64,000 nucleotides of DNA from Collibacillus ludicampi. Its GTDB lineage: Bacteria > Bacillota > Bacilli > Tumebacillales > BOQE01. Positions within the stretch are counted from its first letter, which is position 1. Each line of letters opens with the position of its first letter. The DNA lies in contig NZ_BOQE01000001.1 in the NCBI RefSeq assembly GCF_023705585.1, forward strand, positions 3,256,710 to 3,320,709, given 5' to 3'. A model generated the notes under the pieces. It did not search any database and was not told where the DNA came from. It worked only from the letters and a program-made list of their open reading frames with translations. Below, in pieces: positions 1 through 64,000 of this stretch. The position numbers were made by a program, and so were the translations under genes.

Positions 1-2
1 AT

Positions 3-722
3 TATTTTCGGCTGATGGTTCTGCTGAGGAAAAACTACGCGATCGCCGCTCCCACGGGGTGGGGCAAAACCACGTTTGCCAACGCCCTTATGGCGCTCAT
101 TCCACGAACACATATGAATCTGATCTTGGAAGAATCGCCGGAGATGCAGCCGCAAGTCGAGCATGCCATTCGACTGTACGAGCGCAAAGACACCATGGGC
201 AATGTGACGTTCAGCCTGGCCGACGGCCTGAAGGCGGCTCTGCGAATGAACCCTGACCGGATTTTCCTATCAGAGATCCGCGATTTAATTGCATGGGTGT
301 TCTTGCATGTGATCCAGTCCGGACACGACGGCTCAGGAACGACACTCCATGCCAGCTCGTGCAAGGCGGCCATCGAAAGGATCATCAGTCTGGCGGCGTC
401 AGGCCCAAGTGCCCCAGACCAAAAAGTGATCCGGGAAATCCTGTTTGACCGTCTGCACACGGTCATCCACGGCTCTCTGGCCGGCAAAGACAATGAGCAC
501 CGCTTTATTGATGAGGTCGTTCAGTTGAAGCCCGGTGGAGATATCCATCCCGTGACAGAGTTCATCCAACAGGGCGTGGGGCCATCTGGGGAACCGATCG
601 GGTACTGGGTATTTCACGGACCTACCGACGAGTTCGTGGAAGAGATGTTGCGCAATGGCTACGAAATCCCGGCGTCCTGGGGATGGGAAGTGGTGGATGA
701 TGAGGAGGAGGACCGGGAATGA
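3..722 (+). CDS. CpaF/TadA (VirB11-family) secretion ATPase, 5'-truncated by the window edge
   Basis: C-terminal part of a type II/IV secretion NTPase that powers pilus or conjugation-channel assembly at the inner face of the membrane. The reading frame is open back to base 3, ahead of the first ATG at 15, so the gene starts outside the window; family members are about 350-450 residues and 235 are seen after the ATG. Walker A is APTGWGKTT, Walker B/Asp box includes IFLSEIRD, and HASS corresponds to the His box. The tail is acidic (DDEEEDRE). Its stop overlaps the start of the TadB-like gene by 4 bases, so the two are translationally coupled. The family is clear; whether it serves a Tad pilus or a conjugation channel is inferred from context. 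Confidence 0.9.
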   Translation, partial: YFRLMVLLRKNYAIAAPTGWGKTTFANALMALIPRTHMNLILEESPEMQPQVEHAIRLYERKDTMGNVTFSLADGLKAALRMNPDRIFLSEIRDLIAWVFLHVIQSGHDGSGTTLHASSCKAAIERIISLAASGPSAPDQKVIREILFDRLHTVIHGSLAGKDNEHRFIDEVVQLKPGGDIHPVTEFIQQGVGPSGEPIGYWVFHGPTDEFVEEMLRNGYEIPASWGWEVVDDEEEDRE

Positions 723-1576
723 TGATACTGCTCTTTGCAGCGTTCTTCGTGGCTCTCTATTTCGCCCTGCATTGGTGGAACGGGCGGTACGAACGGGCTG
801 CCCAATCCATTCTGCGCGGTCACCAGGATCGGGAAGAGCGACGGACCCTTCAGTCACTGACCGCGCAGCTCTCCCTTCCGACTCAATTGACCCTTTCAAG
901 CCTGCATATCTGGGCGTCTTTGGCGTGCGCGATTGCTAGCGGTATCGCGAGTAAGATGTGGTGGCACAAGACACCCGTGTTTGGGATCGTCATCGGTGCA
1001 GCGATTCCGTTCCAGACCGTTGCCCTAAGGCGTCAATACTACTCACGAAGTTACCGGAAGGACGTGAAAACCGCGCTCCTGTTCGCGGGCGCGGTGTTCC
1101 GGGAAGGAGGAACTGTCGAAAACTGGGTGCGAGAGGTGAAGGACCGGCTGGAAGGCCCTCTGCGCAAGGAGTTTGCGGCCGGGGCTGCCCAGATCAACCA
1201 ACTGGGTGTGAGCTACTTTCTCCGACAGATGGCCGAAACCAGTCCGGATCCGATATTCCGGGTTGCGATGGCAGGTATCTACGACAACTATCAAAGCACC
1301 GGCGATCTGCGAGAGTTTATCAATAGTGTGTTGCAGAATCTGAGACAGCAGGAGCATGTGGAGCGATCTATCAAACAGAAGCAAAAAGAGTTTTTGAAAA
1401 TGTTCGCGTTCCCGGCCATTTTCCCACTGATGATGTATCTGATGTTCCAGCCGTCCGTCGATGCCCTTCTTGCTCATAGTTTTCAGGCCAATGTCGTGCT
1501 GTTTGTCGGTGTCGTTGGGTATGCCGCGTTGTTGAGCGTTGCGTACCGTTTAACAAGGCCCAAAATACTTGGATAA
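719..1576 (+). CDS. TadB-like inner-membrane platform protein
   Basis: 285 residues. N-terminal transmembrane segment, a second around residues 65-100, a cytoplasmic GspF-like middle (residues about 115-235 with EGGTVENWVREV and QKQKEFLKMFAF), then two C-terminal membrane segments. This matches the TadB half of the TadB/TadC pair that forms the platform under a Tad/Flp pilus. The start overlaps the ATPase stop (ATGA), with AGGAGGAGG just upstream. Assignment rests on topology and on the order ATPase-TadB-TadC; sequence identity to named TadB proteins could not be tested. Confidence 0.7.
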   Translation: MMILLFAAFFVALYFALHWWNGRYERAAQSILRGHQDREERRTLQSLTAQLSLPTQLTLSSLHIWASLACAIASGIASKMWWHKTPVFGIVIGAAIPFQTVALRRQYYSRSYRKDVKTALLFAGAVFREGGTVENWVREVKDRLEGPLRKEFAAGAAQINQLGVSYFLRQMAETSPDPIFRVAMAGIYDNYQSTGDLREFINSVLQNLRQQEHVERSIKQKQKEFLKMFAFPAIFPLMMYLMFQPSVDALLAHSFQANVVLFVGVVGYAALLSVAYRLTRPKILG

Positions 1577-1593
1577 CCAAGGGGAGGGAGAAC

Positions 1594-2463
1594 ATGATTG
1601 TTTCTTTGTGTGTTTTCTGGACCGTGGTGCTCGGATGGCCTCTCCTGAAACGCCATGTATGGCCCATCATTGCCTGGGGATATCGGATCAGACAAGAGTA
1701 TCAGCGAATGCGTGGCAAACGTCGACTCTGGCGTTTGCTGGTGCGGAAACTTGAACCTTATATGGGTCACGGTTTGGTGCATCGGGTGGAAAGGCAGATA
1801 CGTCTGGCCGGGCGACCGTGGGCGATCACGGCGACTGAGTTGATCACGATTCAGCTTTTAGGGGCAATCGGCTTGTCAGTCCTTGGGCTAACTGTCGTCC
1901 CGTCAGATGTTATGGGAATTTACGTTGTGACGGCTGTTTTGCTGCTCCCGTATCCAAACGTGCGACTCAGTGCTCTTGCAAAAAAACGACAAATGGAGGC
2001 CCGTAGTGCGGTCCGTTTTGTCAAACGGAGGTTTGTCGAAAAATTGCGCCTTGGGCTTCCGTTGGATGATGCCCTTCGAAGTGTCGCCGAAATTGCCCCT
2101 GGAGAATTTGGAGAAACCTTTCGGCGGGTGCTGAGTCAGATGAGAAACCGGCCTTTAAAAGACATCATGCAGGATTTGAGAAAAGAGTATGAGGCACCGG
2201 AGGTGGATACGTTTTGTACAGCACTCGAGTATAGCGACGAAAAGTCGCCCAGCTCTCTCATCGATAGTCTGCAACTACAAATTGGTGAGGAAGATGATCA
2301 GCAAGACGAATACATTCAAGCACAAATCGAATCGGCTCAACCCCGGCTATATGGTGTACTGGCCGTGACGTCCATTTATACACTGGCGTTTGTGATCTAT
2401 TTTGCTTGGACCATTGGACGAATCCAGTTTGGAAATGGTCCGATGACGTTTCGACTCTTTTGA
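1594..2463 (+). CDS. TadC-like inner-membrane platform protein
   Basis: 289 residues, preceded by GGGGAGGGAG. A short N-terminal membrane segment is followed by a basic region, paired membrane segments near residues 85-125, a GspF/T2SF-type cytoplasmic domain (with LPLDDALRSVAEIAPGEFGETFRRVL cut into its core DDALRSVAEIAPGEFGETFR) and a C-terminal membrane pair. This arrangement is typical of TadC. It lies 17 bases after the TadB-like gene and should work with it as a heteromeric platform energised by the ATPase. Function is inferred from topology and neighbourhood. Confidence 0.68.
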   Translation: MIVSLCVFWTVVLGWPLLKRHVWPIIAWGYRIRQEYQRMRGKRRLWRLLVRKLEPYMGHGLVHRVERQIRLAGRPWAITATELITIQLLGAIGLSVLGLTVVPSDVMGIYVVTAVLLLPYPNVRLSALAKKRQMEARSAVRFVKRRFVEKLRLGLPLDDALRSVAEIAPGEFGETFRRVLSQMRNRPLKDIMQDLRKEYEAPEVDTFCTALEYSDEKSPSSLIDSLQLQIGEEDDQQDEYIQAQIESAQPRLYGVLAVTSIYTLAFVIYFAWTIGRIQFGNGPMTFRLF

Positions 2464-2498
2464 GGGGGGAGAAATTGTTCTCTCGTCCCTCATACAGA

Positions 2499-2591
2499 AT
2501 GAAACACAGTTCAGAAAGGAGAGTATGGTCAAGACTGCAGTTGGAATCTCCATCTACATGAAACACATTTCAGAGAGGAGAGTAGAGGGAA
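2499..2591 (+). repeat. Decayed, internally deleted duplicate of the next gene's 5' region
   Basis: Bases 2499-2533 repeat bases 2558-2600 (ATGAAACAC, then TTCAGARAGGAGAGT, then ATGGTCAAGA), and 2536-2557 repeats 2650-2672 (GCAGTTGGAATCT). Copy 1 therefore carries the ribosome site and first codons of the 2592 gene joined directly to codons about 20-28, with the middle lost. It opens no useful reading frame. Confidence 0.7.
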
Positions 2592-2810
2592 ATGGTCAAG
2601 AACGTGCTTAAAAAACTTTCAGAAGGGGTTTTGGCCGTTTTAGGACTCGTTGCAGTTGGAATCTTCATCTACGCCATTAAGGAGGGGGGATTTGGGATCG
2701 GACCTCTGATCGGTATTGCGGTCGGGGCTGGTACATTCATTTGGCAAGGCAAAAAACTCTTGAATATTCAAGGAAAACAAGATCAAGGGGAGGATATGGA
2801 ATGGTATTAA
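2592..2810 (+). CDS. Small two-helix membrane protein of the transfer module
   Basis: 72 residues with two hydrophobic stretches (about residues 12-30 and 34-50, the second Gly-rich: FGIGPLIGIAVGAGTF) and a polar acidic tail. Size, topology and position between platform proteins and a pseudopilin-like protein resemble small TcpD/VirB2-VirB3-like subunits of Gram-positive conjugation systems, but no diagnostic motif is present, so the role is inference. RBS GAGAGGAGAG lies upstream. The 3' end overlaps the next start by 10 bases. Confidence 0.6.
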   Translation: MVKNVLKKLSEGVLAVLGLVAVGIFIYAIKEGGFGIGPLIGIAVGAGTFIWQGKKLLNIQGKQDQGEDMEWY

Positions 2811-3061
2811 AAACCAAACAACGATTGGAACAGTGGTGGATTGTCATTCTTACGACGCTGGCTGGCTTACGCCATTGGCTTTGCTCCGGTTGGAAGGAGC
2901 CCAAAGTGGCCCTTCGCTGGCAAGAGATGTACGGTTGGGTGGTATTTGGCTGCGGGATCTTTTTGGCTGTGAAACTCACTCCGGTGCTCCAGACGGTCAT
3001 GCAGGATGCTATCCAAAACGTGGGCAACAGTTTGAATACCTTGTTCCAAATCAGTCTGTGA
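2801..3061 (+). CDS. Small membrane protein of the transfer module
   Basis: 86 residues from the ATG at 2801, chosen because AAGGGGAGG ends 7 bases upstream; the longer frame lacks a ribosome site. A Trp/Leu-rich N-terminal stretch (QWWIVILTTLAGL) and a second hydrophobic segment (GWVVFGCGIFLAVKL) suggest two membrane passes with a short amphipathic tail. It overlaps the preceding gene and sits 10 bases before the TadE-like gene. Family not recognised; a structural part of the envelope complex is the simplest reading. Confidence 0.6.
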   Translation: MVLKTKQRLEQWWIVILTTLAGLRHWLCSGWKEPKVALRWQEMYGWVVFGCGIFLAVKLTPVLQTVMQDAIQNVGNSLNTLFQISL

Positions 3062-3071
3062 GGATTGTACG

Positions 3072-3521
3072 ATGTACGCCGGAATTCCGTTTATCCCGTG
3101 GCGAGTGCTGTTCCGTGTATTGATCATCTATCTGATGATGGCCGTCGGCACCATGGTCGTCAAAGACTGCTATGTTCTCTCGCAGACGATGCAGATGGCC
3201 CGAGCTGCGGCGATCTACCAAAACGGAATCGACCCGAACAGCGGGCAAGATGTAGCCCGTCTCCTGGCTCAAGAGATTTCGAGGGTAGTACCCGTGGACC
3301 AGGTAACCATCACGTCAGGTCCCTGGGCACCGGTACCCGGAAATGTCGGCATGCGCCAATTGGTGATCAATGTCAACTACTTTGATGGGAGCTATGTAAC
3401 CACAACGATGATGTATGGGGCCGAAATGCCCGTTTCCAGCCAGTTGTTCAGGATATTGGGATACCATCAGCAACAACCGATACTTTTGCCAGCGCAGTTT
3501 TCGTATTACCGAGAGTGGTAA
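3072..3521 (+). CDS. TadE-like pseudopilin / envelope protein
   Basis: 149 residues. One N-terminal hydrophobic helix (residues about 14-33, VLIIYLMMAVGTMVV) is followed by an extracytoplasmic domain beginning SQTMQMARAAAIYQNG, the kind of post-helix amphipathic start seen in TadE/TadF minor pseudopilins, where one TM helix precedes a beta-rich domain. No obvious prepilin-peptidase site is visible and no such peptidase lies in the window. Position immediately after the platform genes supports a pilus or channel role. Confidence 0.5.
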   Translation: MYAGIPFIPWRVLFRVLIIYLMMAVGTMVVKDCYVLSQTMQMARAAAIYQNGIDPNSGQDVARLLAQEISRVVPVDQVTITSGPWAPVPGNVGMRQLVINVNYFDGSYVTTTMMYGAEMPVSSQLFRILGYHQQQPILLPAQFSYYREW

Positions 3522-3571
3522 GGGTTCCCCTTGTGGAACCCTCAATTCCCTTTTTCAAGGCAGGTGAAGGT

Positions 3572-4261
3572 ATGCAGAGTATCGTTCCGAGGTTTCAACC
3601 GATTGTGGATGTGTTGGCCAATTGCAACATTGGGTTCGAGGCTACCATTCGGGGTGTTCACGGCGAACCTGCCCAAGACTTGTTTCAGCGGGCACTCAAG
3701 CAGGGACAGGTCACGGAATTAGACCGTGAGGCCCGTGTGGTGGCGATAGAAGAAGGGATGCCAATACTCGAACCCAATCAAAAACTCTTTCTCAACATAG
3801 CGCCTCAAAGCCTGGCGGAAGCTGTACACTGGCTGCCCGAGGATGCGCCAGTCGAACGAATCGTGCTGGAAATTACCGAGCAATTGCCTCTTGAGAAGTT
3901 CAAGACTGTTCAAAAGCGTATACAGGCGCTCAGACAACAGGGTCTGGAATGGGCTCTTGACGATTTCGGAATGGGCTTCTCAAATTTGGATTCCCTGACG
4001 AAGTTGCCGCTGTCCTATGTGAAGCTGGACAAGCAGTTTACCACGGATGTCGTAAATAAAAAGACGGCGAATGCGATCAAACACTACTGCTGGATGTTTC
4101 AGGACATGGGGATCCGGTTGATCGTCGAAGGAGTGGAAACGGAGGAGCAGAAACAGCGTCTGTTGGAGTTGGGAGTACGGTTTATGCAGGGCTATCGCTT
4201 CGGGTTCCCGAAGCTGGCGAATGAATTTGTCCGTCGGATTTCTCTCGGCCCCCTTCCTTAG
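3572..4261 (+). CDS. EAL-domain protein (cyclic-di-GMP phosphodiesterase-like)
   Basis: 229 residues from ATG 3572, chosen over the frame-opening ATG 3515 because AGGTGAAGG precedes it. A stand-alone EAL domain with no sensor or GGDEF part. Motifs: FEATIRG in place of EAxLR (third residue Thr instead of Leu), FLNIAP, EITEQ, DDFGMGFSNL, VKLDK, IVEGVETEEQ and QGYRFGFP. The first Glu, the Asn, the Glu of EITE, both Asp, the Lys and the Glu of EGVE are present, so metal-dependent cleavage of c-di-GMP is plausible. Its presence inside a transfer module suggests second-messenger control of transfer or attachment; that link is inference. Confidence 0.88.
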   Translation: MQSIVPRFQPIVDVLANCNIGFEATIRGVHGEPAQDLFQRALKQGQVTELDREARVVAIEEGMPILEPNQKLFLNIAPQSLAEAVHWLPEDAPVERIVLEITEQLPLEKFKTVQKRIQALRQQGLEWALDDFGMGFSNLDSLTKLPLSYVKLDKQFTTDVVNKKTANAIKHYCWMFQDMGIRLIVEGVETEEQKQRLLELGVRFMQGYRFGFPKLANEFVRRISLGPLP

Positions 4262-4271
4262 TGAAAGGGGG
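4249..4271 (+). promoter_or_regulatory. Hairpin with the next gene's Shine-Dalgarno in its 3' arm
   Basis: CCCCCTT (4249-4255) pairs with AAGGGGG (4265-4271); the loop contains the stop codon of the EAL gene. The 3' arm is the ribosome site of the TTG start at 4282, so ribosomes finishing the EAL gene would open the hairpin. Confidence 0.5.
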
Positions 4272-4281
4272 TTGAATCGTT

Positions 4282-4905
4282 TTGGAGAGGATTCTTCGGA
4301 TGTGGGCGCCACTTGGAATTACCGAGGTCGCCCATACAATCTTTCCTTGGTGGTGTATCGGTGCGGTGGCCTCATTCATCTGGCACGCCCGCTGGCTGGA
4401 TCTCGTCACGGTGGCAGGCGCCCTGTACGTGCTCTCTTCAGGAATTTCCGGACGAGTGACCCGGTGGTGGTCCCGAAACTTCCTGGGCCTCAGACGCTAC
4501 ATCGTCGTACCGATTCCGCGGTGGGTTGCGGGCGTTCTGATCAGGGGAAGGATGAACTTGCCGAGAGGCAAACACTACTTCCTTCTGCACGTCCGCGATG
4601 ATCGCGGCCTGGAACCGCGCCGTATGGCGAGGGAGATGCAGAGAGATATACGGTGTGGGGTGCAAGCTGAGTGGACAAATCACGCGGTTTTCCTCGGCAA
4701 CACCTTTGGCTCTCTGGGGCGGTTACAGGAGAAGTTTCTACAGGAATGGGGAGATGTGGAGATTATCGAAGGTACGTTTTTCCCGTTGCAAACGTTGTTT
4801 TTGAAGCCAGAGAGGTATCAGAGGAAGATGTTTGGAAGGGTGCTGAGTAAGGAAACGAAGTGGAAGATTGTGAAGTTTGAAGTTAGGGAAAAGGAGGTTA
4901 ATTAA
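4282..4905 (+). CDS. Membrane-anchored protein of unknown function, possibly TcpE/PrgI-like
   Basis: 207 residues from a TTG start 10 bases after GAAAGGGGG. Two adjacent hydrophobic stretches lie in residues 15-60, then a basic hinge (RVTRWWSRNFLGLRRY) and a soluble C-terminal domain. A two-TM start followed by a cytoplasmic domain is the layout of TcpE and PrgI-type conjugation proteins, but no motif proves it. It follows the EAL gene by 20 bases and precedes a secreted protein gene by 2 bases. Confidence 0.6.
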   Translation: MERILRMWAPLGITEVAHTIFPWWCIGAVASFIWHARWLDLVTVAGALYVLSSGISGRVTRWWSRNFLGLRRYIVVPIPRWVAGVLIRGRMNLPRGKHYFLLHVRDDRGLEPRRMAREMQRDIRCGVQAEWTNHAVFLGNTFGSLGRLQEKFLQEWGDVEIIEGTFFPLQTLFLKPERYQRKMFGRVLSKETKWKIVKFEVREKEVN

Positions 4906-4907
4906 AA

Positions 4908-6260
4908 ATGAGGAGAAGTATTAGAAATATCTTTTCGCTAGTATTAGTATTTTTGATGCTTATAACTGGGTATAACTTTACTCCTCTTGGAGTTCATGAG
5001 AAAAAAGTGTTTGCTTCTTCATCAAATGGGGTTGTATATCCTAATGCCACCGTTACTGGAGTGGGCTATAGTGGATACTATGATGTATATGATGCAGGGT
5101 CTTCGATAGCTGAAAACATCGTAATAACGGGAATAAAGTATAAGGCTACGATGACAAGTTACGGCTCAGTTGGGTCCCTGATATTATGTAGCTATCACTA
5201 TGAAAATGCAGGATTTTACGACGATGGCCTACAAATGCCATTACCAACATCCATGTGGTCTACCCAAAATTATTCCATCACTTTTGATCCTTCTCAATCA
5301 GCCGGATTAAAACGCATTGCAGTACGTGCTCCTTTTTGGAGTGGTGGAGGAGCACAATTCAATATCACGATCACAGAAATAGACTACATTGTTTATAATT
5401 GGGATAACATTTCTACACAAATTTCGCAAGATCGTCATGTCCAAATCGTACTGAATAGTTCAGTACCCATGCCGAATGTTTATCTCAAAGCATATAATGA
5501 AACAACTGGAAATACTCTTTATATAAGTGGTCAAACAGGCACACAATTCGTGTTTGATGACAAAAATGTAAATCCGGAACATTATTATACGTATGACTTA
5601 TATTGGGAGATTGGATGGGCAACAGATATTAATTATTCATTGAGAACCCCTTATCCCTGGGTTTATATTGGAACCTATACCATTAAGGTACCTAGTGATG
5701 CCACATTAGCTTATCAAGCAGCAACCGCCGCACAGCAAGCTGCACAACAGGCACAAGCATCCGCGGATCAAGTCAACTCTATTGTGAATTCAACTTTAAC
5801 GGTTTCTGCTGGGGTTGTACAAGATTCATCAGGAACGGTCTTAACCGCCGCCCGCGCTGCACAACAAGCGGCACAGCAGGCGAATACAGGGATACAAAAC
5901 CTGAGTAATCAAATGGGCAACTTGCAAAATACCTTAAATACAGTAAACAACAGCATCAACAACATTCAAACCCTTCTCCCGCCAACGCTCAAAAAAATCT
6001 CTGGGTATAACGGAGCAACCGCAACGTCGAGCACGTTGTTCAAAGTGACTCTGGACTACACGAATGCGACGGACTATCGTGTAGCGGTAGATGGTAACTG
6101 GAGTGGGTGGAACTCCTTGTCGTCTTATCAGACAACGGGCTATATCCCTGTGACGCTGCCATCCTCTCCGGGAATGCACCAGATCACTGTTCAGATCCGA
6201 AATGGTTCCGGTTCTACAGCCCCCACCGATCAGGCCAGCATGAGCGTCTTCAAACTTTAA
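4908..6260 (+). CDS. Secreted coiled-coil protein, possible surface adhesin
   Basis: 450 residues with a signal peptide (basic MRRSIRN, hydrophobic FSLVLVFLMLITG, cleavage near VFASSS). Residues about 35-250 are Tyr/Asn/Ser-rich and beta-like. Residues about 262-350 form an Ala/Gln coiled coil with two related blocks (TAAQQAAQQAQ and RAAQQAAQQAN) and a polar Asn/Gln/Leu heptad part. The last about 100 residues look like an immunoglobulin-type module (YRVAVDGNWSGW...). RBS AAAGGAGG. The first two thirds are more AT-rich than neighbouring genes, suggesting a mosaic gene. No named family recognised; surface contact with recipient cells is a guess. Confidence 0.75.
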   Translation: MRRSIRNIFSLVLVFLMLITGYNFTPLGVHEKKVFASSSNGVVYPNATVTGVGYSGYYDVYDAGSSIAENIVITGIKYKATMTSYGSVGSLILCSYHYENAGFYDDGLQMPLPTSMWSTQNYSITFDPSQSAGLKRIAVRAPFWSGGGAQFNITITEIDYIVYNWDNISTQISQDRHVQIVLNSSVPMPNVYLKAYNETTGNTLYISGQTGTQFVFDDKNVNPEHYYTYDLYWEIGWATDINYSLRTPYPWVYIGTYTIKVPSDATLAYQAATAAQQAAQQAQASADQVNSIVNSTLTVSAGVVQDSSGTVLTAARAAQQAAQQANTGIQNLSNQMGNLQNTLNTVNNSINNIQTLLPPTLKKISGYNGATATSSTLFKVTLDYTNATDYRVAVDGNWSGWNSLSSYQTTGYIPVTLPSSPGMHQITVQIRNGSGSTAPTDQASMSVFKL

Positions 6261-6271
6261 ATTGTTCTCTC

Positions 6272-6303
6272 ACCCGCCTTTCTACATAGAGGGCGGGTTT
6301 TCT
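6272..6303 (+). terminator. Rho-independent terminator
   Basis: ACCCGCC pairs with GGCGGGT across a 13-base loop, followed by TTTTCTATTTT, 11 bases after the secreted-protein stop. Confidence 0.75.
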
Positions 6304-6384
6304 ATTTTGTAGAGGTACTTCTGTCAGACGCCAGTATATTCTGTTTATCCTTACCAAAATCTTTGAGTGCTAGGAGGTCTACTT

Positions 6385-6873
6385 ATGAGAAGAAAATTTA
6401 TTGGAACTTTGCTTGGCCTGTCGTGTCTCTCTTTATCCACTACAGCATTGGCCGATACTGCCTCACTGGCGACAAGCACACAGAAACCGCCTGTCCAGGT
6501 GGCCGCTTTCAAAATCGGCAATGGACAGTATTCTGTCAATGGCTACACATTCCGGGATGCGGCTCCGTACATCAAAAACGATCGTACCTATTTGCCACTC
6601 CGCTTTGCCGCATACGCGGTGGGGATTGGAGACAACAACATCTATTGGGACGGAGCCAACCAAAAGGTCTATCTACAAAAGAACAACAAAATCATCGTCG
6701 TAACGATCGGCTCTAACACCATGCAAGTGGGAGATCAGACCATTCAGATGGATGTCCCCGCCGAAATCATGGACGGACGCACGATGCTTCCTATTGCCTA
6801 TATTGCTAAAGCGTTCGACTGCGATGTGCACTGGGACGGGGACAAAAAGATTGTGACGATCATCGCTCATTAG
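6385..6873 (+). CDS. Secreted copper-amine-oxidase N-terminal-domain (stalk) protein
   Basis: 162 residues from ATG 6385 (TAGGAGGT 6 bases upstream; an in-frame GTG at 6367 has no such site). Signal peptide MRRKFIGTLLGLSCLS with cleavage near ALADT. The mature part matches the copper amine oxidase N-terminal domain (PF07833) common in spore-former surface proteins: VNGYTFRDAAPYIKNDRTYL, LPLRFAAYAVG, then DGRTMLPIAYIAKAFDCDVHW. It lacks any oxidase catalytic domain, so it is a structural or binding module. It is 9 bases upstream of the next gene, likely co-transcribed. Confidence 0.85.
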   Translation: MRRKFIGTLLGLSCLSLSTTALADTASLATSTQKPPVQVAAFKIGNGQYSVNGYTFRDAAPYIKNDRTYLPLRFAAYAVGIGDNNIYWDGANQKVYLQKNNKIIVVTIGSNTMQVGDQTIQMDVPAEIMDGRTMLPIAYIAKAFDCDVHWDGDKKIVTIIAH

Positions 6874-6882
6874 GGAGGAACT

Positions 6883-7614
6883 ATGTCAAAGAAGGCGGGC
6901 TTTCTCATCCTGATTTTGGGTGTGATTGGTGGCGTAGCGGGACAATGGGGAGTGTCAAAGGCGTATCAAACCTTTGGCGCTTCTGAACCCAAAAAGGTCG
7001 TCGAAACGTACATTCAAGAGCAATCTCAAGGGCATTTCAGCCAAGCGATCAAACAATTATCGGGGGAAGCGCATTCGAAAGTCGGACAAATAACCAATCT
7101 TACCCCCGATCCGGTCGTTCAATCGAAACTTGAAGTCATCAGTAGTGGGAAGGACTTCTGCCAGATTGAAGCAACGATAAACACGCAAAAAGACACGCTC
7201 ATCGAAGACTTTTACCTGACAAAAGGAGCGGATGGTTGGAAGATTTTCTCCATCCAGTTGCCGGACGCTCAATGGTCTTCGATCAAGTCAGTGCCCATTA
7301 CCGATGAACAGAAACAAGTGATTACGCAATACACTTCATCCTTGGCAGACGGGGATGGGAAAAAAGCCGTTGAATTTCTCGCAGGACCGGCACGAATTCG
7401 GGCGAGTGTCTCCAATACAATCCCGAACATCCCCAAACAAAAAATAATCGTTGAGAGTATGGAAGGGGTAGGCAAGACGGCTAACTGTGGTATCCTCGTA
7501 AAAGTGACGGAGATGATTCAAGGGACAGCTTCTCCGAAGAAAGAAACGTTACTCTACACGTTGGTACCCGTCAGTTCCTCTTGGAAAATCTATGATCTAC
7601 GCCTCATACAATAG
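6883..7614 (+). CDS. Membrane-anchored protein with two NTF2/DUF4878-like repeats
   Basis: 243 residues after AGGGAGGAACT. An N-terminal hydrophobic segment (GFLILILGVIGGVAG) anchors or exports it. Two repeats follow, each with an alpha-helical start (KKVVETYIQEQSQGHF; KQVITQYTSSLADGDGKKAV) and a beta-rich half ending GWKIFSIQL and SWKIYDLRL. This is the look of DUF4878/NTF2-fold domains of TcpC-like and lipoprotein families; TcpC of clostridial conjugation has tandem NTF2-like domains, making a periplasm-side channel component possible. Function is inference. Confidence 0.65.
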   Translation: MSKKAGFLILILGVIGGVAGQWGVSKAYQTFGASEPKKVVETYIQEQSQGHFSQAIKQLSGEAHSKVGQITNLTPDPVVQSKLEVISSGKDFCQIEATINTQKDTLIEDFYLTKGADGWKIFSIQLPDAQWSSIKSVPITDEQKQVITQYTSSLADGDGKKAVEFLAGPARIRASVSNTIPNIPKQKIIVESMEGVGKTANCGILVKVTEMIQGTASPKKETLLYTLVPVSSSWKIYDLRLIQ

Positions 7615-7776
7615 AAAATTCGCCTGAATTAGCCTCTACAGTCTCTTTTGCGTGCAGATAGATAATAATACTATCCGCACACAAAAAACGCTCGTAGGGG
7701 CCATTTTCTTTGACTGAGGGGGTGTTTCCCTTTGGAGGTGGAAAGTGGATTTCAAAGAAAGGAGGGGAGGCGATTC

Positions 7777-9873
7777 TTGCCAATGGTGTTGAAGAAGATT
7801 CGGAGGACACTCGGTGTATGGGCGCTCATTCTATTTTTATCGGTCCTTCCGGTTTGGGCCTCAACAGGGAGCACCATCTTCCAGGATTCGTTCAATGACG
7901 TTTCCCAAGTGGATCTGAACAACACAACGGCCTATGTGAACGTGGGCAGCGGCTGGGTAGAGCTGTGGCATCCGTCCCAAGCGACGGCCATCTCCGTCGA
8001 TCAAAACGCGAATTCCAACGTCCCGTCTAATATCGTTGTTGCGGATCAAGCGGGAGTCAAGTGGTATTCCTATGACCAATCCACGGGGAAAATGATCAGT
8101 AACTCGACGCTCAGTTATAACAATACGAATCCGATCGGGGTATCGTTGGTTCCGCAACAAATGACGTATTACGTGTTCACGAGGTCGGGCAGTTCTTACA
8201 CCATCGAACAAGCCGTCTTTGACGGCACAAGCATGGTGGATAACCCTCTTTCCACCGTAACCGGCCTATCCGATCTCGTAACCATCAGTGCGGTGGATAC
8301 GAGTCATGTGGCGGTAGCCAACAAGCAAGGGCAAATTAACGTGTACAGCCAAGGGATATTGGATACCACGCATTCCTTTAACACGGGATTGACCAACATC
8401 CAATCGGTCGCTAATATCCCTGGAACATGGAACTTTGTGGTTGTGACCTCGGATTCCGCCTATCAATACGTCTTTGATCAGTCGACCGGAACGTACGTAA
8501 AAAATACGGCGTATACGGTGAATTCGGGGAGCCAGACCATAGTTTCCGGCGCTACAACCGATGGCAACCTGGTAGATCTTTTGACGCCCACACAAAACGA
8601 TGCGTACATCTTTGACCAAGAAACCAATACGATGGCGCAGGCAGGGATCTATACCATCGGCGGGCTGTCAAAAGCGGTGGCTGTCGGTTTGCCTTCCGAT
8701 CAAGATGTGGTCATAGCTGACCAGGACGGAAACGTACACACCTACCAGCTGAACGGCAGCTCTTTTGCGGAAAATCCGAACCTACTGATTCAGGGGCTGA
8801 CATTTAGCAAGGATTATCATTCGCCGGGGATTTATCAAAGCAAGATCATTACTCCGTCGAGTCAAAACAACATGTTTCAGATCGTTCCTACGGAACAAAA
8901 CGATCCTGGAACAAGCATAACTTACAGCCTTTCCATCGATGGAGGAAGTTCGTTTACAACTATTCAACCAAACCAGTGGATTCATCTTCCGGCCGGGACC
9001 ACGAATCCGCCTTATATGTCCAATGTTCCGCCAGGTCCCTATATTGTGCAGGCAACGTTGACTAGCCCAAGTCCAGATGCAACCCCGCGATTGACGGATA
9101 TTCAGTTAAACGCGTACTTGGATGTCACGCCGCCGACAGCGCCGGGACAGCCCACAGCAAACCCGAATCCAAGCGGACAGGCCACAACACACATTGACTG
9201 GGCATCTTCAGATGATCCGGTATTTGCACCGTCCACAGGAGCGTCCGGAATTGCGACATATCAGATTCGGTTCAGTACGGACGGTGGGACGACGTGGGGG
9301 CCGTGGATCGACACGGGTTCCAATCAACCCGGATATGACTTGCAGGTGCCAACGAATACGGCTGTTACTTATGCCATACAGGTGAGAGCCATTGACGTGG
9401 CAGGGAACATTGGCCCCGAGAGCCCAATAGGCAACCTGTTCGTTGATACAATCCCCTTGGGGATGACCGGCAATTTGATGGTGACCAACATCGTCTACCC
9501 CACTCCCGGACAGACGTTCCCGACGAATATCTTGCCGGTGCATGTGCAGGCGGGCGGGGAAGTGATCTATGAAGTGACTACGACCGGCGGAGCCCAACAG
9601 GTACATGTCGAATACTCGGACGGTACAACGCAAGACTTGGTACCCAAGGATTCTACTCTCCAGGATGTGTGCCGGTGGGAAGGATGGTATTATCCGAGCT
9701 CCACATCCACCATTCCGCTCGATACGCCGCAAGGAACACATATCTGGATAACGAAGATCACCGTCTCTGGTCTAAACAAACAGCCTTATGAGACGAGTTC
9801 AGACTTGCTTGTGATCGACGGGTCGATCTCGCGAGGAATGTTGCCACAGATGGCCCCGAGATTGGTGAAGTAA
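7777..9873 (+). CDS. Large secreted beta-propeller-like protein with an Fn3-type domain
   Basis: About 699 residues. Start placed at TTG 7777 (6 bases after AAAGGAGGGGAGG); ATG 7783 is the alternative. Signal peptide in LGVWALILFLSVLPVWAS. Residues about 20-330 show recurrent strands with VxVADQxG-like repeats (IVVADQAGVKWY, VAVANKQGQINVY, VVIADQDGNVHTY), suggesting a beta-propeller. Around residues 448-560 lies a fibronectin/Ig-like domain (TPPTAPGQPTANPNP, YQIRFSTDGGTTWGPW, AIDVAGN). No enzyme motif. Likely a surface or envelope-associated protein of the transfer module. Confidence 0.75.
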   Translation: MPMVLKKIRRTLGVWALILFLSVLPVWASTGSTIFQDSFNDVSQVDLNNTTAYVNVGSGWVELWHPSQATAISVDQNANSNVPSNIVVADQAGVKWYSYDQSTGKMISNSTLSYNNTNPIGVSLVPQQMTYYVFTRSGSSYTIEQAVFDGTSMVDNPLSTVTGLSDLVTISAVDTSHVAVANKQGQINVYSQGILDTTHSFNTGLTNIQSVANIPGTWNFVVVTSDSAYQYVFDQSTGTYVKNTAYTVNSGSQTIVSGATTDGNLVDLLTPTQNDAYIFDQETNTMAQAGIYTIGGLSKAVAVGLPSDQDVVIADQDGNVHTYQLNGSSFAENPNLLIQGLTFSKDYHSPGIYQSKIITPSSQNNMFQIVPTEQNDPGTSITYSLSIDGGSSFTTIQPNQWIHLPAGTTNPPYMSNVPPGPYIVQATLTSPSPDATPRLTDIQLNAYLDVTPPTAPGQPTANPNPSGQATTHIDWASSDDPVFAPSTGASGIATYQIRFSTDGGTTWGPWIDTGSNQPGYDLQVPTNTAVTYAIQVRAIDVAGNIGPESPIGNLFVDTIPLGMTGNLMVTNIVYPTPGQTFPTNILPVHVQAGGEVIYEVTTTGGAQQVHVEYSDGTTQDLVPKDSTLQDVCRWEGWYYPSSTSTIPLDTPQGTHIWITKITVSGLNKQPYETSSDLLVIDGSISRGMLPQMAPRLVK

Positions 9874-9975
9874 GAACAAGTTTCTGAACGTCCCTCATGA
9901 ATATTTCTGGATAAGGAACGGTTAAGTGCTATCCCCCTCTTTTCCCGAAACGTTCTTTTGCTGCTGATCCTCCCG

Positions 9976-10004
9976 ACCTCCTTCTACATGGAAGGGGGTT
10001 TTTC
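9976..10004 (+). terminator. Terminator-like hairpin overlapping an SD sequence
   Basis: ACCTCCTTC (9976-9984) pairs with GAAGGGGGT (9991-9999) followed by TTTTT. GAAGGGGG also forms a ribosome site for the short TTG frame at 10007, as at 4271 and 12666. Confidence 0.6.
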
Positions 10005-10006
10005 TG

Positions 10007-10117
10007 TTGAAAGAGGCTAATGGAGAAACGAATTCATTGCTGGAAAAAGTGGTGGACATCACTCGAATGCATCTTCTCCCCTTGATTACGTTACGCAAAT
10101 GGTTTACGAAGACTTGA
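10007..10117 (+). pseudogene. Short 5' gene stub interrupted by inserted cargo
   Basis: A TTG start 8 bases after GAAGGGGG opens 36 codons (MKEANGETNSLLEKVV...) and then stops just where composition turns AT-rich. The expression signal matches other genes of this module, so this may be the severed start of a module gene. Family not recognised; could be a genuine 36-residue peptide. Confidence 0.35.
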
Positions 10118-10191
10118 TGTTTCTATGTTTTAACTAATAAAAAACTTCGGTAAAATACAATTATAATGTTAAATGTAAGGGAGAAAAGTAT

Positions 10192-10902
10192 ATGAGAGAG
10201 AAATATTTTGAAAGTAGTCCCCTGGAACTGAATCATATTGTTTTTCTCGGGAGAACATGGGATGAATATTTGTTGATGTTTAATTTATCAAAAGATGAAC
10301 TTATTGGTAGACGGATACTTGATTGTCCAGGGGGAGCATGTTCATTTACTGCAACTGCAAACAAATATGGAATTAAAGCCTTCTCTGTTGATTCAGCGTA
10401 TTATAATACTCCAGAGGAACTTGAGAAAAAAGGCTTGCAGGATATAGAGTATATAATCTCGATGTTAGATAAAATAAAAGAAAAATGTAAGTGGAACTAC
10501 TTCAAATCTATGGATGAACTTAGACGTGAGAGAATAACGGCTTTAAATCAATGTATTCAGGATATGAAAGAATCGAAAGGATACAGATATTTACCCGCAA
10601 TTTTACCGGTCTTACCCTGTAAAGATAAGTCTTTTGATATGACTCTTTCCGCCCACTTATTGTTTATGTATGCGGATCAACTCGATTACAATTTTCACCT
10701 TCAAACGATTCAAGAAATGATTAGAGTAACCAGAGATGAAATTCGAATTTTTCAGACAACTGATATGAATGGTAATAAATATTTGTATTTGGATGAAATT
10801 ATCGATTGGCTTCGAACAAAGGGTATGAAAGTAGATGAAGTAAAAGTACCCTATGAATTTCACAGGAATGCTAACACAATGTTGAGAATTATTTGCAGAT
10901 AA
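10192..10902 (+). CDS. Class I SAM-dependent methyltransferase-like protein
   Basis: 236 residues after AAGGGAGAAAAG. The motif I region is RILDCPGGACSFTATANKYG (residues about 43-62), with an acidic residue at the end of strand 2 (FSVDSAYY), and a PCKDKSFDMTLSAHLLF stretch typical of motif IV. The glycine pattern is D-x-P-G-G-A rather than D-x-G-x-G, so the SAM site is unusual. It is much more AT-rich than the flanking transfer genes and ends about 20 bases before the sensor kinase start, so the pair is probably one operon. Substrate unknown. Confidence 0.7.
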   Translation: MREKYFESSPLELNHIVFLGRTWDEYLLMFNLSKDELIGRRILDCPGGACSFTATANKYGIKAFSVDSAYYNTPEELEKKGLQDIEYIISMLDKIKEKCKWNYFKSMDELRRERITALNQCIQDMKESKGYRYLPAILPVLPCKDKSFDMTLSAHLLFMYADQLDYNFHLQTIQEMIRVTRDEIRIFQTTDMNGNKYLYLDEIIDWLRTKGMKVDEVKVPYEFHRNANTMLRIICR

Positions 10903-10922
10903 CGGAAAAAGAAGGTGAATTT

Positions 10923-12200
10923 GTGGATGTAATTAACGGGATCAATCAAATATTGCTACAGGTACTTATTATTCTTTTTCCAATTATAATTTTTTACTTT
11001 TTTTGGGGAGACAAAGTTTTAATAGAGAATAAAAAAAGTGTTGGATTTGCTTATGGGATAATCGTGGGGACATCACTTATACTTTGTATGATTTGTTCGT
11101 TTCCGATTTATCATGGATACTTGCTGGATTTAAGAACAATTCCTTTATTGATAGGAATTCTATATGGGGGATATGGTGCAGGGATTTTTATTACAGTCGT
11201 ATTTCTAGGTTTTCGATACTATTTGGGTGGTGGAGGAACCCTTGTCCCAGTAATTGTTTGTTCTATTGTGCTTCCCATAACATTTTTGTTGATTCCAAAA
11301 TATAAGAGTTATAGTTCCAGACATAAAGTAATTATTGCAACTATACTGACACTATTTACAAGTCTTTTGATTGCTAGTGTGACATATTTAAAGCTCATGT
11401 GGTCGAACATACCAGTTAATAGAGACTTTTTAATATTTTTTGCGGGTTTTAGTATTATTCAAACAGGTACTATGTTGATAACGGTTTCCCTAATTGAGAG
11501 TATGCGGGAAAGATTAATGTTGCATTACCGATTACGACAGGCAGAGAAGTTAAATGTATTGAGTGAAATGGCTGCGTCGATAGCACATGAAATCAGGAAT
11601 CCAATGACGGTTATTAGAGGCTTTATGCAACTTATGAATAATAATGCACAAATACCTATGGATATTAGACCTTATTTGAAGTTAATAATTGAAGAGTTGG
11701 ATAGGGCAGAATCAATAATAACTGGATTTCTGTCGTTAGCAAAACCACAACTAGAAAGACTGGAACCAGTATCCGTTTTGGAGCTTATACATAATGTGGT
11801 GAATGTAATGTCTCCCTATGCATTATTACATGGTGTACAAATTCAAGTCTTTACTGATTACTCTCCCTGTATCGAAACTAATCCAAGAAAATTAAGTCAA
11901 GTGTTAATAAATATAATTAAGAATGGCATTGAGGCTATGACAGACGGAGGTTTATTGAAGATTGAAGTAAAAGAAGAGGAAGATATTGTGTTAATAAAAA
12001 TAATTGATTCTGGAATAGGAATGACGAAAGAAGAATTAAAACGACTGGGAACACTTTTTTATTCCACAAAAACAAAAGGAACAGGAGTCGGATTGATGAT
12101 AAGTTATAAAATTATTGAATCAATGAATGGACGAATTGAGGTTAGTAGTGAGAAGGGAACAGGTACACAGTTTACTATTATCATTCCGAAAGCAAGTTGA
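10923..12200 (+). CDS. KinB-like membrane sensor histidine kinase
   Basis: 426 residues from GTG 10923 (AAGAAGGTGA 5 bases upstream). Five to six hydrophobic segments fill residues 1-195 with the LYT/YhcK-type 5TM signature (GGYGAGIFITVVFLGFRYYL). HisKA dimerisation domain with phospho-acceptor in SIAHEIRNPM (residue about 222). HATPase_c follows: N box NIIKNGIEAM, G1 DSGIGM, F box, G2 GTGVGL. This architecture is that of B. subtilis KinB and related sporulation phosphorelay kinases. No response regulator is adjacent. The pair with the methyltransferase looks like transferred cargo. Confidence 0.88.
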   Translation: MDVINGINQILLQVLIILFPIIIFYFFWGDKVLIENKKSVGFAYGIIVGTSLILCMICSFPIYHGYLLDLRTIPLLIGILYGGYGAGIFITVVFLGFRYYLGGGGTLVPVIVCSIVLPITFLLIPKYKSYSSRHKVIIATILTLFTSLLIASVTYLKLMWSNIPVNRDFLIFFAGFSIIQTGTMLITVSLIESMRERLMLHYRLRQAEKLNVLSEMAASIAHEIRNPMTVIRGFMQLMNNNAQIPMDIRPYLKLIIEELDRAESIITGFLSLAKPQLERLEPVSVLELIHNVVNVMSPYALLHGVQIQVFTDYSPCIETNPRKLSQVLINIIKNGIEAMTDGGLLKIEVKEEEDIVLIKIIDSGIGMTKEELKRLGTLFYSTKTKGTGVGLMISYKIIESMNGRIEVSSEKGTGTQFTIIIPKAS

Positions 12201-12278
12201 GTCCGATATCTTAGATTTGATAGGTTATCTCGTATATAAAAGTAAAGAAAGGCAAAGTGCTTCTCAATTATTTTGACA

Positions 12279-12305
12279 ACAGTCGATGAAAATCGGCTGT
12301 TTTTA
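12279..12305 (+). terminator. Rho-independent terminator
   Basis: ACAGTCGAT, tetraloop GAAA, ATCGGCTGT and TTTTA, 79 bases after the kinase stop. Confidence 0.8.
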
Positions 12306-12325
12306 TTTGGATTCAGCGAAACCGG

Positions 12326-12592
12326 ATGCGACATTTTGGAGTATATGGTTCAATAGTTGATCCTACGAGGCCCTTTACTATTTTGGCCCAACACTATGAG
12401 CGTTTGGAAGATGAAGTGAAAAGTCTTTTGAAGCAGCGACGGCAGATCATGAATTATAAACCACATTGAATCGTCTTTCGGTAACTGGAGCAACAATATC
12501 GCGGGAAAAAAATGAGTCCAGTATGTCCGCATTGTGAACGGGGATTTTTCTTTGAAGAGATCAAAGCATGGATCAACTCGGAATTTGAGTAA
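12326..12592 (+). pseudogene. Degenerate small gene with a C-terminal CxxC knuckle
   Basis: One frame carries MRHFGVYGSIVDPTRPF... with a helix-rich stretch (YERLEDEVKSLLKQRRQI), then two in-frame stops at 12467 and 12482, then LEQQYRGKKMSPVCPHCERG and a stop at 12590. Read through, it would be about 88 residues with a CPHC knuckle. It may be a decayed DNA-binding protein lying just outside the inserted methyltransferase/kinase pair. Two independent short frames remain possible. Confidence 0.4.
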
Positions 12593-12646
12593 AAGTTAAG
12601 AAGCCGTGAATTTCATAATCCGATAAGCTGAAGACATTCTCACACG

Positions 12647-12670
12647 CCCCCTTCTGTTGAAGGGGGTTTT
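12647..12670 (+). promoter_or_regulatory. Terminator-like hairpin containing an SD
   Basis: CCCCCTTC, loop TGTT, GAAGGGGG then TTTTT. The 3' arm is the ribosome site of the TTG start at 12675, so the same sequence can terminate upstream transcription or be masked for translation. Confidence 0.6.
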
Positions 12671-12674
12671 TCAA

Positions 12675-13634
12675 TTGGAGAACCTGCATGTTTTAGGACC
12701 GGAAACAGCTAAAAGGACATGGAAAGTCATTCTCATTGGAGTAGGAATCTTTTTTTTCATGTTCATGTCCCTGTTTGCCGGGGGAGGGAGTGTGCTGCAG
12801 CAGAATCAAGGACTCCAGTGGAACGAGTCTATTGGTGACCCATCGGAGTATGCCAGAAAAATGATTCCCGCCGACTTGCTTCCACTCTACATGCAAGCGG
12901 GAGCGAAGTACAACATCCCTTGGCAAGTGCTGGCCGCCATTCACATGACCGAAACGACCTTTTGCAAAAAAGGATGTCCGGTCAGTTCAGCCGGTGCCGA
13001 GGGGCCGATGCAATTCATGCCTTCCACTTTTGCCGCCTATGCGGTCGATGGTGACGGGGATGGCAAAGCGGACATTCAGGATGTAGCCGATGCCATATTC
13101 ACTGCAGCCCACATGTTGGCGGAAGACGGTTTCAACAAGAATCCTCGTCAAGCCATCTATGCATACAACCATTCGGATGCATACGTAAACCATGTGCTGG
13201 GTTTGGCCCAACAGTTTTCCAATGGAGATATTGGAGGAGAAGTGGGATCCCCGCTTGGAGAGGCAAAGTATCAGGCACTGATGAGTGAAGCCACCAAATA
13301 CGAAGGGAGGCCCTATGTGTGGGGAGGTTCCAATCCTTCGACGGGCTTTGATTGTTCAGGACTGACCCAATGGGTGTACGGGTCCATTGGAATTCAACTC
13401 CCACGCACGGCCCAGCAACAATATGATGCCGTGCAACACATCTCCCAGGCGGAAGCCAAGCCCGGCGATCTGATCTTTTTTTCAGGCACTTACGATACTA
13501 CAGATTCTGTCACCCATGTGGGCATTTATGTCGGGAACGGGAAAATGTACGATGCCGATGATTACGGCGTGGGGTATCACGATCTTTCAGGATACTGGAT
13601 GCAACATCTGTACGGCTTTGGCCGTGTGAAATAA
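12675..13634 (+). CDS. Lytic transglycosylase plus NlpC/P60 peptidase (conjugation-type cell-wall hydrolase)
   Basis: 319 residues from TTG 12675, chosen for GAAGGGGG 8 bases upstream. Membrane anchor at residues about 14-34. A lysozyme-like transglycosylase domain follows (LLPLYMQAGAKYNIPWQVLA, Glu in MTETTF, then GPMQFMPSTFAAYAVDGDGD). The C-terminal NlpC/P60 domain has the catalytic Cys in FDCSGLTQWVYG, His in SVTHVGIYVG and a third polar residue further on. This fused pair is the VirB1-like wall-opening enzyme of Gram-positive conjugative elements (TcpG/Orf14-type). Strong support for reading the region as a transfer module. Confidence 0.9.
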   Translation: MENLHVLGPETAKRTWKVILIGVGIFFFMFMSLFAGGGSVLQQNQGLQWNESIGDPSEYARKMIPADLLPLYMQAGAKYNIPWQVLAAIHMTETTFCKKGCPVSSAGAEGPMQFMPSTFAAYAVDGDGDGKADIQDVADAIFTAAHMLAEDGFNKNPRQAIYAYNHSDAYVNHVLGLAQQFSNGDIGGEVGSPLGEAKYQALMSEATKYEGRPYVWGGSNPSTGFDCSGLTQWVYGSIGIQLPRTAQQQYDAVQHISQAEAKPGDLIFFSGTYDTTDSVTHVGIYVGNGKMYDADDYGVGYHDLSGYWMQHLYGFGRVK

Positions 13635-13650
13635 AAAGGAGGGGACACCC

Positions 13651-14256
13651 ATGGATATTTGGAAGGGCTTAACGGCGGGACTGGCAGCGGTTTCTGTTCT
13701 TCTGACTGTTGGCTACGTGCAAGAGAAGCAGGCGGTGGATCAGGCGCAGAAGGAAGTCACACAGTTGCAGGCGCAGGTGCAAAAGGGAAATGGTCGGGGA
13801 GATTCGTCCCAGGGCCAACCGAACAGCCAAAATCCACTGGACAATCAGGCGGTGCAAGCCGCTGAACAAGAAGCGGTCATAAAAGCGATGTTGAAGGAAA
13901 CTTTCCAGAATTTATTTACTTATGACAACAAGAATTATGAACACCGGTTTGACTTGCTTCAAAAAAATGCCTTCCAGAACGTGGTTAAGATGTTGAAAGG
14001 TTCAGGCGATGGGAGTGACAGCTTACCACCTCTTCCTATGAAAAGTACGGTGCAATCGGTAGAAGTTTATACCACCGTGGATGGCGCGGATACCGGCCAC
14101 GCTCTGGTCAATGTAAAGAGTATCTTCACGAATGATGAGGTGAGATCGACCAATCTAAACCAGTTATTTGATGTAGATCTGAAAAAGATGGGTGAAAAAT
14201 GGTGGATTGAGAAAATTGCCATGTTGCAAACAGCCCAGCCTTTCACTCATCCCTGA
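13651..14256 (+). CDS. Membrane-anchored coiled-coil protein of the transfer module
   Basis: 201 residues after AAAGGAGGGG. Membrane segment near residues 6-22, then a coiled coil (QEKQAVDQAQKEVTQLQAQV), a Gly/Ser/Gln/Asn linker, and a C-terminal domain of about 120 residues with beta strands and a final WWIEKIAML, resembling an NTF2-like domain. Located 16 bases after the wall hydrolase. Family not recognised; a channel scaffold facing outside is plausible. Confidence 0.65.
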   Translation: MDIWKGLTAGLAAVSVLLTVGYVQEKQAVDQAQKEVTQLQAQVQKGNGRGDSSQGQPNSQNPLDNQAVQAAEQEAVIKAMLKETFQNLFTYDNKNYEHRFDLLQKNAFQNVVKMLKGSGDGSDSLPPLPMKSTVQSVEVYTTVDGADTGHALVNVKSIFTNDEVRSTNLNQLFDVDLKKMGEKWWIEKIAMLQTAQPFTHP

Positions 14257-14276
14257 TCGGCCCCAACCGTTCTCTC

Positions 14277-14303
14277 ATCCCCCAGAAAGGGTGAAAGGGG
14301 GAT
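14277..14303 (+). promoter_or_regulatory. Hairpin with SD in 3' arm
   Basis: ATCCCCC (14277-14283) pairs with GGGGGAT (14297-14303). GAAAGGGGG is the ribosome site for ATG 14309. Confidence 0.45.
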
Positions 14304-14308
14304 TGGAA

Positions 14309-14632
14309 ATGAGAATCATATGGACAAATCATGCAAAAAAAAAGTTAGGGGATCGACATCGAGAGAATGCCTTGGAAAAGGCACGAGAAATTGGTACGGC
14401 TTTTGCCGAGGGTGACGTGGAATGGATCGTGCCAGGTGAAGAAGTGTTAGCTGCCGGTGAACGCATGATTGTCCGGCCCGACAGGGAGGGGTGGTACATT
14501 GTGACCTACCTGGGCAGTCATCCCTATCCGGAGGGAACCGATTTCGCTGCCGTCCGCAGATGGGAAAGACACCAGAGGCGAAGGGAAATGCACAAGACGC
14601 CGCTCAACAGCCGGAGAAGGGTGTCCGGTTAA
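14309..14632 (+). CDS. Small basic protein of unknown function
   Basis: 107 residues from ATG 14309, six bases after GGGGGAT. Starts MRIIWTNHAKKKLGDRHREN, a pattern (strand, then HAxxRxxxR-like helix) seen in DUF4258 and some RelE-fold proteins, followed by a beta-rich half (ERMIVRPDREGWYIVTYLG) and a very basic tail. A toxin-like or DNA/RNA-binding role is possible, but no catalytic signature is visible. Its stop overlaps the next start by one base (TAATG). Confidence 0.6.
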   Translation: MRIIWTNHAKKKLGDRHRENALEKAREIGTAFAEGDVEWIVPGEEVLAAGERMIVRPDREGWYIVTYLGSHPYPEGTDFAAVRRWERHQRRREMHKTPLNSRRRVSG

Positions 14633-14919
14633 TGGGTGTACGGTCGTTTCACTTCAAGATTAACGACACTGACCAGCTGGATAAGAGGATCATCGACTGG
14701 CTATTGCACAATCCCAATCGTTCGGAGAGCATCCGCGAAGCCCTGCGAGTGTATTTCTTTCTGCGGGAGCACGGAATACCGGTGGTTTCTGAGATGCCCT
14801 TGGAGCCTAAAAAGGAACGCTCCGCCCAGGGAAGTGGGGAGACTTCTACAGAGCCGGACGATTCAACGGTGAATGAGTTCTTCCAGGCGATGCGGGCTGG
14901 ACTGGACGACTGGGTTTAA
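14632..14919 (+). CDS. Ribbon-helix-helix-like DNA-binding protein
   Basis: 95 residues from the ATG that overlaps the preceding stop. The N-terminus VRSFHFKINDTDQLDKRIID reads as a beta strand and helix, then NPNRSESIREALRVYFFLRE as the second RHH helix; the SESIREALR motif is typical of MetJ/Arc-type repressors and relaxosome accessory proteins. The tail is acidic and likely disordered. It directly precedes a region rich in repeats (14976-15182), consistent with autoregulation or oriT binding; both are inference. Confidence 0.6.
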   Translation: MGVRSFHFKINDTDQLDKRIIDWLLHNPNRSESIREALRVYFFLREHGIPVVSEMPLEPKKERSAQGSGETSTEPDDSTVNEFFQAMRAGLDDWV

Positions 14920-14975
14920 GGGCACGGTTGCTGGACTTTTTGGCTCTTTTACCGGTTTTTCTACATTTTCTACTC

Positions 14976-15182
14976 TTCAACGGTAGAACATGCGCTTGGT
15001 TGCGCGATTCCCAATCAAAATCCCGTGTCTGGAGCGGGTTTCTTTCAAAAATCCGTGTCTTTGCCGGAATTTCGGGAAAGAAACCGGCAAGACAAAGAAG
15101 TGTGACGGGTTCGAGGTAGAATTCTCCTCTGTTGCTGGTTTTTTCGGCAAAGACCCGTGTCTCGGGAACTTTTTCTACCGAT
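14976..15182. other. Repeat-rich intergenic region, candidate oriT/regulatory locus
   Basis: Between the RHH-like gene and the DNA-transfer ATPase. CCGTGTCT occurs at 15023-15030, 15053-15060 and 15155-15162. Inverted repeats: GGTTTCTTT (15037-15045) with AAAGAAACC (15077-15085), TTGCCGG (15061-15067) with CCGGCAA (15084-15090), and outer CGGTAGAA (14981-14988) with TTCTACCG (15173-15180). An open frame runs through it but has no ribosome site. Confidence 0.45.
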
Positions 15183-15253
15183 CAAGAGTCGCAAACGCCA
15201 TTGTGCTCAGGAATTTGGCAAAAAATACGTCAACGGATAGGAGTGATACACTC

Positions 15254-17737
15254 ATGAATCCTCTTTGGACTTTCTCCACTCTTGGCCTTGGTGCCTTGGT
15301 GGCCGGAGGATTGGCGTGGGAACGGCGTCACCCTTTGTCAAGACCCGAGCAGGATTATCGCTATCTGCGCATCCTTCCTCATGCGGATGTGAGGGTGGAG
15401 ACGGATCGCATCATGCGGCTCGTGGAGCAGTTCGCAGGGTACAATCGTACCAAGCAGGAACGGATCCGCCGGGGCCGGGAATGGTTTCGGTTTCTCATCC
15501 ATATGTCCGAACGTGGGATCGAGTTTTACACAGGCTATCCACAAGACCGATCCACAGGTGTGAATAAAGCGTTTGAGGCGGCCTACCCCGAGTGCGAACG
15601 CCACCCGATCAAGCATGAAGAAATCCCTCTGCCCCATGCCAAAGGCGGGTACGGGGGCTATTTTGTGTTACGCGAGCGGGGAGAACGGGAAGGGTTGCCC
15701 CTGCGGCCATTCGATGCCCGACGGGATGAGTGGGGAGATGTGCTTCTGTTCCTAGAGCCGGGAACCTGGATTGACCTCGTGTTCTCCCCGGCCTCGCCAG
15801 CGGATTTGAAGCGTTTGGTCAAGCAGGCAAGCCGGGCCATACGTCCGGATCCCCGGAAACCTGCGAGTGGGTGGTCTGCTGTGGCGGAGATTGGAAAGGA
15901 GGCCTTGAAGGAGTTTGATCCTCGTAATGAAGGAAGGGGGAGGAAGAGGAAGCAACCTCAGCAACGGCCACCCAGTTTGAGTGATCTCGATCCCGATGAG
16001 GCGGCTCGGTATCGTAGTTTGATGAACCGCTTTACCGGGAAGGAGCGGGCCTTTGATGTGATGCTCACTGTCTGGTCCCAACACGAATTTGCCTCCAGCG
16101 TGATACAAAGTCTAGCCACCCGGCTGGAGTCAATGATGAGCGATCAAAACGGCATCCGGCTTCATAGGACGAGAAAAAGCCCCATAGCCAAAGTAGCTCC
16201 GATGCCCTATCCGCTCCAAACGATGATCTGGACGGCACCGGAGCTCGCGAACATCTTCCATTTGCCGAGTGGTGATCATCGGGTGATGGAACGCATCCCG
16301 CATCTGGAACGAGGACAACGAACTTTCGGGAAAGATGAATTCTCCAAAGGGATCAGCATGGGAACCCTGAATCACCCCATTCATGGCGAACGGGAGGCGA
16401 GAATTCCCCCAGAAACGTTTTCGAAGCATTTCGTCATCACAGGGGTAACCGGAGGAGGAAAATCTTCGCTCATCGTGACGATCTTTCAGTCCATGATCGA
16501 CAACTGGCTGGACGACCCCGATTATGCTGCGGGCTTTACATTGTTTGATCCGGCGCAGGAAACAGCCTTGACCGTGCTCAACCGGTTGCTTGAAGCGGAA
16601 CGACAAGGTCGGCGCGTCCCTTGGGAGCGAGTCCATTATGCGTCACTTAGGGGATCGAAGTATCCGATTGGTTTAAATCTTTTGCATAACAACGACGCCG
16701 AGACGGTCCTTCGTCTTCTCCAAAAAGTGGCTCCTGGAGCGAATACACCAAGAATGGATCGCTTGGCTTACAATGCGATTGCCAGTCTAATTGAGGCAGG
16801 GGGCCATCATACCTTGTTGGGCGTCCTGCCGATGATCGCGGATGAGGACTTTCGGAACCGGGTGATCCCGAAAATCCGAGACTATTACCTGCGGCAATTC
16901 TGGCGCACGGAGTTTGAGAGCTTTGCGGGTGGCCGGGATACTTCAGTCGATGCCCTGATCAACCGATTGAGTCCCTTTCAACGCAACCTGGATCTGCGTC
17001 GGATGGTGGGACAGGCCAAGTGGTCGATTCCCATTCAGAAATGGATGGACGAAGGGCACATCTTTCTCATTGACTTTCTGAATGTCGATGATACGGTAAA
17101 ATCCCTGGCTGGTGCCCATCTGATCAACCAGTATCACTTCGTGGCGAAAAGCCGCCCTCGTGGAAAGCGGCGTCTTCACTTCCTGGTGGCGGACGAGGCC
17201 CACCTGGTTCAGGTGCCGATCATGGGCAAGATTTTGGCGGAGGATCGGAAGTTTGGCTTGTGTCTGGGACTTATTACCCAGTACCCGGAACAGTTTGAAC
17301 CGTGGTTACAAAAGGATCTGGCCAACATCGTGGTCACTATCGCAGCTTGTGTACAGGGGTCCGATTCGTCCGGTACCATGTCCAAACTTCTAAAGGGTTA
17401 CTTCACTCCCGACCAACTTCAAAAATTGCCCGAGAGAACGGCGGCCATTACTACTCGAAATGAGCGTAACGAAGTGGACTTTTTCACGACCAAGAGTGAT
17501 CCGCCGTATGTGTACTTGCCTGATGGTCGTATAGCCAGATACCAGAACGCAGAGGATGAGGAGTTGTTTCTTCGGTACACATTGGCCAAGGCGCAGGAAC
17601 TTCAACGCAGGGACTGGAAGCCGGTGGAGGAAGTGGATCGGGAAATTGAGGAGTATCTTCAAGGTCCAACAGTGCTCGGCAGCCAGAAAAATAACGTCAA
17701 CGATGAAGAAGAATTCAGTGGCCCATTCGATTACTGA
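15254..17737 (+). CDS. HerA/VirD4-like DNA-transfer ATPase
   Basis: 827 residues from ATG 15254 (ATAGGAGTG upstream); the frame is open further upstream but through repeats without a ribosome site. One N-terminal membrane segment (residues 5-22), an about 350-residue domain, then the motor domain: Walker A GVTGGGKSS (residue about 402), Walker B FLVADEAH (about 645), sensor-type LITQYPEQFEPWL and QGSDSSGTMSKLL near 700. FtsK/HerA-class ATPases of this layout are coupling proteins (TcpA/VirD4) or VirB4-like motors that pump DNA. Being the only such ATPase here, it may serve as the coupling protein. Confidence 0.85.
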   Translation: MNPLWTFSTLGLGALVAGGLAWERRHPLSRPEQDYRYLRILPHADVRVETDRIMRLVEQFAGYNRTKQERIRRGREWFRFLIHMSERGIEFYTGYPQDRSTGVNKAFEAAYPECERHPIKHEEIPLPHAKGGYGGYFVLRERGEREGLPLRPFDARRDEWGDVLLFLEPGTWIDLVFSPASPADLKRLVKQASRAIRPDPRKPASGWSAVAEIGKEALKEFDPRNEGRGRKRKQPQQRPPSLSDLDPDEAARYRSLMNRFTGKERAFDVMLTVWSQHEFASSVIQSLATRLESMMSDQNGIRLHRTRKSPIAKVAPMPYPLQTMIWTAPELANIFHLPSGDHRVMERIPHLERGQRTFGKDEFSKGISMGTLNHPIHGEREARIPPETFSKHFVITGVTGGGKSSLIVTIFQSMIDNWLDDPDYAAGFTLFDPAQETALTVLNRLLEAERQGRRVPWERVHYASLRGSKYPIGLNLLHNNDAETVLRLLQKVAPGANTPRMDRLAYNAIASLIEAGGHHTLLGVLPMIADEDFRNRVIPKIRDYYLRQFWRTEFESFAGGRDTSVDALINRLSPFQRNLDLRRMVGQAKWSIPIQKWMDEGHIFLIDFLNVDDTVKSLAGAHLINQYHFVAKSRPRGKRRLHFLVADEAHLVQVPIMGKILAEDRKFGLCLGLITQYPEQFEPWLQKDLANIVVTIAACVQGSDSSGTMSKLLKGYFTPDQLQKLPERTAAITTRNERNEVDFFTTKSDPPYVYLPDGRIARYQNAEDEELFLRYTLAKAQELQRRDWKPVEEVDREIEEYLQGPTVLGSQKNNVNDEEEFSGPFDY

Positions 17738-18098
17738 TCTGTTAAGCTTATCTTTGGAGGTTGATGACATATTTGAATTTTTTTCCATCCCATCTGTTGA
17801 TAAGACGGACATAGCAGTTTATCTGGATAAATCAGATCGAAGAGTGCATGTGCTTGATCTCGCCCTTGGTCGAACTAGTCTGACGAACAGTATAGACTTG
17901 ATTCAAGAGGAGATCCTTCGGAGAATGGGTGTAGCTGACATACGTATCCAAGATTGGGAGTGGTATTTGTACCATCCCGATGGTGTAATAACTCGATATG
18001 ACCCGTTTGAGGAGGAACACCAGTTTAGGCAAGTTGAACCTAACGATGCTGCGCTGTATCCGCAATTTGTGAAAAAAATATTGTGTAGAATTAATTAA
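17703..18098 (+). CDS. Hypothetical acidic protein of the transfer module
   Basis: 131 residues if started at ATG 17703, which overlaps the ATPase end by 35 bases; TTG 17754 is an alternative and neither has a convincing ribosome site. Sequence has mixed alpha/beta character (VDKTDIAVYLDKSDRRVHVL, DWEWYLYHPDGVITRYDPFE). No family recognised. Composition is slightly more AT-rich than the ATPase. Confidence 0.5.
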   Translation: MKKNSVAHSITDLLSLSLEVDDIFEFFSIPSVDKTDIAVYLDKSDRRVHVLDLALGRTSLTNSIDLIQEEILRRMGVADIRIQDWEWYLYHPDGVITRYDPFEEEHQFRQVEPNDAALYPQFVKKILCRIN

Positions 18099-18141
18099 GC
18101 TATTGTCAGAAAGGATTTAGTAAGGGGAATTATTTCAAAAT

Positions 18142-18183
18142 AAGCTCTTCTGCTCCCTATGAGGAGTAAGAGGGCTTTTTTTG
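18142..18183 (+). terminator. Rho-independent terminator
   Basis: Imperfect stem AAGCTCTT...CTCC / GGAG..AAGAGGGCTT followed by seven T, downstream of the 17703 gene. Confidence 0.65.
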
Positions 18184-18201
18184 TTGAAGGGGGGGACATA
18201 T

Positions 18202-18996
18202 ATGCTTTTACGTTGGCTGAATCATCCTTCATTACGAGGAGATGAGCAGCTGATTGCCATGTTGTACGATCTTGGCATATCCACCAAACAACAGCTCCTG
18301 ACGATAACAGGTTGGTCTTCACGCACGCTACGATGGCGTCTGCAACAAATTCGCGAACGGGGACAAACCCCAGAAGAACGGGATATGTGGGTGAAAGCTT
18401 ACCCGGTACCGAGAACTAGGCATGTCATGGCCTATGCTCTTGGAAGACTTGGAATTCAGTACGCACTAGAAATGCGGTTCGAGCAAAGTCGTGGGAAAGA
18501 ACCTCCGCAGTCTCAGATCGCGCATTACGTTGGAACAAATGAGGTCCTGGTCCGGTTATTGCAAGCCGGTGTTTCTCGGGAGCAGGTGCAGTGGCTGTCT
18601 TCTAAAGAGGCGACAGACTATTTGGTGAGTTTGTGGGAATGGGCAGGGAAAGAGTTGAACAGGCGGCGTACCATCCGCCCGGATGCCAGGCTGATTCTCA
18701 ATGAACAACGATTCTGGATCGAGTATGATAACGATACGGAGAATCCACGGCAACTAGAACGGAAGTTTCATGACTACGTTAACACACTGGTTCCTGTGGG
18801 AGAAAATAGCCCGGTACTGTGGATTGCTTCGAATGATCAGCGAAAAAGATACTTGGAAATGAATTGGAAATCGTTTCAAAGGAATTTTTACAAGGAATCC
18901 AAAGTACCGAATATGATGTTTTTTACAGAAGGAGAGGAAACCAATTTTCTCCTTTCTGCCACTGGCAAGATAACTGGTAACATCTCAGGTACGTAA
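18202..18996 (+). CDS. Replication-relaxation family (MobC-like) mobilisation protein
   Basis: 264 residues from ATG 18202, six bases after AAGGGGGGG. N-terminal winged-helix region (QLIAMLYDLGISTKQQLLTI, GWSSRTLRWRLQQIRERG), a middle ending near LYS-rich segments, then the conserved block RPDARLILNEQRFWIEYDND with acidic residues typical of the replication-relaxation family (PF13814). In Gram-positive plasmids and ICEs these bind oriT and act as relaxase or relaxosome component. It is the only mobilisation protein seen, so this element may use a non-canonical relaxase. Family call is good; catalytic role unproven. Confidence 0.78.
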   Translation: MLLRWLNHPSLRGDEQLIAMLYDLGISTKQQLLTITGWSSRTLRWRLQQIRERGQTPEERDMWVKAYPVPRTRHVMAYALGRLGIQYALEMRFEQSRGKEPPQSQIAHYVGTNEVLVRLLQAGVSREQVQWLSSKEATDYLVSLWEWAGKELNRRRTIRPDARLILNEQRFWIEYDNDTENPRQLERKFHDYVNTLVPVGENSPVLWIASNDQRKRYLEMNWKSFQRNFYKESKVPNMMFFTEGEETNFLLSATGKITGNISGT

Positions 18997-19151
18997 AGAG
19001 TCTGATTTACTGGTTGTAACGATGGCAATACATGTTAATAATTCCTTATCCTTATTAGGATTTCCCAACCGACTTGGTTGCTCTATAGCAACCCTATCTT
19101 TCTCAATGATGCTCCAGTTCAATCAGAACGAATGATGAAATTTGTAATAGA

Positions 19152-19418
19152 TTAACTATGAAGATGAGTTGTATGATCCAAACATGATGATTCTAGGCTG
19201 AACTTGACCAAGAGGAAAGGTGATATTTTTAAGCATGATGGAATCAGCCCCCATTTTAACTGTCCGATCCGGTTTTTCCCTTCATGAGCGATCACAGCAG
19301 TAATGAGTTGTCCGGGTGCGATATTATACCGCGGTCGATAATCAAAAGGGATTTGTTCCACCTGGAATCTTTGCAGCAACGAATCCATTGGAACGGTGAG
19401 CGTGAATCGTCCACACAT
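19152..19418 (-). pseudogene. 5' fragment of an SOS response-associated (YedK/HMCES) peptidase gene
   Basis: Starts MCGRFTLTV with the essential Cys2 exposed after Met removal, continues YRPRYNIAPGQ and QLKWGLIPS, the classic YedK N-terminal blocks, then diverges after about 65 residues; intact proteins have about 220. YedK/HMCES crosslinks to abasic sites in single-stranded DNA. The catalytic Glu and His blocks are missing. A C-terminal YedK fragment is at 33391-33640, but the two do not join. Confidence 0.75.
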
Positions 19419-19451
19419 GATCTTCACTCCCAAAAACGGTCAGTCTCGCCA

Positions 19452-19739
19452 ATGCAGGTCAACGCGGAACTGGCCGACCTCATTTATCGCCTGACAGCAC
19501 ATGGACTGTCGCCGACGACGGCGAAGTCGGTTTCATTCTACATGGTCTTGGTCAACGCCAAAATCGCCTCACTGGCACACGCCTTCCAGGACCTGTTCAC
19601 CGTGCTGTCAGTGACTGACTTCATCATGTTGCTATCTTCCATCGGGATGACGCTCTCAGGCAAAGACCGTCGCCTCGTTCAGAAAGAAGCGCCTTCAGCC
19701 AGTCACATCATCCGGGAACTCCCACACAAGGTATCGTAA
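19452..19739 (+). pseudogene. 3' fragment of an unidentified gene
   Basis: 95 codons (MQVNAELADLIYRLTAHGLS...) ending 5 bases before a perfect terminator. It faces the truncated YedK gene head to head, has no ribosome site, and its frame is open only because the YedK fragment lies upstream, so it looks like the tail of a longer helical protein. No family recognised. Confidence 0.4.
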
Positions 19740-19744
19740 GCGAC

Positions 19745-19783
19745 ACGTGGCATACCCGTACTGTGGTATGCCACGTTTTTTTT
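19745..19783 (+). terminator. Strong Rho-independent terminator
   Basis: Perfect 12-bp stem ACGTGGCATACC / GGTATGCCACGT with an 8-base loop and eight T. Confidence 0.9.
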
Positions 19784-19832
19784 GTCTTTAAGACCCACAC
19801 ATCGAGGCAAAATGTCTCAACACTCGTGGAGT

Positions 19833-19906
19833 CCTTGCACTGAAATCCGCGGTTGTCCGAGCCCAACAGCGAAAATGGGTATTTGGTGCAAGGTAAAGGC
19901 CTTTAC
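19833..19906 (+). promoter_or_regulatory. Operator-like palindromes upstream of the TOMM precursor
   Basis: CCTTGCAC (19833-19840) is inverted at 19886-19893 (GTGCAAGG), immediately followed by the perfect 14-bp palindrome GTAAAGGCCTTTAC (19893-19906). The precursor start is 60 bases downstream, so these are candidate regulator sites. Confidence 0.45.
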
Positions 19907-19965
19907 GGTGGCTGAACTTGTTTCATAATCCTATAGGGAGTTCGGAAGAGAGGGGGTACGCGTGC

Positions 19966-20214
19966 GTGGATGATTTTAAGAAGGAACTGAAAAATCTGAA
20001 TATTGACAAGTTCAAGGCGGGCGAGTTGACACCGTCAGAAGACCGTGGGCCGCATGATACGGTTCTAGCACAGTTCGGTAATTGCTTCCGGTGCAGTCGT
20101 TGTTTTCAATGCTTTCGCTGTTTTAACTGTTTCTTCTGCTTTGGGTGTTTTCGTTGTGGCGGCTGCGGTGGTTGCGGTGGTTGCGGTGGTTGCGGTGGTT
20201 GCGGCGGCGTCTAA
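19966..20214 (+). CDS. Heterocycloanthracin-type TOMM precursor peptide
   Basis: 82 residues from GTG 19966 (AGAGAGGGGG 8 bases upstream). Leader of about 39 residues (DDFKKELKNLNIDKF, then KAGELTPSED) shares the F-x-x-EL-x-x-LN...F-x-x-G-E-x-x-P pattern of the heterocycloanthracin/sonorensin family. The core begins after FGN and holds 14 Cys in unbroken C-x-x register: first nine with mostly Phe-X (CFRCSRCFQCFRCFNCFFC), the rest C-G-G, ending GGV. Only one Ser and no Thr are in the core, so the product should be almost all thiazoles. The GGTGGTTGC codon repeat suggests expansion by slippage. Confidence 0.93.
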   Translation: MDDFKKELKNLNIDKFKAGELTPSEDRGPHDTVLAQFGNCFRCSRCFQCFRCFNCFFCFGCFRCGGCGGCGGCGGCGGCGGV

Positions 20215-20255
20215 GGAAGGTCTGACGAACTTCGAGGCGGCTTAAGTGACAGAAT

Positions 20256-20287
20256 TCCCTGCGCGAACCATTGTGTCGCGCAGGGGA
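20256..20287 (+). promoter_or_regulatory. Attenuator-like hairpin between precursor and enzymes
   Basis: CCCTGCGCGA / TCGCGCAGGG, 9-base loop, with no clean T-run. Located 42 bases after the precursor stop; such a stem would raise precursor mRNA level relative to the enzymes. Confidence 0.6.
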
Positions 20288-20388
20288 TAAATCTTGGGAT
20301 ACAGTGGACAAGCCTTCCTACATATGATGTGTGTGAGCCGGATGATTCAGGGCGTGATCACGAACCGTGGTATGGGAGGGAAGTCCCA

Positions 20389-22395
20389 ATGACGAGTTTA
20401 GACCCATCTATGCGCTTAAAGGTCAAGGGAGACGTGTTTTATGTTCCGGATGCAAACGGCGGAGTATATTTCCGGAACAACGAAGGCTCGTTTCGTATGG
20501 AAGGCGGTAGCATTCATCTCTGGATTGAAAAACTGCTGCCTGTGTTCACTGGCGAGCACACACTGGCGGATTTGACAGACGGTCTGCCGGATGCGTACCG
20601 CGACAGGGTGTACGAAATCGCAGAAGTGTTGTATCGCAATGGCATGGTTCGGGACGTCGGGAAGGATCTCCCGCACTGCTTGACCGCTCCAATTCTCAAA
20701 CGATATGAGAGCCAAATTGAATTTATCGATTACTTTGTAGGTTCGGGCGCCTTTCGCTTTCAATCGTATCGTGAGTCAAAGGTGTTAGCTGTCGGTTCGG
20801 GATGGTCTGTCGTTTCGTTGGTATCCGCCCTCTTGGAATCGGGACTGCCGAAAATTCACGTCCTTCTCACGGAGGCGAACCCGGTACATCTTCGGCGACT
20901 CACAGAGTTGGCGGAATCGGCCCTCCTCGCAGACCCAGATGTGGTACTCGAGGAAATCACGCTGAGGTCGGATGGGGAGGGTGCGTGGCGTGAGGCGCTG
21001 CGGCCGTTTGAATGGGTCTTGTATGTGTCAGAGAGCGGCGACATCGAGGAACTGCGGGCTCTCCAAAGCGTATGCAGAGCGGAAAAGAAAGTGTTTCTCC
21101 CGGCTGTGTTCGTTCAGAGCGTCGGATTCGTGGGTCCATTGGTACGTCCAGACTCCGACCTGTGTTGGGAATCCGCGTGGCGCCGATTGCACCAAGCCGC
21201 CCTGTGTAAAGACCCACAGTGGAATACTTTCTCTGACACAGCAGCAGCCATGCTCTCGAATGTCATGGTTTTTGCTTTGTTCAAATCGGTTACCGGCATC
21301 GTCACATCGGAACTCCAGAACCAACTTTTTCTACTCAATCTCGAGACGTTTGAGGGAAGTTGGCACTCGTTCGCACACCACCCCGTGGTGGTCGGTAACG
21401 CCTCCGTCACATGGATTGAAGATATTGAACAGACACTTCAACACCGGTTAGGGCAAAGTGGAGAGGATAAGAGTGTGCTGCTTTCATTTTTCGCTCAACT
21501 GACATCGCCTGAAACGGGCATTTTCCATCATTGGGACGAAGGGGACTTAAAGCAGCTTCCGCTTTCTTTATGTCGCGTCTCGGTAGCGGATCCCTTGTCG
21601 GATGGACCGGCACAGTTGTTACCAGAAATGATTTGTGCGGGACTGACACACGAGAAGGCAAGGCTTGAGGCGGGATTTGCCGGGATAGAAGCGTACGTGT
21701 CCAGGTTGCTGAGCTGGAATTATCCGTCGCTGTTCTCGACTCAAGATGAAGCAGGACGGCAAGTGTCAGATGGGGAAGAGGACGACCGTCGCCTTAAACC
21801 TGGACAATTCGTAGGTGTTGGCGTAGGGGAAACGTTCGCGGAAGCTGTGTGCCGCGGCCTGCAAAAGTGTCTTGAGAAGGAGTTTTCCAAGCAACACCTC
21901 AACCAGCATCCACCGACTGTGGCGCCGGTCCAGGTCAGTGGGGTTCAAGACGAGGATTGCCAGTACTGTGTAAAAGCCCTGACGACACTCAACGGTCCCC
22001 CAGAGATTGCTATGGGGGAGGAAATATGCGGTTTTCCCGTGATTTGGGTGCGCTCCAATGGTCACTGGTACGGCAGTGTAGGTTTGAATGTGACCTTGGC
22101 GTTGCGCATGGCGCTGCAACACGCCATCCTCGCCTCGCAGATTCAAGCGGGTGACTTGGCGACACGGGTGGTTGAGGCTCCGTTCGCACTTGTTCAAGGC
22201 GACGTGCGTCAGTGCCTCGTCGTACAGGAATGCCCGCGGGAAGCACAGGCTCAGGTCTTACACTCTGCGTTACAGGTGCTGAAACGGAACCGTAAACGGA
22301 TGTCGGTCATGCAACTGCATATGGACGAAGCATTGTCGAGCGAAGAACTCGCCGGGGTGTTCGGCGTTGTGTTGCGAGAGGAGGAACTCTCGTGA
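20389..22395 (+). CDS. TOMM maturation protein, E1/ThiF-like (ocin_ThiF_like)
   Basis: 668 residues from ATG 20389, 8 bases after GGGAGGG. N-terminal about 110 residues could form a winged-helix RiPP recognition element (LPVFTGEHTLADLTDGLPDA). A Rossmann nucleotide-binding core follows (VLAVGSGWSVVSLVSALLES, residue about 130), as in the putative thiazole-containing bacteriocin maturation protein family. A late segment has DEDCQYCVKAL. It probably binds the leader and presents the core to the cyclodehydratase. The GTGA junction overlaps the next gene by 4 bases. Confidence 0.85.
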   Translation: MTSLDPSMRLKVKGDVFYVPDANGGVYFRNNEGSFRMEGGSIHLWIEKLLPVFTGEHTLADLTDGLPDAYRDRVYEIAEVLYRNGMVRDVGKDLPHCLTAPILKRYESQIEFIDYFVGSGAFRFQSYRESKVLAVGSGWSVVSLVSALLESGLPKIHVLLTEANPVHLRRLTELAESALLADPDVVLEEITLRSDGEGAWREALRPFEWVLYVSESGDIEELRALQSVCRAEKKVFLPAVFVQSVGFVGPLVRPDSDLCWESAWRRLHQAALCKDPQWNTFSDTAAAMLSNVMVFALFKSVTGIVTSELQNQLFLLNLETFEGSWHSFAHHPVVVGNASVTWIEDIEQTLQHRLGQSGEDKSVLLSFFAQLTSPETGIFHHWDEGDLKQLPLSLCRVSVADPLSDGPAQLLPEMICAGLTHEKARLEAGFAGIEAYVSRLLSWNYPSLFSTQDEAGRQVSDGEEDDRRLKPGQFVGVGVGETFAEAVCRGLQKCLEKEFSKQHLNQHPPTVAPVQVSGVQDEDCQYCVKALTTLNGPPEIAMGEEICGFPVIWVRSNGHWYGSVGLNVTLALRMALQHAILASQIQAGDLATRVVEAPFALVQGDVRQCLVVQECPREAQAQVLHSALQVLKRNRKRMSVMQLHMDEALSSEELAGVFGVVLREEELS

Positions 22396-24335
22396 ACGGT
22401 TGTGTGCTTGTGGTTGGAAACGGGCTGATGGCGGAGTTTGTCATGGGTGAACTCGCGAAGACGTGTCAGGTCGTCCGTCATATGGACTTGTCAGCAGAGG
22501 TTCCCAACGGGGTGGACTTGGCGCTCGTCCTGCACGATGCCTGGCAGCCCGCAATGTATCAACAGGCAGAAGCGGTGTTCCAGCCACTCGGAGTGAAGTG
22601 GCTGCGCGGTTTCGTGTCGTTCGGTGACGGCGTCATCGGACCACTCGTGAGCCCTGGAACACCGGGATGCTCCCAGTGTGCAGACCTGCGGCGTCTGATG
22701 GCAAGTTCTGACCGTCAGGACATGTATGAAATTGAACGAGGATTGGCCGTGCACGGGGGAAACTCGCGTGACGCATGGGTATCGAGACTGGGCCTCATGC
22801 AGATGGCAGAACTCATCGTAGCAGAGGTGCAGCGTGTGTTACACGGCAGCCGCGCGCAAACAGAAGAACATGTTTACTTCGTCAACCTCAAGACGCTGAA
22901 GACGACTCGACACCACATCCTACCGAACCCGCTTTGTTCTGTCTGTGGTCAAGTGCCAGATGACACGCCTGACGCGGCCAAAATCTCACTTGAGTCGAAC
23001 CCGAAGGTAAGCCGCAACAGCTACCGCTCGCGCAAGGTGGACGACCTGAAGGCCGTTCTGGTCCGGGACTATTTGGATTACCGGACCGGGCTCTTGAACG
23101 GGAGGCTTGATGACCTGGCGTCGCCGTTTGCGGCGGTAACCGTCAATCTGCCGTTAATGAGGGCTGACGAAGGGACCGCGGGGCGAACGCTTTCGTATGA
23201 AGAGAGTGAGCTAACCGCCATCTTGGAAGGGCTGGAGCGCTACTGCGGCTTGTCACCCCGTTCCAAGCGGACCGTTGTTAATGACAGTTTCCGAAACCTC
23301 GGCCATCAAGCACTCAATCCGCTCTCGGTCGGGGTGCACGCACCAGAGCATTACGCCCTGCCAGATTTTCCGTTTCAATCGTTCGATCCCGAACGACCCA
23401 TGCACTGGGTATGGGGGTATTCGTTTTTGCATCAACGCCCCATCCTCGTCCCAGAGTTGCTCGCCTATTACAGTTTAGGCTGCGGGGATGGATTCGTCTA
23501 CGAGACTTCGAACGGCTGCGCATTAGGCGGTAGTTTGGTCGAAGCCATTTTCCACGGAATCTTAGAAGTTGTCGAGCGAGACGCATTCCTTATGACGTGG
23601 TACGCACAATTGCCGCTCCCGCGCCTGAATCTTCATTCAGCGGACGATCCCGAACTACATCTGATGGTCGACCGGTTGCGTGCTCTGAAGGGATACGAGA
23701 TCCTCGCGTTTGACGCCACGATGGAGCACGGAATCCCTAGCGTTTGGGTGCTGGCGAAAAACACAAGGCGAAAAGGCGCCAACCTCGCCTGTGCCGCGGG
23801 AGCCCATGTGGACCCGGTACGGGCGGTCAAGAGCGCGATTCACGAGATTTCCGGCACGCTGCTCATGCTCGAAGCGCGATATGAGGAGAACCGCGAGGCA
23901 TGTCTGCGGATGTATCGCGATCCGTACGAGGTGCGGCACATGGAAGACCATTCTATGCTGTACAGTCTGCCGCAAGCAGAAGAGCGCCTGCGATTTTTAC
24001 TCGACCACAACCGCAAAGAAACAACGTTTGACGAGGCATTCAAGCCACGCGCAGCGCACACGGATTTGACGGATGACCTGAAAGACCTGCTGCATGTGTT
24101 CCATCGCTTACAGCTTGATGTGATTGTCATCGACCAGACGGCGCCGGAGCTGAAACGAAACGGACTGTATTGCGTGAAGGTGCTGATACCAGGGATGTTG
24201 CCGATGACATTCGGATATCACCTGACGCGGTTGGAAGGATTGGAGCGCGTACTTACAGTCCCCGTTCACCTCGGTTACGCGACACAACCGCTGACGATGA
24301 GCGACATCAATCCCCATCCCCATCCGTTTCCATGA
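22392..24335 (+). CDS. Fused ThiF/Ocin-like and YcaO cyclodehydratase
   Basis: 647 residues starting at GTG 22392 inside the previous stop. Residues 1-200: E1-like partner domain with two Cys pairs (CSQCADLRR near residue 95, CSVCGQVP near 185) that likely bind zinc. Residues about 210-647: YcaO ATP-dependent cyclodehydratase with EGLERYCGLS, GCALGGSLVEAIFHGILEVV, ERDAFL and a C-terminal NPHPHPFP. A Pro-rich PxPxP end is a hallmark of azoline-forming YcaO enzymes. The enzyme would convert core Cys to thiazolines with ATP. Confidence 0.93.
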   Translation: MNGCVLVVGNGLMAEFVMGELAKTCQVVRHMDLSAEVPNGVDLALVLHDAWQPAMYQQAEAVFQPLGVKWLRGFVSFGDGVIGPLVSPGTPGCSQCADLRRLMASSDRQDMYEIERGLAVHGGNSRDAWVSRLGLMQMAELIVAEVQRVLHGSRAQTEEHVYFVNLKTLKTTRHHILPNPLCSVCGQVPDDTPDAAKISLESNPKVSRNSYRSRKVDDLKAVLVRDYLDYRTGLLNGRLDDLASPFAAVTVNLPLMRADEGTAGRTLSYEESELTAILEGLERYCGLSPRSKRTVVNDSFRNLGHQALNPLSVGVHAPEHYALPDFPFQSFDPERPMHWVWGYSFLHQRPILVPELLAYYSLGCGDGFVYETSNGCALGGSLVEAIFHGILEVVERDAFLMTWYAQLPLPRLNLHSADDPELHLMVDRLRALKGYEILAFDATMEHGIPSVWVLAKNTRRKGANLACAAGAHVDPVRAVKSAIHEISGTLLMLEARYEENREACLRMYRDPYEVRHMEDHSMLYSLPQAEERLRFLLDHNRKETTFDEAFKPRAAHTDLTDDLKDLLHVFHRLQLDVIVIDQTAPELKRNGLYCVKVLIPGMLPMTFGYHLTRLEGLERVLTVPVHLGYATQPLTMSDINPHPHPFP

Positions 24336-24449
24336 GCTTTGACTGTGACGGGGAAGCTGGGCGTGCGCACGCTGAACGAACTTACCATCGCTTGCCATGA
24401 TGATTCCCATCTTATTCGCACCTCGAATCCCTGACCAGGAGGGAGAAGC

Positions 24450-26030
24450 ATGACGTTGGAGGAATTCCTGCACGACCTGCATTATGACATTGACAAGGTC
24501 CGCCCTCCGGACGTGGAGCCGGACTGGGATGATGCACCGCTGGCCTACAAGTTGTACCGTGGCCAGCCTTCATTCCCGTTGTCGTTAGACGTGCCGCTGT
24601 CTCTTGAAGGCGAGAGGCCGCCTGCAGAGCCCAAGCTTCGCGAATTCGGCCATTTTCTCTGGTACGTGTACGGGATCACGCAAGTGTCCCAGTCTCTCGT
24701 GTCCCTAGGGGAGGTGGCACGATACGCGCACTGGATGCATACGTATCGGAGGTTTGTCCCTTCCGGCGGGGGATTGTATCCAAGCGAGCTGTACGTGTAC
24801 CTCAAACTTGAGGATCTGCCAAACGGCGTCTACCACTATGACGTCATTCATCATCGCTTGGTGTTGCTGCGTGAAGGCAATTACGATGCCTATCTAGGCC
24901 GCGCCCTGGGAAACCGCTGTGACGTGTCATCGTGTTTTGCGACTGTCTTCGTGTCGACGATGTTTTGGAAGAACTTTTTCAAGTACGACAACTTTTCGTA
25001 TCGTTTGCAAGGGCTGGATGCTGGCGCGCTCATTGGGCAACTGTTGGAGGTCGGAAAGCGATTTGGGTACACATCCGGGGTGTATTTTCAATTTCTCGAC
25101 AGAGCGGTCAACCATCTGTTGGGGCTTGTGGCACAGGAGGAAAGCGTGTACGCGGTTATTCCATTGTCTACAGAACCCACTTCTCGTTGGTTTGGGATGG
25201 ACAACGAATCCAGTCCTGTCACCGCATCCAAACTCTGTTTGGAGTTGCCAGATATTCATCCCGAGCACTACGTGCGATCCCGCAGGATACGCAACTATCC
25301 GGCGATCATTCGCGTGAACGAATCTGCGTTCATGGAATCTACAGAGTCATTTCGAACCATGGAGGAGACGGTCGAGGAGGGCGCCCCGTGTATTGGTCAG
25401 GTGGTAGCAATTCCGCCCGTGAATCGATTGTCGTTTGGTTTGGCATCCGCCTGTCGGACACGGTATTCGCCGGGGATGGACTTTCAATTGAAGAAGGTCA
25501 GCGACATGCAACTGGCTTCCCTCCTCTCTGAAGCGATAGCATCATTCCAGTATCACAACGATTTGGACAAAGGAAAGAGCGTTCAGCCTCGCGTCTCACT
25601 TTACGGCTGTTTCGTTGGTGTGGAAGGGATTCCGGACGGGGCTTACCACTACGAAAGCGACGCGCATGCGCTCCGACTCTTACGCGCTGGAGACCACCGG
25701 GGCCGACTGCAACAAGGGATGACCATGCACAACGTCAACCTCCACCAGGTGCCACTCTGCTTGCATGTGGCCGGTCATCGGCATCACCTCATCCATACGC
25801 TTGGTTCCAGAGGGTACCGGATACAACAGATGGAGGTTGGGATGCTCGTACAGCGTCTTCTGCTCACGGCGTCCGCGCTGGGAATGGGTGGGCATCCCCT
25901 CCTTGGGTACGAAACCGACATTTGCGATGAGCTATATCAATTCGCATCAAATGGACTGACCTGCTTGATACAAATTCCGGTTGGTCCGTACCGAACGGGA
26001 TCGCGTTTGGAAGGCCGTTTGCACAGCTAG
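24450..26030 (+). CDS. SagB-type FMN-dependent azoline dehydrogenase, two-domain
   Basis: 526 residues after CAGGAGGGAG. Two nitroreductase-fold halves: first with YRRFVPSGGGLYPSELYVYL, NGVYHYDVIHHRLVLL and a GxLxGQLLEVG-like stretch; second with RYSPGMDFQLKKVSDMQLAS, DGAYHYESDAHALRLL and MLVQRLLLTASALGMG. SagB/ThcOx dehydrogenases oxidise thiazolines to thiazoles using FMN. It is the last enzyme of the operon, 114 bases after the YcaO gene with no visible signal between. No transporter or immunity gene follows. Confidence 0.9.
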   Translation: MTLEEFLHDLHYDIDKVRPPDVEPDWDDAPLAYKLYRGQPSFPLSLDVPLSLEGERPPAEPKLREFGHFLWYVYGITQVSQSLVSLGEVARYAHWMHTYRRFVPSGGGLYPSELYVYLKLEDLPNGVYHYDVIHHRLVLLREGNYDAYLGRALGNRCDVSSCFATVFVSTMFWKNFFKYDNFSYRLQGLDAGALIGQLLEVGKRFGYTSGVYFQFLDRAVNHLLGLVAQEESVYAVIPLSTEPTSRWFGMDNESSPVTASKLCLELPDIHPEHYVRSRRIRNYPAIIRVNESAFMESTESFRTMEETVEEGAPCIGQVVAIPPVNRLSFGLASACRTRYSPGMDFQLKKVSDMQLASLLSEAIASFQYHNDLDKGKSVQPRVSLYGCFVGVEGIPDGAYHYESDAHALRLLRAGDHRGRLQQGMTMHNVNLHQVPLCLHVAGHRHHLIHTLGSRGYRIQQMEVGMLVQRLLLTASALGMGGHPLLGYETDICDELYQFASNGLTCLIQIPVGPYRTGSRLEGRLHS

Positions 26031-26762
26031 GCCAGTTCGCGTGATTCCGCCGCTTGTCACAAAGGCATGGAAGTTGACGCCGTCATTGTATACGATGAAG
26101 CTAGAAACATCTGTCCAGTCTATGTTGGAGGTCAGTGGCGGACGAACATGCCAATAGTTACACATTCGAGCACCCATTCAAATCTGCTTTGATTTGGCAC
26201 GCAGTGAAAATGCAAATCAAAGCTTTTGGGCGCGGTGGTAGGAACGCGTTCAAAACAAAAAGTGAACGCAGGTTGAGTTAGCTATCGCTCAATAATGCTT
26301 GATTTAGACAGTCGGATGCAGGCGGCGTTACAGCCGATCGCCGCAGGGGACGGTTGATAAATACCAAGGGTCTTCGTTTGAAGGCGATACCGCGAGGGTA
26401 GGAGTTTATAGGCAAAAAAAGAAACGTGTGTTTGCCAAACACGTGGGAAAGAGTATTGCAATCAAAAGGGAGTTGTGTGTCCTTTTGTTCGGTGAAAATC
26501 GCACGGTGGAAGGCCGATGGGCACTTCGATTGAGAAGTACGTATGGTTCTTCCTAGGGGAACAATTCCACCAACGTCGCTGTAAGTAAAGTAAAATATGC
26601 GATTTCGGATGCTACCTCCACCCCTAAAATGCGAACAGACCACACAAATAAACCGACAGGGACATATGGATCCCCATCGTGACACTGGTATGAAGTAAAC
26701 TTCCCGAAGCAATCGGTTGGAGGAAGTGAATGGGAAATGTTATGTAAGCCAATAATCACATT
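26031..26762. other. Intergenic region with decayed sequence
   Basis: No convincing gene. GCGTTCA/TGAACGC hairpin at 26246-26269. Bases about 26600-26636 (GCTACCTCCACCCCTAAAA) match 30270-30290, so this is another piece of the spore-gene repeat block. A frame around 26560-26680 (NNSTNVAVSKVKYAISDATS) looks like a protein tail relic. Confidence 0.5.
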
Positions 26763-26794
26763 GACCGTCTGGAAACAGGCGGTCTTAACTTTTT
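26763..26794 (+). terminator. Rho-independent terminator
   Basis: GACCG-T-CTG / CAG-G-CGGTC with loop GAAA, then TT..CTTTTT. The same stem recurs at 27026 and, weakened, at 29678. Confidence 0.65.
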
Positions 26795-26870
26795 GCTCAG
26801 GTTGTTAGCCGTTTCACGAATTCACACCCCTCGATAACATATAACATCCTTATTTTGAGGGGTGAAGATA

Positions 26871-26999
26871 ATGTTTGGAGCTTTTACTCGTTGGGCGATT
26901 GTGTTTCTTATCATCTTCGTCTTGTTCTTCTTGCTTGTTCCTGGTTATGACGGTGCAGGCTATGGAGCAGGAGCTGGCGCAGGTGCTTACGGTTACTAA
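26871..26999 (+). CDS. YjcZ-family small spore protein
   Basis: 42 residues after GAGGGGTGAAG: MFGAFTRWAIVFLIIFVLFF, then LVPGYDGAGYGAGAGAGAYG. The family has the FTRWAxVFLIIFVLF hydrophobic helix and a Gly/Ala/Tyr tail and is found in spores of Bacillales. Four more members or relics lie in this window (29521, 35806, 35974, 36151, and a relic at 36438). Likely driven by a late mother-cell or forespore sigma factor, though no promoter was identified. Confidence 0.88.
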   Translation: MFGAFTRWAIVFLIIFVLFFLLVPGYDGAGYGAGAGAGAYGY

Positions 27000-27025
27000 G
27001 GATCAATTTTCTCCAAGTGACAAAT

Positions 27026-27052
27026 GACCGTCTGATTACCAGGCGGTCTTTT
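27026..27052 (+). terminator. Rho-independent terminator
   Basis: GACCG-T-CTG / CCAGG-CGGTC followed by TTTTAAT, 26 bases after the YjcZ gene. Confidence 0.7.
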
Positions 27053-27086
27053 AATCTACTTTCCACGTAATTCATATAGATCACTT

Positions 27087-27230
27087 CAGACCTCCCCCAG
27101 GTGTGAGCGAACCTAGGCATACCTGTATCAGGGGCAAATGGTACAGGTGGCTCTCCTGCCTTTCGCCCGTGATCCCGGCTGGTAAGGTCTGGATCGGGAT
27201 GGTGTAGCCTCTACCGCAGTAAGTGAGGCT
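27087..27230 (+). ncRNA. Unnamed structured RNA candidate, copy A (pseudoknotted)
   Basis: Helices: GAGC (27105) / GCTC (27150); ACCTGTA (27121-27127) / TACAGGT (27142-27148); ATCCCG (27172) / CGGGAT (27195); AGCCTC (27206) / GAGGCT (27225). The loop of the third hairpin holds GGTCTG (27186-27191), complementary to CAGACC at 27087-27092, giving a pseudoknot. Copy B at 29738 keeps the pairings with different bases. No Rfam family recognised; strand assumed from the spore gene upstream. Confidence 0.5.
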
Positions 27231-27315
27231 CTTGGCGTTGAAACTCTGCACGTCTGACATCCGAAAGAGAGGCCTAGATGGGCATCTCGACGGTCAGCTT
27301 AGCCACGTGCGGAGT

Positions 27316-27468
27316 TTGAACGCTGAGATGAACGAAAGGATGATGCGAGGTGAAAGAGCAACCGTTACGATGCAGAGGTTGCCGGTTTTAACAGATTATC
27401 CAATGGTGGAAGCAAGGGTGTTCACTGTTGTTCCCAAACAAATCACTTTGATGGAGTTTCACATTTAA
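27316..27468 (+). repeat. Repeat segment with a possible 46-codon frame
   Basis: Matches 30087-30165 (shared GAAAGAGCAACCGTTACG). The frame MNERMMRGERATVTMQRLP... is open here but broken by stops in the other copy and lacks a ribosome site. Confidence 0.4.
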
Positions 27469-27498
27469 TGGATTTCAGCAAGCATGCCAGCTTAATAA

Positions 27499-29028
27499 TT
27501 ATTCTGGTTTTACAATAAGCGGCCGCATCATTTCGTTATCTTCATGCTCTAAAATATGACAGTGCCAAACATAATTTCCCGTATACGGACCAAACCTTGT
27601 TGTGATAATGCGCGTTACTTTACCAGATTCGACTCTTACGGTATCCTTCCCGCCACGTTCGTAAGGAGCAGGCGGAACAGGCGGCCCGGTAAAGCGAATT
27701 TTGCCTGAACGCTTAAAGTGTTGCACATCGAAAGGCTGACGGTTTAGGATGAAGAAATCAATTAAATGGATATGGATCGGATGGGTATCGTTGGTCAAAT
27801 TAATAAGATTCCATAATTCGATATTTCCCAAGCGCGGCGTTTCCGTGGCGGGAGCATCCCATCGTTTGTTATTGAGCAACAATAACTGTCGACCATATCG
27901 GTCTTTCTTTTGGTCCAAAGTAAGATGGCGGATTTTTTGCACCTGGTTCAAGGGTAAACGATGGATGGTTTTCAAACGAGAGGGGATCGTACTTTCATCT
28001 TTTCCGCTTAAAGGAAGAGAGACCCGAAATTGCATTACCAATCCCGTTGTTTTCGGATTCGCATTTGCCCCGGTATTTCTTAAAATTATCTGTTGCCCTT
28101 TATGTGCGGAGAAATCGATGATCACATCGACACGCTCTGCCGGAAAAAGAGTGATTTGTTTTACTAGAATGGGTGCCTGAAGGAATCCTCCGTCCGTTCC
28201 AATTTGAAAAAAGGGCTGCCCGCTGCTCAAAGAGAAGATGTAAGATCTCGTGTTAGACGCGTTTAGCAGACGAAACCGGTATTTTCGGGGTTCCACTTTT
28301 AAAAAAGGCCAAATCTTCCCATTTACCAAAATAAAATCACCTAAAAACTCAGGAACGATGGATGGGGTAGGAAGTTTTGGGGAAGCGCGCTGCGGTTTGC
28401 TCGGATAATACAGGGAACCATCTTCATGAAAAGAGCGATCCTGGATAATGAGGGGGATTTCATATTTCCCTTTTGGGAGGGAAAGAGATCGTTCATGTCG
28501 GTCTCTGACAAGATAAAACCCCGCCAATCCCGCGTAGATGTTTAAACGGGTAATTCCCAATGCATGATCATGATACCAAAGGGTGGTTGCATCTTGATGA
28601 TTGGGGTAGTGGTACATTTTTCGCTTGAATTGGGGGCCTGTTTGTTTAAACCCTCGTGTAAACCAAGCGTCGGGATGTCCATCGCTGCTAGGAGGAGTGG
28701 TGCCCCCATGAACATGGACAACCGTTCTTACTTCGGGAGCGCCTTTGTTGGCACCATGAATAGTTTTGTCCACCGGAAGGAAATGTCGTTCGGGCAGATG
28801 GTTGGCCCAAAGGACATTCACTTTTTCATTCTTTTCCACGATCGTGGGTCCGGGATATTGTCCTTCATATCCCCATAATCGTGTAGCGGGAAGGTCACGA
28901 TGGAGTTTCTGATAAAATTCTTTCATTCTCACTATATAAAACGTGGAATCCTTATCCTTTTTGATTGGCTTGAGTGTTTTCAATATAGGCAATTGATCGA
29001 CAAAAGGTTGGAGACGCCTTTTTAACAT
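27499..29028 (-). CDS. cotA: CotA-type spore-coat multicopper oxidase (laccase)
   Basis: 509 residues from ATG 29028 (AAGGAGAAC 8 bases upstream; a TTG lies one codon earlier). Four copper-binding blocks are intact: HVHGGTTPP, WYHDHALGITRLN, THPIHIH and HCHILEHEDNEMM. The start (MLKRRLQPFVDQLPI) and overall length match B. subtilis CotA, which oxidises phenolics and bilirubin and forms the brown pigment of the outer coat. The axial Met of the type 1 copper is present. It lies between two YjcZ/RNA repeat blocks, giving a spore-surface island. Confidence 0.95.
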   Translation of the reverse strand: MLKRRLQPFVDQLPILKTLKPIKKDKDSTFYIVRMKEFYQKLHRDLPATRLWGYEGQYPGPTIVEKNEKVNVLWANHLPERHFLPVDKTIHGANKGAPEVRTVVHVHGGTTPPSSDGHPDAWFTRGFKQTGPQFKRKMYHYPNHQDATTLWYHDHALGITRLNIYAGLAGFYLVRDRHERSLSLPKGKYEIPLIIQDRSFHEDGSLYYPSKPQRASPKLPTPSIVPEFLGDFILVNGKIWPFLKVEPRKYRFRLLNASNTRSYIFSLSSGQPFFQIGTDGGFLQAPILVKQITLFPAERVDVIIDFSAHKGQQIILRNTGANANPKTTGLVMQFRVSLPLSGKDESTIPSRLKTIHRLPLNQVQKIRHLTLDQKKDRYGRQLLLLNNKRWDAPATETPRLGNIELWNLINLTNDTHPIHIHLIDFFILNRQPFDVQHFKRSGKIRFTGPPVPPAPYERGGKDTVRVESGKVTRIITTRFGPYTGNYVWHCHILEHEDNEMMRPLIVKPE

Positions 29029-29520
29029 CAAAATGTTCTCCTTTCATAAGAATTAAAATCATGTTATTTAATGCGGAGAAAAATTTAATTTCTTGGATTC
29101 ACACCCTTTATTTTAAAAATAGTGTCTTATCCCGTATTTAAGGGGTCACTGTACCATTTCGGGTAAACTGTACGTTTAGACACAAAATCACCTACCTGTA
29201 CGGTAAGGAGCAGTTTGCTTTTCAAGGGTCTTCTCGTCTGAAATCGCTGTTGCGTAATGCTCACTTTCGTAAGAATACTTACCCGTTCTCGGAGGATACC
29301 CCCTAGGCTGTGGTATTCCATCCTGCTAAGATTATATGAATTTACAATCGGTCAAGCTCTCCGCTAGAATTGATTTTTCTATGAGTCTATTAAAATTAGA
29401 CAAATTACTACTCTACTTTCACTGATTTTTTAATGAGTCTATGAAAATAGACAAATTGCTAATGCATTATTCTCCCCTCCTGAATTAACTGTAATAGATA
29501 AAACAGGAAGGGGGGGGGCT
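29029..29520. other. Intergenic region with AT-rich direct repeat
   Basis: GAGTCTATNAAAATAGACAAAT-like segments at about 29381-29405 and 29436-29460 form a direct repeat, each with an internal inverted TCTAT/ATAGA pair. A 64-codon minus-strand frame (29127-29321) is unrecognised and may be a protein tail. A nine-G run ends at 29518. Confidence 0.45.
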
Positions 29521-29652
29521 ATAGTAGTTGGACCTTTCACCCGATGGGCGATTGTATTTCTTATCATCTTCGTCTTGTTCTTCTTGCTTGTTCCTGGTTA
29601 TGGCGGTGCAGGCTATGGAGCAGGAGCTGGTGCAGGTGCATACGTATACTAA
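29521..29652 (+). pseudogene. YjcZ-family spore gene lacking a standard start codon
   Basis: Codes FTRWAIVFLIIFVLFFLLVP then GYGGAGYGAGAGAGAYVY, nearly identical to the 26871 gene, but the region aligned with its ATG reads ATA GTA GTT after a poly-G run. No ATG, GTG or TTG is in frame upstream. Either a lost start (pseudogene) or initiation at ATA. Confidence 0.6.
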
Positions 29653-29677
29653 GGATCAATTTCTCCAAGTGACAAAT

Positions 29678-29702
29678 GACCCTGATTACCAAGCGGTCTT
29701 TT
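29678..29702 (+). terminator. Weakened terminator copy
   Basis: GACC...GGTC stem then TTTTAAT, homologous to 27026 but missing two stem positions. Confidence 0.45.
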
Positions 29703-29737
29703 AATCTACTTCCCACGTAACTCAGATTGATTACTCT

Positions 29738-29870
29738 GGACCTCCCCCGGAATTGAGCAACGTACAACCTTGTAGTGGGGTAACGTTACAAAGGGCTCAT
29801 TCCTCCCTTTCGTCCTGACCGCAGGGATTAAGGTCTGGATCGCGGCGGTAAAGCCTCCACCGAAGAAAGT
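29738..29870 (+). ncRNA. Unnamed structured RNA candidate, copy B
   Basis: Same layout as 27087-27230: GACCTCCCCC conserved start, GAGC (29755) / GCTC (29795), CCTTGTA (29768) / TACAAAGG (29787), ACCGC (29818) / GCGGT (29845) whose loop carries TAAGGTCTGGATC, and AGCC..CCAC / GTGGGGCT (to 29875). GGACC at 29738 can pair with GGTCT at 29832. Confidence 0.5.
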
Positions 29871-30086
29871 GGGGCTTCTTGCGTTTTCATGAAAAAAAGA
29901 GCCACCTAATTGGTGGCTCGTAAAATGGAGGGGCTAAGTGCATGGCATTATAAGTATCGCCTTTTCGAGGAAGAATATTCCTGACTGAGAAATTATGTTC
30001 ATCTTGGCGCCGGGAGTGCAAGATATCAGACACTCTTCTCACGGATCGTAGAGGAGTGGCATGCCGGATTCGGAGATGATTGCAAC

Positions 30087-30165
30087 CTGGGCGGCGTGAT
30101 GAACGAGAAAGGATGATGCAAGCTGAAAGAGCAACCGTTACGGTGCAAAGGTTGATTATGGGGCC
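30087..30165 (+). repeat. Repeat segment, partner of 27316
   Basis: Shares ATGAACGA(GA)AAGGATGATGC and GAAAGAGCAACCGTTACG with 27328-27390; the corresponding frame is shifted and stopped here. The rest of 29653-30599 holds no gene. Confidence 0.5.
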
Positions 30166-30599
30166 GGTGGGACGGGTTGAAGCAATTCTGCAGTAGTATC
30201 CCGTGTGTGATTGAGCAAGAGTTACATTTATTGGGTAGATGGCGGCAAAATCGATGCTCGCTACCTCCACCCCTAAAAAACCGACTTCCACCCTTAGCGT
30301 GGTTGAAAATCGGGTTTTTTACTTCTCTGAGTTCTTAGCGTGGTAAATCCGCGTTTTTCTGTCGGGACCCCTATTTTTTCGTGCATAAAAAATAATCCTT
30401 TGGGACAATCTACCATTTGCCTACAAACAAATGGAGAGCAGACCATCTCTTTGATCATTTGAGTGGGGATAATAAATTTTATGTAGAAGGATTCGTTCCT
30501 GTTCTGATACAAGTGACAATTGGTGTGTCTGTATTTGACGAAAAGTATTTGTAGGAAATTATATCCTCTTGCCGAATTTTGAAGGTGGGAGGGATTCTG

Positions 30600-30664
30600 A
30601 TGAGTGATTATAAGGTTGAAACATTGAAACGTGGTGTTTTTAATGGTGTAGAGTACGTTGGGAT
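30600..30664 (+). pseudogene. Gene start interrupted by the IS element
   Basis: After GGTGGGAGGG an ATG at 30600 opens MSDYKVETLKRGVFNGVEYV, then GIG, and is cut by the IS left end. No continuation is recognisable beyond 31938. Confidence 0.5.
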
Positions 30665-30706
30665 TGGTCAAGCCCCCAATTTGTAGACAGCAAGAAAAAA
30701 CCCTAG

Positions 30707-31600
30707 CTAAGCTGCGAGCTGACGCCTGTATTCAACAGGTGTCAGCTTGTTTTTGTTCAACTGGATTCGCTCTTCATTGTAGAAGCGAATATACTCATCA
30801 ATTCTCCTTTGTGCTTCCTTCTTGTCTGGTATATCATAGAGGTAGAGTTCTTCTGTCTTCAGATGAGAGAAGAAACTCTCAATACAGGCGTTGTCAAAGC
30901 AATTGCCTTTGCGTGACATGCTGATTCGGGCGCCAACCTTCTGCAGCATGTCATGGTATTCGTGGGACGTGTACTGGAATCCTCTGTCACTGTGCAAAAT
31001 GACTCCCGTAGCGTCCTTTCTCTTTTCAAAGGCTCGTTTGACTGTGTTTACTACCAATAGATTGTCATTACGATCACTGATGCAGTAGCTAATGATCTCA
31101 TAGTTGAACAAATCCATGATGGAGGAAAGATATAACCATCCCTCTGTGGTTCGGATATATGTCACATCCGTTACCCACTTTTGATTGGGTGCCTCTGCAT
31201 GGAAATCACGGTTTAATAGGTTCTCGGCAATGCGGGATCCTAGGTTAGCTACCTGCTTACTATGAACGTGTCGTTTTCTACGAATCTTAGCTTTTAAGCC
31301 CATATTCTGCATCATTCTTAAGACTTTCTTGTGGTTTACCTTCAGATGAAACTGACGTTCCAATTCAGCTTGAATACGGCGATATCCGTATCTTCCTTTT
31401 CGTTGTTCATAAACAGCGCGAATTTTCTCCTTAAGCTCTTCGTCTTTATGGGGTTGTTGTTGGCGCTTTACATATTTGTAGTACCCACTACGAGAGATCT
31501 GTAGAAACTTACATAACTCATCAATGGAATATTTACCATGAAGGGCTTTCACAATCTGATGTTTTACCGATACACCTCCCGTTTCAAGATCTCTAACCAC
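30707..31600 (-). CDS. IS3-family transposase OrfB (DDE integrase core)
   Basis: 297 codons. HTH_21-like N-terminal part (SIDELCKFLQISRSGYYKYV), then the integrase core with the DDE triad: Asp in WVTDVTYI, Asp in LHSDRGFQY, Glu in CIESFFSHLK, and a final YIRFYNEERIQ. Normally made as an OrfAB fusion by -1 frameshifting; the A6 run at 31601-31606 (AAAAAAG on the minus strand) sits exactly at the overlap with OrfA. All catalytic residues are intact, so the element may be active. Confidence 0.95.
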   Translation of the reverse strand: MVRDLETGGVSVKHQIVKALHGKYSIDELCKFLQISRSGYYKYVKRQQQPHKDEELKEKIRAVYEQRKGRYGYRRIQAELERQFHLKVNHKKVLRMMQNMGLKAKIRRKRHVHSKQVANLGSRIAENLLNRDFHAEAPNQKWVTDVTYIRTTEGWLYLSSIMDLFNYEIISYCISDRNDNLLVVNTVKRAFEKRKDATGVILHSDRGFQYTSHEYHDMLQKVGARISMSRKGNCFDNACIESFFSHLKTEELYLYDIPDKKEAQRRIDEYIRFYNEERIQLNKNKLTPVEYRRQLAA

Positions 31601-31863
31601 TTTTTTAAGACATCATTCTCCATTTCCAAACGACGTACATACCGCTCCTGATCTACATATTCCTTCCGTCTCCCCCTATGTTCCAGAAGACCGTATTCTC
31701 CTTCTTCCCGATACTTCTTCATCCATACCTTTAAACGACCAACATCCTCAATTCCTAATAACTCCGCCACTTGTTTCTTGGTCTTACCTTGTAATCTCAT
31801 CTCCACCGCTTGCTTTTTTAACTCAAAACTATATGTCTTAAATTTCTGTCCCTTTTTTGCCAT
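31564..31863 (-). CDS. IS3-family transposase OrfA
   Basis: 99 residues: helix-turn-helix (FELKKQAVEMRLQGKTKKQV, then AELLGIEDVGRLKVWMKKY) and a C-terminal leucine-zipper-like helix (YVRRLEMENDVLKKWLEIL). It binds the terminal repeats. The 3' part overlaps OrfB in the -1 frame at the slippery A6 run. Confidence 0.93.
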   Translation of the reverse strand: MAKKGQKFKTYSFELKKQAVEMRLQGKTKKQVAELLGIEDVGRLKVWMKKYREEGEYGLLEHRGRRKEYVDQERYVRRLEMENDVLKKWLEILKREVYR

Positions 31864-31980
31864 AACAAAGATGCACCCCCTAAAGTATTATGGATGTTCC
31901 CTAGGGGTTTTTCCACTGTCTACTTTAAGGGGTGCACACTAACCTTCGGGTGCTTTTTCTTTTGCATTGAGGTGATCATC

Positions 31981-32073
31981 ATGCCGCAACGACAACAGAA
32001 ACCATGCGCTCATATCGGATGCCCGAACCTCACAAGAGAGCGATACTGTGAGCATCACAAGCAACAGGCATGA
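31981..32073 (+). pseudogene. N-terminal stub of a phage-type HNH endonuclease
   Basis: 30 codons after TTGAGGTGATC: PCAHIGCPNLTRERYCEHHK is the zinc-knuckle lead of phage HNH nucleases (C-x4-C...C-x2-H). The catalytic HNH part is missing; downstream Arg/Glu-rich sequence to 32170 may be its decayed continuation. Confidence 0.5.
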
Positions 32074-32212
32074 ATTTGTATATATCAAGACGAGAGGCTG
32101 AATCTGAGGTTGAGAGACGTGAGCGAGAGGCTGAGCCAGAGAGACGTCGCCGTACCACAGGTCGTCGGTGATCGAGAGTCAGAGAAGAGATTTTCCGGCC
32201 TAGCCGGGACTC

Positions 32213-32326
32213 CTACATATTCTCCAATCTCCCCACCGCCTCCGCCTCAAGCATCGGCGGCATGTACGGTGCCCTCTTAATTTGCCCCTTCTCCTTATAC
32301 TCCACCATCACACCCACAGTCGCCAT
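32213..32326 (-). CDS. Small unknown protein downstream of a LexA-type site
   Basis: 37 residues (MATVGVMVEYKEKGQIKRAP...) starting at ATG 32326, overlapping the end of the previous minus-strand gene by 19 bases with AAAAAGGA before it. Family not recognised. It would be co-transcribed with the 32502 gene and so be SOS-inducible. Confidence 0.45.
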   Translation of the reverse strand: MATVGVMVEYKEKGQIKRAPYMPPMLEAEAVGRLENM

Positions 32327-32502
32327 TCCTTTTTATGTAACTGCCTCCTTAAGGCGACCATCTCTTCCGAGATTCTTCCCTTCACAGATTTAAATATTCC
32401 ATGTGTCCAGGGTTGCGAAGTCTTCATCTCTCGCTCGATCATCTTCAACATCAGCTCTCGAAGCAAGAACTCGCGGATCAATTCAGTTGCGCGTACTTCC
32501 AT
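32308..32502 (-). CDS. Small SOS-regulated protein
   Basis: 64 residues from ATG 32502 (AGGTGAT upstream). Charged and helical (VRATELIREFLLRELMLKMI, then ALRRQLHKKEWRLWV). A LexA/DinR box lies 21 bases before the start. In Bacillus, comparable small proteins accompany yolD/uvrX-type DNA polymerase operons, but this one is not identified. Confidence 0.55.
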   Translation of the reverse strand: MEVRATELIREFLLRELMLKMIEREMKTSQPWTHGIFKSVKGRISEEMVALRRQLHKKEWRLWV

Positions 32503-32522
32503 TATGATCACCTATAACGAGA

Positions 32523-32534
32523 ACGTATGTTCTT
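32523..32534 (-). promoter_or_regulatory. LexA/DinR box
   Basis: GAACGTATGTTC fits the GAAC-N4-GTTC consensus and lies just upstream of the minus-strand small genes. Confidence 0.75.
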
Positions 32535-32752
32535 ATTATAGTGTTCTGATCTGCGAATGAAAATACAAAACCCTAGCGTGTAGCTGAGGAACATATACTG
32601 CCTTGTGAGGTGATCGTGAGGATAATTTACAAATAATAGGCAAAAGTTTAGTCATTCACCCATGTACACACGTAATATGTTAGTGGTATTACACTGGGCG
32701 TATGTGCTTGAGTAAACTGAACTTCACCGGAAATGAGGGGAGAGTCGTAATT

Positions 32753-32992
32753 GTGGATATGAAAGCCCTCTACGACCCACAATTCGTTATTAATGCAGGA
32801 TGCGCACCTTATGGCCCTCCCGGCCCACCAGGACCAAAGAGGATGGGGATACAAGAGCCAATTGGTACTCAGGGTCCTCCAGGACGACAAGTACCTGCCA
32901 TACCTGGTGTACCTGCCATACCTGGTGTACCTGCCATACCTGGTGTACCTGCCATACCCTTCTGGACATACTGGATCTACTGGACCTATTGA
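32753..32992 (+). pseudogene. Collagen-like spore surface protein, frameshifted
   Basis: From GTG 32753 (AGGGGAGAG upstream). MKALYDPQFVINAGCAPYG is followed by collagen-type GPPGPPGPK, GTQGPPGRQ and three to four copies of an 18-bp unit coding VPAIPG. At about 32960 the frame shifts: the other frame resumes HTGSTGPIEDFYFP, so the gene has lost phase and its C-terminal domain. BclA-type exosporium proteins share the short leader plus GXX repeats. Confidence 0.6.
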
Positions 32993-33022
32993 AGACTTTT
33001 ATTTCCCAACCTCATATAATAA

Positions 33023-33034
33023 GAACATACGTTC
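33023..33034 (+). promoter_or_regulatory. LexA/DinR box
   Basis: GAACATACGTTC, perfect GAAC-N4-GTTC palindrome, 23 bases upstream of the yolD-like start. Confidence 0.8.
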
Positions 33035-33057
33035 TTGTTTTGGGGAGGGAAAACAAC

Positions 33058-33384
33058 ATGCGAATAATCGACGGAAACATCTTCGAATCCATGCGCATCA
33101 TTCTTCCGGAACATCGTGCGACCATGCGGCGTTTGGAAAAGGAAGCAAAAGGGCAGCCGCGACCTGTCTTAGATGAACAAAAGATTGAGGAGATGTCGCG
33201 TGTACTTACCGATGCAATCCAGGATTCAAGACCCGTTAAGGTAACAATGTATAATCCGTTCGGGCATGAACTGGTGGTAATGGTCCCAGAGAAGATTGAT
33301 TCGTATGCCAAGACATTGACGGGTAAGGATCTAGATGGAAATGTACGGTACATTCCACTGACAGACCTTATAGATGTAGAATGA
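33058..33384 (+). CDS. YolD-like protein
   Basis: 108 residues from ATG 33058 after GGGGAGGG. YolD family features: ERATM-like PEHRATMRRLEKEAKG, VLDEQKIEEMSRVL, and a C-terminal beta part (VKVTMYNPFGHELVVMVPEK) ending IPLTDLIDVE. YolD proteins are LexA-controlled partners of UvrX/DinB-type Y-family polymerases. The polymerase gene that usually follows is absent; a terminator comes at once. It may be an orphan of a lost SOS cassette. Confidence 0.82.
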   Translation: MRIIDGNIFESMRIILPEHRATMRRLEKEAKGQPRPVLDEQKIEEMSRVLTDAIQDSRPVKVTMYNPFGHELVVMVPEKIDSYAKTLTGKDLDGNVRYIPLTDLIDVE

Positions 33385-33413
33385 CCAACCTTACTCGGGT
33401 TGGTTTTCTTTTT
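33384..33413 (+). terminator. Rho-independent terminator
   Basis: ACCAACC / GGTTGGT with TTTTCTTTTT, directly after the YolD stop. Confidence 0.85.
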
Positions 33414-33640
33414 CCTCACCCCTGTTAATAATACATTTATTTAACCTCTCTAAAATACACTCCACCGAATCGTTCTTCACATTCCCGACGAGTGGCGATA
33501 CCGGATACGCTCTCATCTCCTCAGCAGGGTAGGGCACAAGCAATGACTGTAGTAACTTAACATCCTGCTTCTTCCGATCCATCCAGATCGCTTCATCTTC
33601 AGGCCGAAGAATCACCGGCATACGGTCGTGGATCTCGCCA
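33391..33640 (-). pseudogene. C-terminal fragment of a YedK/SOS-associated peptidase gene
   Basis: IHDRMPVILRPEDEAIWMD, then LLVPYPAEEMRAYPVSPLVG and a stop at 33391 match the YedK C-terminus, including the conserved His of HDRMPVIL. Sequence upstream of the fragment no longer fits. A shorter copy of the same tail lies at 44360-44480, also next to a c-di-GMP riboswitch. Confidence 0.75.
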
Positions 33641-33824
33641 TCCTCCACATAGTCACTCCCCTGTGTGTCCAAGTGAAAGTGCACGTATGTACATTCGAAC
33701 CAGCCGACCATCCCAAACAAGTTGCCACTACGAGGGCTTAGTCCTGCAACATAAAATAATAAGACTTGTATTTTGTCATATTTTGTAGAAAAATAGATGA
33801 AGAAAATTAATACTACTAAAATCA

Positions 33825-33917
33825 AACCTCCGATAATGGCAAACTTGGCGAAAGCCAGGGACGCAAAGCTATAGGGGCTACGGTCAATGACTATGCCAGC
33901 CAGTTACCGAAGAGGTG
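33825..33917 (+). ncRNA. Cyclic-di-GMP-I (GEMM) riboswitch, copy 1
   Basis: Contains GGCAAAC, the GAAA-capped hairpin CTTGGCGAAAGCCAGG, GGACGCAAAGC, then GGGGCTACGGTCAATGACT and GCCAGTTACCGA, closed by ACCTC / GAGGT. These are the conserved elements of the GEMM-I aptamer. It precedes the 34024 gene. Confidence 0.93.
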
Positions 33918-33921
33918 GAAA

Positions 33922-33972
33922 GAAGAATTCCGCCTTGTTCAAGTGATTTAAGCAGGGTGGAATTCTTTTTCT
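33922..33972 (+). terminator. Riboswitch expression-platform terminator, copy 1
   Basis: AAGAATTCC / GGAATTCTT plus CCT/AGG, then TTTTTCTTTTT. The 5' arm (TTCCGCCT, 33928) can instead pair with AGGTGGAA (33913) at the aptamer's 3' edge. Confidence 0.85.
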
Positions 33973-34023
33973 TTTTGAAAACCATTAGCATAGATCAAAA
34001 TTAGAGAGAGGGAATTTAAAGCA

Positions 34024-34419
34024 ATGGGGGAAAAGAGATACAAGAATCGTTCGATGGTACATCATTGTTGGACGCATTCGGAAGTTGCCTACATAAAGGA
34101 AAATCTTCCTCACATGTCGATCCGGCAACTTTCAATATCTCTAGGGCTTCCATTTTCTAGTGTTCGGCGCAAAGTTGATCAAATAAAAAAAGGGATTATA
34201 AAAACAGGTGAACATCTCAGCCGTAGTCCAAAAACTGAGACGACATTCTCGGAAGTGATGTTTCTTTACTATCTTCGTCTCATGGCTCGAGAATGTAAAC
34301 AAAAAGGTATAAAACCAGATGTTTCTTCATTTCTTGAAGAATATCGAAATTTAAAAGATGAATTAGAAGCAACCCCCTTAGCAGAGAAGATCAAAGAAAA
34401 AATACAATCCAATGGATAA
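34024..34419 (+). CDS. Riboswitch-controlled DNA-binding-like protein, paralogue 1
   Basis: 131 residues after GAGAGAGGG. N-terminal HTH/Myb-like region: CWTHSEVAYIKENLPHMSIR, then QLSISLGLPFSSVRRKVDQI, with the trihelical spacing and a recognition helix rich in Ser/Arg/Lys. The C-terminal half (FSEVMFLYYLRLMARECKQK) is helical. About 90 percent identical to the 48486 product, and both follow a c-di-GMP riboswitch and terminator. Probably a transcription regulator whose amount is set by c-di-GMP. Family not named. Confidence 0.75.
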   Translation: MGEKRYKNRSMVHHCWTHSEVAYIKENLPHMSIRQLSISLGLPFSSVRRKVDQIKKGIIKTGEHLSRSPKTETTFSEVMFLYYLRLMARECKQKGIKPDVSSFLEEYRNLKDELEATPLAEKIKEKIQSNG

Positions 34420-34426
34420 TTCGTTT

Positions 34427-34452
34427 TAAACCGCTTTTTAGCGGTTTTTTCG
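34427..34452 (+). terminator. Rho-independent terminator
   Basis: AAACCGC / GCGGTTT with TTTTT loop side and T-run; identical in the 48889 copy. Confidence 0.85.
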
Positions 34453-35353
34453 TTCGTTTTATAAATAGAAAAAAATGCGGTAAAGATAACCGCGAAAAAT
34501 ATAGAGATGGGATATGTTCAAAGCAATAGGGGATGGGTGTCCCACTCTTGTATTTTATTACTTTTCGACAAAAAGCGCAATAAATCGACAATAATTTTTC
34601 TCCACGTTTGATCCACTAAGAAAATGAGATTGCTCATCAACTGTCTACGTACTTTAACAAACTCGTTGGCGACCATCTCCTTAAGAGTCTGGAACACACC
34701 ACTTGGAAAGATGGAACACATCAAACATGCAAAGAAACCAGAAACTAGTTTAAGGGGCTTAAGAGGTACGATTGTCTTTTTTCGGGTCCAATACCTCCGG
34801 TAACACTAGACGGCTTCTTTATTCAAAATAAAAGGTTCCACCTGTATTGGAAGAACACTTTTTGTATACCAACATTACTATTAACTAACTATCTATAAGC
34901 CTGTTCAATAATCGCGTAAAACCCTTTGTCCGGTTTAAAAAACAACTCAATCGGTGCGCGATAATAATCCCTTAAATTAATTTCGGCCTGAAGAAAAACA
35001 TTTCGGGAAACTTTGCTCGAATTTGCCCGCGATGATTATTCACCATCGTAGATGGAGTAGCGTTCGTTGGGCGTATCGTTGCGCTAGATCAAGCAGGTCT
35101 TCAAATGGCACTGATCCCCCCTGTTCTCATATTTCCTACATGTTCCATCGTCAACATCAGCTTTGCTGAACTTGATGATCTCTAACCTAGTTGGTCCCAG
35201 CTAGATACCACAAATTCCCTAAGGGAGAGATTTGAGTCCTTGGTAGATATATCCCTTCACCTATAAAGAGGTATTATTTATAAAAACAATGAATCTAATT
35301 AAATAAAAAAAGAGGAGTTAAAAAATTACTCCCCGTGAAAATGATTCAATTAA
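34453..35353. other. Intergenic region without a confident gene
   Basis: 34453-34590 repeats 48915-49053 (to ATAAATCGACA) and is the end of the duplicated riboswitch block. A minus-strand relic near 34890-35000 reads EINLRDYYRAPIELFFKPDK before a stop; family unknown. The rest shows no feature. Confidence 0.5.
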
Positions 35354-35650
35354 CTAAAAAAATCGTCGTCTAAGAGCGAAGAGTAGGAAGAAGGGGATAA
35401 AGAAGAATGGGTTGAAAAAGGGTCTAAAAAATTGGACAGTCTCGTAATCCGGTTTCAACGAATGATCCGTGTATTTTACTTTCAGGTCTTCTGATTCACC
35501 AACGACTCCTGTCATTCTTCCACGAGGCATTGCAAGAACAATTCCGTCCGGACGAACTTCATGCAAGATACCATAATGTACTCCGTATGCCGAATGACAT
35601 TCTACCCACTGTCCGAGAAGGCTTCTGCAATATGCTGGACTCACACTCAT
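35354..35650 (-). CDS. Sm-like beta-barrel protein with Phe-rich tail, probable spore protein
   Basis: 98 residues. N-terminal about 60 residues look like a small beta barrel (LLGQWVECHSAYGVHYGILH, EVRPDGIVLAMPRG), the last 30 are hydrophobic and Phe-rich (FFRPFFNPFFFIPFFLLFAL). Similar barrel-plus-Phe-tail proteins occur next to YjcZ genes in Bacillales. RBS GGGAGGTGAG. It leads a minus-strand set of spore genes. Confidence 0.65.
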   Translation of the reverse strand: MSVSPAYCRSLLGQWVECHSAYGVHYGILHEVRPDGIVLAMPRGRMTGVVGESEDLKVKYTDHSLKPDYETVQFFRPFFNPFFFIPFFLLFALRRRFF

Positions 35651-35805
35651 AGACTCACCTCCCAGAAATTAAATAGCCCAAATCAAGCTTCCTGGTTTGA
35701 GCAAACACCAAAAAAAGGGGATGAACTATATACAGTCATACCGCCCCTGTAGACGAATCTACAGAGGCGTTCAGGAGGAATTTTTTATTTCTGTATTTAT
35801 GGAGA

Positions 35806-35898
35806 TTAGTAGGTTCCAGGAATGAGCAGGATAAACAGCACGAAAATGATTAGGAATACTACTGCCCAACGAGTAAAACCACCGAATGTTCCGTACAT
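35806..35898 (-). CDS. YjcZ-family small spore protein
   Basis: 30 residues: MYGTFGGFTRWAVVFLIIFV then LFILLIPGTY. Preceded by AAAGGAGACAG. Shortest member here, lacking the Gly/Ala tail. Confidence 0.85.
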   Translation of the reverse strand: MYGTFGGFTRWAVVFLIIFVLFILLIPGTY

Positions 35899-35973
35899 GA
35901 TACTGTCTCCTTTCTTTAAAAGAACTCCTTTAATACGGTACTCCAGTGAGAGAAACACCAAGGACATTACAAT

Positions 35974-36102
35974 TTAGCACGAGTAAGGAGCTGCTGCTGC
36001 AGGAGCAGCACCAGAGTAACCTGGAACGAGCAAGAAGAATAAAACAAAGATGATCAGAAACACAACAGCCCAACGTGTGAATGGTCCGAAACATCCATCC
36101 AT
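35974..36102 (-). CDS. YjcZ-family small spore protein
   Basis: 42 residues: MDGCFGPFTRWAVVFLIIFV, LFFLLVPGYSGAAPAAAAPY, ending SC. RBS GGAAAGGAGGAAAATC. Two Cys residues (position 4 and the C-terminus) are unusual for the family and could crosslink in the coat. Confidence 0.85.
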   Translation of the reverse strand: MDGCFGPFTRWAVVFLIIFVLFFLLVPGYSGAAPAAAAPYSC

Positions 36103-36150
36103 TGATTTTCCTCCTTTCCATCGAAATACTGATCTAGACCTTTTTAGTTA

Positions 36151-36270
36151 CTAGTAAATTGGAACTGTCCTACAAACGGTGGTGTAAGTGGGAATTAAAA
36201 GAATGAACAATACAAAGATGATCAAGAAAACGACTGCCCAACGAGTGAAACCACCAAATACCCCATCCAT
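36151..36270 (-). CDS. YjcZ-family small spore protein
   Basis: 39 residues from ATG 36270 after AAAGGAGGGAATC: MDGVFGGFTRWAVVFLIIFV then LFILLIPTYTTVCRTVPIY. The tail differs from its neighbours. Tandem with 35974 and 35806. Confidence 0.85.
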   Translation of the reverse strand: MDGVFGGFTRWAVVFLIIFVLFILLIPTYTTVCRTVPIY

Positions 36271-36437
36271 TTTGATTCCCTCCTTTACCTTTTCAGCTAT
36301 AACAGTTAATGCATGCAAAATGGCTCCCGAAACAGACAAGTATCATTGGCATCAAGTCTATTTTTGATAAATTACTTGAAAAATCAGCAGTAGCGGAAAG
36401 CTTGACCGCACGTTTTTGAAGTAGATTCATATAATTT

Positions 36438-36487
36438 AGTAATCCGGAAGGAATACCACTGCCCAACGGGTATAACCTCCACCTCCA
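36438..36487 (-). pseudogene. YjcZ-family relic
   Basis: Minus strand reads IGGGGYTRWAVVFLPDY and a stop: the family core with the hydrophobic helix deleted. Confidence 0.6.
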
Positions 36488-36488
36488 A

Positions 36489-36526
36489 TAAAAAGGCGCC
36501 TCCTAAACTCCCAAGAGGCGTCTTTT
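36489..36526. terminator. Bidirectional terminator
   Basis: AAAAAGGCGCCTC / GAGGCGTCTTTTT with a 12-base loop. Confidence 0.7.
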
Positions 36527-36759
36527 TATGCATATGATCTCACTCTAATTGTAGGGTATACTCCATGTTGGCAGCGTAAACAATCATAAGGGTTCCGTTA
36601 TTTTAGACAGAGCAAATAAAGAAGTACCGACCGATTATGAGTAACGGGTCATAAGACATGTTAGACCGCTATATCCAGGATTTTAACGCCGACCTATAAT
36701 TGACCCAGGCAAAAGAAATGACCCACTCCCGTCGAATATATCCCAAGATTTGGGGTGTC

Positions 36760-36791
36760 TCAATTGGGTTCGATTCCACACGCTCCCGCCA
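36760..36791 (+). other. tRNA 3'-end-like fragment (possible att remnant)
   Basis: GGGTTCGATTCC resembles a T-arm and loop and is followed by CGCTCCCGCCA, like an acceptor strand plus CCA. The rest of the tRNA is missing and the T stem does not pair well. Surrounding 36527-37160 has no gene. Confidence 0.3.
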
Positions 36792-37159
36792 AATGTGAGA
36801 AGACTTGAGCCACAAGGGCTCAGGGCTTTTTGATTTCTCCTACGACCTCCTTGAAAAACGTTAGGGTAAGTCCGAGTTTCGGATATCAGGCGTTGGTTTT
36901 CAAGATCGACGTTACCATTTTTAACGCGTTTTAAACTTTCTCTCTGAATCACGTATTTCTTTATAATATCAACATTTTCTTTATGAGCTCTCACGCTCTT
37001 TTACTCCCTTACTACTCTTTGATTTGCAAACTGATTTGCACAGTTAAAATAGAAATAAGTCAATACTAACCTCACTATTTTTTAGATATTCATTTGTTTA
37101 TTAGTCTTATTAGTCTTCATGACCTGTTTTCAGGTGAGTTCACCGCTGCCTTTCAAAAG

Positions 37160-37187
37160 ACCTTCTGTGCAGGAAGGTTTTTTATTT
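37160..37187 (+). terminator. Rho-independent terminator
   Basis: ACCTTC / GAAGGT with loop TGTGCAG and TTTTTTATTTT; no intact gene upstream. Confidence 0.6.
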
Positions 37188-37280
37188 TCTTAAAACGATC
37201 CAGAAAAAATTGTTTTATGAACTAAATAATTTGTACCTTTCCATTTGGTTGTCTCTTGAATTTTCTATTATCAAGGAGTA

Positions 37281-37414
37281 ACGGGTCGTCGCCGCTCAAC
37301 GGGTCATCGTCGCTCAACGGGTCATCGTCGCTCAACGGGTCATCGTCGCTCAACGGGTCATCGTCGCTCAACGGGTCATCGTCGCTCAACGGGTCATCGT
37401 CGCTCAACGGGTCA
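37281..37414. repeat. 18-bp tandem repeat, seven units
   Basis: Unit ACGGGTCATCGTCGCTCA; six exact copies, one degenerate first copy (GTCGCC), and a partial last copy. Open in several frames (PLSDDD on the minus strand). A terminator-like GCCCCG/CGGGGC hairpin lies just beyond (37430-37453). Confidence 0.9.
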
Positions 37415-37844
37415 CGCATGAAAAAGCCCCGTATACCCTTTTTAGGGCCGGGGCCTAGATGCAAATGTTTGTTGACACTAGGAAATGGCGGGTTGGGGTG
37501 GTTTGGCCATTTCACAGTAGGGAGCAGATCACACAGGATCTGGCCGAGATCATTCGAAGGGGCTGCGCCATCAACGTGATACGAGCCGGCAGACAGACGA
37601 GGACGCCGTTTATGGAGAAGATGGCACAGGCTTTGAGTAATAAAAAGCAAAAAATAGAAAGCCCGTAATGAGCCTTATTTATTGCCGAATTATGCACATA
37701 AGCCCGCGACATTCTTTTAATACATTATGATATAACCTTTTGAACTCCATGGTGCAGAACCTATTCGATTACCCAATGCAAAAAGGGTCTGAATCAAACT
37801 CAGCCTCTTTGGTGACGGTTGGGGACGAATTTGGGAATAAATTC

Positions 37845-37980
37845 GTTAAAAAGTCCTAATTGAGAGATTTATATATGTACTACACTTCACACGAATGTGC
37901 GGGGTTTGCTTTTCGAGCACCATTGTGTAGATGGTTTCATCGCATATTCCGAGATATTCAGCAATTTCCGCCACTGAGAG
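37845..37980 (-). pseudogene. Excisionase-type HTH relic
   Basis: Minus strand reads LSVAEIAEYLGICDETIYTM then VLEKQTPHIRV, the winged-helix block of excisionase-family proteins, but the expected start is out of frame and the end is altered. Region 37650-38287 has no other gene. Confidence 0.5.
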
Positions 37981-38085
37981 TTGTACGTTTCACGAGAATC
38001 ATCTCCTTAGTTTGAAGGTGTTATTGGTTAATATTAAAAAGAAACGAACAAGCAGACAAGTCGCATCGACAATATACATCAACAT

Positions 38086-38120
38086 AAAACCACCTCATTC
38101 GGGCTGAGGTGGTTTTATTT
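38086..38120 (+). terminator. Rho-independent terminator
   Basis: AAAACCACCTCA / TGAGGTGGTTTT, loop TTCGGGC, then ATTTGGG; perfect 12-bp stem, works in both directions. Confidence 0.75.
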
Positions 38121-38287
38121 GGGACCGAATCGCTCCAGTGTTCATTTCCACTAGTGACCGAGAGGATTAACAGTACTGATCGGTGAAGAAATCTGATGTG
38201 TAAGAGACATGCTATATTGGCGGCTATATTCGCGCTGATAAAGCATGTCTGTTTATCTTTTTGGTGTGGTTGTTGTGTTTTTGTGCA

Positions 38288-38461
38288 TTAGGAGTGAAGG
38301 ATATTCTTTAAGTCAGGAACGTATCTACAGAGTGCTTCCTGATGCTCTTCTGACGGCCGGAACAGGTCTCTTTCCCAATTGTAGATGCTCCTAACGCTCA
38401 CATCCAAAAGACTTGCTAATTCTTTCTGTGATATCCCTCTATCCTCTCTTGCCGTCCGCAT
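38288..38461 (-). pseudogene. XRE-type HTH regulator fragment
   Basis: Minus strand, 57 codons from an internal Met: MRTAREDRGISQKELASLLD, then VSVRSIYNWERDLFRPSEEH, an HTH_3 domain. The frame extends upstream (FGQK) without a start and runs into the comM junction, so its 5' end is lost or uses a non-standard start. Confidence 0.55.
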
Positions 38462-38549
38462 TTTCTGGCCAAATGAGTAGGGATGGACCGGGCTCTCGTT
38501 TGCCAGTGGTGGGAATTCTTCCTTTCTGCTGATTTCAAAGGTGTTATCT

Positions 38550-39605
38550 TCATGGGCATGGATTCATTGCGGTGATCAGTTGAAAGCGCGTAGGAAAAGT
38601 AACGGTGGCGCGCGATCGCGAAATGGTCACCTCACCATCTTCAAGCGGTTGTCGTAACATCTCTATCGCTGATTTGCTGAACTCGGGCAGTTCATCAAGA
38701 AAGAGGACGCCTCCGTGTGCAAGTGAAACTTCTCCAGGTTTGGGGATCGAACCGCCGCCGATCAATCCAGTACCGGAGATTGTATGATGGGGTGCACGAA
38801 AAGGCCTGTTTGCAATGAGAGCTGATTTTTCTTTTAACAATCCTGCTGCCGAGTAGATTTTGGTTACTTCTAACGCTTCTTGAAAAGGAAGTGGGGGAAG
38901 GATTGTGGGGAGTCGGCGGGCCAGCATCGTTTTCCCGGATCCAGGCGGACCGATCAAGAGGATATTGTGTCCGCCGGCGGCAGCAATCTCGAGCGCACGC
39001 TTCACATGATACTGCCCGTGAACATCTGACATGTCTTCATGGGTAGGTGGCGAAGGGGCCACTGTCATAGAAGAAGGACGATAAACATTCGGCGATTCAT
39101 TCTCCATTGCGCGACATGTGTCGCAGAGGTTCACCACAGGAATCACTTCGATTCCTTCAACCAAAGCGGCCTCTTCCGCGTTCATGATCGGTACAATGAC
39201 TCGTTTCAGTCCATTTTCTCTTGCGGCCGCGACCATTGACAAAACCCCGTGCACAGGCCTCACCGTTCCGTCGAGAGAAAGCTCGCCAATGATTGCCGTT
39301 TTTTCAAGTTTGCGGGGATGGATTTGTCCGCTTGCAGTCAAGATCCCCACTGCCAAACAAAGATCGAATCCAGGGCCGTCTTTTCGCAGGTCTGCAGGTG
39401 CGAGATTGGACGTGATCCGCTGGATGGGGAATTCATATCCTGAATTCTTGATCAAGGAACGAACCCTTTCCTTTGCTTCCCGTACGGAAGACGAAGGCAA
39501 ACCGACGAGTTCAAAGCAAGGGAGGCCGTTCGTAATATCAACTTCCACGCGAACAAGAAATCCTTGAATCCCTATGAGGGCGAGTCCATTCACATATGCA
39601 TACAT
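38550..39605 (-). pseudogene. comM: comM-type Mg-chelatase-like AAA+ ATPase gene, 3'-truncated
   Basis: 351 codons after AAGGAGGGG. N-terminal Lon-protease-like domain ([20 protein letters not shown], then [17 protein letters not shown]), then the AAA+ domain with Walker [11 protein letters not shown] and Walker [15 protein letters not shown]. It ends at ITAMNPCP; intact ComM continues with CGxxGD and a C-terminal domain to about 510 residues. ComM is a branch-migration helicase in natural transformation. Helicase function is probably lost. A second, further-deleted copy of its centre is at 49060. Confidence 0.9.
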
Positions 39606-40660
39606 GAAGGAACCCCTCCTTACATGATGGTATGGAAAAGATTCTCTCTCAAATGGCAGAAATCCTGTTAAACACGTGTTTCAGTAAAAGAATTTTTCGG
39701 TTGGTCACCAATATCGGTCTGCAAACTAAGACAAAGTCTCTGCTATCGAAGGCGATCGAGAGTAGATGAAGCAGGTAGATGGAGGGAAATACAACGCCCT
39801 TAGCCGGGGAGATCTGCCGGAGTGCCGATTCAATTGGTAACTCCGTACCGCGGAGGAACGGCTGAACCGTCAGAAGTCAACAGAGGTCAAGTGCGTGCGT
39901 GGCAGCACGATCATCAGGTGGGTTAAAGTCCGCTGAGCCTCGGACTAGTGGGGTTATATCCAATACTTGGGAGTAATGCCTCAAGGGCTGGTGTAGTCGT
40001 ACCAGAAGGCAGGGTGTCTGCCGCGCGGCAGAATCCAAAGGACTTAATATAATTTAGATGTAAAGGGTATTCAAAGACTCATCTAGAATCTCACCTGACT
40101 GAAATAAATGGCTATCATGGTGAACGAAGCTTTACTACAAAACGGTCAAGAGTTGAAAACAAAATATCCAAGTACTTAAGGGTAATCATTTTATCTTTAT
40201 TATGACGAGAGCACTCGAAATAATGCATATGTAGGGTTATCATACCCTAACGAGTGAATGGTTAAATTTTGTATGGACAAACCACCCGAATTTTCATGAG
40301 AAAGCTAGGCAACAAAAAAAGACGCCTGCAATTGGAAAAAAATAAGGTCAGAAACCAATCCTATGTATGAAGTAGGCTATCTTCCTCTTGACAGTTTAGC
40401 TGCCAATCTCTTCTTTCAAGTGATGAGTTCTGCGAAAACACAATTCGGAAGAAAATGAGCGAATCGGTGTATTAGCTTTACAATTAATTTTGTACATTGA
40501 CATACCATATAAAGAGAGAAATAGAAGAATATTCTCTATATCTGTACTTGATTGTTTTGCTCATGTTGGCATCATTTTACCCAGATAGAGAACGGTATCC
40601 TGAAGACTGAGCAAAATCTCCTTATATTAACATACTAGTATAGGTGCTGGGGGTGCCTTT
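39606..40660. other. Intergenic region with a GC-rich possible group II intron relic
   Basis: No gene. Bases about 39760-40040 are GC-rich and structured (ACTCCGTACCGCGGAGG hairpin at about 39840, then AACCGTCAGAAGTCAACAGA), resembling the leader that precedes the reverse-transcriptase gene of some Firmicute group II introns; no reverse transcriptase follows. The rest is AT-rich and featureless. Confidence 0.35.
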
Positions 40661-40990
40661 ATGATTGAGGATGTTGAACGCTTAGCTAGGATGGAAGAAA
40701 AGCTCACTAATTTAATAGAAGACATAAAAGAAATTAAATCATACTCGAATTCACTAATCAAAACAATGAGTACTATGCATATAGACTATGTGCCGAGAAA
40801 AGAGCTTGAAGAAAAAATAAATAATCTTGAAGAACAAGTTGACGAAAAAACGCAAGATATAAAGGAGTTACGGCGAAAAATTAACTCTCGCCCCTCTTGG
40901 GTAATTAGCATACTAATTACAAGTCTTTCAACAATAACTGTCGGATTAATCGTGTATATTATTACAGGAGGATCACTAGTGTTGCATTAA
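40661..40990 (+). CDS. XhlA-like coiled-coil membrane protein (prophage relic)
   Basis: 109 residues: N-terminal coiled coil (MEEKLTNLIEDIKEIKSYSN, LEEKINNLEEQVDEKTQDIK) followed by one C-terminal membrane helix (VISILITSLSTITVGLIVYI). This is the layout of phage XhlA/haemolysin-type proteins that accompany holins, though longer than usual. No holin or endolysin lies nearby. RBS is weak (GGGGGTGCC). Confidence 0.55.
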   Translation: MIEDVERLARMEEKLTNLIEDIKEIKSYSNSLIKTMSTMHIDYVPRKELEEKINNLEEQVDEKTQDIKELRRKINSRPSWVISILITSLSTITVGLIVYIITGGSLVLH

Positions 40991-41300
40991 TTAATTCAGA
41001 ATATTTTATCTGTAAGTTTCTTTTACTTCCGTAGGGGGGTAGGCTTTGTTACCCGGTTGAAGGACGAAGATGCAAATTCATCCACCAAAAGCTTATTAGA
41101 ATTGCTTCGAAGTCTAATGGCATTCTTATGGTGTGATTACACAGAATGAATGCGGTAAAGGAAGTGTTCTGTATTTCCTTCTTTGATCGCATCAAGAACA
41201 GTCATATCTTCAATCTTGTTGGATGCTCGATTACTTCTTCATTCTGTAAGGTTTCCTTGGCAATCCATATCGATTGCCAAAACTTGCTTTCCTTCTTTTA

Positions 41301-41486
41301 TCAATTGATGAGCAAAGATTCCGGTGGTTGAAGGGGATATTTCTGACCCCACGTCCGTTCGAATTGATCCAGCTCTTCCAAGGCGGCCTCTTCTGTAGCC
41401 GCCTTATAAATCGGCAGAAGAGCAGACATGATTATCTTGATGTCTTTATAGGGGATTAAAACGAATTTACCTGCCACCAACAACAA
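41301..41486 (-). pseudogene. IS256-type transposase fragment
   Basis: IYKAATEEAALEELDQFERT then WGQKYPL matches the C-terminal region of Mutator/IS256 transposases (EAALEELxxFxxxWGxKYP). No DDE core remains. Confidence 0.6.
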
Positions 41487-41555
41487 CTGAATTCCTATTG
41501 TAGGTTATAATTTCTATGCATCTTAATGAAAAAGAACCTTTTTATACTTAAAAAA

Positions 41556-42341
41556 TTAAATTATTGTTTTTAAATTGTCATTCCATATAGGGGTTCTTTT
41601 TTCAAAGAATGCGCGAATTCCTTCTACAGCATCAGGATGTTTGCTGTTCAAAGCAATTACTTCTGTTGCATAATTTAAGGCCTGGAAATCTTCCATATTA
41701 AGTTGTTGATAGAACATTCTTTTACCTAACTCAATAATATTTAAACTTTGTTTAGCAACATCTTTTGCTAATTTCTCAGTTTCTTTGTCTAACATACTTG
41801 AAGAAACTACCTTATTTACCAAACCAATTTCCAATGCTTCTCTGGCAGTAATTAAATTCCCAGTAAACAACATTTCGACAGCTTTTTTTCTACCTATATT
41901 CCGGCTTAAAAATACTGCTGGTGTGCTACAAAATAAACCACTGTTAATACCGGGCGTACCAAATTTAGCATCGTCACTTGCGACAGCCATATCACTAATA
42001 GCTACCAATTGACATCCGGCTGCAACAGCTACCCCTTCAACCTTTGAAATAACAATTTGTGGTATTTCTCTAATTCTTCTCATTAGGAGTTGGCAATTCT
42101 GGAAGAGTTTTAGTACCTCGTGTACATTCATATTTTCTATTTCACGTAAACTATGACCAGCACAAAATGCCTTGGTAGATCCTTCAATAACAACGACCTT
42201 CACTTCTCTTTTCTCAGCAACCTCTTGAAGAAGAGAATCTAATTCTTGGAGCAATTTTAATGATAAAGCGTTAAACTCTCTTGGATTTTGTAATGTTACA
42301 TAGGCAATATCCTCGTCTTTCCGAACAGACAAAAATTCCAT
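41556..42341 (-). CDS. Enoyl-CoA hydratase/isomerase (crotonase) family protein, ECHDC3-like
   Basis: 261 residues from ATG 42341 (AAGGAGGGAAAAAC upstream). Crotonase fold: NPREFNALSLKLLQEL, oxyanion-hole block FCAGHSLREI, GVAVAAGCQLVAISDMAVAS, then FGTPGINSGLFCSTPAVFL. The two Glu residues that catalyse hydration in classical hydratases (in FGxPE and GAGGTQ-type blocks) are replaced by Gly and by CSTP, so water addition is unlikely; an isomerase, hydrolase or other CoA role is more probable. Follows the MarR gene on the same strand. Confidence 0.88.
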   Translation of the reverse strand: MEFLSVRKDEDIAYVTLQNPREFNALSLKLLQELDSLLQEVAEKREVKVVVIEGSTKAFCAGHSLREIENMNVHEVLKLFQNCQLLMRRIREIPQIVISKVEGVAVAAGCQLVAISDMAVASDDAKFGTPGINSGLFCSTPAVFLSRNIGRKKAVEMLFTGNLITAREALEIGLVNKVVSSSMLDKETEKLAKDVAKQSLNIIELGKRMFYQQLNMEDFQALNYATEVIALNSKHPDAVEGIRAFFEKRTPIWNDNLKTII

Positions 42342-42497
42342 GTTTTTCCCTCCTTTTAATTTGTTGTTATGCTTATAAATATCATAATTATTTTTCATTT
42401 GTCAATAAATAATCAGAATATAAATAATATAATTTATTTTATGTTGGTTTTCTGAAAAAAGCAGACTCTTATTTTACTACAACCGTATTTTTTCCCT

Positions 42498-42953
42498 TTA
42501 TTCCATCCTTTTTAGAATTCGAGTTATTTTGGAAATTGCAAAATCGAGATCTATTCTATCTTCCTCGTTAAGGCGACTCATTTGGTCGCAGAGAACTTGA
42601 TGAAATTCTTCCAAACGATGGCTAACTGTTGTTTTTCCTTTTTCGGTTAATAGTAATCGAACGAATCTTCTATCGTTGACATCCCGCTTTTTTACAACGT
42701 AACCTTTTTTCTCCAGTTTCGAGATTAACGGCGTTAATTGTTGTTTGGAAATATGAATACTCTTGGCCAACTGGGTCATTGAAGAACCTTCCTTTTGATG
42801 AAACAACTCTTCTAATATGTGATACTGCAAGTGCGTTATTTCTGACGGTACTTTCCTTGTAGCAGTATTCTGGGTTGGTTTATCAAGTTTTCTATAAAGC
42901 ATCGGAATTAGCTGGATGTAGTTTCTAGCGATTTGATCGATTTTTGTATCCAT
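42498..42953 (-). CDS. MarR-family regulator
   Basis: 151 residues. Winged helix: HLQYHILEELFHQKEGSSMT, QLAKSIHISKQQLTPLISKL, then wing KKRDVNDRRFVRLLLTEKG. MarR proteins repress nearby genes and are released by small ligands. It is transcribed toward the crotonase gene 157 bases downstream, whose AT-rich spacer (42399-42497) may hold its operator. Likely controls the crotonase gene in response to an acyl or aromatic compound (inference). Confidence 0.9.
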   Translation of the reverse strand: MDTKIDQIARNYIQLIPMLYRKLDKPTQNTATRKVPSEITHLQYHILEELFHQKEGSSMTQLAKSIHISKQQLTPLISKLEKKGYVVKKRDVNDRRFVRLLLTEKGKTTVSHRLEEFHQVLCDQMSRLNEEDRIDLDFAISKITRILKRME

Positions 42954-43147
42954 TTCACTTTCTCCTGTGACGATATGTTTGACTTACTGTAAATAATTAT
43001 TTATCATAATAACATTATTTCAAGGATATATCACCATTTTTGTAATTAAATATTTACTAATAGGTCTTACTTTAAAGGTAGCTATGAAACGTTACACCGA
43101 AAAACTTTCCAACAAGTAAGAGTATCGATCAGAAGGGGATATTGACT

Positions 43148-44192
43148 ATGATTGACAATCAAATAAATTTTCGAAAAGGGATCAATTACGACGTAGGGAC
43201 ATTTACTCGGGGCAAAGAATCGTCGTCTCGTGATCGATTCGATCCTCATATTGTGCAACGAGAAATGGAAATCATCAAAAATGATTTGCATTGCAATGCC
43301 GTAAGGATTTCAGGATAGGATATTTCAAGACTCACTTTGGCAGCCGAATTTGCCATTCAACAAGGGTTAGAAGTATGGTTTTCTCCAGCCTTAATTGATG
43401 CAGATGAACAAGAAACGCTTATTTACTTTGCCGAATGTGCTAAGGCGGCAGAAAAACTGCGGATGCAATCACCCCATATTATATTTGTCGCTGGATGCGA
43501 GCTTACGTTCTTTATGAAGGGGCTTGTTGAAGGAGATACAGCATTTGACCGAATGCAAAACTTTTATGAAACCCTGGCGTTTGCTGAAAAGCACAATTCT
43601 AAAAGGCTCTTTCCATAAACGGTTAAACGCCTTTTTGTCAAAAGCCGTTATTACGATAAAAGAACATTTTCATGGCCAGCTTACCTACGCATCCGGACCT
43701 TGGGAAAATGTCGATTGGGATGTATTTGATATCGTCGGGATTGATTATTATCGCGATGCGCTTAATTATAAATCTTACCGGGAAAAGTTAAGAGCTTACT
43801 TTAAACACGGAAAACCAGTGGTCGTATTAGAGTTCGGATGCTGCACATATAAAGGTGCTGAAAGCAAGGGCGGGTATGGTTGGGCAATCGTTGACCACAG
43901 CAAAACGCCGAAACAGCTTAAAGGTGATTTTATACGGGATGAAAATATACAGGCCAATTACCTTATTGAGCTACTGGATATTTTTCATGCAGAAAAAGTG
44001 AATGGGGCATTTGTTTTCACGTTTGTAATGCCTAGCTATCCATTTAACGAAAATGCTTTATATGATTTAGACATGGCCAGTTATAGTGTGGTTAAAACCT
44101 ATACTGATCAAAATGGAATGACCTATAAAGATATGCCGTGGGAGCCCAAAAAATCCTTTTTTGCGTTAGCGGAATATTATGCAAAGCATTAA
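43148..44192 (+). pseudogene. Broken TIM-barrel (glycoside-hydrolase-like) gene
   Basis: MIDNQINFRKGINYDVGTFT...HCNAVRISG is stopped by TAG at 43316, continues in the same frame to TAA at 43616, then resumes in another frame (HGQLTYASGPWENVDWDVFD, IVGIDYYRDAL, PVVVLEFGCCTYKGAE) to 44192. The blocks resemble a cellulase-like TIM barrel with Glu in LEFG as likely nucleophile; related proteins are annotated as abortive infection proteins. At least one stop and one frameshift make it inactive. Confidence 0.75.
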
Positions 44193-44359
44193 CTTAAATT
44201 CCAGTCAGTGGTCCTAGACACGAATACGTATTGTAGCGTATTACTTCTCGTTTGCAGAAAAGCTTTCCCATTCTAACACTTTATTATTCCGTTTAGAAGT
44301 TTAATATCTAGGCTACAATTTTATTTCCTATTGTCATCAAAAGTAGTCTCTATGGAAGC

Positions 44360-44480
44360 AAAATCATACTTCACATTCCCTACGAATGGCGATACCGGAT
44401 ACACCCTCATCTCATCAGTAGGGTAGGGCTGTATGAAAGCATGCAACAGCTACACATCCTGCTTTTCACGATCCAGCTAG
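44360..44480 (-). pseudogene. YedK C-terminal relic, second copy
   Basis: Minus strand reads PYPTDEMRVYPVSPFVGNVK, homologous to 33474-33560 and joined after a deletion to the AT-rich leader of the next riboswitch (TTTTGTCATATTTTGTAGAA is shared). Confidence 0.6.
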
Positions 44481-44555
44481 GAAGCATAAAATAATCAAGA
44501 CTTGCATTTTGTCATATTTTGTAGAAAAATAAGGGGGAAGATATTTCTAAAATTA

Positions 44556-44648
44556 AACCTCCGATAATGGCAAACTTGGCGAAAGCCAGGGACGCAAAGC
44601 TATAGGGGCTACGGTCAAATGACTATGCCAGCCAGTTACCGAAGAGGT
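44556..44648 (+). ncRNA. Cyclic-di-GMP-I riboswitch, copy 2
   Basis: Same conserved blocks as copy 1 (GGCAAAC, CTTGGCGAAAGCCAGG, GGACGCAAAGC, GCCAGTTACCGA), with one extra A in the GGTCAAATGAC segment. Precedes the decarboxylase-chemoreceptor operon. Confidence 0.93.
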
Positions 44649-44652
44649 GGAA

Positions 44653-44690
44653 TAAAGAAATCCACCTTATTTAAGGTGGATTTCTTTATA
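44653..44690 (+). terminator. Riboswitch expression-platform terminator, copy 2
   Basis: TAAAGAAATCCACCTTA / TAAGGTGGATTTCTTTA perfect stem; weak T-run. TCCACCT (44661) can alternatively pair with AGGTGGA (44645). Confidence 0.75.
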
Positions 44691-44722
44691 TTTAACGAAA
44701 GTAAGAAGGGTAGGGTGGTAAA

Positions 44723-46378
44723 ATGAATTTTCAAGAGGTACAATCCTTGTTTCCCAGTGAAGACGGGAACGAAGAGCGACGGAAACAATTGTTAGGTTTT
44801 GTAGAAAAAATGATTCAGACGATCGACAGCCTGAAAGATCCCCAAAGGGCAACCCTGGGGCCGATGAGAGAGAGAAGCGATGATTTCTATAAGCAACTGA
44901 TCCGTACCTCTAAGGTCCCCGAACAAGGAATTGGCATGCAGCAAATGCTGGAGGAACTGCTTCAATTAGTTCCCGGGCATCCATATCATACGAGGAATTT
45001 TGTCACCAACGTGTTGCCTATGGCAAGTATCCCCGGAATTCTTGGTGCTTTACTGACAACGCTGTTGAACGGCAATAATCTCTGGGATGTGTATGGTCCT
45101 GCAGGTGCAGAAGCAGAAGTAAGGGTCATTGCTATGATGTCTAAACTCGTGGGTTATGACGAAAAACAAAGTTGGGGATATACCACATGGGGCGGTCAGG
45201 GGGCCGTTTTTTCAGGCCTGCGTTTGGCCATTGCCAAACAGTTTCCTCATGCTAAGGAAAAGGGGATTCCCAACAATCTCTATTGTTTCGCTTCAGAAAA
45301 CGCGCATTACAGCTTATTAAAATCGGTGGAAGCTACAGGAATTGGTTCAGATCATCTCGTTTTGGTTCGAACACAAAAAGACCACTCCATGGATGTAGCC
45401 GATTTGCAAGCAAAAATGGAGGCTGTCATTCAAAAAGGCGGCATTCCTGTGTATGTGGTAGCCACCACTGGAACCACTGACTCCTTTGGTATTGATGACA
45501 TACAAGCAATCAAAGACGTATGTGATGAGCTCACGATGAAGTATGGATTAAAGCCTGTACATATTCATGCAGATTCCGCATTGGGCGGATTTTATAGCTT
45601 TTTTAACCATTACGACTTTACTGCCAATCCTCTGAAACTGGAAGAAGAAGTAAATGATGGATTACTGCACATCCGTGAGCGAATGCAACATTTACATTTG
45701 GCGGATAGTCTTTGTTTCGATTTTCAAAAGTTTGGACAAACGCCTTACCTGTCCAGCCTGTTTCTTGTCAAAAACGGGAAGGATCTGGGACTTCTCGATT
45801 TGAATGAGTTTGAAACGCCGTATGTAGGCAATCGTGGCTACGGAAGTTACCATACCGGTTACACCCTGGAATGTTCCCGCATGTCCAGTTCCCTAGCGAT
45901 CTACGCAGCCTTGTTGGCTTTCGGTATCGAAGGTTATCAACAGATACTGGCCAATTACGTACGTGTAAATCTTGCCTTTCGAAAAAAATTGTTAGCAGCG
46001 ATTCCGAATGTAGCCATTACCAATGAAGCCAATATTGGACCGATCACCACGTTTCGCTTCTATCCGGGAACTGTGGAATGGGCAGAAGAGATATCGGGCA
46101 AGGCAAGCCGTGCGCAAATTGAAAGAAACAATGCCTGGAATAAACGCCTATTTGAGCGCTTAGGAGAACATCGTGACCAGGTCTTTTTCGGCGATACCAC
46201 AAAACAGTGTCTCGTGGATATCATTGACTCGAGCGAGCGGTATCCCATTGCTGTCGTAAAATTTTTCTCGATTTCCCCATATACAACTGTGGAGAGTGTG
46301 GATCCAATCCTTGCATTTCTAAAAGAACAGGTAGAGCAATATATCAACGAGCGCATGAAGGTGGAAAGCCATGTCTAA
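44723..46378 (+). CDS. PLP-dependent group II decarboxylase (glutamate/aromatic amino-acid type)
   Basis: 551 residues. Fold-type I PLP enzyme blocks: [55 protein letters not shown] (Asp for pyridine N), and [18 protein letters not shown] with the Schiff-base Lys. Members remove the alpha-carboxyl of glutamate, aspartate, tyrosine or related acids; substrate cannot be told from sequence. The 3' end overlaps the chemoreceptor start by 8 bases, and the unit is led by a c-di-GMP riboswitch. Pairing decarboxylation with a chemoreceptor suggests a taxis or surface-behaviour role. Confidence 0.9.
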
Positions 46379-48083
46379 TTGGAAAGAATTCCTTCACAAT
46401 CAACTTTCTATCAGAAATTCGATTTCAAAAAAATTGATCCTATCTTTCACCCTATTGGTGATCGTTATTTCTCTTTGCTTTAGTACGATCGCCTATAAAT
46501 CGGCAAATTATATTGTCGATAATCATGTGCTACCAGAGTTTGACCGAACGTTAAAAACGAATATTAGTTGGGTTCAGGAGAAATTGGATAAGAATCTTGT
46601 CATTCAATCGGATCAAGGATCCAATGAAGCATACAACAAGTTGCTGTCCTTTTTAAATGAAGAGAAAAAGCAGTTGGGTGTGGAAAACGTCTATGTACTG
46701 GGAAAGAAAGAGAAAACGTATATCGTTGCTTTGAGTGAAGCGGCTGACCAGCGCAATGCGGAGTATCCCTTTACCGATGAAATGAACAAAGCTTTACAAG
46801 GCTCTATGCAGATTAGCAGTATTTACAAAGACGACTTTGGAGTTCATAAGTCTGTGTTTGTACCTATCGCTGGAACCCATATGATACTAGGGATTGATAT
46901 GGATGCCAGATTCGTGGATCAATTGAGAAGCGAAATCATCCAGATCAGTATTATAGTTACAGGAATCATGATTCTGCTAGGAAGCATCGCTGGTTATTTC
47001 TTATCCAAACAATTTACCAAACCTTTGCGACTTCTCGTTTCCCATACCCAAACACTAGCGAAAGGCGATCTTCGCGGCGAAGTGAGCATCACCAGTCATG
47101 ATGAAATGGGGCAATTGGCCGAAAGCTTTAATCAAATGAAACTTCACTTGAAGCGTTTGCTAGAACAAGTTGCAGCCACGTCGGAACATGTGGCTGCATC
47201 CTCCAAGGATTTGTCTGATAATACCCGTATGTTTACAGACATGATCAACCAAATGACCGCATCGCTTCAGGAGGTCTCTTCCGGCAGTGAAACGATAGCA
47301 CAAGGGGCCAAAGAAAACTCAAAAGCCATGGAGGATATGGCAAAGGGTATCCAACATATTAACGAATCCACTGTCGAAGTGTCGGAAAAATCTATTGAAG
47401 CCGCTGAGGAAGCAGGTCGCGGAAATCAATCGATTCAAAAAGCGGTCTCCCAAATGGAGCTAATAACATCTTCAGTGGAAAACTCTACCGAACTGGTGCG
47501 CCAAATGCATGGACGAGCCAATGAAATTGGCCATGTGGTCGAGTTTATCACTAGCATTGCTGATCAGATCAACCTGTTGGCATTGAATGCGGCCATTGAA
47601 GCGGCCCGGGCGGGTGAATATGGACGGGGATTTGCAGTGGTTGCCGACGAAGTCCGCAAACTCGCCGAAAAATCCTCCCAATCGGCCAGTGAGATTACCA
47701 ATCTGCTCCACGAGATTCAGGCGCACTCTCTGAAATCGGTAGAAGCCATGAGTCAGGTTACTCAGGTGGTGGTTTCCGGGAGCAACCAGGTACGTACGGC
47801 CGGGGATTCATTTGAACGGATCTCCCACTTGATTGACAATGTCTCACAACAAATCCAGAATGTCTCGGCCGTCATTCAGGAGATTTCCGCCACATCGGAA
47901 CAATTGTCCGCATCGGCAGAAGAGACGGCACAGATTACAGAAACATCGTTAGAAAATACCCGCTCCATAGCTGGTACCGCACAAGAACAATTGGCGGCTA
48001 TAGAGGAAATCGCTCAGGCGACAGACACGTTAAGTGATCAGGCCAACCGGTTAAAAGAATTGGTTGGCGAATTTAAGATTTGA
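46371..48083 (+). CDS. Methyl-accepting chemotaxis protein
   Basis: 570 residues. TM1 about residues 22-43, extracytoplasmic Cache-like sensor (about 45-190), TM2 about 193-213, HAMP ([20 protein letters not shown]), then the long signalling coiled coil with the hairpin tip [20 protein letters not shown] and [13 protein letters not shown]. It relays ligand binding to CheA/CheW. Translationally coupled to the decarboxylase, so both fall under the c-di-GMP riboswitch at 44556. Ligand unknown; the decarboxylase substrate or product is a candidate. Confidence 0.95.
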
Positions 48084-48288
48084 CGGTATAACAATGTAAG
48101 GATTCAATAAGCGTTTGTATAGTGTTAGACATATGCTTGATAAAAACATATAGGTGTCCTCCTATTGCTAGGGCAGTGGGAGGAATGTTTCCTAGATCTT
48201 TCATTGAGACAATAAGCATAAAAAACAAGTGGCAGAACAGGTCACGATCCGCAATTCAAGAACTAACTTAATATCCTGATCAAAGTTA

Positions 48289-48381
48289 ATCCTCCGATAA
48301 TGGCAAACTTGGCGAAAGCCAAGGACGCAAAGCTAGAGGGGCTACGGTCAATGACTATGCCAGCCAGTTACCGAAGAGGTG
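48289..48381 (+). ncRNA. Cyclic-di-GMP-I riboswitch, copy 3
   Basis: GGCAAAC, CTTGGCGAAAGCCAAGG (a U-A pair replaces a U-G pair of copies 1 and 2), GGACGCAAAGC, GCCAGTTACCGA, closing CCTC / GAGG. Precedes the 48486 gene. Bases 48084-48288 hold no gene. Confidence 0.93.
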
Positions 48382-48385
48382 GAAT

Positions 48386-48440
48386 AAAGAATTCCACCTA
48401 GTTCAAGTTGCTCAAAGCAAGGTGGAATTCTTTTTTTGAA
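48386..48440 (+). terminator. Riboswitch expression-platform terminator, copy 3
   Basis: AAAGAATTCCACCT / AGGTGGAATTCTTT, 14 bp perfect, then TTTTT. Alternative antiterminator AGGTGGAAT (48377) with ATTCCACCT (48391). Confidence 0.9.
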
Positions 48441-48485
48441 ATCAATTCGTATAGATCAAAATTAGAGAGAGGAAAATTTAAGACA

Positions 48486-48881
48486 ATGGGGGAAAAGAGA
48501 TACAAGAATCGTTCGATGGTACACCATTGTTGGACGCATTCGGAAGTTGCCTTCATAAAGGAAAATCTTCATCGCATGTCGGTCCGGCAACTTTCAATAT
48601 CTCTAGGGCTTCCATTTTCCAGTGTTCGTCGAAAGGTTGATCAAATTAAAAAAGGGATCATAAAAACAGGTGAACATCTCTGCCGTTCTCCGAAAACTGA
48701 GACGACATTCTCGGAAGTGATGTTTCTTTACTATCTTCGTATTATGGCCCGTGAATGTAAACAAAGAGGTGTAAAGCCCGATGTCTCTTCATTTCTTGAA
48801 GAATATCGAAAAATAAAAGGGGAATTAGAAGCAACCCCCTTAGCAGAGAAGATCAAAGAACAGATACAATCCATTGGATAG
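48486..48881 (+). CDS. Riboswitch-controlled DNA-binding-like protein, paralogue 2
   Basis: 131 residues, same length as the 34024 product with about a dozen changes (for example NLPHMSIR to NLHRMSVR). The HTH-like core QLSISLGLPFSSVRRKVDQI is identical and the C-terminal helices are kept, indicating selection on both copies. RBS AGAGAGGAAAA. Duplicated with its riboswitch, terminators and about 140 bp of 3' flank. Confidence 0.75.
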   Translation: MGEKRYKNRSMVHHCWTHSEVAFIKENLHRMSVRQLSISLGLPFSSVRRKVDQIKKGIIKTGEHLCRSPKTETTFSEVMFLYYLRIMARECKQRGVKPDVSSFLEEYRKIKGELEATPLAEKIKEQIQSIG

Positions 48882-48888
48882 TTCGTTT

Positions 48889-48914
48889 TAAACCGCTTTT
48901 TAGCGGTTTTTTTG
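48889..48914 (+). terminator. Rho-independent terminator
   Basis: AAACCGC / GCGGTTT then seven T; copy of 34427. Confidence 0.85.
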
Positions 48915-49059
48915 TTCGTATTATAAAATCGAATAAAAAAAGCGGTAAGATGACCGCGAAAAAGATAGGGATATGCTCAAAGCAATAGGGGGGGATGGGT
49001 GTCCTACGCTTGTATTTTATTACTTTTCGACAAAAAGCGCAATAAATCGACATAGATTC

Positions 49060-49395
49060 GTTGCGGTGATCAGTTGAAAGCGTAACATCTCTATCGCTGA
49101 TTTGCTGAACTCGGGCAGTTCATCATGAAAGAGGACGCCTCCGTGTGCAAGTGAAACTTCTCCTGTTTTTGGGATCGACCCGCCGCCGATCAATCCAGAA
49201 CCGGAGATCGTATGATGGGGTGCGCGAAAAGGCCTGTTTGTAATGAGCGCTGATTTTTCTTTCAACAATCCTGCTGCCGAGTAGATTTTGGTTACTTCTA
49301 ACGCTTCTTGAAAAGGAAGTGGGGGAAGGATTGTGGGGAGTCGGCGGGCCAGCATCGTTTTCCCGGATACAGGCGGACCGATCAAGAGGATATTA
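49060..49395 (-). pseudogene. comM fragment, second copy with internal deletion
   Basis: Minus strand carries [20 protein letters not shown] (Walker A Gly changed to Val) through [20 protein letters not shown], then a 22-codon deletion relative to 38550-39605 and FQLITATN. About 95 percent identical to the first copy. It joins the duplicated riboswitch flank on one side (49053) and sucA on the other (49396). Confidence 0.85.
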
Positions 49396-49979
49396 GGATA
49401 CATTGTCAGTTGCCAACGTGACGAGTGCAGCCCAGTATTTTCATTTACTGCGGCTTCAAGCCGCACGTTTGCGCACAAACACCCAAGCCTTTAATCTTAA
49501 TGACTCCAAAAAGCTTGCTTAGGAATCCGCGAGCCGCTTCACATCCGGCTGAACTTGAACAGAGGCGTTTTTTGCGGGTTCTGGACGACCCTTATACCGC
49601 CAATAACGGAAAAGAAGTCGAGCGGTTGATCCTGTGTACAGGTAAAGTTGCGATTGACCTAAGTGCGGCACTAGAAACAGGAGCATTTGCAACAAATCGG
49701 TTGGCGATTGTCCGAGTCGAACAGTTGTATCCGTTCCCGCAGGATGATTTGTTACAGGTGTTAAAACGATACCCGCGATTACGTGAAGTTGTATGGGTGC
49801 AAGAAGAACCTAAAAATATGGGAGCATGGATGTACATGCAGCCGCGATTACAAGCATTGATACATACACCGCTAAGGTATATCGGTTGGCCTGAACGTTC
49901 GAGTCCGGCAGAAGGCATGGCGGATGTTCATGAGGGCAACCAGAAACAGATTATCGACAAAACTCTGAATTTTGATTAG
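49396..49979 (+). pseudogene. odhA: 2-oxoglutarate dehydrogenase E1 (sucA/odhA), 3' fragment
   Basis: Begins abruptly at the comM junction ([20 protein letters not shown]), shifts frame near 49480, then [41 protein letters not shown] and VWVQEEPKNMGAWMYM, all standard C-terminal blocks of the OGDH E1 subunit. Only about 190 of about 940 residues remain and the thiamine-diphosphate domain is gone. Followed by the E2 gene as in normal odhAB operons. Confidence 0.88.
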
Positions 49980-50014
49980 ACCAGGTTGAGTGTGAAAGTA
50001 AGGAGGACCCGATC

Positions 50015-51312
50015 ATGAGTGAGATCAAGGTACCTGAACTGGGAGAATCAATTCTTGAAGCAACCATACAGAAATGGCTGAAAAATGAGGGGGAATCGAT
50101 CACCGAGGGAGAACCGATTGCAGCACTTGAGACCGATAAGGTTAACGTTGATGTGATCGCACCTGAAAGCGGTGTATTACAGGAGATTTTAAAACGGGCG
50201 GGAGAGACAGTGGCGGTGGGGGAGGTGATTGGGATTATCGGCGAAGTGACCTCAACAGCCGATAAACCGCCTGCGACTTCGGAGGAATATACAGTCCATA
50301 AGCCAGACAAAGTGGGCGGCAGGGAACAAACCATTGAAAAAGAGCCGATAAAACCTTTACTTCTCAAGGATGATAATTTTCCTCCTCTTGCAACCCCAGC
50401 TGTTCGTCGATTGGCTATGAAACTGGGCGTTGATTTACATCAAGTACAAAGAAGTTTGGGACGAATTACGGAAGCGGATGTTCTGGAGTTTGCCAAAGGA
50501 ACCAAGAATGCCTTACAAAACGAAAGGAATGTGATGCCCTCTGACCGTATGCCTTCCATTCGGCCCGGGGCGGTCGTTCCGTCTGGTAATCCGACACAGG
50601 AAACGGTTGCTGCTTTAAAAGAAGAAAGGATCCGCATGACGCGGCGTCGTTTGACGATCGCGCGCCGGCTTGTCGAAGCTCAACATACGGCGGCGATGTT
50701 AACAACGTTCAATGAAGTGGATATGACGGCAGTACTGGATATACGGACACGCCGGAAAGAAAAGTTTAAAGAGTGCCACGGTGTAGGCCTCGGATTTATG
50801 TCCTTTTTTACAAAAGCTGTCGTAGGCGCCTTGAAAGAATTTCCCTACCTAAACGCGGAAATTCAGGGGGAGGACATAATAATCAAATACCACTACGATA
50901 TCGGAATTGCAGTTGCTACTGATGCAGGTCTCGTAGTCCCAGTTGTACGGGACGCGGATCGTTTGAGCTTTGCCGAAATCGAAAACAAATTGCCGAATTA
51001 GCACAAAAAGCACGGAACAATACACTGAGTATCCAGGATTTGCAGGGTGGAACATTTACAATTACAAATGGCGGAGTGTTCGGGTCCCTTTTTTCCACCC
51101 CTATACTCAATGCGCCGCAAGTCGGGATTTTGGGTATGCATACGATACAGCAACGTCCTGTCTCGATTAATGGTCACGTGGAGATCCGGCCGATGATGTA
51201 TATTGCTTTGACATATGATCATCGGATCGTGGACGGAAGTGAAGCGGTTAGCTTCCTAGTAAGAGTCAAACACCTGGTTGAAGATCCGGAGTCTTTGCTA
51301 ATAGAGGGTTAA
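50015..51312 (+). pseudogene. odhB: Dihydrolipoyl succinyltransferase E2 (odhB/sucB) with a one-base frameshift
   Basis: Lipoyl domain with ALETDKVNVDVIAPESG (Lys at residue about 43), peripheral-subunit-binding domain (ATPAVRRLAMKLGVDLHQVQ), and acyltransferase core. At about 50985 GAAAACAA needs one more A to continue [15 protein letters not shown]; as read, the frame stops at 50999 and the rest, including the active-site YDHRIVDG, resumes in another frame to 51312. RBS AAGGAGGA. Either a true mutation in a homopolymer or a sequencing error; loss of the upstream E1 gene favours true decay. Confidence 0.9.
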
Positions 51313-51414
51313 TAAGTAAGTAACTCCTTAAGGGTTTTTTCACAATTCATTAGAAAAAAGACCTTCTATTTTCGCTTCTAAGCGTTCACTTCCTATTCCA
51401 TTCCTTCCATACAC

Positions 51415-51465
51415 AAAAAAGCCATGAATCCTAGTCAGATCAGGAATCAAGGCTTTTTTGTTTTT
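51415..51465. terminator. Bidirectional terminator
   Basis: AAAAAAGCC...GGCTTTTTT with an interrupted inner stem (ATTCCTGAT/ATCAGGAAT), then TTTTTTG. Rest of 51313-51643 has no gene. Confidence 0.75.
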
Positions 51466-51643
51466 TGATTCGGTGGGATAGGAACCGATCAGCCGCGTAG
51501 GCCAACGAATGATTACAAGGGGCTCGAACCACCGCAAATCATAGGCCATAATCCTTTCCTATTGTGATAAACGCCTGTTTTTTGAACGTTTACTTACTTC
51601 GGGAATATCTTGTGGTCAGATGCTCATAAGAGGAGGAGCCATT

Positions 51644-52654
51644 GTGTATCAACACCAGGTGGATTCTTCATACTTTGATTTCCAGCAGGCACAACAACTC
51701 AGAGAGTGGTACTACAAGGAAGTTCTCGACCGGTTAGACACCGTTATAGATCGAATTCCCAGTGTCAATCGAACTCGAGAAGAGGTACGTAGCTTTTTAA
51801 AATACGCGAACATGATGTACACTCGCTCACAAGATCTACTTAATAAATTAGATGCACTGATTCCTCAACTATCAAATGAAGAAATGAGAAAACATAAGTT
51901 TGAATATTCAAATATACTCAACTCTGATGTTCCTTCGCAGATTGAAAATGGTCATCTACCTCTCGTCCAACTTGTCAGTAGACATGAAGATGATCATCCG
52001 TTTTCTATTGAAAGAACCTATTATCAATCCATCCCGATTGGTGGACATATCCTTCCACCACTTCCCTATCCTTATGATGCATTGGAACCCTATATTGATG
52101 AAAAAACCATGCGTATACATCATGATAGTCATCATAAATCCTATGTAGAAGGATTAAATAAAGCAGAGAATGAAATGCTGAAAGCTAGGGAAAGCGGCGA
52201 TTTTTCTTTAATTAAGCATTGGGAAAGAGAAGCGGCATTCAATGGAGCTGGACATTATTTGCATACTATATTTTGGAATACTATGAATCCTAGAGGAGGC
52301 GGAGAAGCAACAGGAGAAATCGCTCACGAAATCAATCGCACATTTGGCGGTTTTCAAAAATTTAAGCTACATTTTTCAGCGGCAGCAGAGAAGGTAGAAG
52401 GTTCCGGATGGGCCATGCTTATTTGGTCTCCTCGTTCACATCGAGTTGAAATTTTACAAGTGGAAAAACATCAAAACCTCTCCCAACATGATATTGTTCC
52501 GTTGATGGTTCTTGATGTTTGGGAACATGCCTATTATTTAAAATATCAAAATAACCGACGTTCCTACATTGATGCTTGGTGGAATATCGTGAATTGGGAT
52601 GAAATAAATAGGCGTTTTAAGCAAGCACGAAACCTACGTTGGCAACCGTTCTAA
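51644..52654 (+). CDS. sodF: Superoxide dismutase with long N-terminal extension (SodF-like)
   Basis: 336 residues from GTG 51644 (AGGAGGAG 6 bases upstream). Residues 1-140 are helical and unrelated to the SOD fold; residues about 145-336 are a Mn/Fe superoxide dismutase (LPPLPYPYDALEPYIDEKTM). Metal ligands: His in MRIHHDSHHKSYV, His in GAGHYLHTIFW, Asp and His in DVWEHAYYLKYQ. B. subtilis SodF has a comparable N-terminal extension. It converts superoxide to peroxide and oxygen; the extension may target it to the spore or another surface (inference). Confidence 0.9.
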   Translation: MYQHQVDSSYFDFQQAQQLREWYYKEVLDRLDTVIDRIPSVNRTREEVRSFLKYANMMYTRSQDLLNKLDALIPQLSNEEMRKHKFEYSNILNSDVPSQIENGHLPLVQLVSRHEDDHPFSIERTYYQSIPIGGHILPPLPYPYDALEPYIDEKTMRIHHDSHHKSYVEGLNKAENEMLKARESGDFSLIKHWEREAAFNGAGHYLHTIFWNTMNPRGGGEATGEIAHEINRTFGGFQKFKLHFSAAAEKVEGSGWAMLIWSPRSHRVEILQVEKHQNLSQHDIVPLMVLDVWEHAYYLKYQNNRRSYIDAWWNIVNWDEINRRFKQARNLRWQPF

Positions 52655-53021
52655 AGACGAAGTGAAAGCGTGGTTACTTGCGGCGGCAAAAGAAGATGAG
52701 TGGCTGCAAGAGGTGGAACCGGAAATTACTTTCTTCGGGTTCCATGCGGAAGGTGTTTTGCTTGACGAAGACATGGAAATATTTTATACTTTGAAGAATG
52801 CCCATAAGAAGACTACAGGCGAAGAGCTGCAGTATTTTGTATCGACATGCACAACGGACATTCGCTTCTACAATTTGTATTACGGTATTCCTGCGACCTG
52901 TTATGGCCCTGTTGGTGGCAATATGCACGGTGCGGACGAATGGGTGGATCTTCCGAGTGTCAAATCGGTATCCAAAACCTATGCAGCGTTTATTTTGGAT
53001 TGGTGTGGGGTAAGGAACTGA
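52653..53021 (+). pseudogene. M20-family peptidase/deacetylase, C-terminal fragment
   Basis: Starts without its own start signal right after sodF; IPATCYGPVGGNMHGADEWV then DLPSVKSVSKTYAAFILDWC is the end of the ArgE/DapE-type metallopeptidase catalytic domain. About 120 of about 400 residues remain; most metal ligands are missing. Confidence 0.75.
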
Positions 53022-53459
53022 GAACGAGCGGAGTATTAAACCGTACTTGCACACCAGTGTGAGTCCGGTTTTTTAACAATCATTTCCGGAATTATTGATT
53101 GAATCAGATCCTGCATGATCGGTGGAGAGAAAACTCGTACAAAAAAAAGGAGATTTTATGTTTAAGGAGAAACTTACTCGTAATTATATCTACGGCGGGA
53201 TATGGATTACATCCTATTTTTGCAGTATTTGCATATCATGGGGGCACTGAGGAGTGCTTTATGCGCCATTCAATCGGGTTTTTATTATTTTACGGGTCTG
53301 TAAAATTAGGGAGCTAGACTCTAAATATAAGCGCTTGACTTGGCTTCCGATCCGGCAAAAATGGTGATCGGAGAAATCCTTAATGTAGATGGCAGACGTA
53401 ATAAGTAATATAAGGAAAGAATAAATAAATGCATCCCTCGGTAAACCAAAAGCAAATCC
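53022..53459. other. Intergenic region with short relics
   Basis: A short frame from ATG 53158 (MFKEKLTRNYIYGGIWI) after AAAGGAG stops soon; another tail reads DPAKMVIGEILNVDGRRNK near 53340-53410. Neither is identified. Confidence 0.4.
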
Positions 53460-53497
53460 AAAAGCATTCCTTTTCTTGCTAAAGAGGGAATGCTTTT
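53460..53497 (+). terminator. Rho-independent terminator
   Basis: AAAAGCATTCC / GGAATGCTTTT, perfect 11-bp stem, 33 bases before the next start. Confidence 0.75.
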
Positions 53498-53529
53498 GGG
53501 TTATCCGAATCATATAAGGGGAAATGACA

Positions 53530-54168
53530 ATGTATATACCTAAGGCTTTTGAGGTCAATGAAAAAAGGAAATTAGTAAATTTTATTAAAGATAATAGTTT
53601 TGGGATTTTATTTACTCAAAATGAGAATGGTCCTTTTGCAACACATTTGCCTTTTTTAATTGATGAGAGTAAATACGATAACGGTGTTCTAATGAGTCAT
53701 ATGGCGAAAGCAAACCCTCATTGGAAGGATTTAGGGGATAAAGAAGTCCTTGTTGTTTTTTCTGGTCCTCATGCCTATATTTCTCCGTCATGGTATGGGG
53801 AATTCAATACCGTACCTACTTGGAATTATGTAGCTGTTCATGTGTACGGAGAATTTAAGGTAATTGATGATAAAGAAGAAGCAAAAAAAATTATAGAAGA
53901 TACTGTTAACTTTTATGAATCATCGTTGCCTAACCCTTGGTTAGTAAATTTTGAAGATAAGTTTATAAATGAATTGATGAATGGTTTGGTTACTTTTGAG
54001 ATAAAAATTAATAAGGTTGAGGGGAAATGGAAGTTAAGTCAAAATCATTCAATACAGAGACAACAAAACTTGGTTAATGGTTTACTATCCAGTAATAAAT
54101 ACAATTCCTTAGAAATAGCAAAATTAATAGAAGAAAATATTAGATTGGATGCACATTCGAAAGAATGA
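53530..54168 (+). CDS. PaiB-like FMN-binding protein
   Basis: 212 residues; ATG 53530 is 8 bases after AAGGGG, while ATG 53524 is too close. PaiB/FMN-binding split-barrel features: MYIPKAFEVNEKRKLVNFIK, GPFATHLPFLID, MAKANPHWKDL, FSGPHAYISPSWYGEFNTVP and TWNYVAVHVYG. In Bacillus PaiB, with PaiA, negatively influences sporulation and protease genes; homologues are also haem- or FMN-binding. No paiA is beside it, but a GNAT fragment is just downstream. Confidence 0.88.
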   Translation: MYIPKAFEVNEKRKLVNFIKDNSFGILFTQNENGPFATHLPFLIDESKYDNGVLMSHMAKANPHWKDLGDKEVLVVFSGPHAYISPSWYGEFNTVPTWNYVAVHVYGEFKVIDDKEEAKKIIEDTVNFYESSLPNPWLVNFEDKFINELMNGLVTFEIKINKVEGKWKLSQNHSIQRQQNLVNGLLSSNKYNSLEIAKLIEENIRLDAHSKE

Positions 54169-54271
54169 TAGAAAAAACCCCCTATTCACAACAAAAACTG
54201 TATGAGTAGAAGCGGCATATGCTGTATCATTTAATTTGTATTTAGTCAAGAAGTCGGGGGGTTCTCACTGT

Positions 54272-54541
54272 TTACTCCGATTCTGAAAATCGGATTGGGC
54301 CTTCAAGTCTCGTCGGATAGTCAAGGATATGTTTTCCCCCCATATGTTCGTAGAAACCTACTGCATGACGTTCGGCTGCCCACTCCATGTACTTCGCGTC
54401 CAAATGAGAGGCACGCTGGAGTGCATGGGTGAAGAGGGCACGACCAACACCCCTAGCCTGTAAGATCTGAATTTGTATTCGTTTACCTCCACTGCGAGGA
54501 TGTTTTCTCCGGAGAGAAGATGTTAATAATAGAGTACGCAC
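54272..54541 (-). pseudogene. GNAT acetyltransferase fragment
   Basis: Minus strand: ARGVGRALFTHALQRASHLD (acetyl-CoA loop normally Q/R-x-x-G-x-G/A) then AVGFYEHMGGKHI. N-terminal half is frameshifted (VEVNEYKF appears in another frame) and no start is convincing. Confidence 0.6.
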
Positions 54542-54712
54542 AAGATAAACTTTTCAGCATCTCAGCTTTTTACGATTCAATATGAAATTTGCAGATGTGA
54601 AACAAAAATGTCAAACGACTGTCAAAATCATTCCGAGCAATATAGATAGGAATTTTTCTCCTTTATTAGTATGATAGATACTGAGATCATGCAAACGGAG
54701 AGGGGATCTTTC

Positions 54713-55999
54713 TTGAAAGCAGCTTACCAAGCTAAACGTAAGCACATATCACAAATCTTGGATGCAATTCCTGACGGGGCGGATCTGATTATCCCCTTGG
54801 CCAATGGGGAACCGGATTCATTGCTTCAAGCGATCGATGAACAAGGGACCCGATGGAAAAACGTGCGAATCCATCAAATGCATGATTTGAAAGACCGTGC
54901 CTATATACAAGGCGAATACAAAGGCCATATCCAATACATCAGTTACTTTCTGAGTCACGCTTCACGGAAGTCATTTTTAAACGGAACATGCGACTTGATA
55001 CCCAACCATTTTCATCAGATGCCTCAAATTCTGCGACAAACGGCCCGAAATCCCATTGTTCTTGCCCAGAGCTCACCAATGGATGAAGAAGGTTACTTTT
55101 CTCTTGGTACCAATGCGGACTATGTAGCGACTTTCATCGGAGAAGCGCCCATCTATCTGGAAGTTAATCAGCAGATGCCTAGATCATTCGGACAAAATCA
55201 AGTGCACATCAGTCAAATCGAAGGATTTATTGAAGTAGATCGTCCGTTGCATGAGGTTCATTCCACGACTATCACCGATGTGGAGCGTAGAATCGGAGAG
55301 TTCGTGGCCGAACGAATTTGTGACGGAGATACGATACAGGCGGGGATCGGCGGCATTCCGGATGCAGTCATTGAGTCATTAACGCAGCATCGGGATTTAG
55401 GGGTGCATACCGAACTTTTGACGGATGGCATGGTTCATTTATTTGAAAAAGGCGTCTTTACGGGGAGTCAAAAACGAACCCATCCTGGAAAGATGGTCGC
55501 GACGTTCGCGTTGGGTTCAAAGCATTTGTATGAATTTATGCATGAAAACGATGTGATTTGCTTGTTACCGGTCGATCAGACCAATGATCCACGCTACATT
55601 GCCTTCGAAGATAATATGGTATCGATTAACGCCACAACGGAAGTGGATCTGTTCGGTCAATGTGCTTCAGAAACCATTGCAGGCCGATACTACAGTTCTT
55701 CCGGTGGGCAAGTAGACTTCGTCACGGGGACTCGATTTGCGAAAAACGGAAGGAGCTTTTTGTGCTTACGTTCTACGGTTAAGCAGGAGTCGATTACCTG
55801 CATCAAAGTATTGTTGACGACAGGCTCCATCGTGACGACATCCAAAAACGATGTGGACCACATCGTTACAGAGTATGGAGTCGCCGAACTCCGTGGTAAA
55901 AGTCTTTCGGAACGGGCCAAAGCGTTAATCCGGATTGCGCATCCAAAGTTTCGGGATGAATTAACTTATGAAGCGAAGAAAAGTGGAATCCTGATCTGA
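54713..55999 (+). CDS. Acetyl-CoA hydrolase/CoA-transferase family protein (Cat2/4-hydroxybutyrate type)
   Basis: 428 residues from TTG 54713 (GAGAGGGGATC upstream); ATG 54671 lacks a ribosome site. Family blocks: ADLIIPLANGEPDSL, LAQSSPMDEEGYFSLGTNAD, IQAGIGGIPDAVIESL, and catalytic Glu region NATTEVDLFGQCASE, then HIVTEYGVAELRGKSLSERA. It moves CoA between acetyl-CoA and short organic acids, cytosolic. Substrate unclear. Promoter sequence upstream is AT-rich but not assigned. Confidence 0.88.
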   Translation: MKAAYQAKRKHISQILDAIPDGADLIIPLANGEPDSLLQAIDEQGTRWKNVRIHQMHDLKDRAYIQGEYKGHIQYISYFLSHASRKSFLNGTCDLIPNHFHQMPQILRQTARNPIVLAQSSPMDEEGYFSLGTNADYVATFIGEAPIYLEVNQQMPRSFGQNQVHISQIEGFIEVDRPLHEVHSTTITDVERRIGEFVAERICDGDTIQAGIGGIPDAVIESLTQHRDLGVHTELLTDGMVHLFEKGVFTGSQKRTHPGKMVATFALGSKHLYEFMHENDVICLLPVDQTNDPRYIAFEDNMVSINATTEVDLFGQCASETIAGRYYSSSGGQVDFVTGTRFAKNGRSFLCLRSTVKQESITCIKVLLTTGSIVTTSKNDVDHIVTEYGVAELRGKSLSERAKALIRIAHPKFRDELTYEAKKSGILI

Positions 56000-56042
56000 T
56001 TCGTATACATAAGAGAAAATACAGATTATTATAGAGTTATTG

Positions 56043-56058
56043 GTTTAAACAATTAAAC
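56043..56058 (+). promoter_or_regulatory. Putative ArsR operator 1
   Basis: GTTTAA-ACAA-TTAAAC inverted repeat, continuing GAATAAAC, upstream of the arsR-like gene. Confidence 0.65.
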
Positions 56059-56196
56059 GAATAAACAGGTCCTCCTTGTTGGTTATAGACAGGGAGGAGT
56101 TCCTTTGCTCAACGGGAGATCCGAGGCATTCATGTTTACGAGTCGGATCAAATTGCCGCTCTAAGTTTGACGGGAAACGATGAATGGAGTGTGGAT

Positions 56197-56517
56197 ATGA
56201 AACGATTAACTCCCTCAACTGAGGAAGCCTTAGAACTTTTTCGTCAATGTACTCCGCTTTTTCAAGCATTAGGTGACCGCATTCGTCAAAGCATTATCCT
56301 TCTCCTTGCGGAACATGAGTCTTTAAATGTTAATCAGATCGCTGAGCAGATTCCCTTGTCAAGACCGGCGATTTCCCATCATCTCAAGATTTTGCGGGAA
56401 ACAGGGTTGGTCTTAGTGAACCGAAAGGGAACGGAAAATTTCTACTCCCTTGAAGTCGAGGAATCAATAAAGTTGTTAAAAAAACTTATCCAAGCGGTTG
56501 AAGAAACTTGCTTTTAA
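56197..56517 (+). CDS. ArsR/SmtB-family repressor
   Basis: 106 residues from ATG 56197 (GGAGTG upstream). Winged HTH: LFQALGDRIRQSIILLLAEH, LNVNQIAEQIPLSRPAISHH, LKILRETGLVLVNRKGTENF. No ELCVC-type metal site; a C-terminal Cys is near the end only, so this is probably not a classical metal sensor. Two identical-pattern inverted repeats flank its gene and precede the SDR gene, suggesting it represses both. Confidence 0.9.
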   Translation: MKRLTPSTEEALELFRQCTPLFQALGDRIRQSIILLLAEHESLNVNQIAEQIPLSRPAISHHLKILRETGLVLVNRKGTENFYSLEVEESIKLLKKLIQAVEETCF

Positions 56518-56540
56518 GATTGGTATTTTAGTCTATATAT

Positions 56541-56556
56541 GTTTAATAGTTTAAAC
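56541..56556 (+). promoter_or_regulatory. Putative ArsR operator 2
   Basis: GTTTAA-TAGT-TTAAAC, continuing GAATAGAC; same arms and 3' extension as the 56043 site, 64 bases before the SDR start. Confidence 0.65.
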
Positions 56557-56619
56557 GAATAGACGTTTCTTTCACGCAAAAATGAAAGGACGATTGAGAG
56601 AAATTGGAGGAATCATCGA

Positions 56620-57435
56620 ATGAAAGAAACAGTGCTGATTACAGGGGCTTCATACGGAATCGGAAAGGAATTGGCCGAACTTTATGCAAAAGATGGATAT
56701 CATCTGGTCCTGATTGCACGCAGTAAAGATAAACTGCAAAAACTCGCGGAGGATTTTTCCGCTAAATACAAGATTGAAGTGAAGGTCATCTTGAAAGATT
56801 TGGAGGATCCATCCAAAGCGTACGAAATCTATGAAGAAGTAAGAAAAGAAGGGATCCAAGTCGATTATTTGGTGAATAATGCTGGCTTTGGATTATATGG
56901 CGAGTTTATAAAAACGGAACTCCATGACGAGCTAAATATGATCGACCTGAATATAAAAACGCTGACAGCGTTGACCAAACTATTTTTGCCTGAGATGATT
57001 CGCAATCGGCGTGGAGGCATTCTTAACGTGGCTTCGACAGCGGCATTTCAACCGGGACCTCTCATGGCCGTCTATTACGCGACAAAAGCCTATGTCTTGT
57101 CATTCACAGAAGCTTTGGCCAATGAACTGAAAGGTACCGGGGTCAAGGTAACGGCTTTATGTCCAGGACCGACTGAAACCGGGTTCAGCGAAAGGGCCCA
57201 TTTGGAACAATCGAAGTTGTTTCAAACTGGCGTAATGTGTGCAAGAGACGTGGCACGAATTGGCTACAAAGGATTTCTTCAAGGAAAAACACTCGTCATT
57301 CCCGGATTCAAAAACCGTCTCCTGTCATTTTGCGTAAGATTCCTGCCACGCAAAGCAGTGACACAGATCGTCCGTCACATACAAGAATGGAAACCTGCAA
57401 ATTCCATTCATTCGTCGAATACAGTGTCAAAATAA
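56620..57435 (+). CDS. Short-chain dehydrogenase/reductase
   Basis: 271 residues after GAGAGAAATTGGAGG. Rossmann glycine motif TGASYGIG, NNAGFG at residue about 87, catalytic Ser in VASTAAFQPG and YxxxK in YYATKAYVLSF, then PGPTETGF. Classical NAD(P)H oxidoreductase of the DltE/YqjQ-like group, cytosolic. Likely under the ArsR repressor through the operator at 56541. Substrate unknown. Confidence 0.92.
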   Translation: MKETVLITGASYGIGKELAELYAKDGYHLVLIARSKDKLQKLAEDFSAKYKIEVKVILKDLEDPSKAYEIYEEVRKEGIQVDYLVNNAGFGLYGEFIKTELHDELNMIDLNIKTLTALTKLFLPEMIRNRRGGILNVASTAAFQPGPLMAVYYATKAYVLSFTEALANELKGTGVKVTALCPGPTETGFSERAHLEQSKLFQTGVMCARDVARIGYKGFLQGKTLVIPGFKNRLLSFCVRFLPRKAVTQIVRHIQEWKPANSIHSSNTVSK

Positions 57436-57508
57436 ACTCTCGAACTTTCATAAAAGAGAGTTTGGAATAATGGTGGCTTTAGGAAGAGACTTTCAGATTA
57501 TACTAGTG

Positions 57509-57566
57509 AACCCTTCCTTTCTACCCGTGGGGGACGCCTGCCACGGGTAGAAAGGAAGGGTTTTTT
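57509..57566 (+). terminator. Very long perfect terminator
   Basis: 22-bp uninterrupted stem (AACCCTTCCTTTCTACCCGT-GG and its complement) around loop GGGACGCCTG, then TTTTTT. Confidence 0.9.
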
Positions 57567-57641
57567 CTGATCATAAATTTTTACGCCCGTGAGTATTAGT
57601 TGGTAAGCAAATCAGATCTCATCTGCGGGGGAGGGCAGATC

Positions 57642-59381
57642 ATGTGGACGCAAAATTTTGATCCGCTGCATCACATCGGCATCTCCGCGCTCGTGGCCGC
57701 GATTCCCATTTATTTTCTTTTCTATGCGTTGGCCGTGCGACGTATGAAGGGGCATGTGGCTGGTGTCCTGACAGCCATTCTGGCGATCCTCGTGGCTGTT
57801 GTCGAATATCGGATGCCGGTGTCCCTGGCGCTTGGCAGCACTGTTTATGGGGCATTATACGGTTTATTTCCTATCGGATGGATCGTGGTAACCGCCGTTT
57901 TCCTGTACAACGTGACGGTGAAAACCGGTCAATTTGCTGTGATCAAAGAGTCGATCGCCCGGATCACAGACGACCGGAGATTACAGGCCGTTCTCATTGG
58001 TTTTTCGTTCGGAGCGTTTCTGGAAGGGGCGGCCGGGTTTGGAGCGCCCGTCGCCATCGCGGCGGGAATGCTGACGGGGGTGGGTTTCCATCCGCTTTAC
58101 GCGGCGAGCCTTTGCCTGATCGCCAACACGGCGCCTGTCGCATTCGGGGCGATTGGTATCCCAATCATCACCGCGGGGGCGGTAACGGGACTGGACGCTA
58201 ACGGGATCAGTGCCATGGTTGGTCGCCAGCTTCCCTTGCTCAGTCTGCTTGTCCCGTTCTGGCTGGTCAAGATCATGTGCGGCTGGAAAGGGGTCAAAGA
58301 AGTGTGGCCCGCACTTCTGGTCAGTGGCGGATCCTTCGCGCTGACCCAATGGTTCACCTCCAATTTCATGGGTCCGATGCTTCCTGATATCCTCTCTTCC
58401 GTCATTTCCATGATCGCCACAGGGCTGGTATTGAAAGTCTGGAAACCGAAACATGTGTGGCGTTTTCCCAATGATGAGGTGGAACCAACAACCGTCCGCA
58501 GGCAGATCACGGCGGGCGACGTGCTGAAAGCTTGGTCTCCGTTTTTGATTCTGACCCTCTTCGTGGGAGACTGGGGCATTCAAGCGGTCAAGAATCTGCT
58601 CGAGAGAGTGACCGTCAAATTTCATTTTCCGCTCGTGGATGGGGCGATCCTCGCGCCGAACGGGAAAGCGATCAGTGTGATCTATACGTTCAACTGGCTG
58701 TCCGCCGCCGGTACGGCCATTCTTCTCTCCGCGCTGCTGTCGATGATGATCCTGAGAGTATCCCTTATGGATGGGGCGCGCATCTTCGCAGACACGATTC
58801 GCCAACTGGCAAAACCCTTGATGACGATCATGGCAGTGCTTGGATTTGCTTTTCTCGCCAATTATTCGGGGATGAGCACGACCATGGGGAAAGCCCTGAC
58901 TGTCACAGGTTCCGCGTTCACCTTTCTTTCCCCGTTTCTCGGTTGGCTGGGGGGCTTTATCACGGGGAGCGACACGTCGGCCAACGCCCTGTTTGCGCAG
59001 CTGCAGGCCGTGACAGCTGCCAACCTCCACCTTCCGCAAGTGCTGATGGTGGCGGCCAACTCTTCGGGCGGGGTGACCGGGAAGATGATCTCGCCGCAGT
59101 CGATCGCCGTGGCCGCCGCCGCTGTCGGTCTGATCGGCAAGGAAGGCGAGTTGTTTCGCTTCACCGTCAAACACAGCCTGTTTTTCGCCGCCATCATCGG
59201 GGGCATCACCACGCTCGAGGCGTACGTCTTCCCGTCACTGATTCCGGAGACGAAGAAAGCGGTTTCAACAGTTGGCGGCGCGGCATCGACTGGAACGGGG
59301 ATCTGGATCCTGCTTCTGTCACTGCTATTGGTCGTACTCTCGGCTGTATGGGCGAATCGAAGGAAAAAGGCGCAGGGATAA
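57642..59381 (+). CDS. lldP: L-lactate permease (LctP family)
   Basis: 579 residues from ATG 57642 (GGGGGAGGG upstream). About 12-14 membrane segments; family blocks FGAFLEGAAGFGAPVAIAAG, ANTAPVAFGAIGIPI, FLGWLGGFITGSDTSANALF and NSSGGVTGKMISPQSIAVAA. It imports lactate or glycolate with protons. Followed by glcEFD on the same strand, which supplies the oxidising enzyme; a terminator and a promoter separate the units. Confidence 0.95.
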   Translation: MWTQNFDPLHHIGISALVAAIPIYFLFYALAVRRMKGHVAGVLTAILAILVAVVEYRMPVSLALGSTVYGALYGLFPIGWIVVTAVFLYNVTVKTGQFAVIKESIARITDDRRLQAVLIGFSFGAFLEGAAGFGAPVAIAAGMLTGVGFHPLYAASLCLIANTAPVAFGAIGIPIITAGAVTGLDANGISAMVGRQLPLLSLLVPFWLVKIMCGWKGVKEVWPALLVSGGSFALTQWFTSNFMGPMLPDILSSVISMIATGLVLKVWKPKHVWRFPNDEVEPTTVRRQITAGDVLKAWSPFLILTLFVGDWGIQAVKNLLERVTVKFHFPLVDGAILAPNGKAISVIYTFNWLSAAGTAILLSALLSMMILRVSLMDGARIFADTIRQLAKPLMTIMAVLGFAFLANYSGMSTTMGKALTVTGSAFTFLSPFLGWLGGFITGSDTSANALFAQLQAVTAANLHLPQVLMVAANSSGGVTGKMISPQSIAVAAAAVGLIGKEGELFRFTVKHSLFFAAIIGGITTLEAYVFPSLIPETKKAVSTVGGAASTGTGIWILLLSLLLVVLSAVWANRRKKAQG

Positions 59382-59410
59382 TCGGTTGAATGTCATTCTT
59401 TCATAAAAGT

Positions 59411-59478
59411 ACCTCTTCCTTCCGCTACAGGATCAATGATCCTCCAGGATATCCTGTAAGGAACGGAGGAGGTTTTTC
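59411..59478 (+). terminator. Terminator after the permease gene
   Basis: CCTCTTCCTTCCGCTACAGG pairs with CCTGTAAGGAACGGAGGAGG (imperfect), then TTTTTC. Confidence 0.8.
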
Positions 59479-59549
59479 TCATTCATTCTCGTGGAGAACT
59501 TTGACAACAGGCGGGGATGAATTTTTTTAAAAATCATACTACTATACAA

Positions 59550-59711
59550 GTATATTCGTATGAAAATCATTGGTTGGATTGCCGGATCGGACTCACAGGT
59601 CGCGCCGGCAAGGAACGAGTGGCGATCACGTTTGTCACCCCACGCGAAATCGACCACTTGCGCAGAGTCTTTCAGGCGTATTTAGCCAAGAAGAAAAAAA
59701 TGAGCGTGTAA
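59550..59711 (+). pseudogene. DEAD-box RNA helicase C-terminal relic
   Basis: HWLDCRIGLTGRAGKERVAI then TFVTPREIDHLRRVF: helicase motif VI (normally HRIGRTGRAG) with the first Arg of the arginine finger changed to Leu. The rest of the gene is absent. Confidence 0.65.
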
Positions 59712-59760
59712 ATCATTTCATCTTTACGCCTGTTTTTGCGCAAACCAGGCTTTTTTCGAT

Positions 59761-59790
59761 TTGACAAAAGAGGGTGAAATTGTTTCAATT
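59761..59790 (+). promoter_or_regulatory. Promoter/operator of the glc operon (predicted)
   Basis: TTGACA at 59761 is a consensus -35. The inverted repeat TGAAA-TTG-TTTCA (59776-59788) falls at the -10 side, suggesting a repressor site; the -10 itself is AT-rich but not clear. Confidence 0.5.
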
Positions 59791-59858
59791 TAATTATTTA
59801 TTAGAATAATAGGTGAATCGACAGCAGAAGTTTAGAGATCTTGGCAGGGGGCTCAGGT

Positions 59859-61157
59859 ATGTTACGGAGCGATTGGAAGGAAATCCTGTCCGAACAGCAG
59901 ATGCAGGAGGAGGTGACTCACCCCTTCGGGAACGAGGGGCGCTGTACCGTATATCCGGAATCGGAAGAGGAAATCGCCGAGATATTGAGGTATGCCAACG
60001 AAAAAGGGCTCTGCGTGATCCCGGTCGGTGGGGGACGAAAAAGGCATGGGGGTGTACGAGATAAGGTGGATCTGCAGCTCTCTCTTTCCGCCATGAAAGG
60101 AATCGTGGAGCATTCTGCGGGGGATATGGTGGTCACGCTGCGGGCAGGGACGAAAGTCAGGGAGGCATCCGAATTCCTCTCCCACTTTGGACAAATGATT
60201 CCCCTCGATCCACCCCATCCGCATCGGTCGACGGTCGGCGGTGTGATTGCTGCCAATGAAAGCGGTCCCAAACGCTTGCGTTACGGCTCTGCAAGGGACC
60301 ATGTTCTCGGGATGCGCGTCGTCCTTCCGAACGGACAGATCATCCGTACCGGCGGAAAAGTGGTCAAGAATGTGGCGGGGTACGACATGAACAAGTTGTT
60401 GATCGGTTCCATGGGCACGCTGGGTATCATCACGGAAATGACGCTGAAGTTACGCCCGCTCCCCAAATATGAGAGCCTGATTCTTCTTTCCTTTTCCAGA
60501 AATGACATACAGGTCTTGCAGGACTACGTACGTACGTTGCTCGACTCGCCGCTCGAACCGGTTTCCTTGGAATTGCTCAGCCCGGCCCTGAGTCAAAAAC
60601 TGACGGGAATGGACGGGTATACGCTCGTCGTCGCTTTTGAAGATGTGGAACCTGCAGTGCGCGACCAGGAGGCGTGGGTCCTGTCCCATCGTCCTGCGGG
60701 GACCGAACGGCAGATTTTGCGGCAGGAAGAGGCGGCCGTTTGGTGGGGGGAATTTGTCTCCATTCCCCCGCAAACGGCGATAAACGACCCGCAAGGGGCG
60801 GATGTGGCCCTGAAAATCGGTAGTCTGAATAGGGATGTGCCCGCAATCCTATCATTTTGCGATCAGCATCACGGTCGCGCGCTCGCCGTCGAAGCGCACG
60901 GCGGGGGTGGGCACGGGATCACTCGCGTTTTCCTCAAGGGGGATGAAGGAGATATCGCCATGTTCGTTCAGGAGATGCGTGCGTTTCTGAAGCAGCGGGG
61001 AGGTTATGCTGTCGTTCAGCATGCACCTCTTTCGTTCCGACGGCGTGTTGACGTCTGGGGAGAGAAGCCAGCCTCTTTTCCCTTAATGGAAGGGATCAAG
61101 CGAGCCTTCGACCCCCATCAGATTCTGAATCCGAACCGTTTTGTAGGAGGTTTGTGA
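59859..61157 (+). CDS. glcE: Glycolate oxidase FAD-binding subunit GlcE
   Basis: 432 residues from ATG 59859 (CAGGGGG upstream). FAD-binding PCMH domain: CVIPVGGGRKRHGG, DPPHPHRSTVGGVIAANESG, PKRLRYGSARDHVLGMRVVL, GGKVVKNVAGYDMNKLLIGS. The ESGPKRLRYGSARD block distinguishes GlcE from GlcD. With GlcD and GlcF it oxidises glycolate or D-lactate at the membrane. It is first in the operon here, an unusual order, and 1 base separates it from glcF. Confidence 0.92.
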   Translation: MLRSDWKEILSEQQMQEEVTHPFGNEGRCTVYPESEEEIAEILRYANEKGLCVIPVGGGRKRHGGVRDKVDLQLSLSAMKGIVEHSAGDMVVTLRAGTKVREASEFLSHFGQMIPLDPPHPHRSTVGGVIAANESGPKRLRYGSARDHVLGMRVVLPNGQIIRTGGKVVKNVAGYDMNKLLIGSMGTLGIITEMTLKLRPLPKYESLILLSFSRNDIQVLQDYVRTLLDSPLEPVSLELLSPALSQKLTGMDGYTLVVAFEDVEPAVRDQEAWVLSHRPAGTERQILRQEEAAVWWGEFVSIPPQTAINDPQGADVALKIGSLNRDVPAILSFCDQHHGRALAVEAHGGGGHGITRVFLKGDEGDIAMFVQEMRAFLKQRGGYAVVQHAPLSFRRRVDVWGEKPASFPLMEGIKRAFDPHQILNPNRFVGGL

Positions 61158-61158
61158 G

Positions 61159-62490
61159 ATGAACTTGAGGGAAGAAGCGGCGTCAGACGCAAGAGTCCAT
61201 TTCCGCTGGGATGATCCGCCGAGGGAAGACCTGTATTCGGCCTGTGTCCACTGTGGCATGTGTCTCGAAGCATGCCCCACGTACGTCGAAACGGGACTTG
61301 AGCACCAGTCCCCGCGCGGACGGGTCTATTTGATCAAAGCGGTGGCGGAAGGCCGTATGGAAATTAACGAACATTTCAGCGACCCGATTTTTACCTGCTT
61401 GGATTGCCGGGCTTGTGAAACGGCCTGTCCATCCAATGTGCAGGTCGGACAATTAATTGAGGAAGCGCGGGGGCAGATCCGACAGGCGATTCCGCTGACC
61501 GGATGGAAGGCAGCCGTCCAGGCCTTCTTCCTCCGGGGGATCTTCCCCCATCCCCGGCGTTTGCTCCTGTTGGGCCGCATGACTCGTTGGTATCAGAAAA
61601 GCGGCCTGGGCAAGGCGCTCCGCCAAACGGGCGTGCTCAAAGTCCTGCCGTCGCATCTGCAGGAGATGGAAACCGTTTTGCCGCCGATTCATCCGCCGGT
61701 AACGCAAAGATTTCCCGAGGTCATACCCGCACGGGGGACTGTTCGAAAGCGGGTGGCCTTGCTCACCGGTTGCGTGATGGATGTCGTTTTTGCGGAGGTT
61801 CATGAAGCGACCGTGCATGTCCTGACTCGGAACGGCTACGAAGTCCTGCTGCCGCGCGGGCAGCGATGTTGCGGTGCCCTTCACATCCACGCAGGGGACC
61901 GGGAAACGGGGAAAACATTGGCGCGGCAAAATATCGACGCCTTTTTGGCGGCTGAGGTGGACGCCATTCTGGTCAATGCGGCCGGTTGCGGAGCTGCCCT
62001 CAAAGAGTACGGGGAATTGCTGCACAACGATCCGATGTACCGGGAAAAAGCGAAACGTTTTTCCGCAAAGGTCGAGGATGTGTCCCGGTTTTTATATGTG
62101 AACGGATATGAAAAACCGAAAGGCCGGCTGGACACCCGTGTCGCTTACCATGACGCGTGCCATCTGGCACATGCGCAGGGGATTCGCCTGGAACCGCGCC
62201 GGCTTTTGGGGGAGATCCCCGGGGTGGAGTTGGTGGAGATGCCGGAGGCGGACCGTTGTTGTGGAAGCGCGGGGATCTATAATCTGACCCATCCGGACAT
62301 GGCGGGAAAATTATTGGAGGAGAAGATGAGGAACGTGCCGGAGGAAGCGGACTATATCGCCATGGGCAATCCGGGATGCATGTTGCAGATGGCGGTGGGG
62401 GTCCGGCGGCTGGGAAGGAAACAGAAAGTGGTGCATACCCTGCAGCTTCTTCATTGGTCGTACATGAAGGAACAGGATACGAGATACTGA
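61159..62490 (+). CDS. glcF: Glycolate oxidase iron-sulphur subunit GlcF
   Basis: 443 residues after GGAGGTTTG. Two 4Fe-4S motifs: CVHCGMCLEACPTY and CLDCRACETACPSN. Two CCG domains: QRCCGALHIHAGD and DRCCGSAGIYNLTHP. Passes electrons from the flavin subunits to the quinone pool. Coupled closely with glcE; 56 bases separate it from glcD. Confidence 0.95.
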   Translation: MNLREEAASDARVHFRWDDPPREDLYSACVHCGMCLEACPTYVETGLEHQSPRGRVYLIKAVAEGRMEINEHFSDPIFTCLDCRACETACPSNVQVGQLIEEARGQIRQAIPLTGWKAAVQAFFLRGIFPHPRRLLLLGRMTRWYQKSGLGKALRQTGVLKVLPSHLQEMETVLPPIHPPVTQRFPEVIPARGTVRKRVALLTGCVMDVVFAEVHEATVHVLTRNGYEVLLPRGQRCCGALHIHAGDRETGKTLARQNIDAFLAAEVDAILVNAAGCGAALKEYGELLHNDPMYREKAKRFSAKVEDVSRFLYVNGYEKPKGRLDTRVAYHDACHLAHAQGIRLEPRRLLGEIPGVELVEMPEADRCCGSAGIYNLTHPDMAGKLLEEKMRNVPEEADYIAMGNPGCMLQMAVGVRRLGRKQKVVHTLQLLHWSYMKEQDTRY

Positions 62491-62546
62491 CATCAGATTG
62501 ATAAGGAAGAAAATAGAGAAGAAAAACGGGAAGGAGGTCCGGAAAC

Positions 62547-63986
62547 ATGCCGCCGGAGGATTCTGTCATTCAGGGGTTGATTCAGTTGGTCGGCCCGGGG
62601 GCTGTCTTGCATCGGCAAGAAGATCTGATGGCGTATGAATGCGACGGGTATACGGTTCACAAAGCGGTTCCACGGGCGGTCGTTTTTCCTTCGACGACCG
62701 AGGAGGTTTCCGCTGTTGTGAAATTCCTGCATCAACGGAAAATCTCGTTCGTTCCGCGGGGAGCGGGAACCGGGTTGAGCGGCGGGGCCATTCCTCTGAA
62801 CGGGGAAGTGATCATCAGCCTCGTCAGAATGAAGAAGTTGTTGCACGTGGATTATGAGAACCGGAGGGCTGTCGTTCAACCCGGTTTTGTCAACCTGAAA
62901 TTGACCCACTCGATCGCCGGCAAGGGATATTATTATGCGCCGGATCCCTCCAGCCAGTATGCCTGCACCATCGGCGGCAATGTGGCGGAAAATGCCGGCG
63001 GCGCCCACTGCTTAAAGTACGGCGTGACGACCAACCATATCCTAGGCTTGGAAGTGGTGCTCGCGGACGGGGAAGTGGTGGAATTCGGCGGGATGCCAGA
63101 CCAGCCGGGTTATGATCTGGTGGGCCTCCTTACAGGTTCGGAGGGGACGCTGGGGATCGTGACGAAGATCACGGTGCGGATCCTGAAAAATCCGGAGGGG
63201 AAAAAGACGGTTCTGGCCTATTTTGACCGGGTGCAGGACGCCAGCCAGGCGGTTTCCGATATCATTGCGGCCGGCATTGTTCCCGCCGCTCTGGAAATGA
63301 TGGACCGGATCGCCATCGAGGGGGTGGAAGCGGGCAATTATCCCGTCGGGCATCCGAAAGATCTGGAGGCGCTCCTGTTGATCGAAGTCGATGGGATCAT
63401 TGCCGGTCTTGATGAGCAGATCGACGAAATCCGGAAGATCTGTCACAAGCGGAATGTGCGGGAGATCAAAGTGGCGGCCGATGAGCAGGAACGGGGGAGA
63501 TGGTGGGCCAACCGGAAGACGGCATTCGCGGCGATGGGAGCCATTTCCCCCGATTATCTGGTCCAGGACGGCGTGATTCCGCGGAGCCGGCTGCCGGAAG
63601 TATTGGCCAAAATCGATGAGATCAGCAGGCAATCGGGCCTGCGCATCGCCAACGTATTTCATGCGGGTGATGGAAATCTGCATCCCCTGATTCTGTATGA
63701 TGCGAGGATTCCCGGGCAGACCCAACTGGCGGTCGATGTGGGCAGCCGCGTGTTGCAGGCGTGTGCGGAAGTAGGCGGTTCGATCACCGGGGAGCACGGG
63801 GTCGGGATTGAAAAGCTGGAAGAGATGCGGCTGATTTTCACGGATGAGGAATTGGCCGCCCAGATCCGTATCCGCGACGTCTTCAACCCGCATCAACTGT
63901 TGAATCCCGGGAAACTGTTTCCGACCCCGGGACGTTGTGCGGAAATGAAAAAAGGGACTCAAACGGAAAGAGGGCGCTCGTCATGA
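62547..63986 (+). CDS. glcD: Glycolate oxidase catalytic flavoprotein GlcD
   Basis: 479 residues after GGAAGGAGGTCC. FAD-binding block PRGAGTGLSGGAIPLNGEVI, PDPSSQYACTIGGNVAENAG, and C-terminal FAD-oxidase domain with FHAGDGNLHPLILYD and GGSITGEHGVGIEKL. This is the substrate-oxidising subunit for glycolate or D-2-hydroxy acids. Third gene of glcE-F-D. The C-terminal tail runs into the terminator hairpin. Confidence 0.95.
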   Translation: MPPEDSVIQGLIQLVGPGAVLHRQEDLMAYECDGYTVHKAVPRAVVFPSTTEEVSAVVKFLHQRKISFVPRGAGTGLSGGAIPLNGEVIISLVRMKKLLHVDYENRRAVVQPGFVNLKLTHSIAGKGYYYAPDPSSQYACTIGGNVAENAGGAHCLKYGVTTNHILGLEVVLADGEVVEFGGMPDQPGYDLVGLLTGSEGTLGIVTKITVRILKNPEGKKTVLAYFDRVQDASQAVSDIIAAGIVPAALEMMDRIAIEGVEAGNYPVGHPKDLEALLLIEVDGIIAGLDEQIDEIRKICHKRNVREIKVAADEQERGRWWANRKTAFAAMGAISPDYLVQDGVIPRSRLPEVLAKIDEISRQSGLRIANVFHAGDGNLHPLILYDARIPGQTQLAVDVGSRVLQACAEVGGSITGEHGVGIEKLEEMRLIFTDEELAAQIRIRDVFNPHQLLNPGKLFPTPGRCAEMKKGTQTERGRSS

Positions 63987-63997
63987 GCGCCCTTGTG
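63971..63997 (+). terminator. Probable terminator at the window end
   Basis: AGGGCGCTC, loop GTCAT, GAGCGCCCT then TTG; the hairpin overlaps the last codons of glcD. Confidence 0.55.
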
Positions 63998-64000
63998 CGT

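Follow-up and report, generated by a model that had tools for sequence, protein, structure and literature searches.

The locus described here raises the question of when, and in which cell, a peptide of the heterocycloanthracin/sonorensin family is made. In the window (the whole 64-kb stretch of DNA that was analysed), four intact genes lie on the forward strand in the order A-F-D-B and encode a precursor, an F protein, a YcaO cyclodehydratase and a SagB dehydrogenase (Table 1). All four components score above the curated family cut-offs, which bears out the original prediction of a complete heterocycloanthracin-type TOMM cluster; the gene positions that it gave are correct and the reading frames are intact. 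The N-terminus of the F protein resembles the solved PbtF fragment 8t19 (E 3.9e-10). The D protein, whose GTG start overlaps the F stop and which ends in NPHPHPFP, is similar at its C terminus to LynD, TruD and MusD and carries TIGR03882 and TIGR03604 together in 647 aa, compared with 775-784 aa in those three. A fused C-D cyclodehydratase with a shortened N terminus is described, in part of PMC4603692, as a feature of heterocycloanthracin/sonorensin LAPs. Two nitroreductase-like stretches were found in the B protein, which matches 3eo7 and McbC and has its Lys178-Tyr179 aligned with the FKY of McbC. Judged by gene content, the cassette is an ordinary member of the heterocycloanthracin/sonorensin family.

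Table 1. Features of the cassette and its surroundings (window coordinates)
Feature	Position	Strand	Remarks
GerE-like site AAATGGGTATTT	19873..19884	+	12/12 positions of the consensus RWWTRGGYNNYY
Second GerE-like site GTAAAGGCCTTT	19893..19904	+	11/12 positions; 20 nt after the first site
Sigma-K-like precursor promoter	19903..19927	+	TTAC 19903-19906, 17 nt, CATA 19924-19927
Precursor A	19966..20214	+	82 aa, starts with GTG; leader spans roughly residues 1-35; TIGR03601 43.1 bits (cut-off 35)
9-bp tandem repeat coding for the C-terminal CGG units	20153..20204	+	TRF, 5.8 copies
Hairpin CCCTGCGCGA/TCGCGCAGGG	20257..20285	+	10-bp perfect; 3' of the precursor; no T run here
F-D-B promoter-like element	20306..20328	+	GGACAAG (SpoIIID-like) 20306-20312; CATATGAT -10 20321-20328
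F protein (ocin-ThiF-like, predicted leader-peptide binding)	20389..22395	+	TIGR03693 689.5 bits (cut-off 561.9)
D protein (YcaO cyclodehydratase with a fused short C domain)	22392..24335	+	TIGR03604 417.9 bits, TIGR03882 148.6 bits
B protein (SagB-type dehydrogenase)	24450..26030	+	TIGR03605 210.2 bits (cut-off 78.4)
YjcZ-like small hydrophobic protein	26862..26999	+	45 aa; some homologues named 'Sporulation protein YjcZ' in UniRef

The precursor core (residues 36-82) contains 14 Cys, 9 Phe, 14 Gly, a single Ser and no Thr, and the strict C-x-x spacing claimed for it earlier holds, as every Cys stands exactly three residues from the next. Cys 1-8 are followed by seven Phe-bearing pairs and one Ser-Arg, and Cys 9-14 each by Gly-Gly, which gives a C-terminal (CGG)6. 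Strict spacing was found in 12 of 59 compared precursors, the window's included; the run of six CGG units is the longest among the 59, the next longest being three. On family precedent, a polythiazole product is plausible, and the calculated mass change for the predicted rings is about -20.03 Da each, or -280 Da for 14.

The heterocycloanthracin of B. anthracis and B. cereus (Haft 2009, PMC2674419) likewise has a C-x-x precursor with a TIGR03601 leader, as well as scaffold/YcaO, F-type and SagB proteins as in the window, and CGG units are the usual indel among its precursors, a further likeness to the core described here. However, those cores end in aromatic motifs, whereas the window core ends in (CGG)6V, and that precursor lies far from its enzymes (1.27 Mb in Ames) rather than beside them. 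Sonorensin from Bacillus sonorensis shares the family name and predicted class; its activity is reported in part of PMC4544038. The closely resembling precursor of Alicyclobacillus macrosporangiidus (P0001, locus L143) is 61% identical to the window's, with the same leader and C-F-(R/N/Q)-C half, and lacks the (CGG)6 end. The similarity to thiopeptide systems concerns the N-terminal leader-binding region of PbtF; no further thiopeptide genes were noted beside the window cassette, short of a gene-by-gene search.

An F protein over the cut-off was found in 60 of 398 sampled species of the class, about one in seven. The adjacency of precursor and enzymes pointed out in the original prediction is real, but it is no special trait, since 55 of these 60 genomes have it (in one of the 55, G336, the precursor overlaps F); as an unusual feature it was rejected, a local precursor with F-D-B being the common arrangement in the class. 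The order F-D-B was seen in 58 of 59 loci, the remaining one (L088) ending inside D. In assembling the loci, L133 and L140 had no precursor ORF, the F contig of G076 was left out and both loci of G297 were kept. A second F copy exceeded the cut-off in G231, G249, G346 and G372, and only the copy beside the precursor was taken, leaving out four copies. What is new in this locus is its promoter wiring, not gene content or precursor adjacency.

The flanks that were clustered extended about 1.3 kb 5' of the precursor and 2 kb 3' of B, with stretches of at least 50 aa as input. Of the 146 clusters, the 12 largest came from one genus and seven spanned at least two genera; the widest of these, ABC-ATPase-like ORFs, covered six of 59 loci and the others two or three. 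No gene family is widespread beside the cassette: none spans more than four families of loci in the flanks clustered. The ABC-ATPase-like ORFs suggest that some loci may have a transporter. In Effusibacillus dendaii (L099), an ORF similar to the window's YjcZ-like one stands ahead of the precursor, and the leader translation there scored 117 against at most 34 for shuffles. Conjugation-type genes lie upstream of the cassette at 12.6-19 kb of the window. A plasmid search with F gave six distant or partial relatives, none covering 80%, and a scan of genome contigs with F found a single relative, Bacillus sp. BA3.

According to part of PMC517825, sigma-K and sigma-E promoters have a common -10, and it is base 4 of the -35 that tells them apart: C in sigma-K promoters, T in sigma-E promoters. 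Upstream of the precursor, KMAC-N16-18-CATA was present in 37 of 59 loci (shuffle mean 1.9, maximum 5) and the KMAT form in four (shuffle mean 3.7). Without the best-sampled genus, g27, the counts were 21/41 and 3/41, and the KMAC promoter occurs in 13 of 17 families. The -35 of the window itself, TTAC, agrees with KMAC at three of four positions and stands at the right distance from CATA, for which about 21 nt is expected; the window is outside the 37 positive loci.

A second conserved feature of the precursor upstreams is a GerE-like site at a fixed spacing. AAATRGGY precedes CATA by 40/41 or 51 nt in 33 of 59 upstreams (18/41 without g27), compared with none in shuffles and 0/1874 control windows. 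The first base of AAATGGGTATTT stands 51 nt before the CATA of the precursor -10, a spacing common to six other loci, including that of A. macrosporangiidus, and the spaced pair (40, 41 or 51 nt) was found a single time when both strands of the 64-kb window were scanned. In L127 and L128, the second GerE-like site matches at 12/12 positions, likewise 20 nt after the first. Neither the KMAC promoter nor the GerE-like site was found in 13 of 59 upstreams. The GerE and SpoIIID sites were scored with working consensus letters; printed GerE letters were looked for in the literature and not found. Counts of either consensus that ignore spacing are weakly informative.

In loci outside the discovery set, KMAC was found at 6 of 11 linked precursors (shuffle mean 0.64), all from two genera (g27 and g105), and at 11 of 20 unlinked precursors (shuffle mean 0.72), all from family f16, with none at the six unlinked copies of other families. 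The GerE-like site and the enzyme element described below were each matched in 3 of the 11 linked loci, all from g27, and the GerE-like site was sought at the 20 unlinked precursors with a result of 0/20.

Between the precursor stop and the F start lies a gap of 174 bp. A hairpin of the CYCCTG...CAGRGG type was found in 31 of 56 such gaps, 21 of which have a T-rich tail after it; three gaps of at least 330 nt (L095, L101 and L109) were left out of the 56. GGACA or GRGACA followed by N9-12 and CATA is present in 46 of 56 gaps, with none in shuffles and 4 in 1874 control windows, and in 28/38 gaps without g27; it occurs in 14 of 17 families and is missing from 10 gaps, the A-F gap of A. macrosporangiidus being without it. 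The hairpin is 5' of this element in all 27 gaps having both. On its own, the degenerate SpoIIID consensus shows hardly any enrichment (55/56 vs 46.7). The -35 in the gaps is KMAT in 22/56 and KMAC in 1/56; KMAT is found in 16 of 18 g27 loci vs 6 of 38 elsewhere, covering 4 of 17 families. The window gap has GGACAAG and the -10 and lacks a KMAT -35. GerE-like sites are absent from the gaps (0/56), as is the GGACA-type element from the precursor upstreams (0/59). Rfam at the gathering threshold gave no match in 18-28 kb, and a sigma-70 promoter scan found 4 promoters vs 3.4 expected.

For comparison, promoters were collected for the sigma-K gene yabG and the sigma-E gene spoIVA. KMAC was found in 11 of 17 yabG upstreams with no KMAT, and KMAT in 30 of 30 spoIVA upstreams with one KMAC; for the sigma-E genes spoIID and spoIIID the KMAT counts were 10/30 and 21/30, each with KMAC in 1/30. 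Known sporulation genes thus show the -35 base expected for their sigma factor. The spoIVA controls are the 30 best-scoring matches in the class sample, not the F-positive genomes; the others came from 30 F-positive genomes picked for spread, yabG being found in 17. A Fisher test of KMAC:KMAT (precursors 37:4 vs gaps 1:22) gave p 3.9e-12, a value that ignores the relatedness of the loci. The -35/-10 layout of the mother-cell genes spoIVA and yabG is that of the cassette promoters, but AAATRGGY at 40/41/51 nt is absent from both (0/30 and 0/17). Most spoIVA spacers also contain GGACAA, 4 nt before the -10 vs 10 in the cassette gaps (6 nt nearer); GGACA...CATA matches in spoIVA (17/30) run mostly to a second CATA and were not counted as support. 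SpoIIID is present in all 30 genomes examined, the window's own included, and a SpoIVA match in 60/60 F-positive genomes vs 269/398 overall, a co-occurrence confounded by ancestry.

Judging from the sequence, the mother-cell sporulation programme probably controls the cassette: the enzymes would come first (sigma-E, switched off by SpoIIID) and the precursor later (sigma-K, GerE). That the precursor is made late in the mother cell is likely, because its upstream motifs are conserved and known sporulation genes show the expected -35 base. Earlier synthesis of the enzymes under sigma-E is less certain, because the KMAT -35 is largely confined to g27. After SpoIIID had shut off their genes, the enzymes would wait in the mother cell for their substrate. 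By family precedent, the leader would be bound by F and the peptide passed on to D; D would use ATP to cyclise Cys residues into thiazolines, which B would then oxidise to thiazoles, up to 14 rings. Since there is no widely conserved exporter, it is proposed that the finished peptide would be deposited on the spore or freed at mother-cell lysis, most likely with a spore-borne protective or antibacterial role. The sigma-E step and this final role are the weakest parts of the explanation. Whether the whole family is such an exporter-free mother-cell system, not a secreted bacteriocin, with enzymes under sigma-E/SpoIIID and substrate under sigma-K/GerE, appears evenly balanced. Accounts of sporulation control of the family were looked for in the literature, and none was found among the papers listed; PMC2674419 does not treat promoters or sporulation control of heterocycloanthracin. 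In part of PMC6962202, upregulation in biofilm cells is reported for a B. cereus gene of the family and likewise for sporulation genes.

Other explanations have to be weighed against sporulation control. The peptide could be a conventional bacteriocin that kills competitors, with a stationary-phase or vegetative promoter, an unlinked exporter and merely incidental motifs. PMC2674419 and PMC4603692 do call these peptides bacteriocins, part of PMC4544038 reports sonorensin to be a membrane-damaging antibacterial, and ABC-ATPase-like ORFs flank a few loci. However, the precursor promoters match the sigma-K pattern in how their motifs are spaced and in their -35 base, with controls, and the flanks hold no broadly shared gene family, so that we consider this rather unlikely. 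It is most improbable that in this strain a mobile element carries the cassette in a silent or decaying state: the conjugation-type genes upstream would fit it, but all four frames are intact with scores over the cut-off.

The remaining alternatives concern timing and transcription. Outside g27, both promoters might belong to the same late sigma-K stage of the mother cell, without early stocking of enzymes. The scarcity of KMAT in those gaps and the common -10 of the two sigma factors speak for this, yet the gaps have almost no KMAC and no GerE-like sites, and the GGACA element is specific to them; the chance of this alternative seems slim. It is similarly improbable that transcription from the promoter at 19903-19927 continues past the precursor and hairpin into F-D-B as one unit, the hairpin only protecting or attenuating the RNA. 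The shared strand, the short gap, the overlap of D with F and a window hairpin that lacks a T run and is absent from the terminator list would agree with it, but a second conserved promoter-like element lies in most gaps, 3' of the hairpin wherever both occur. The 'one operon' of the original prediction is doubtful and probably oversimplified, since the precursor has one conserved promoter-like element and the enzymes another, with a perfect hairpin in the gap between precursor and F.

Motifs resembling a sporulation switch, found here and in dozens of relatives, suggest a peptide that the mother cell probably makes for its spore, not an ordinary exported antibiotic. If true, mother-cell control would account for the lack of any transporter, protease or immunity gene that regularly accompanies the cassette, and the peptide would be expected in late sporulation and in spore extracts. 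Spore biology would gain a heavily modified azole peptide, and the proposal gives an unexplained family, carried by about one in seven sampled species, directly testable predictions.

The original prediction of a complete heterocycloanthracin-type TOMM cluster held up: all four genes are intact, lie on the same strand and score above the NCBIfam cut-offs (see the table). For the ocin-ThiF-like protein F, the ORF listing offers a longer GTG start at 20329, yet the family profile match starts from the ATG. At its N-terminus, F is similar to the PbtF fragment of solved structure. The YcaO cyclodehydratase D aligns to LynD, TruD and MusD as far as the proline-rich end of D. The SagB-type dehydrogenase B is similar to McbC and to a two-domain nitroreductase, with Lys178-Tyr179 of B opposite the FKY of McbC; we take this Lys-Tyr pair to have a catalytic role. 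A passage in PMC4603692 describes a truncated cyclodehydratase as dependent on F. A genome search found one precursor match in the organism's own genome.

Features of the cassette and its surroundings (positions within the window)
Feature	Position	Strand	Remark
Precursor A	19966-20214	+	GTG start; TIGR03601 43.1 (cut-off 35)
F	20389-22395	+	ATG start; TIGR03693 689.5 (561.9)
D	22392-24335	+	GTG start, overlaps F stop; TIGR03604 417.9 (219.3), TIGR03882 148.6 (36.9)
B	24450-26030	+	TIGR03605 210.2 (78.4)
YjcZ-like small hydrophobic protein	26862-26999	+	
Multicopper oxidase	27499-29031	-	
YjcZ-similar stretch	~29530-29660	+	listed ORF in other frame
Conjugation/secretion-type genes	1-19000		before cassette
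MCGRFTL ORF	19152-19433	-	apparently cut short
IS3-like ORF pair	30707-31863	-	overlapping
ComM-like Mg-chelatase	38550-39605	-	
Lactate permease	57600-59381		

As had also been noted, the precursor core holds 14 Cys at spacings of exactly three, no Thr and one Ser. Fully strict spacing is seen in 12 of the 59 precursors compared, the window's included. Cys 9-14 build (CGG)6, a 9-bp tandem repeat at the DNA level and the longest such run among the 59 precursors (the runner-up has three). Tripeptide indels of the CGG-repeat kind are on record for the heterocycloanthracin family (PMC2674419).

In a profile search of 398 genomes of the class, F exceeded its cut-off in 60. A precursor match at E <= 0.01 was found in 56 of these F-positive genomes, and a same-strand precursor no more than 504 nt upstream of F in 55, one of which overlaps F. 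Four of the 60 lack a TIGR03601 match; in three of these, a Cys-rich precursor ORF is still in position, adjoining F (L100 in G006, L141 in G204, L142 in G391; the core of L100 is TCGG-rich). Sixty loci were fetched, from 58 of the other 59 F-positive genomes (one genome twice) and from G005. All 60 contain F, 59 contain D and 58 contain B, contig ends accounting for the absences; the order is F-D-B in 58 of 59 loci, the remaining one stopping within D. Of the 8000 scored, 2017 are relatives of D at E <= 1e-50; the top named matches (~65-70% identical) come from Laceyella, Brevibacillus, Bacillus, Effusibacillus and others. An unannotated stretch of the Paenibacillus larvae plasmid NZ_CP019653.1 (8333-9196) is 61% identical to F residues 1-289.

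The gap between precursor and F, 174 bp in the window, contains a conserved element of fixed spacing with a consensus of about AGGCATGAGGGACAAATAGCgGTACATAAGAT (47 sequences). Its loose form occurs in 50 of the 59 gaps, where shuffles give a mean of 0.77 (maximum 3). GGACA or GRGACA, N9-12, CATA was found in 46 of the 56 gaps shorter than 330 nt, in no shuffles and in 4 of 1874 control windows (300 nt each, both strands, across the enzyme genes of the same loci). The GGACA-type element extends to 14 of 17 families and 24 of 29 genera, and to 28 of 38 gaps outside g27, the best-sampled genus. A CYCCTG...CAGRGG hairpin, located ahead of this element, is present in 31 of 56 gaps, with a T tail in 21; the window's hairpin is without a T run.

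Upstream of the precursor, AAATRGGY is followed by CATA at 40/41 nt in 26 loci and at 51 nt in seven, the window among the latter; the two spacings differ by about one helical turn. The only other spacing within 25-70 nt is one case of 33, which reaches a second CATA. No such pair was found in shuffles or in the 1874 control windows, and the 64-kb window has a single occurrence, at 19873. This site agrees with the GerE consensus at 12 of 12 positions.

For sigma factor assignment, K-M-A-C or K-M-A-T was sought 16-18 nt ahead of CATA. Passages in PMC517825 give sigma-E and sigma-K promoters a common -10, base 4 of the -35 being T for sigma-E and C for sigma-K, and name spoIID and spoIIID as sigma-E genes; a section of PMC4750369 gives SigK sites the form CAC-N16-CATA. 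Precursor upstreams showed KMAC in 37 and KMAT in 4 of 59, whereas the gaps showed 1 and 22 of 56 (Fisher p 3.9e-12, relatedness uncorrected). Among the controls, the sigma-K-dependent yabG gave KMAC 11/17 and KMAT 0/17, and the sigma-E-dependent spoIVA 1/30 and 30/30; the corresponding values were 1/30 and 10/30 for spoIID, 1/30 and 21/30 for spoIIID, and 64 and 65 of 1874 for control windows. By taxon, KMAC ahead of the precursor covers 13/17 families and 19/31 genera, and outside g27 it stands at 21/41 against 3/41 for KMAT; a sigma-K assignment for the precursor therefore appears well spread. KMAT in the gaps covers 4/17 families and 6/29 genera, with 16/18 loci in g27 versus 6/38 elsewhere, so that a sigma-E assignment for the enzymes would rest on g27, the -10 and the SpoIIID-like element. 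The window's own -35 elements are imperfect (TTAC for the precursor, no KMAT type for the enzymes).

A fresh set comprised 11 linked loci with F below cut-off and 20 unlinked precursor copies. The linked loci gave KMAC in 6/11 (shuffle mean 0.64, maximum 3) and the GerE-like and enzyme elements in 3/11 each; these matches represent few lineages, the genera g27 and g105, the latter two elements coming from g27 alone. The unlinked copies gave KMAC in 11/20 (shuffle mean 0.72, maximum 2) and neither KMAT nor GerE-like sites. These KMAC matches all belong to family f16 (G076, G181, G191), and the six unlinked copies from other genomes had none. G181 and G191 carry six heterocycloanthracin-type precursors each (L265, L269, L271, L273, L274, L277-L282); the F search of class genomes returned no match at E <= 0.001 in G181.

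A SpoIVA match is present in 60/60 F-positive genomes versus 269/398 overall, and in 69/69 genomes with a precursor at E <= 1e-4 (hypergeometric 5e-12 and 7e-14, both confounded by ancestry). SpoIIID was found in 30/30 genomes examined, the organism's own among them. In Effusibacillus dendaii (L099), a YjcZ-like ORF lies between promoter region and precursor. By alignment score, the YjcZ likeness of 11/59 leaders exceeds each of 20 shuffles by at least 10; that of the window's leader does not exceed them by that margin. The multicopper oxidase is flanked by the two YjcZ-like stretches, and P0148 is a second YjcZ-like homologue.

Of 146 clusters in the flanks read, seven are shared between genera; ABC-ATPase-like ORFs form the most widespread of these (6/59 loci: L091, L104, L108, L131, L135, L136; four families). 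Among 28 Pfam-scanned ORFs of the window, no transporter was found bar the lactate permease, ~33 kb off. The genes before the cassette (two T2SS-F, a histidine kinase, an NlpC/P60 + SLT peptidase, a HerA/TraD-like ATPase and Replic_Relax) are possibly an integrated element. The ORF with MCGRFTL near its start is presumably, by eye, the front part of a YedK-type SOS-response peptidase. The IS3 pair likewise resembles a transposase by eye, and the ComM-like gene looks truncated, its profile match ending at 160 of 207 at the ORF end.

The motifs point to a mother-cell scheme as most likely. F, D and B would be produced early in the mother cell under sigma-E and afterwards switched off by SpoIIID, whose sites overlapping a promoter mostly repress, according to a passage in PMC517825. 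The precursor would be switched on later by sigma-K with GerE; F would bind its leader, and Cys would become thiazoles via D and B. Family precedent is our basis for this chemistry, and the motifs are our basis for the timing. Since there is no regular exporter or protease, the thiazole peptide would remain with the spore or exit at lysis. The membrane activity reported for sonorensin, in an excerpt on that peptide, agrees with an antibacterial role, and our guess favours a spore-borne peptide that may be protective or antibacterial.
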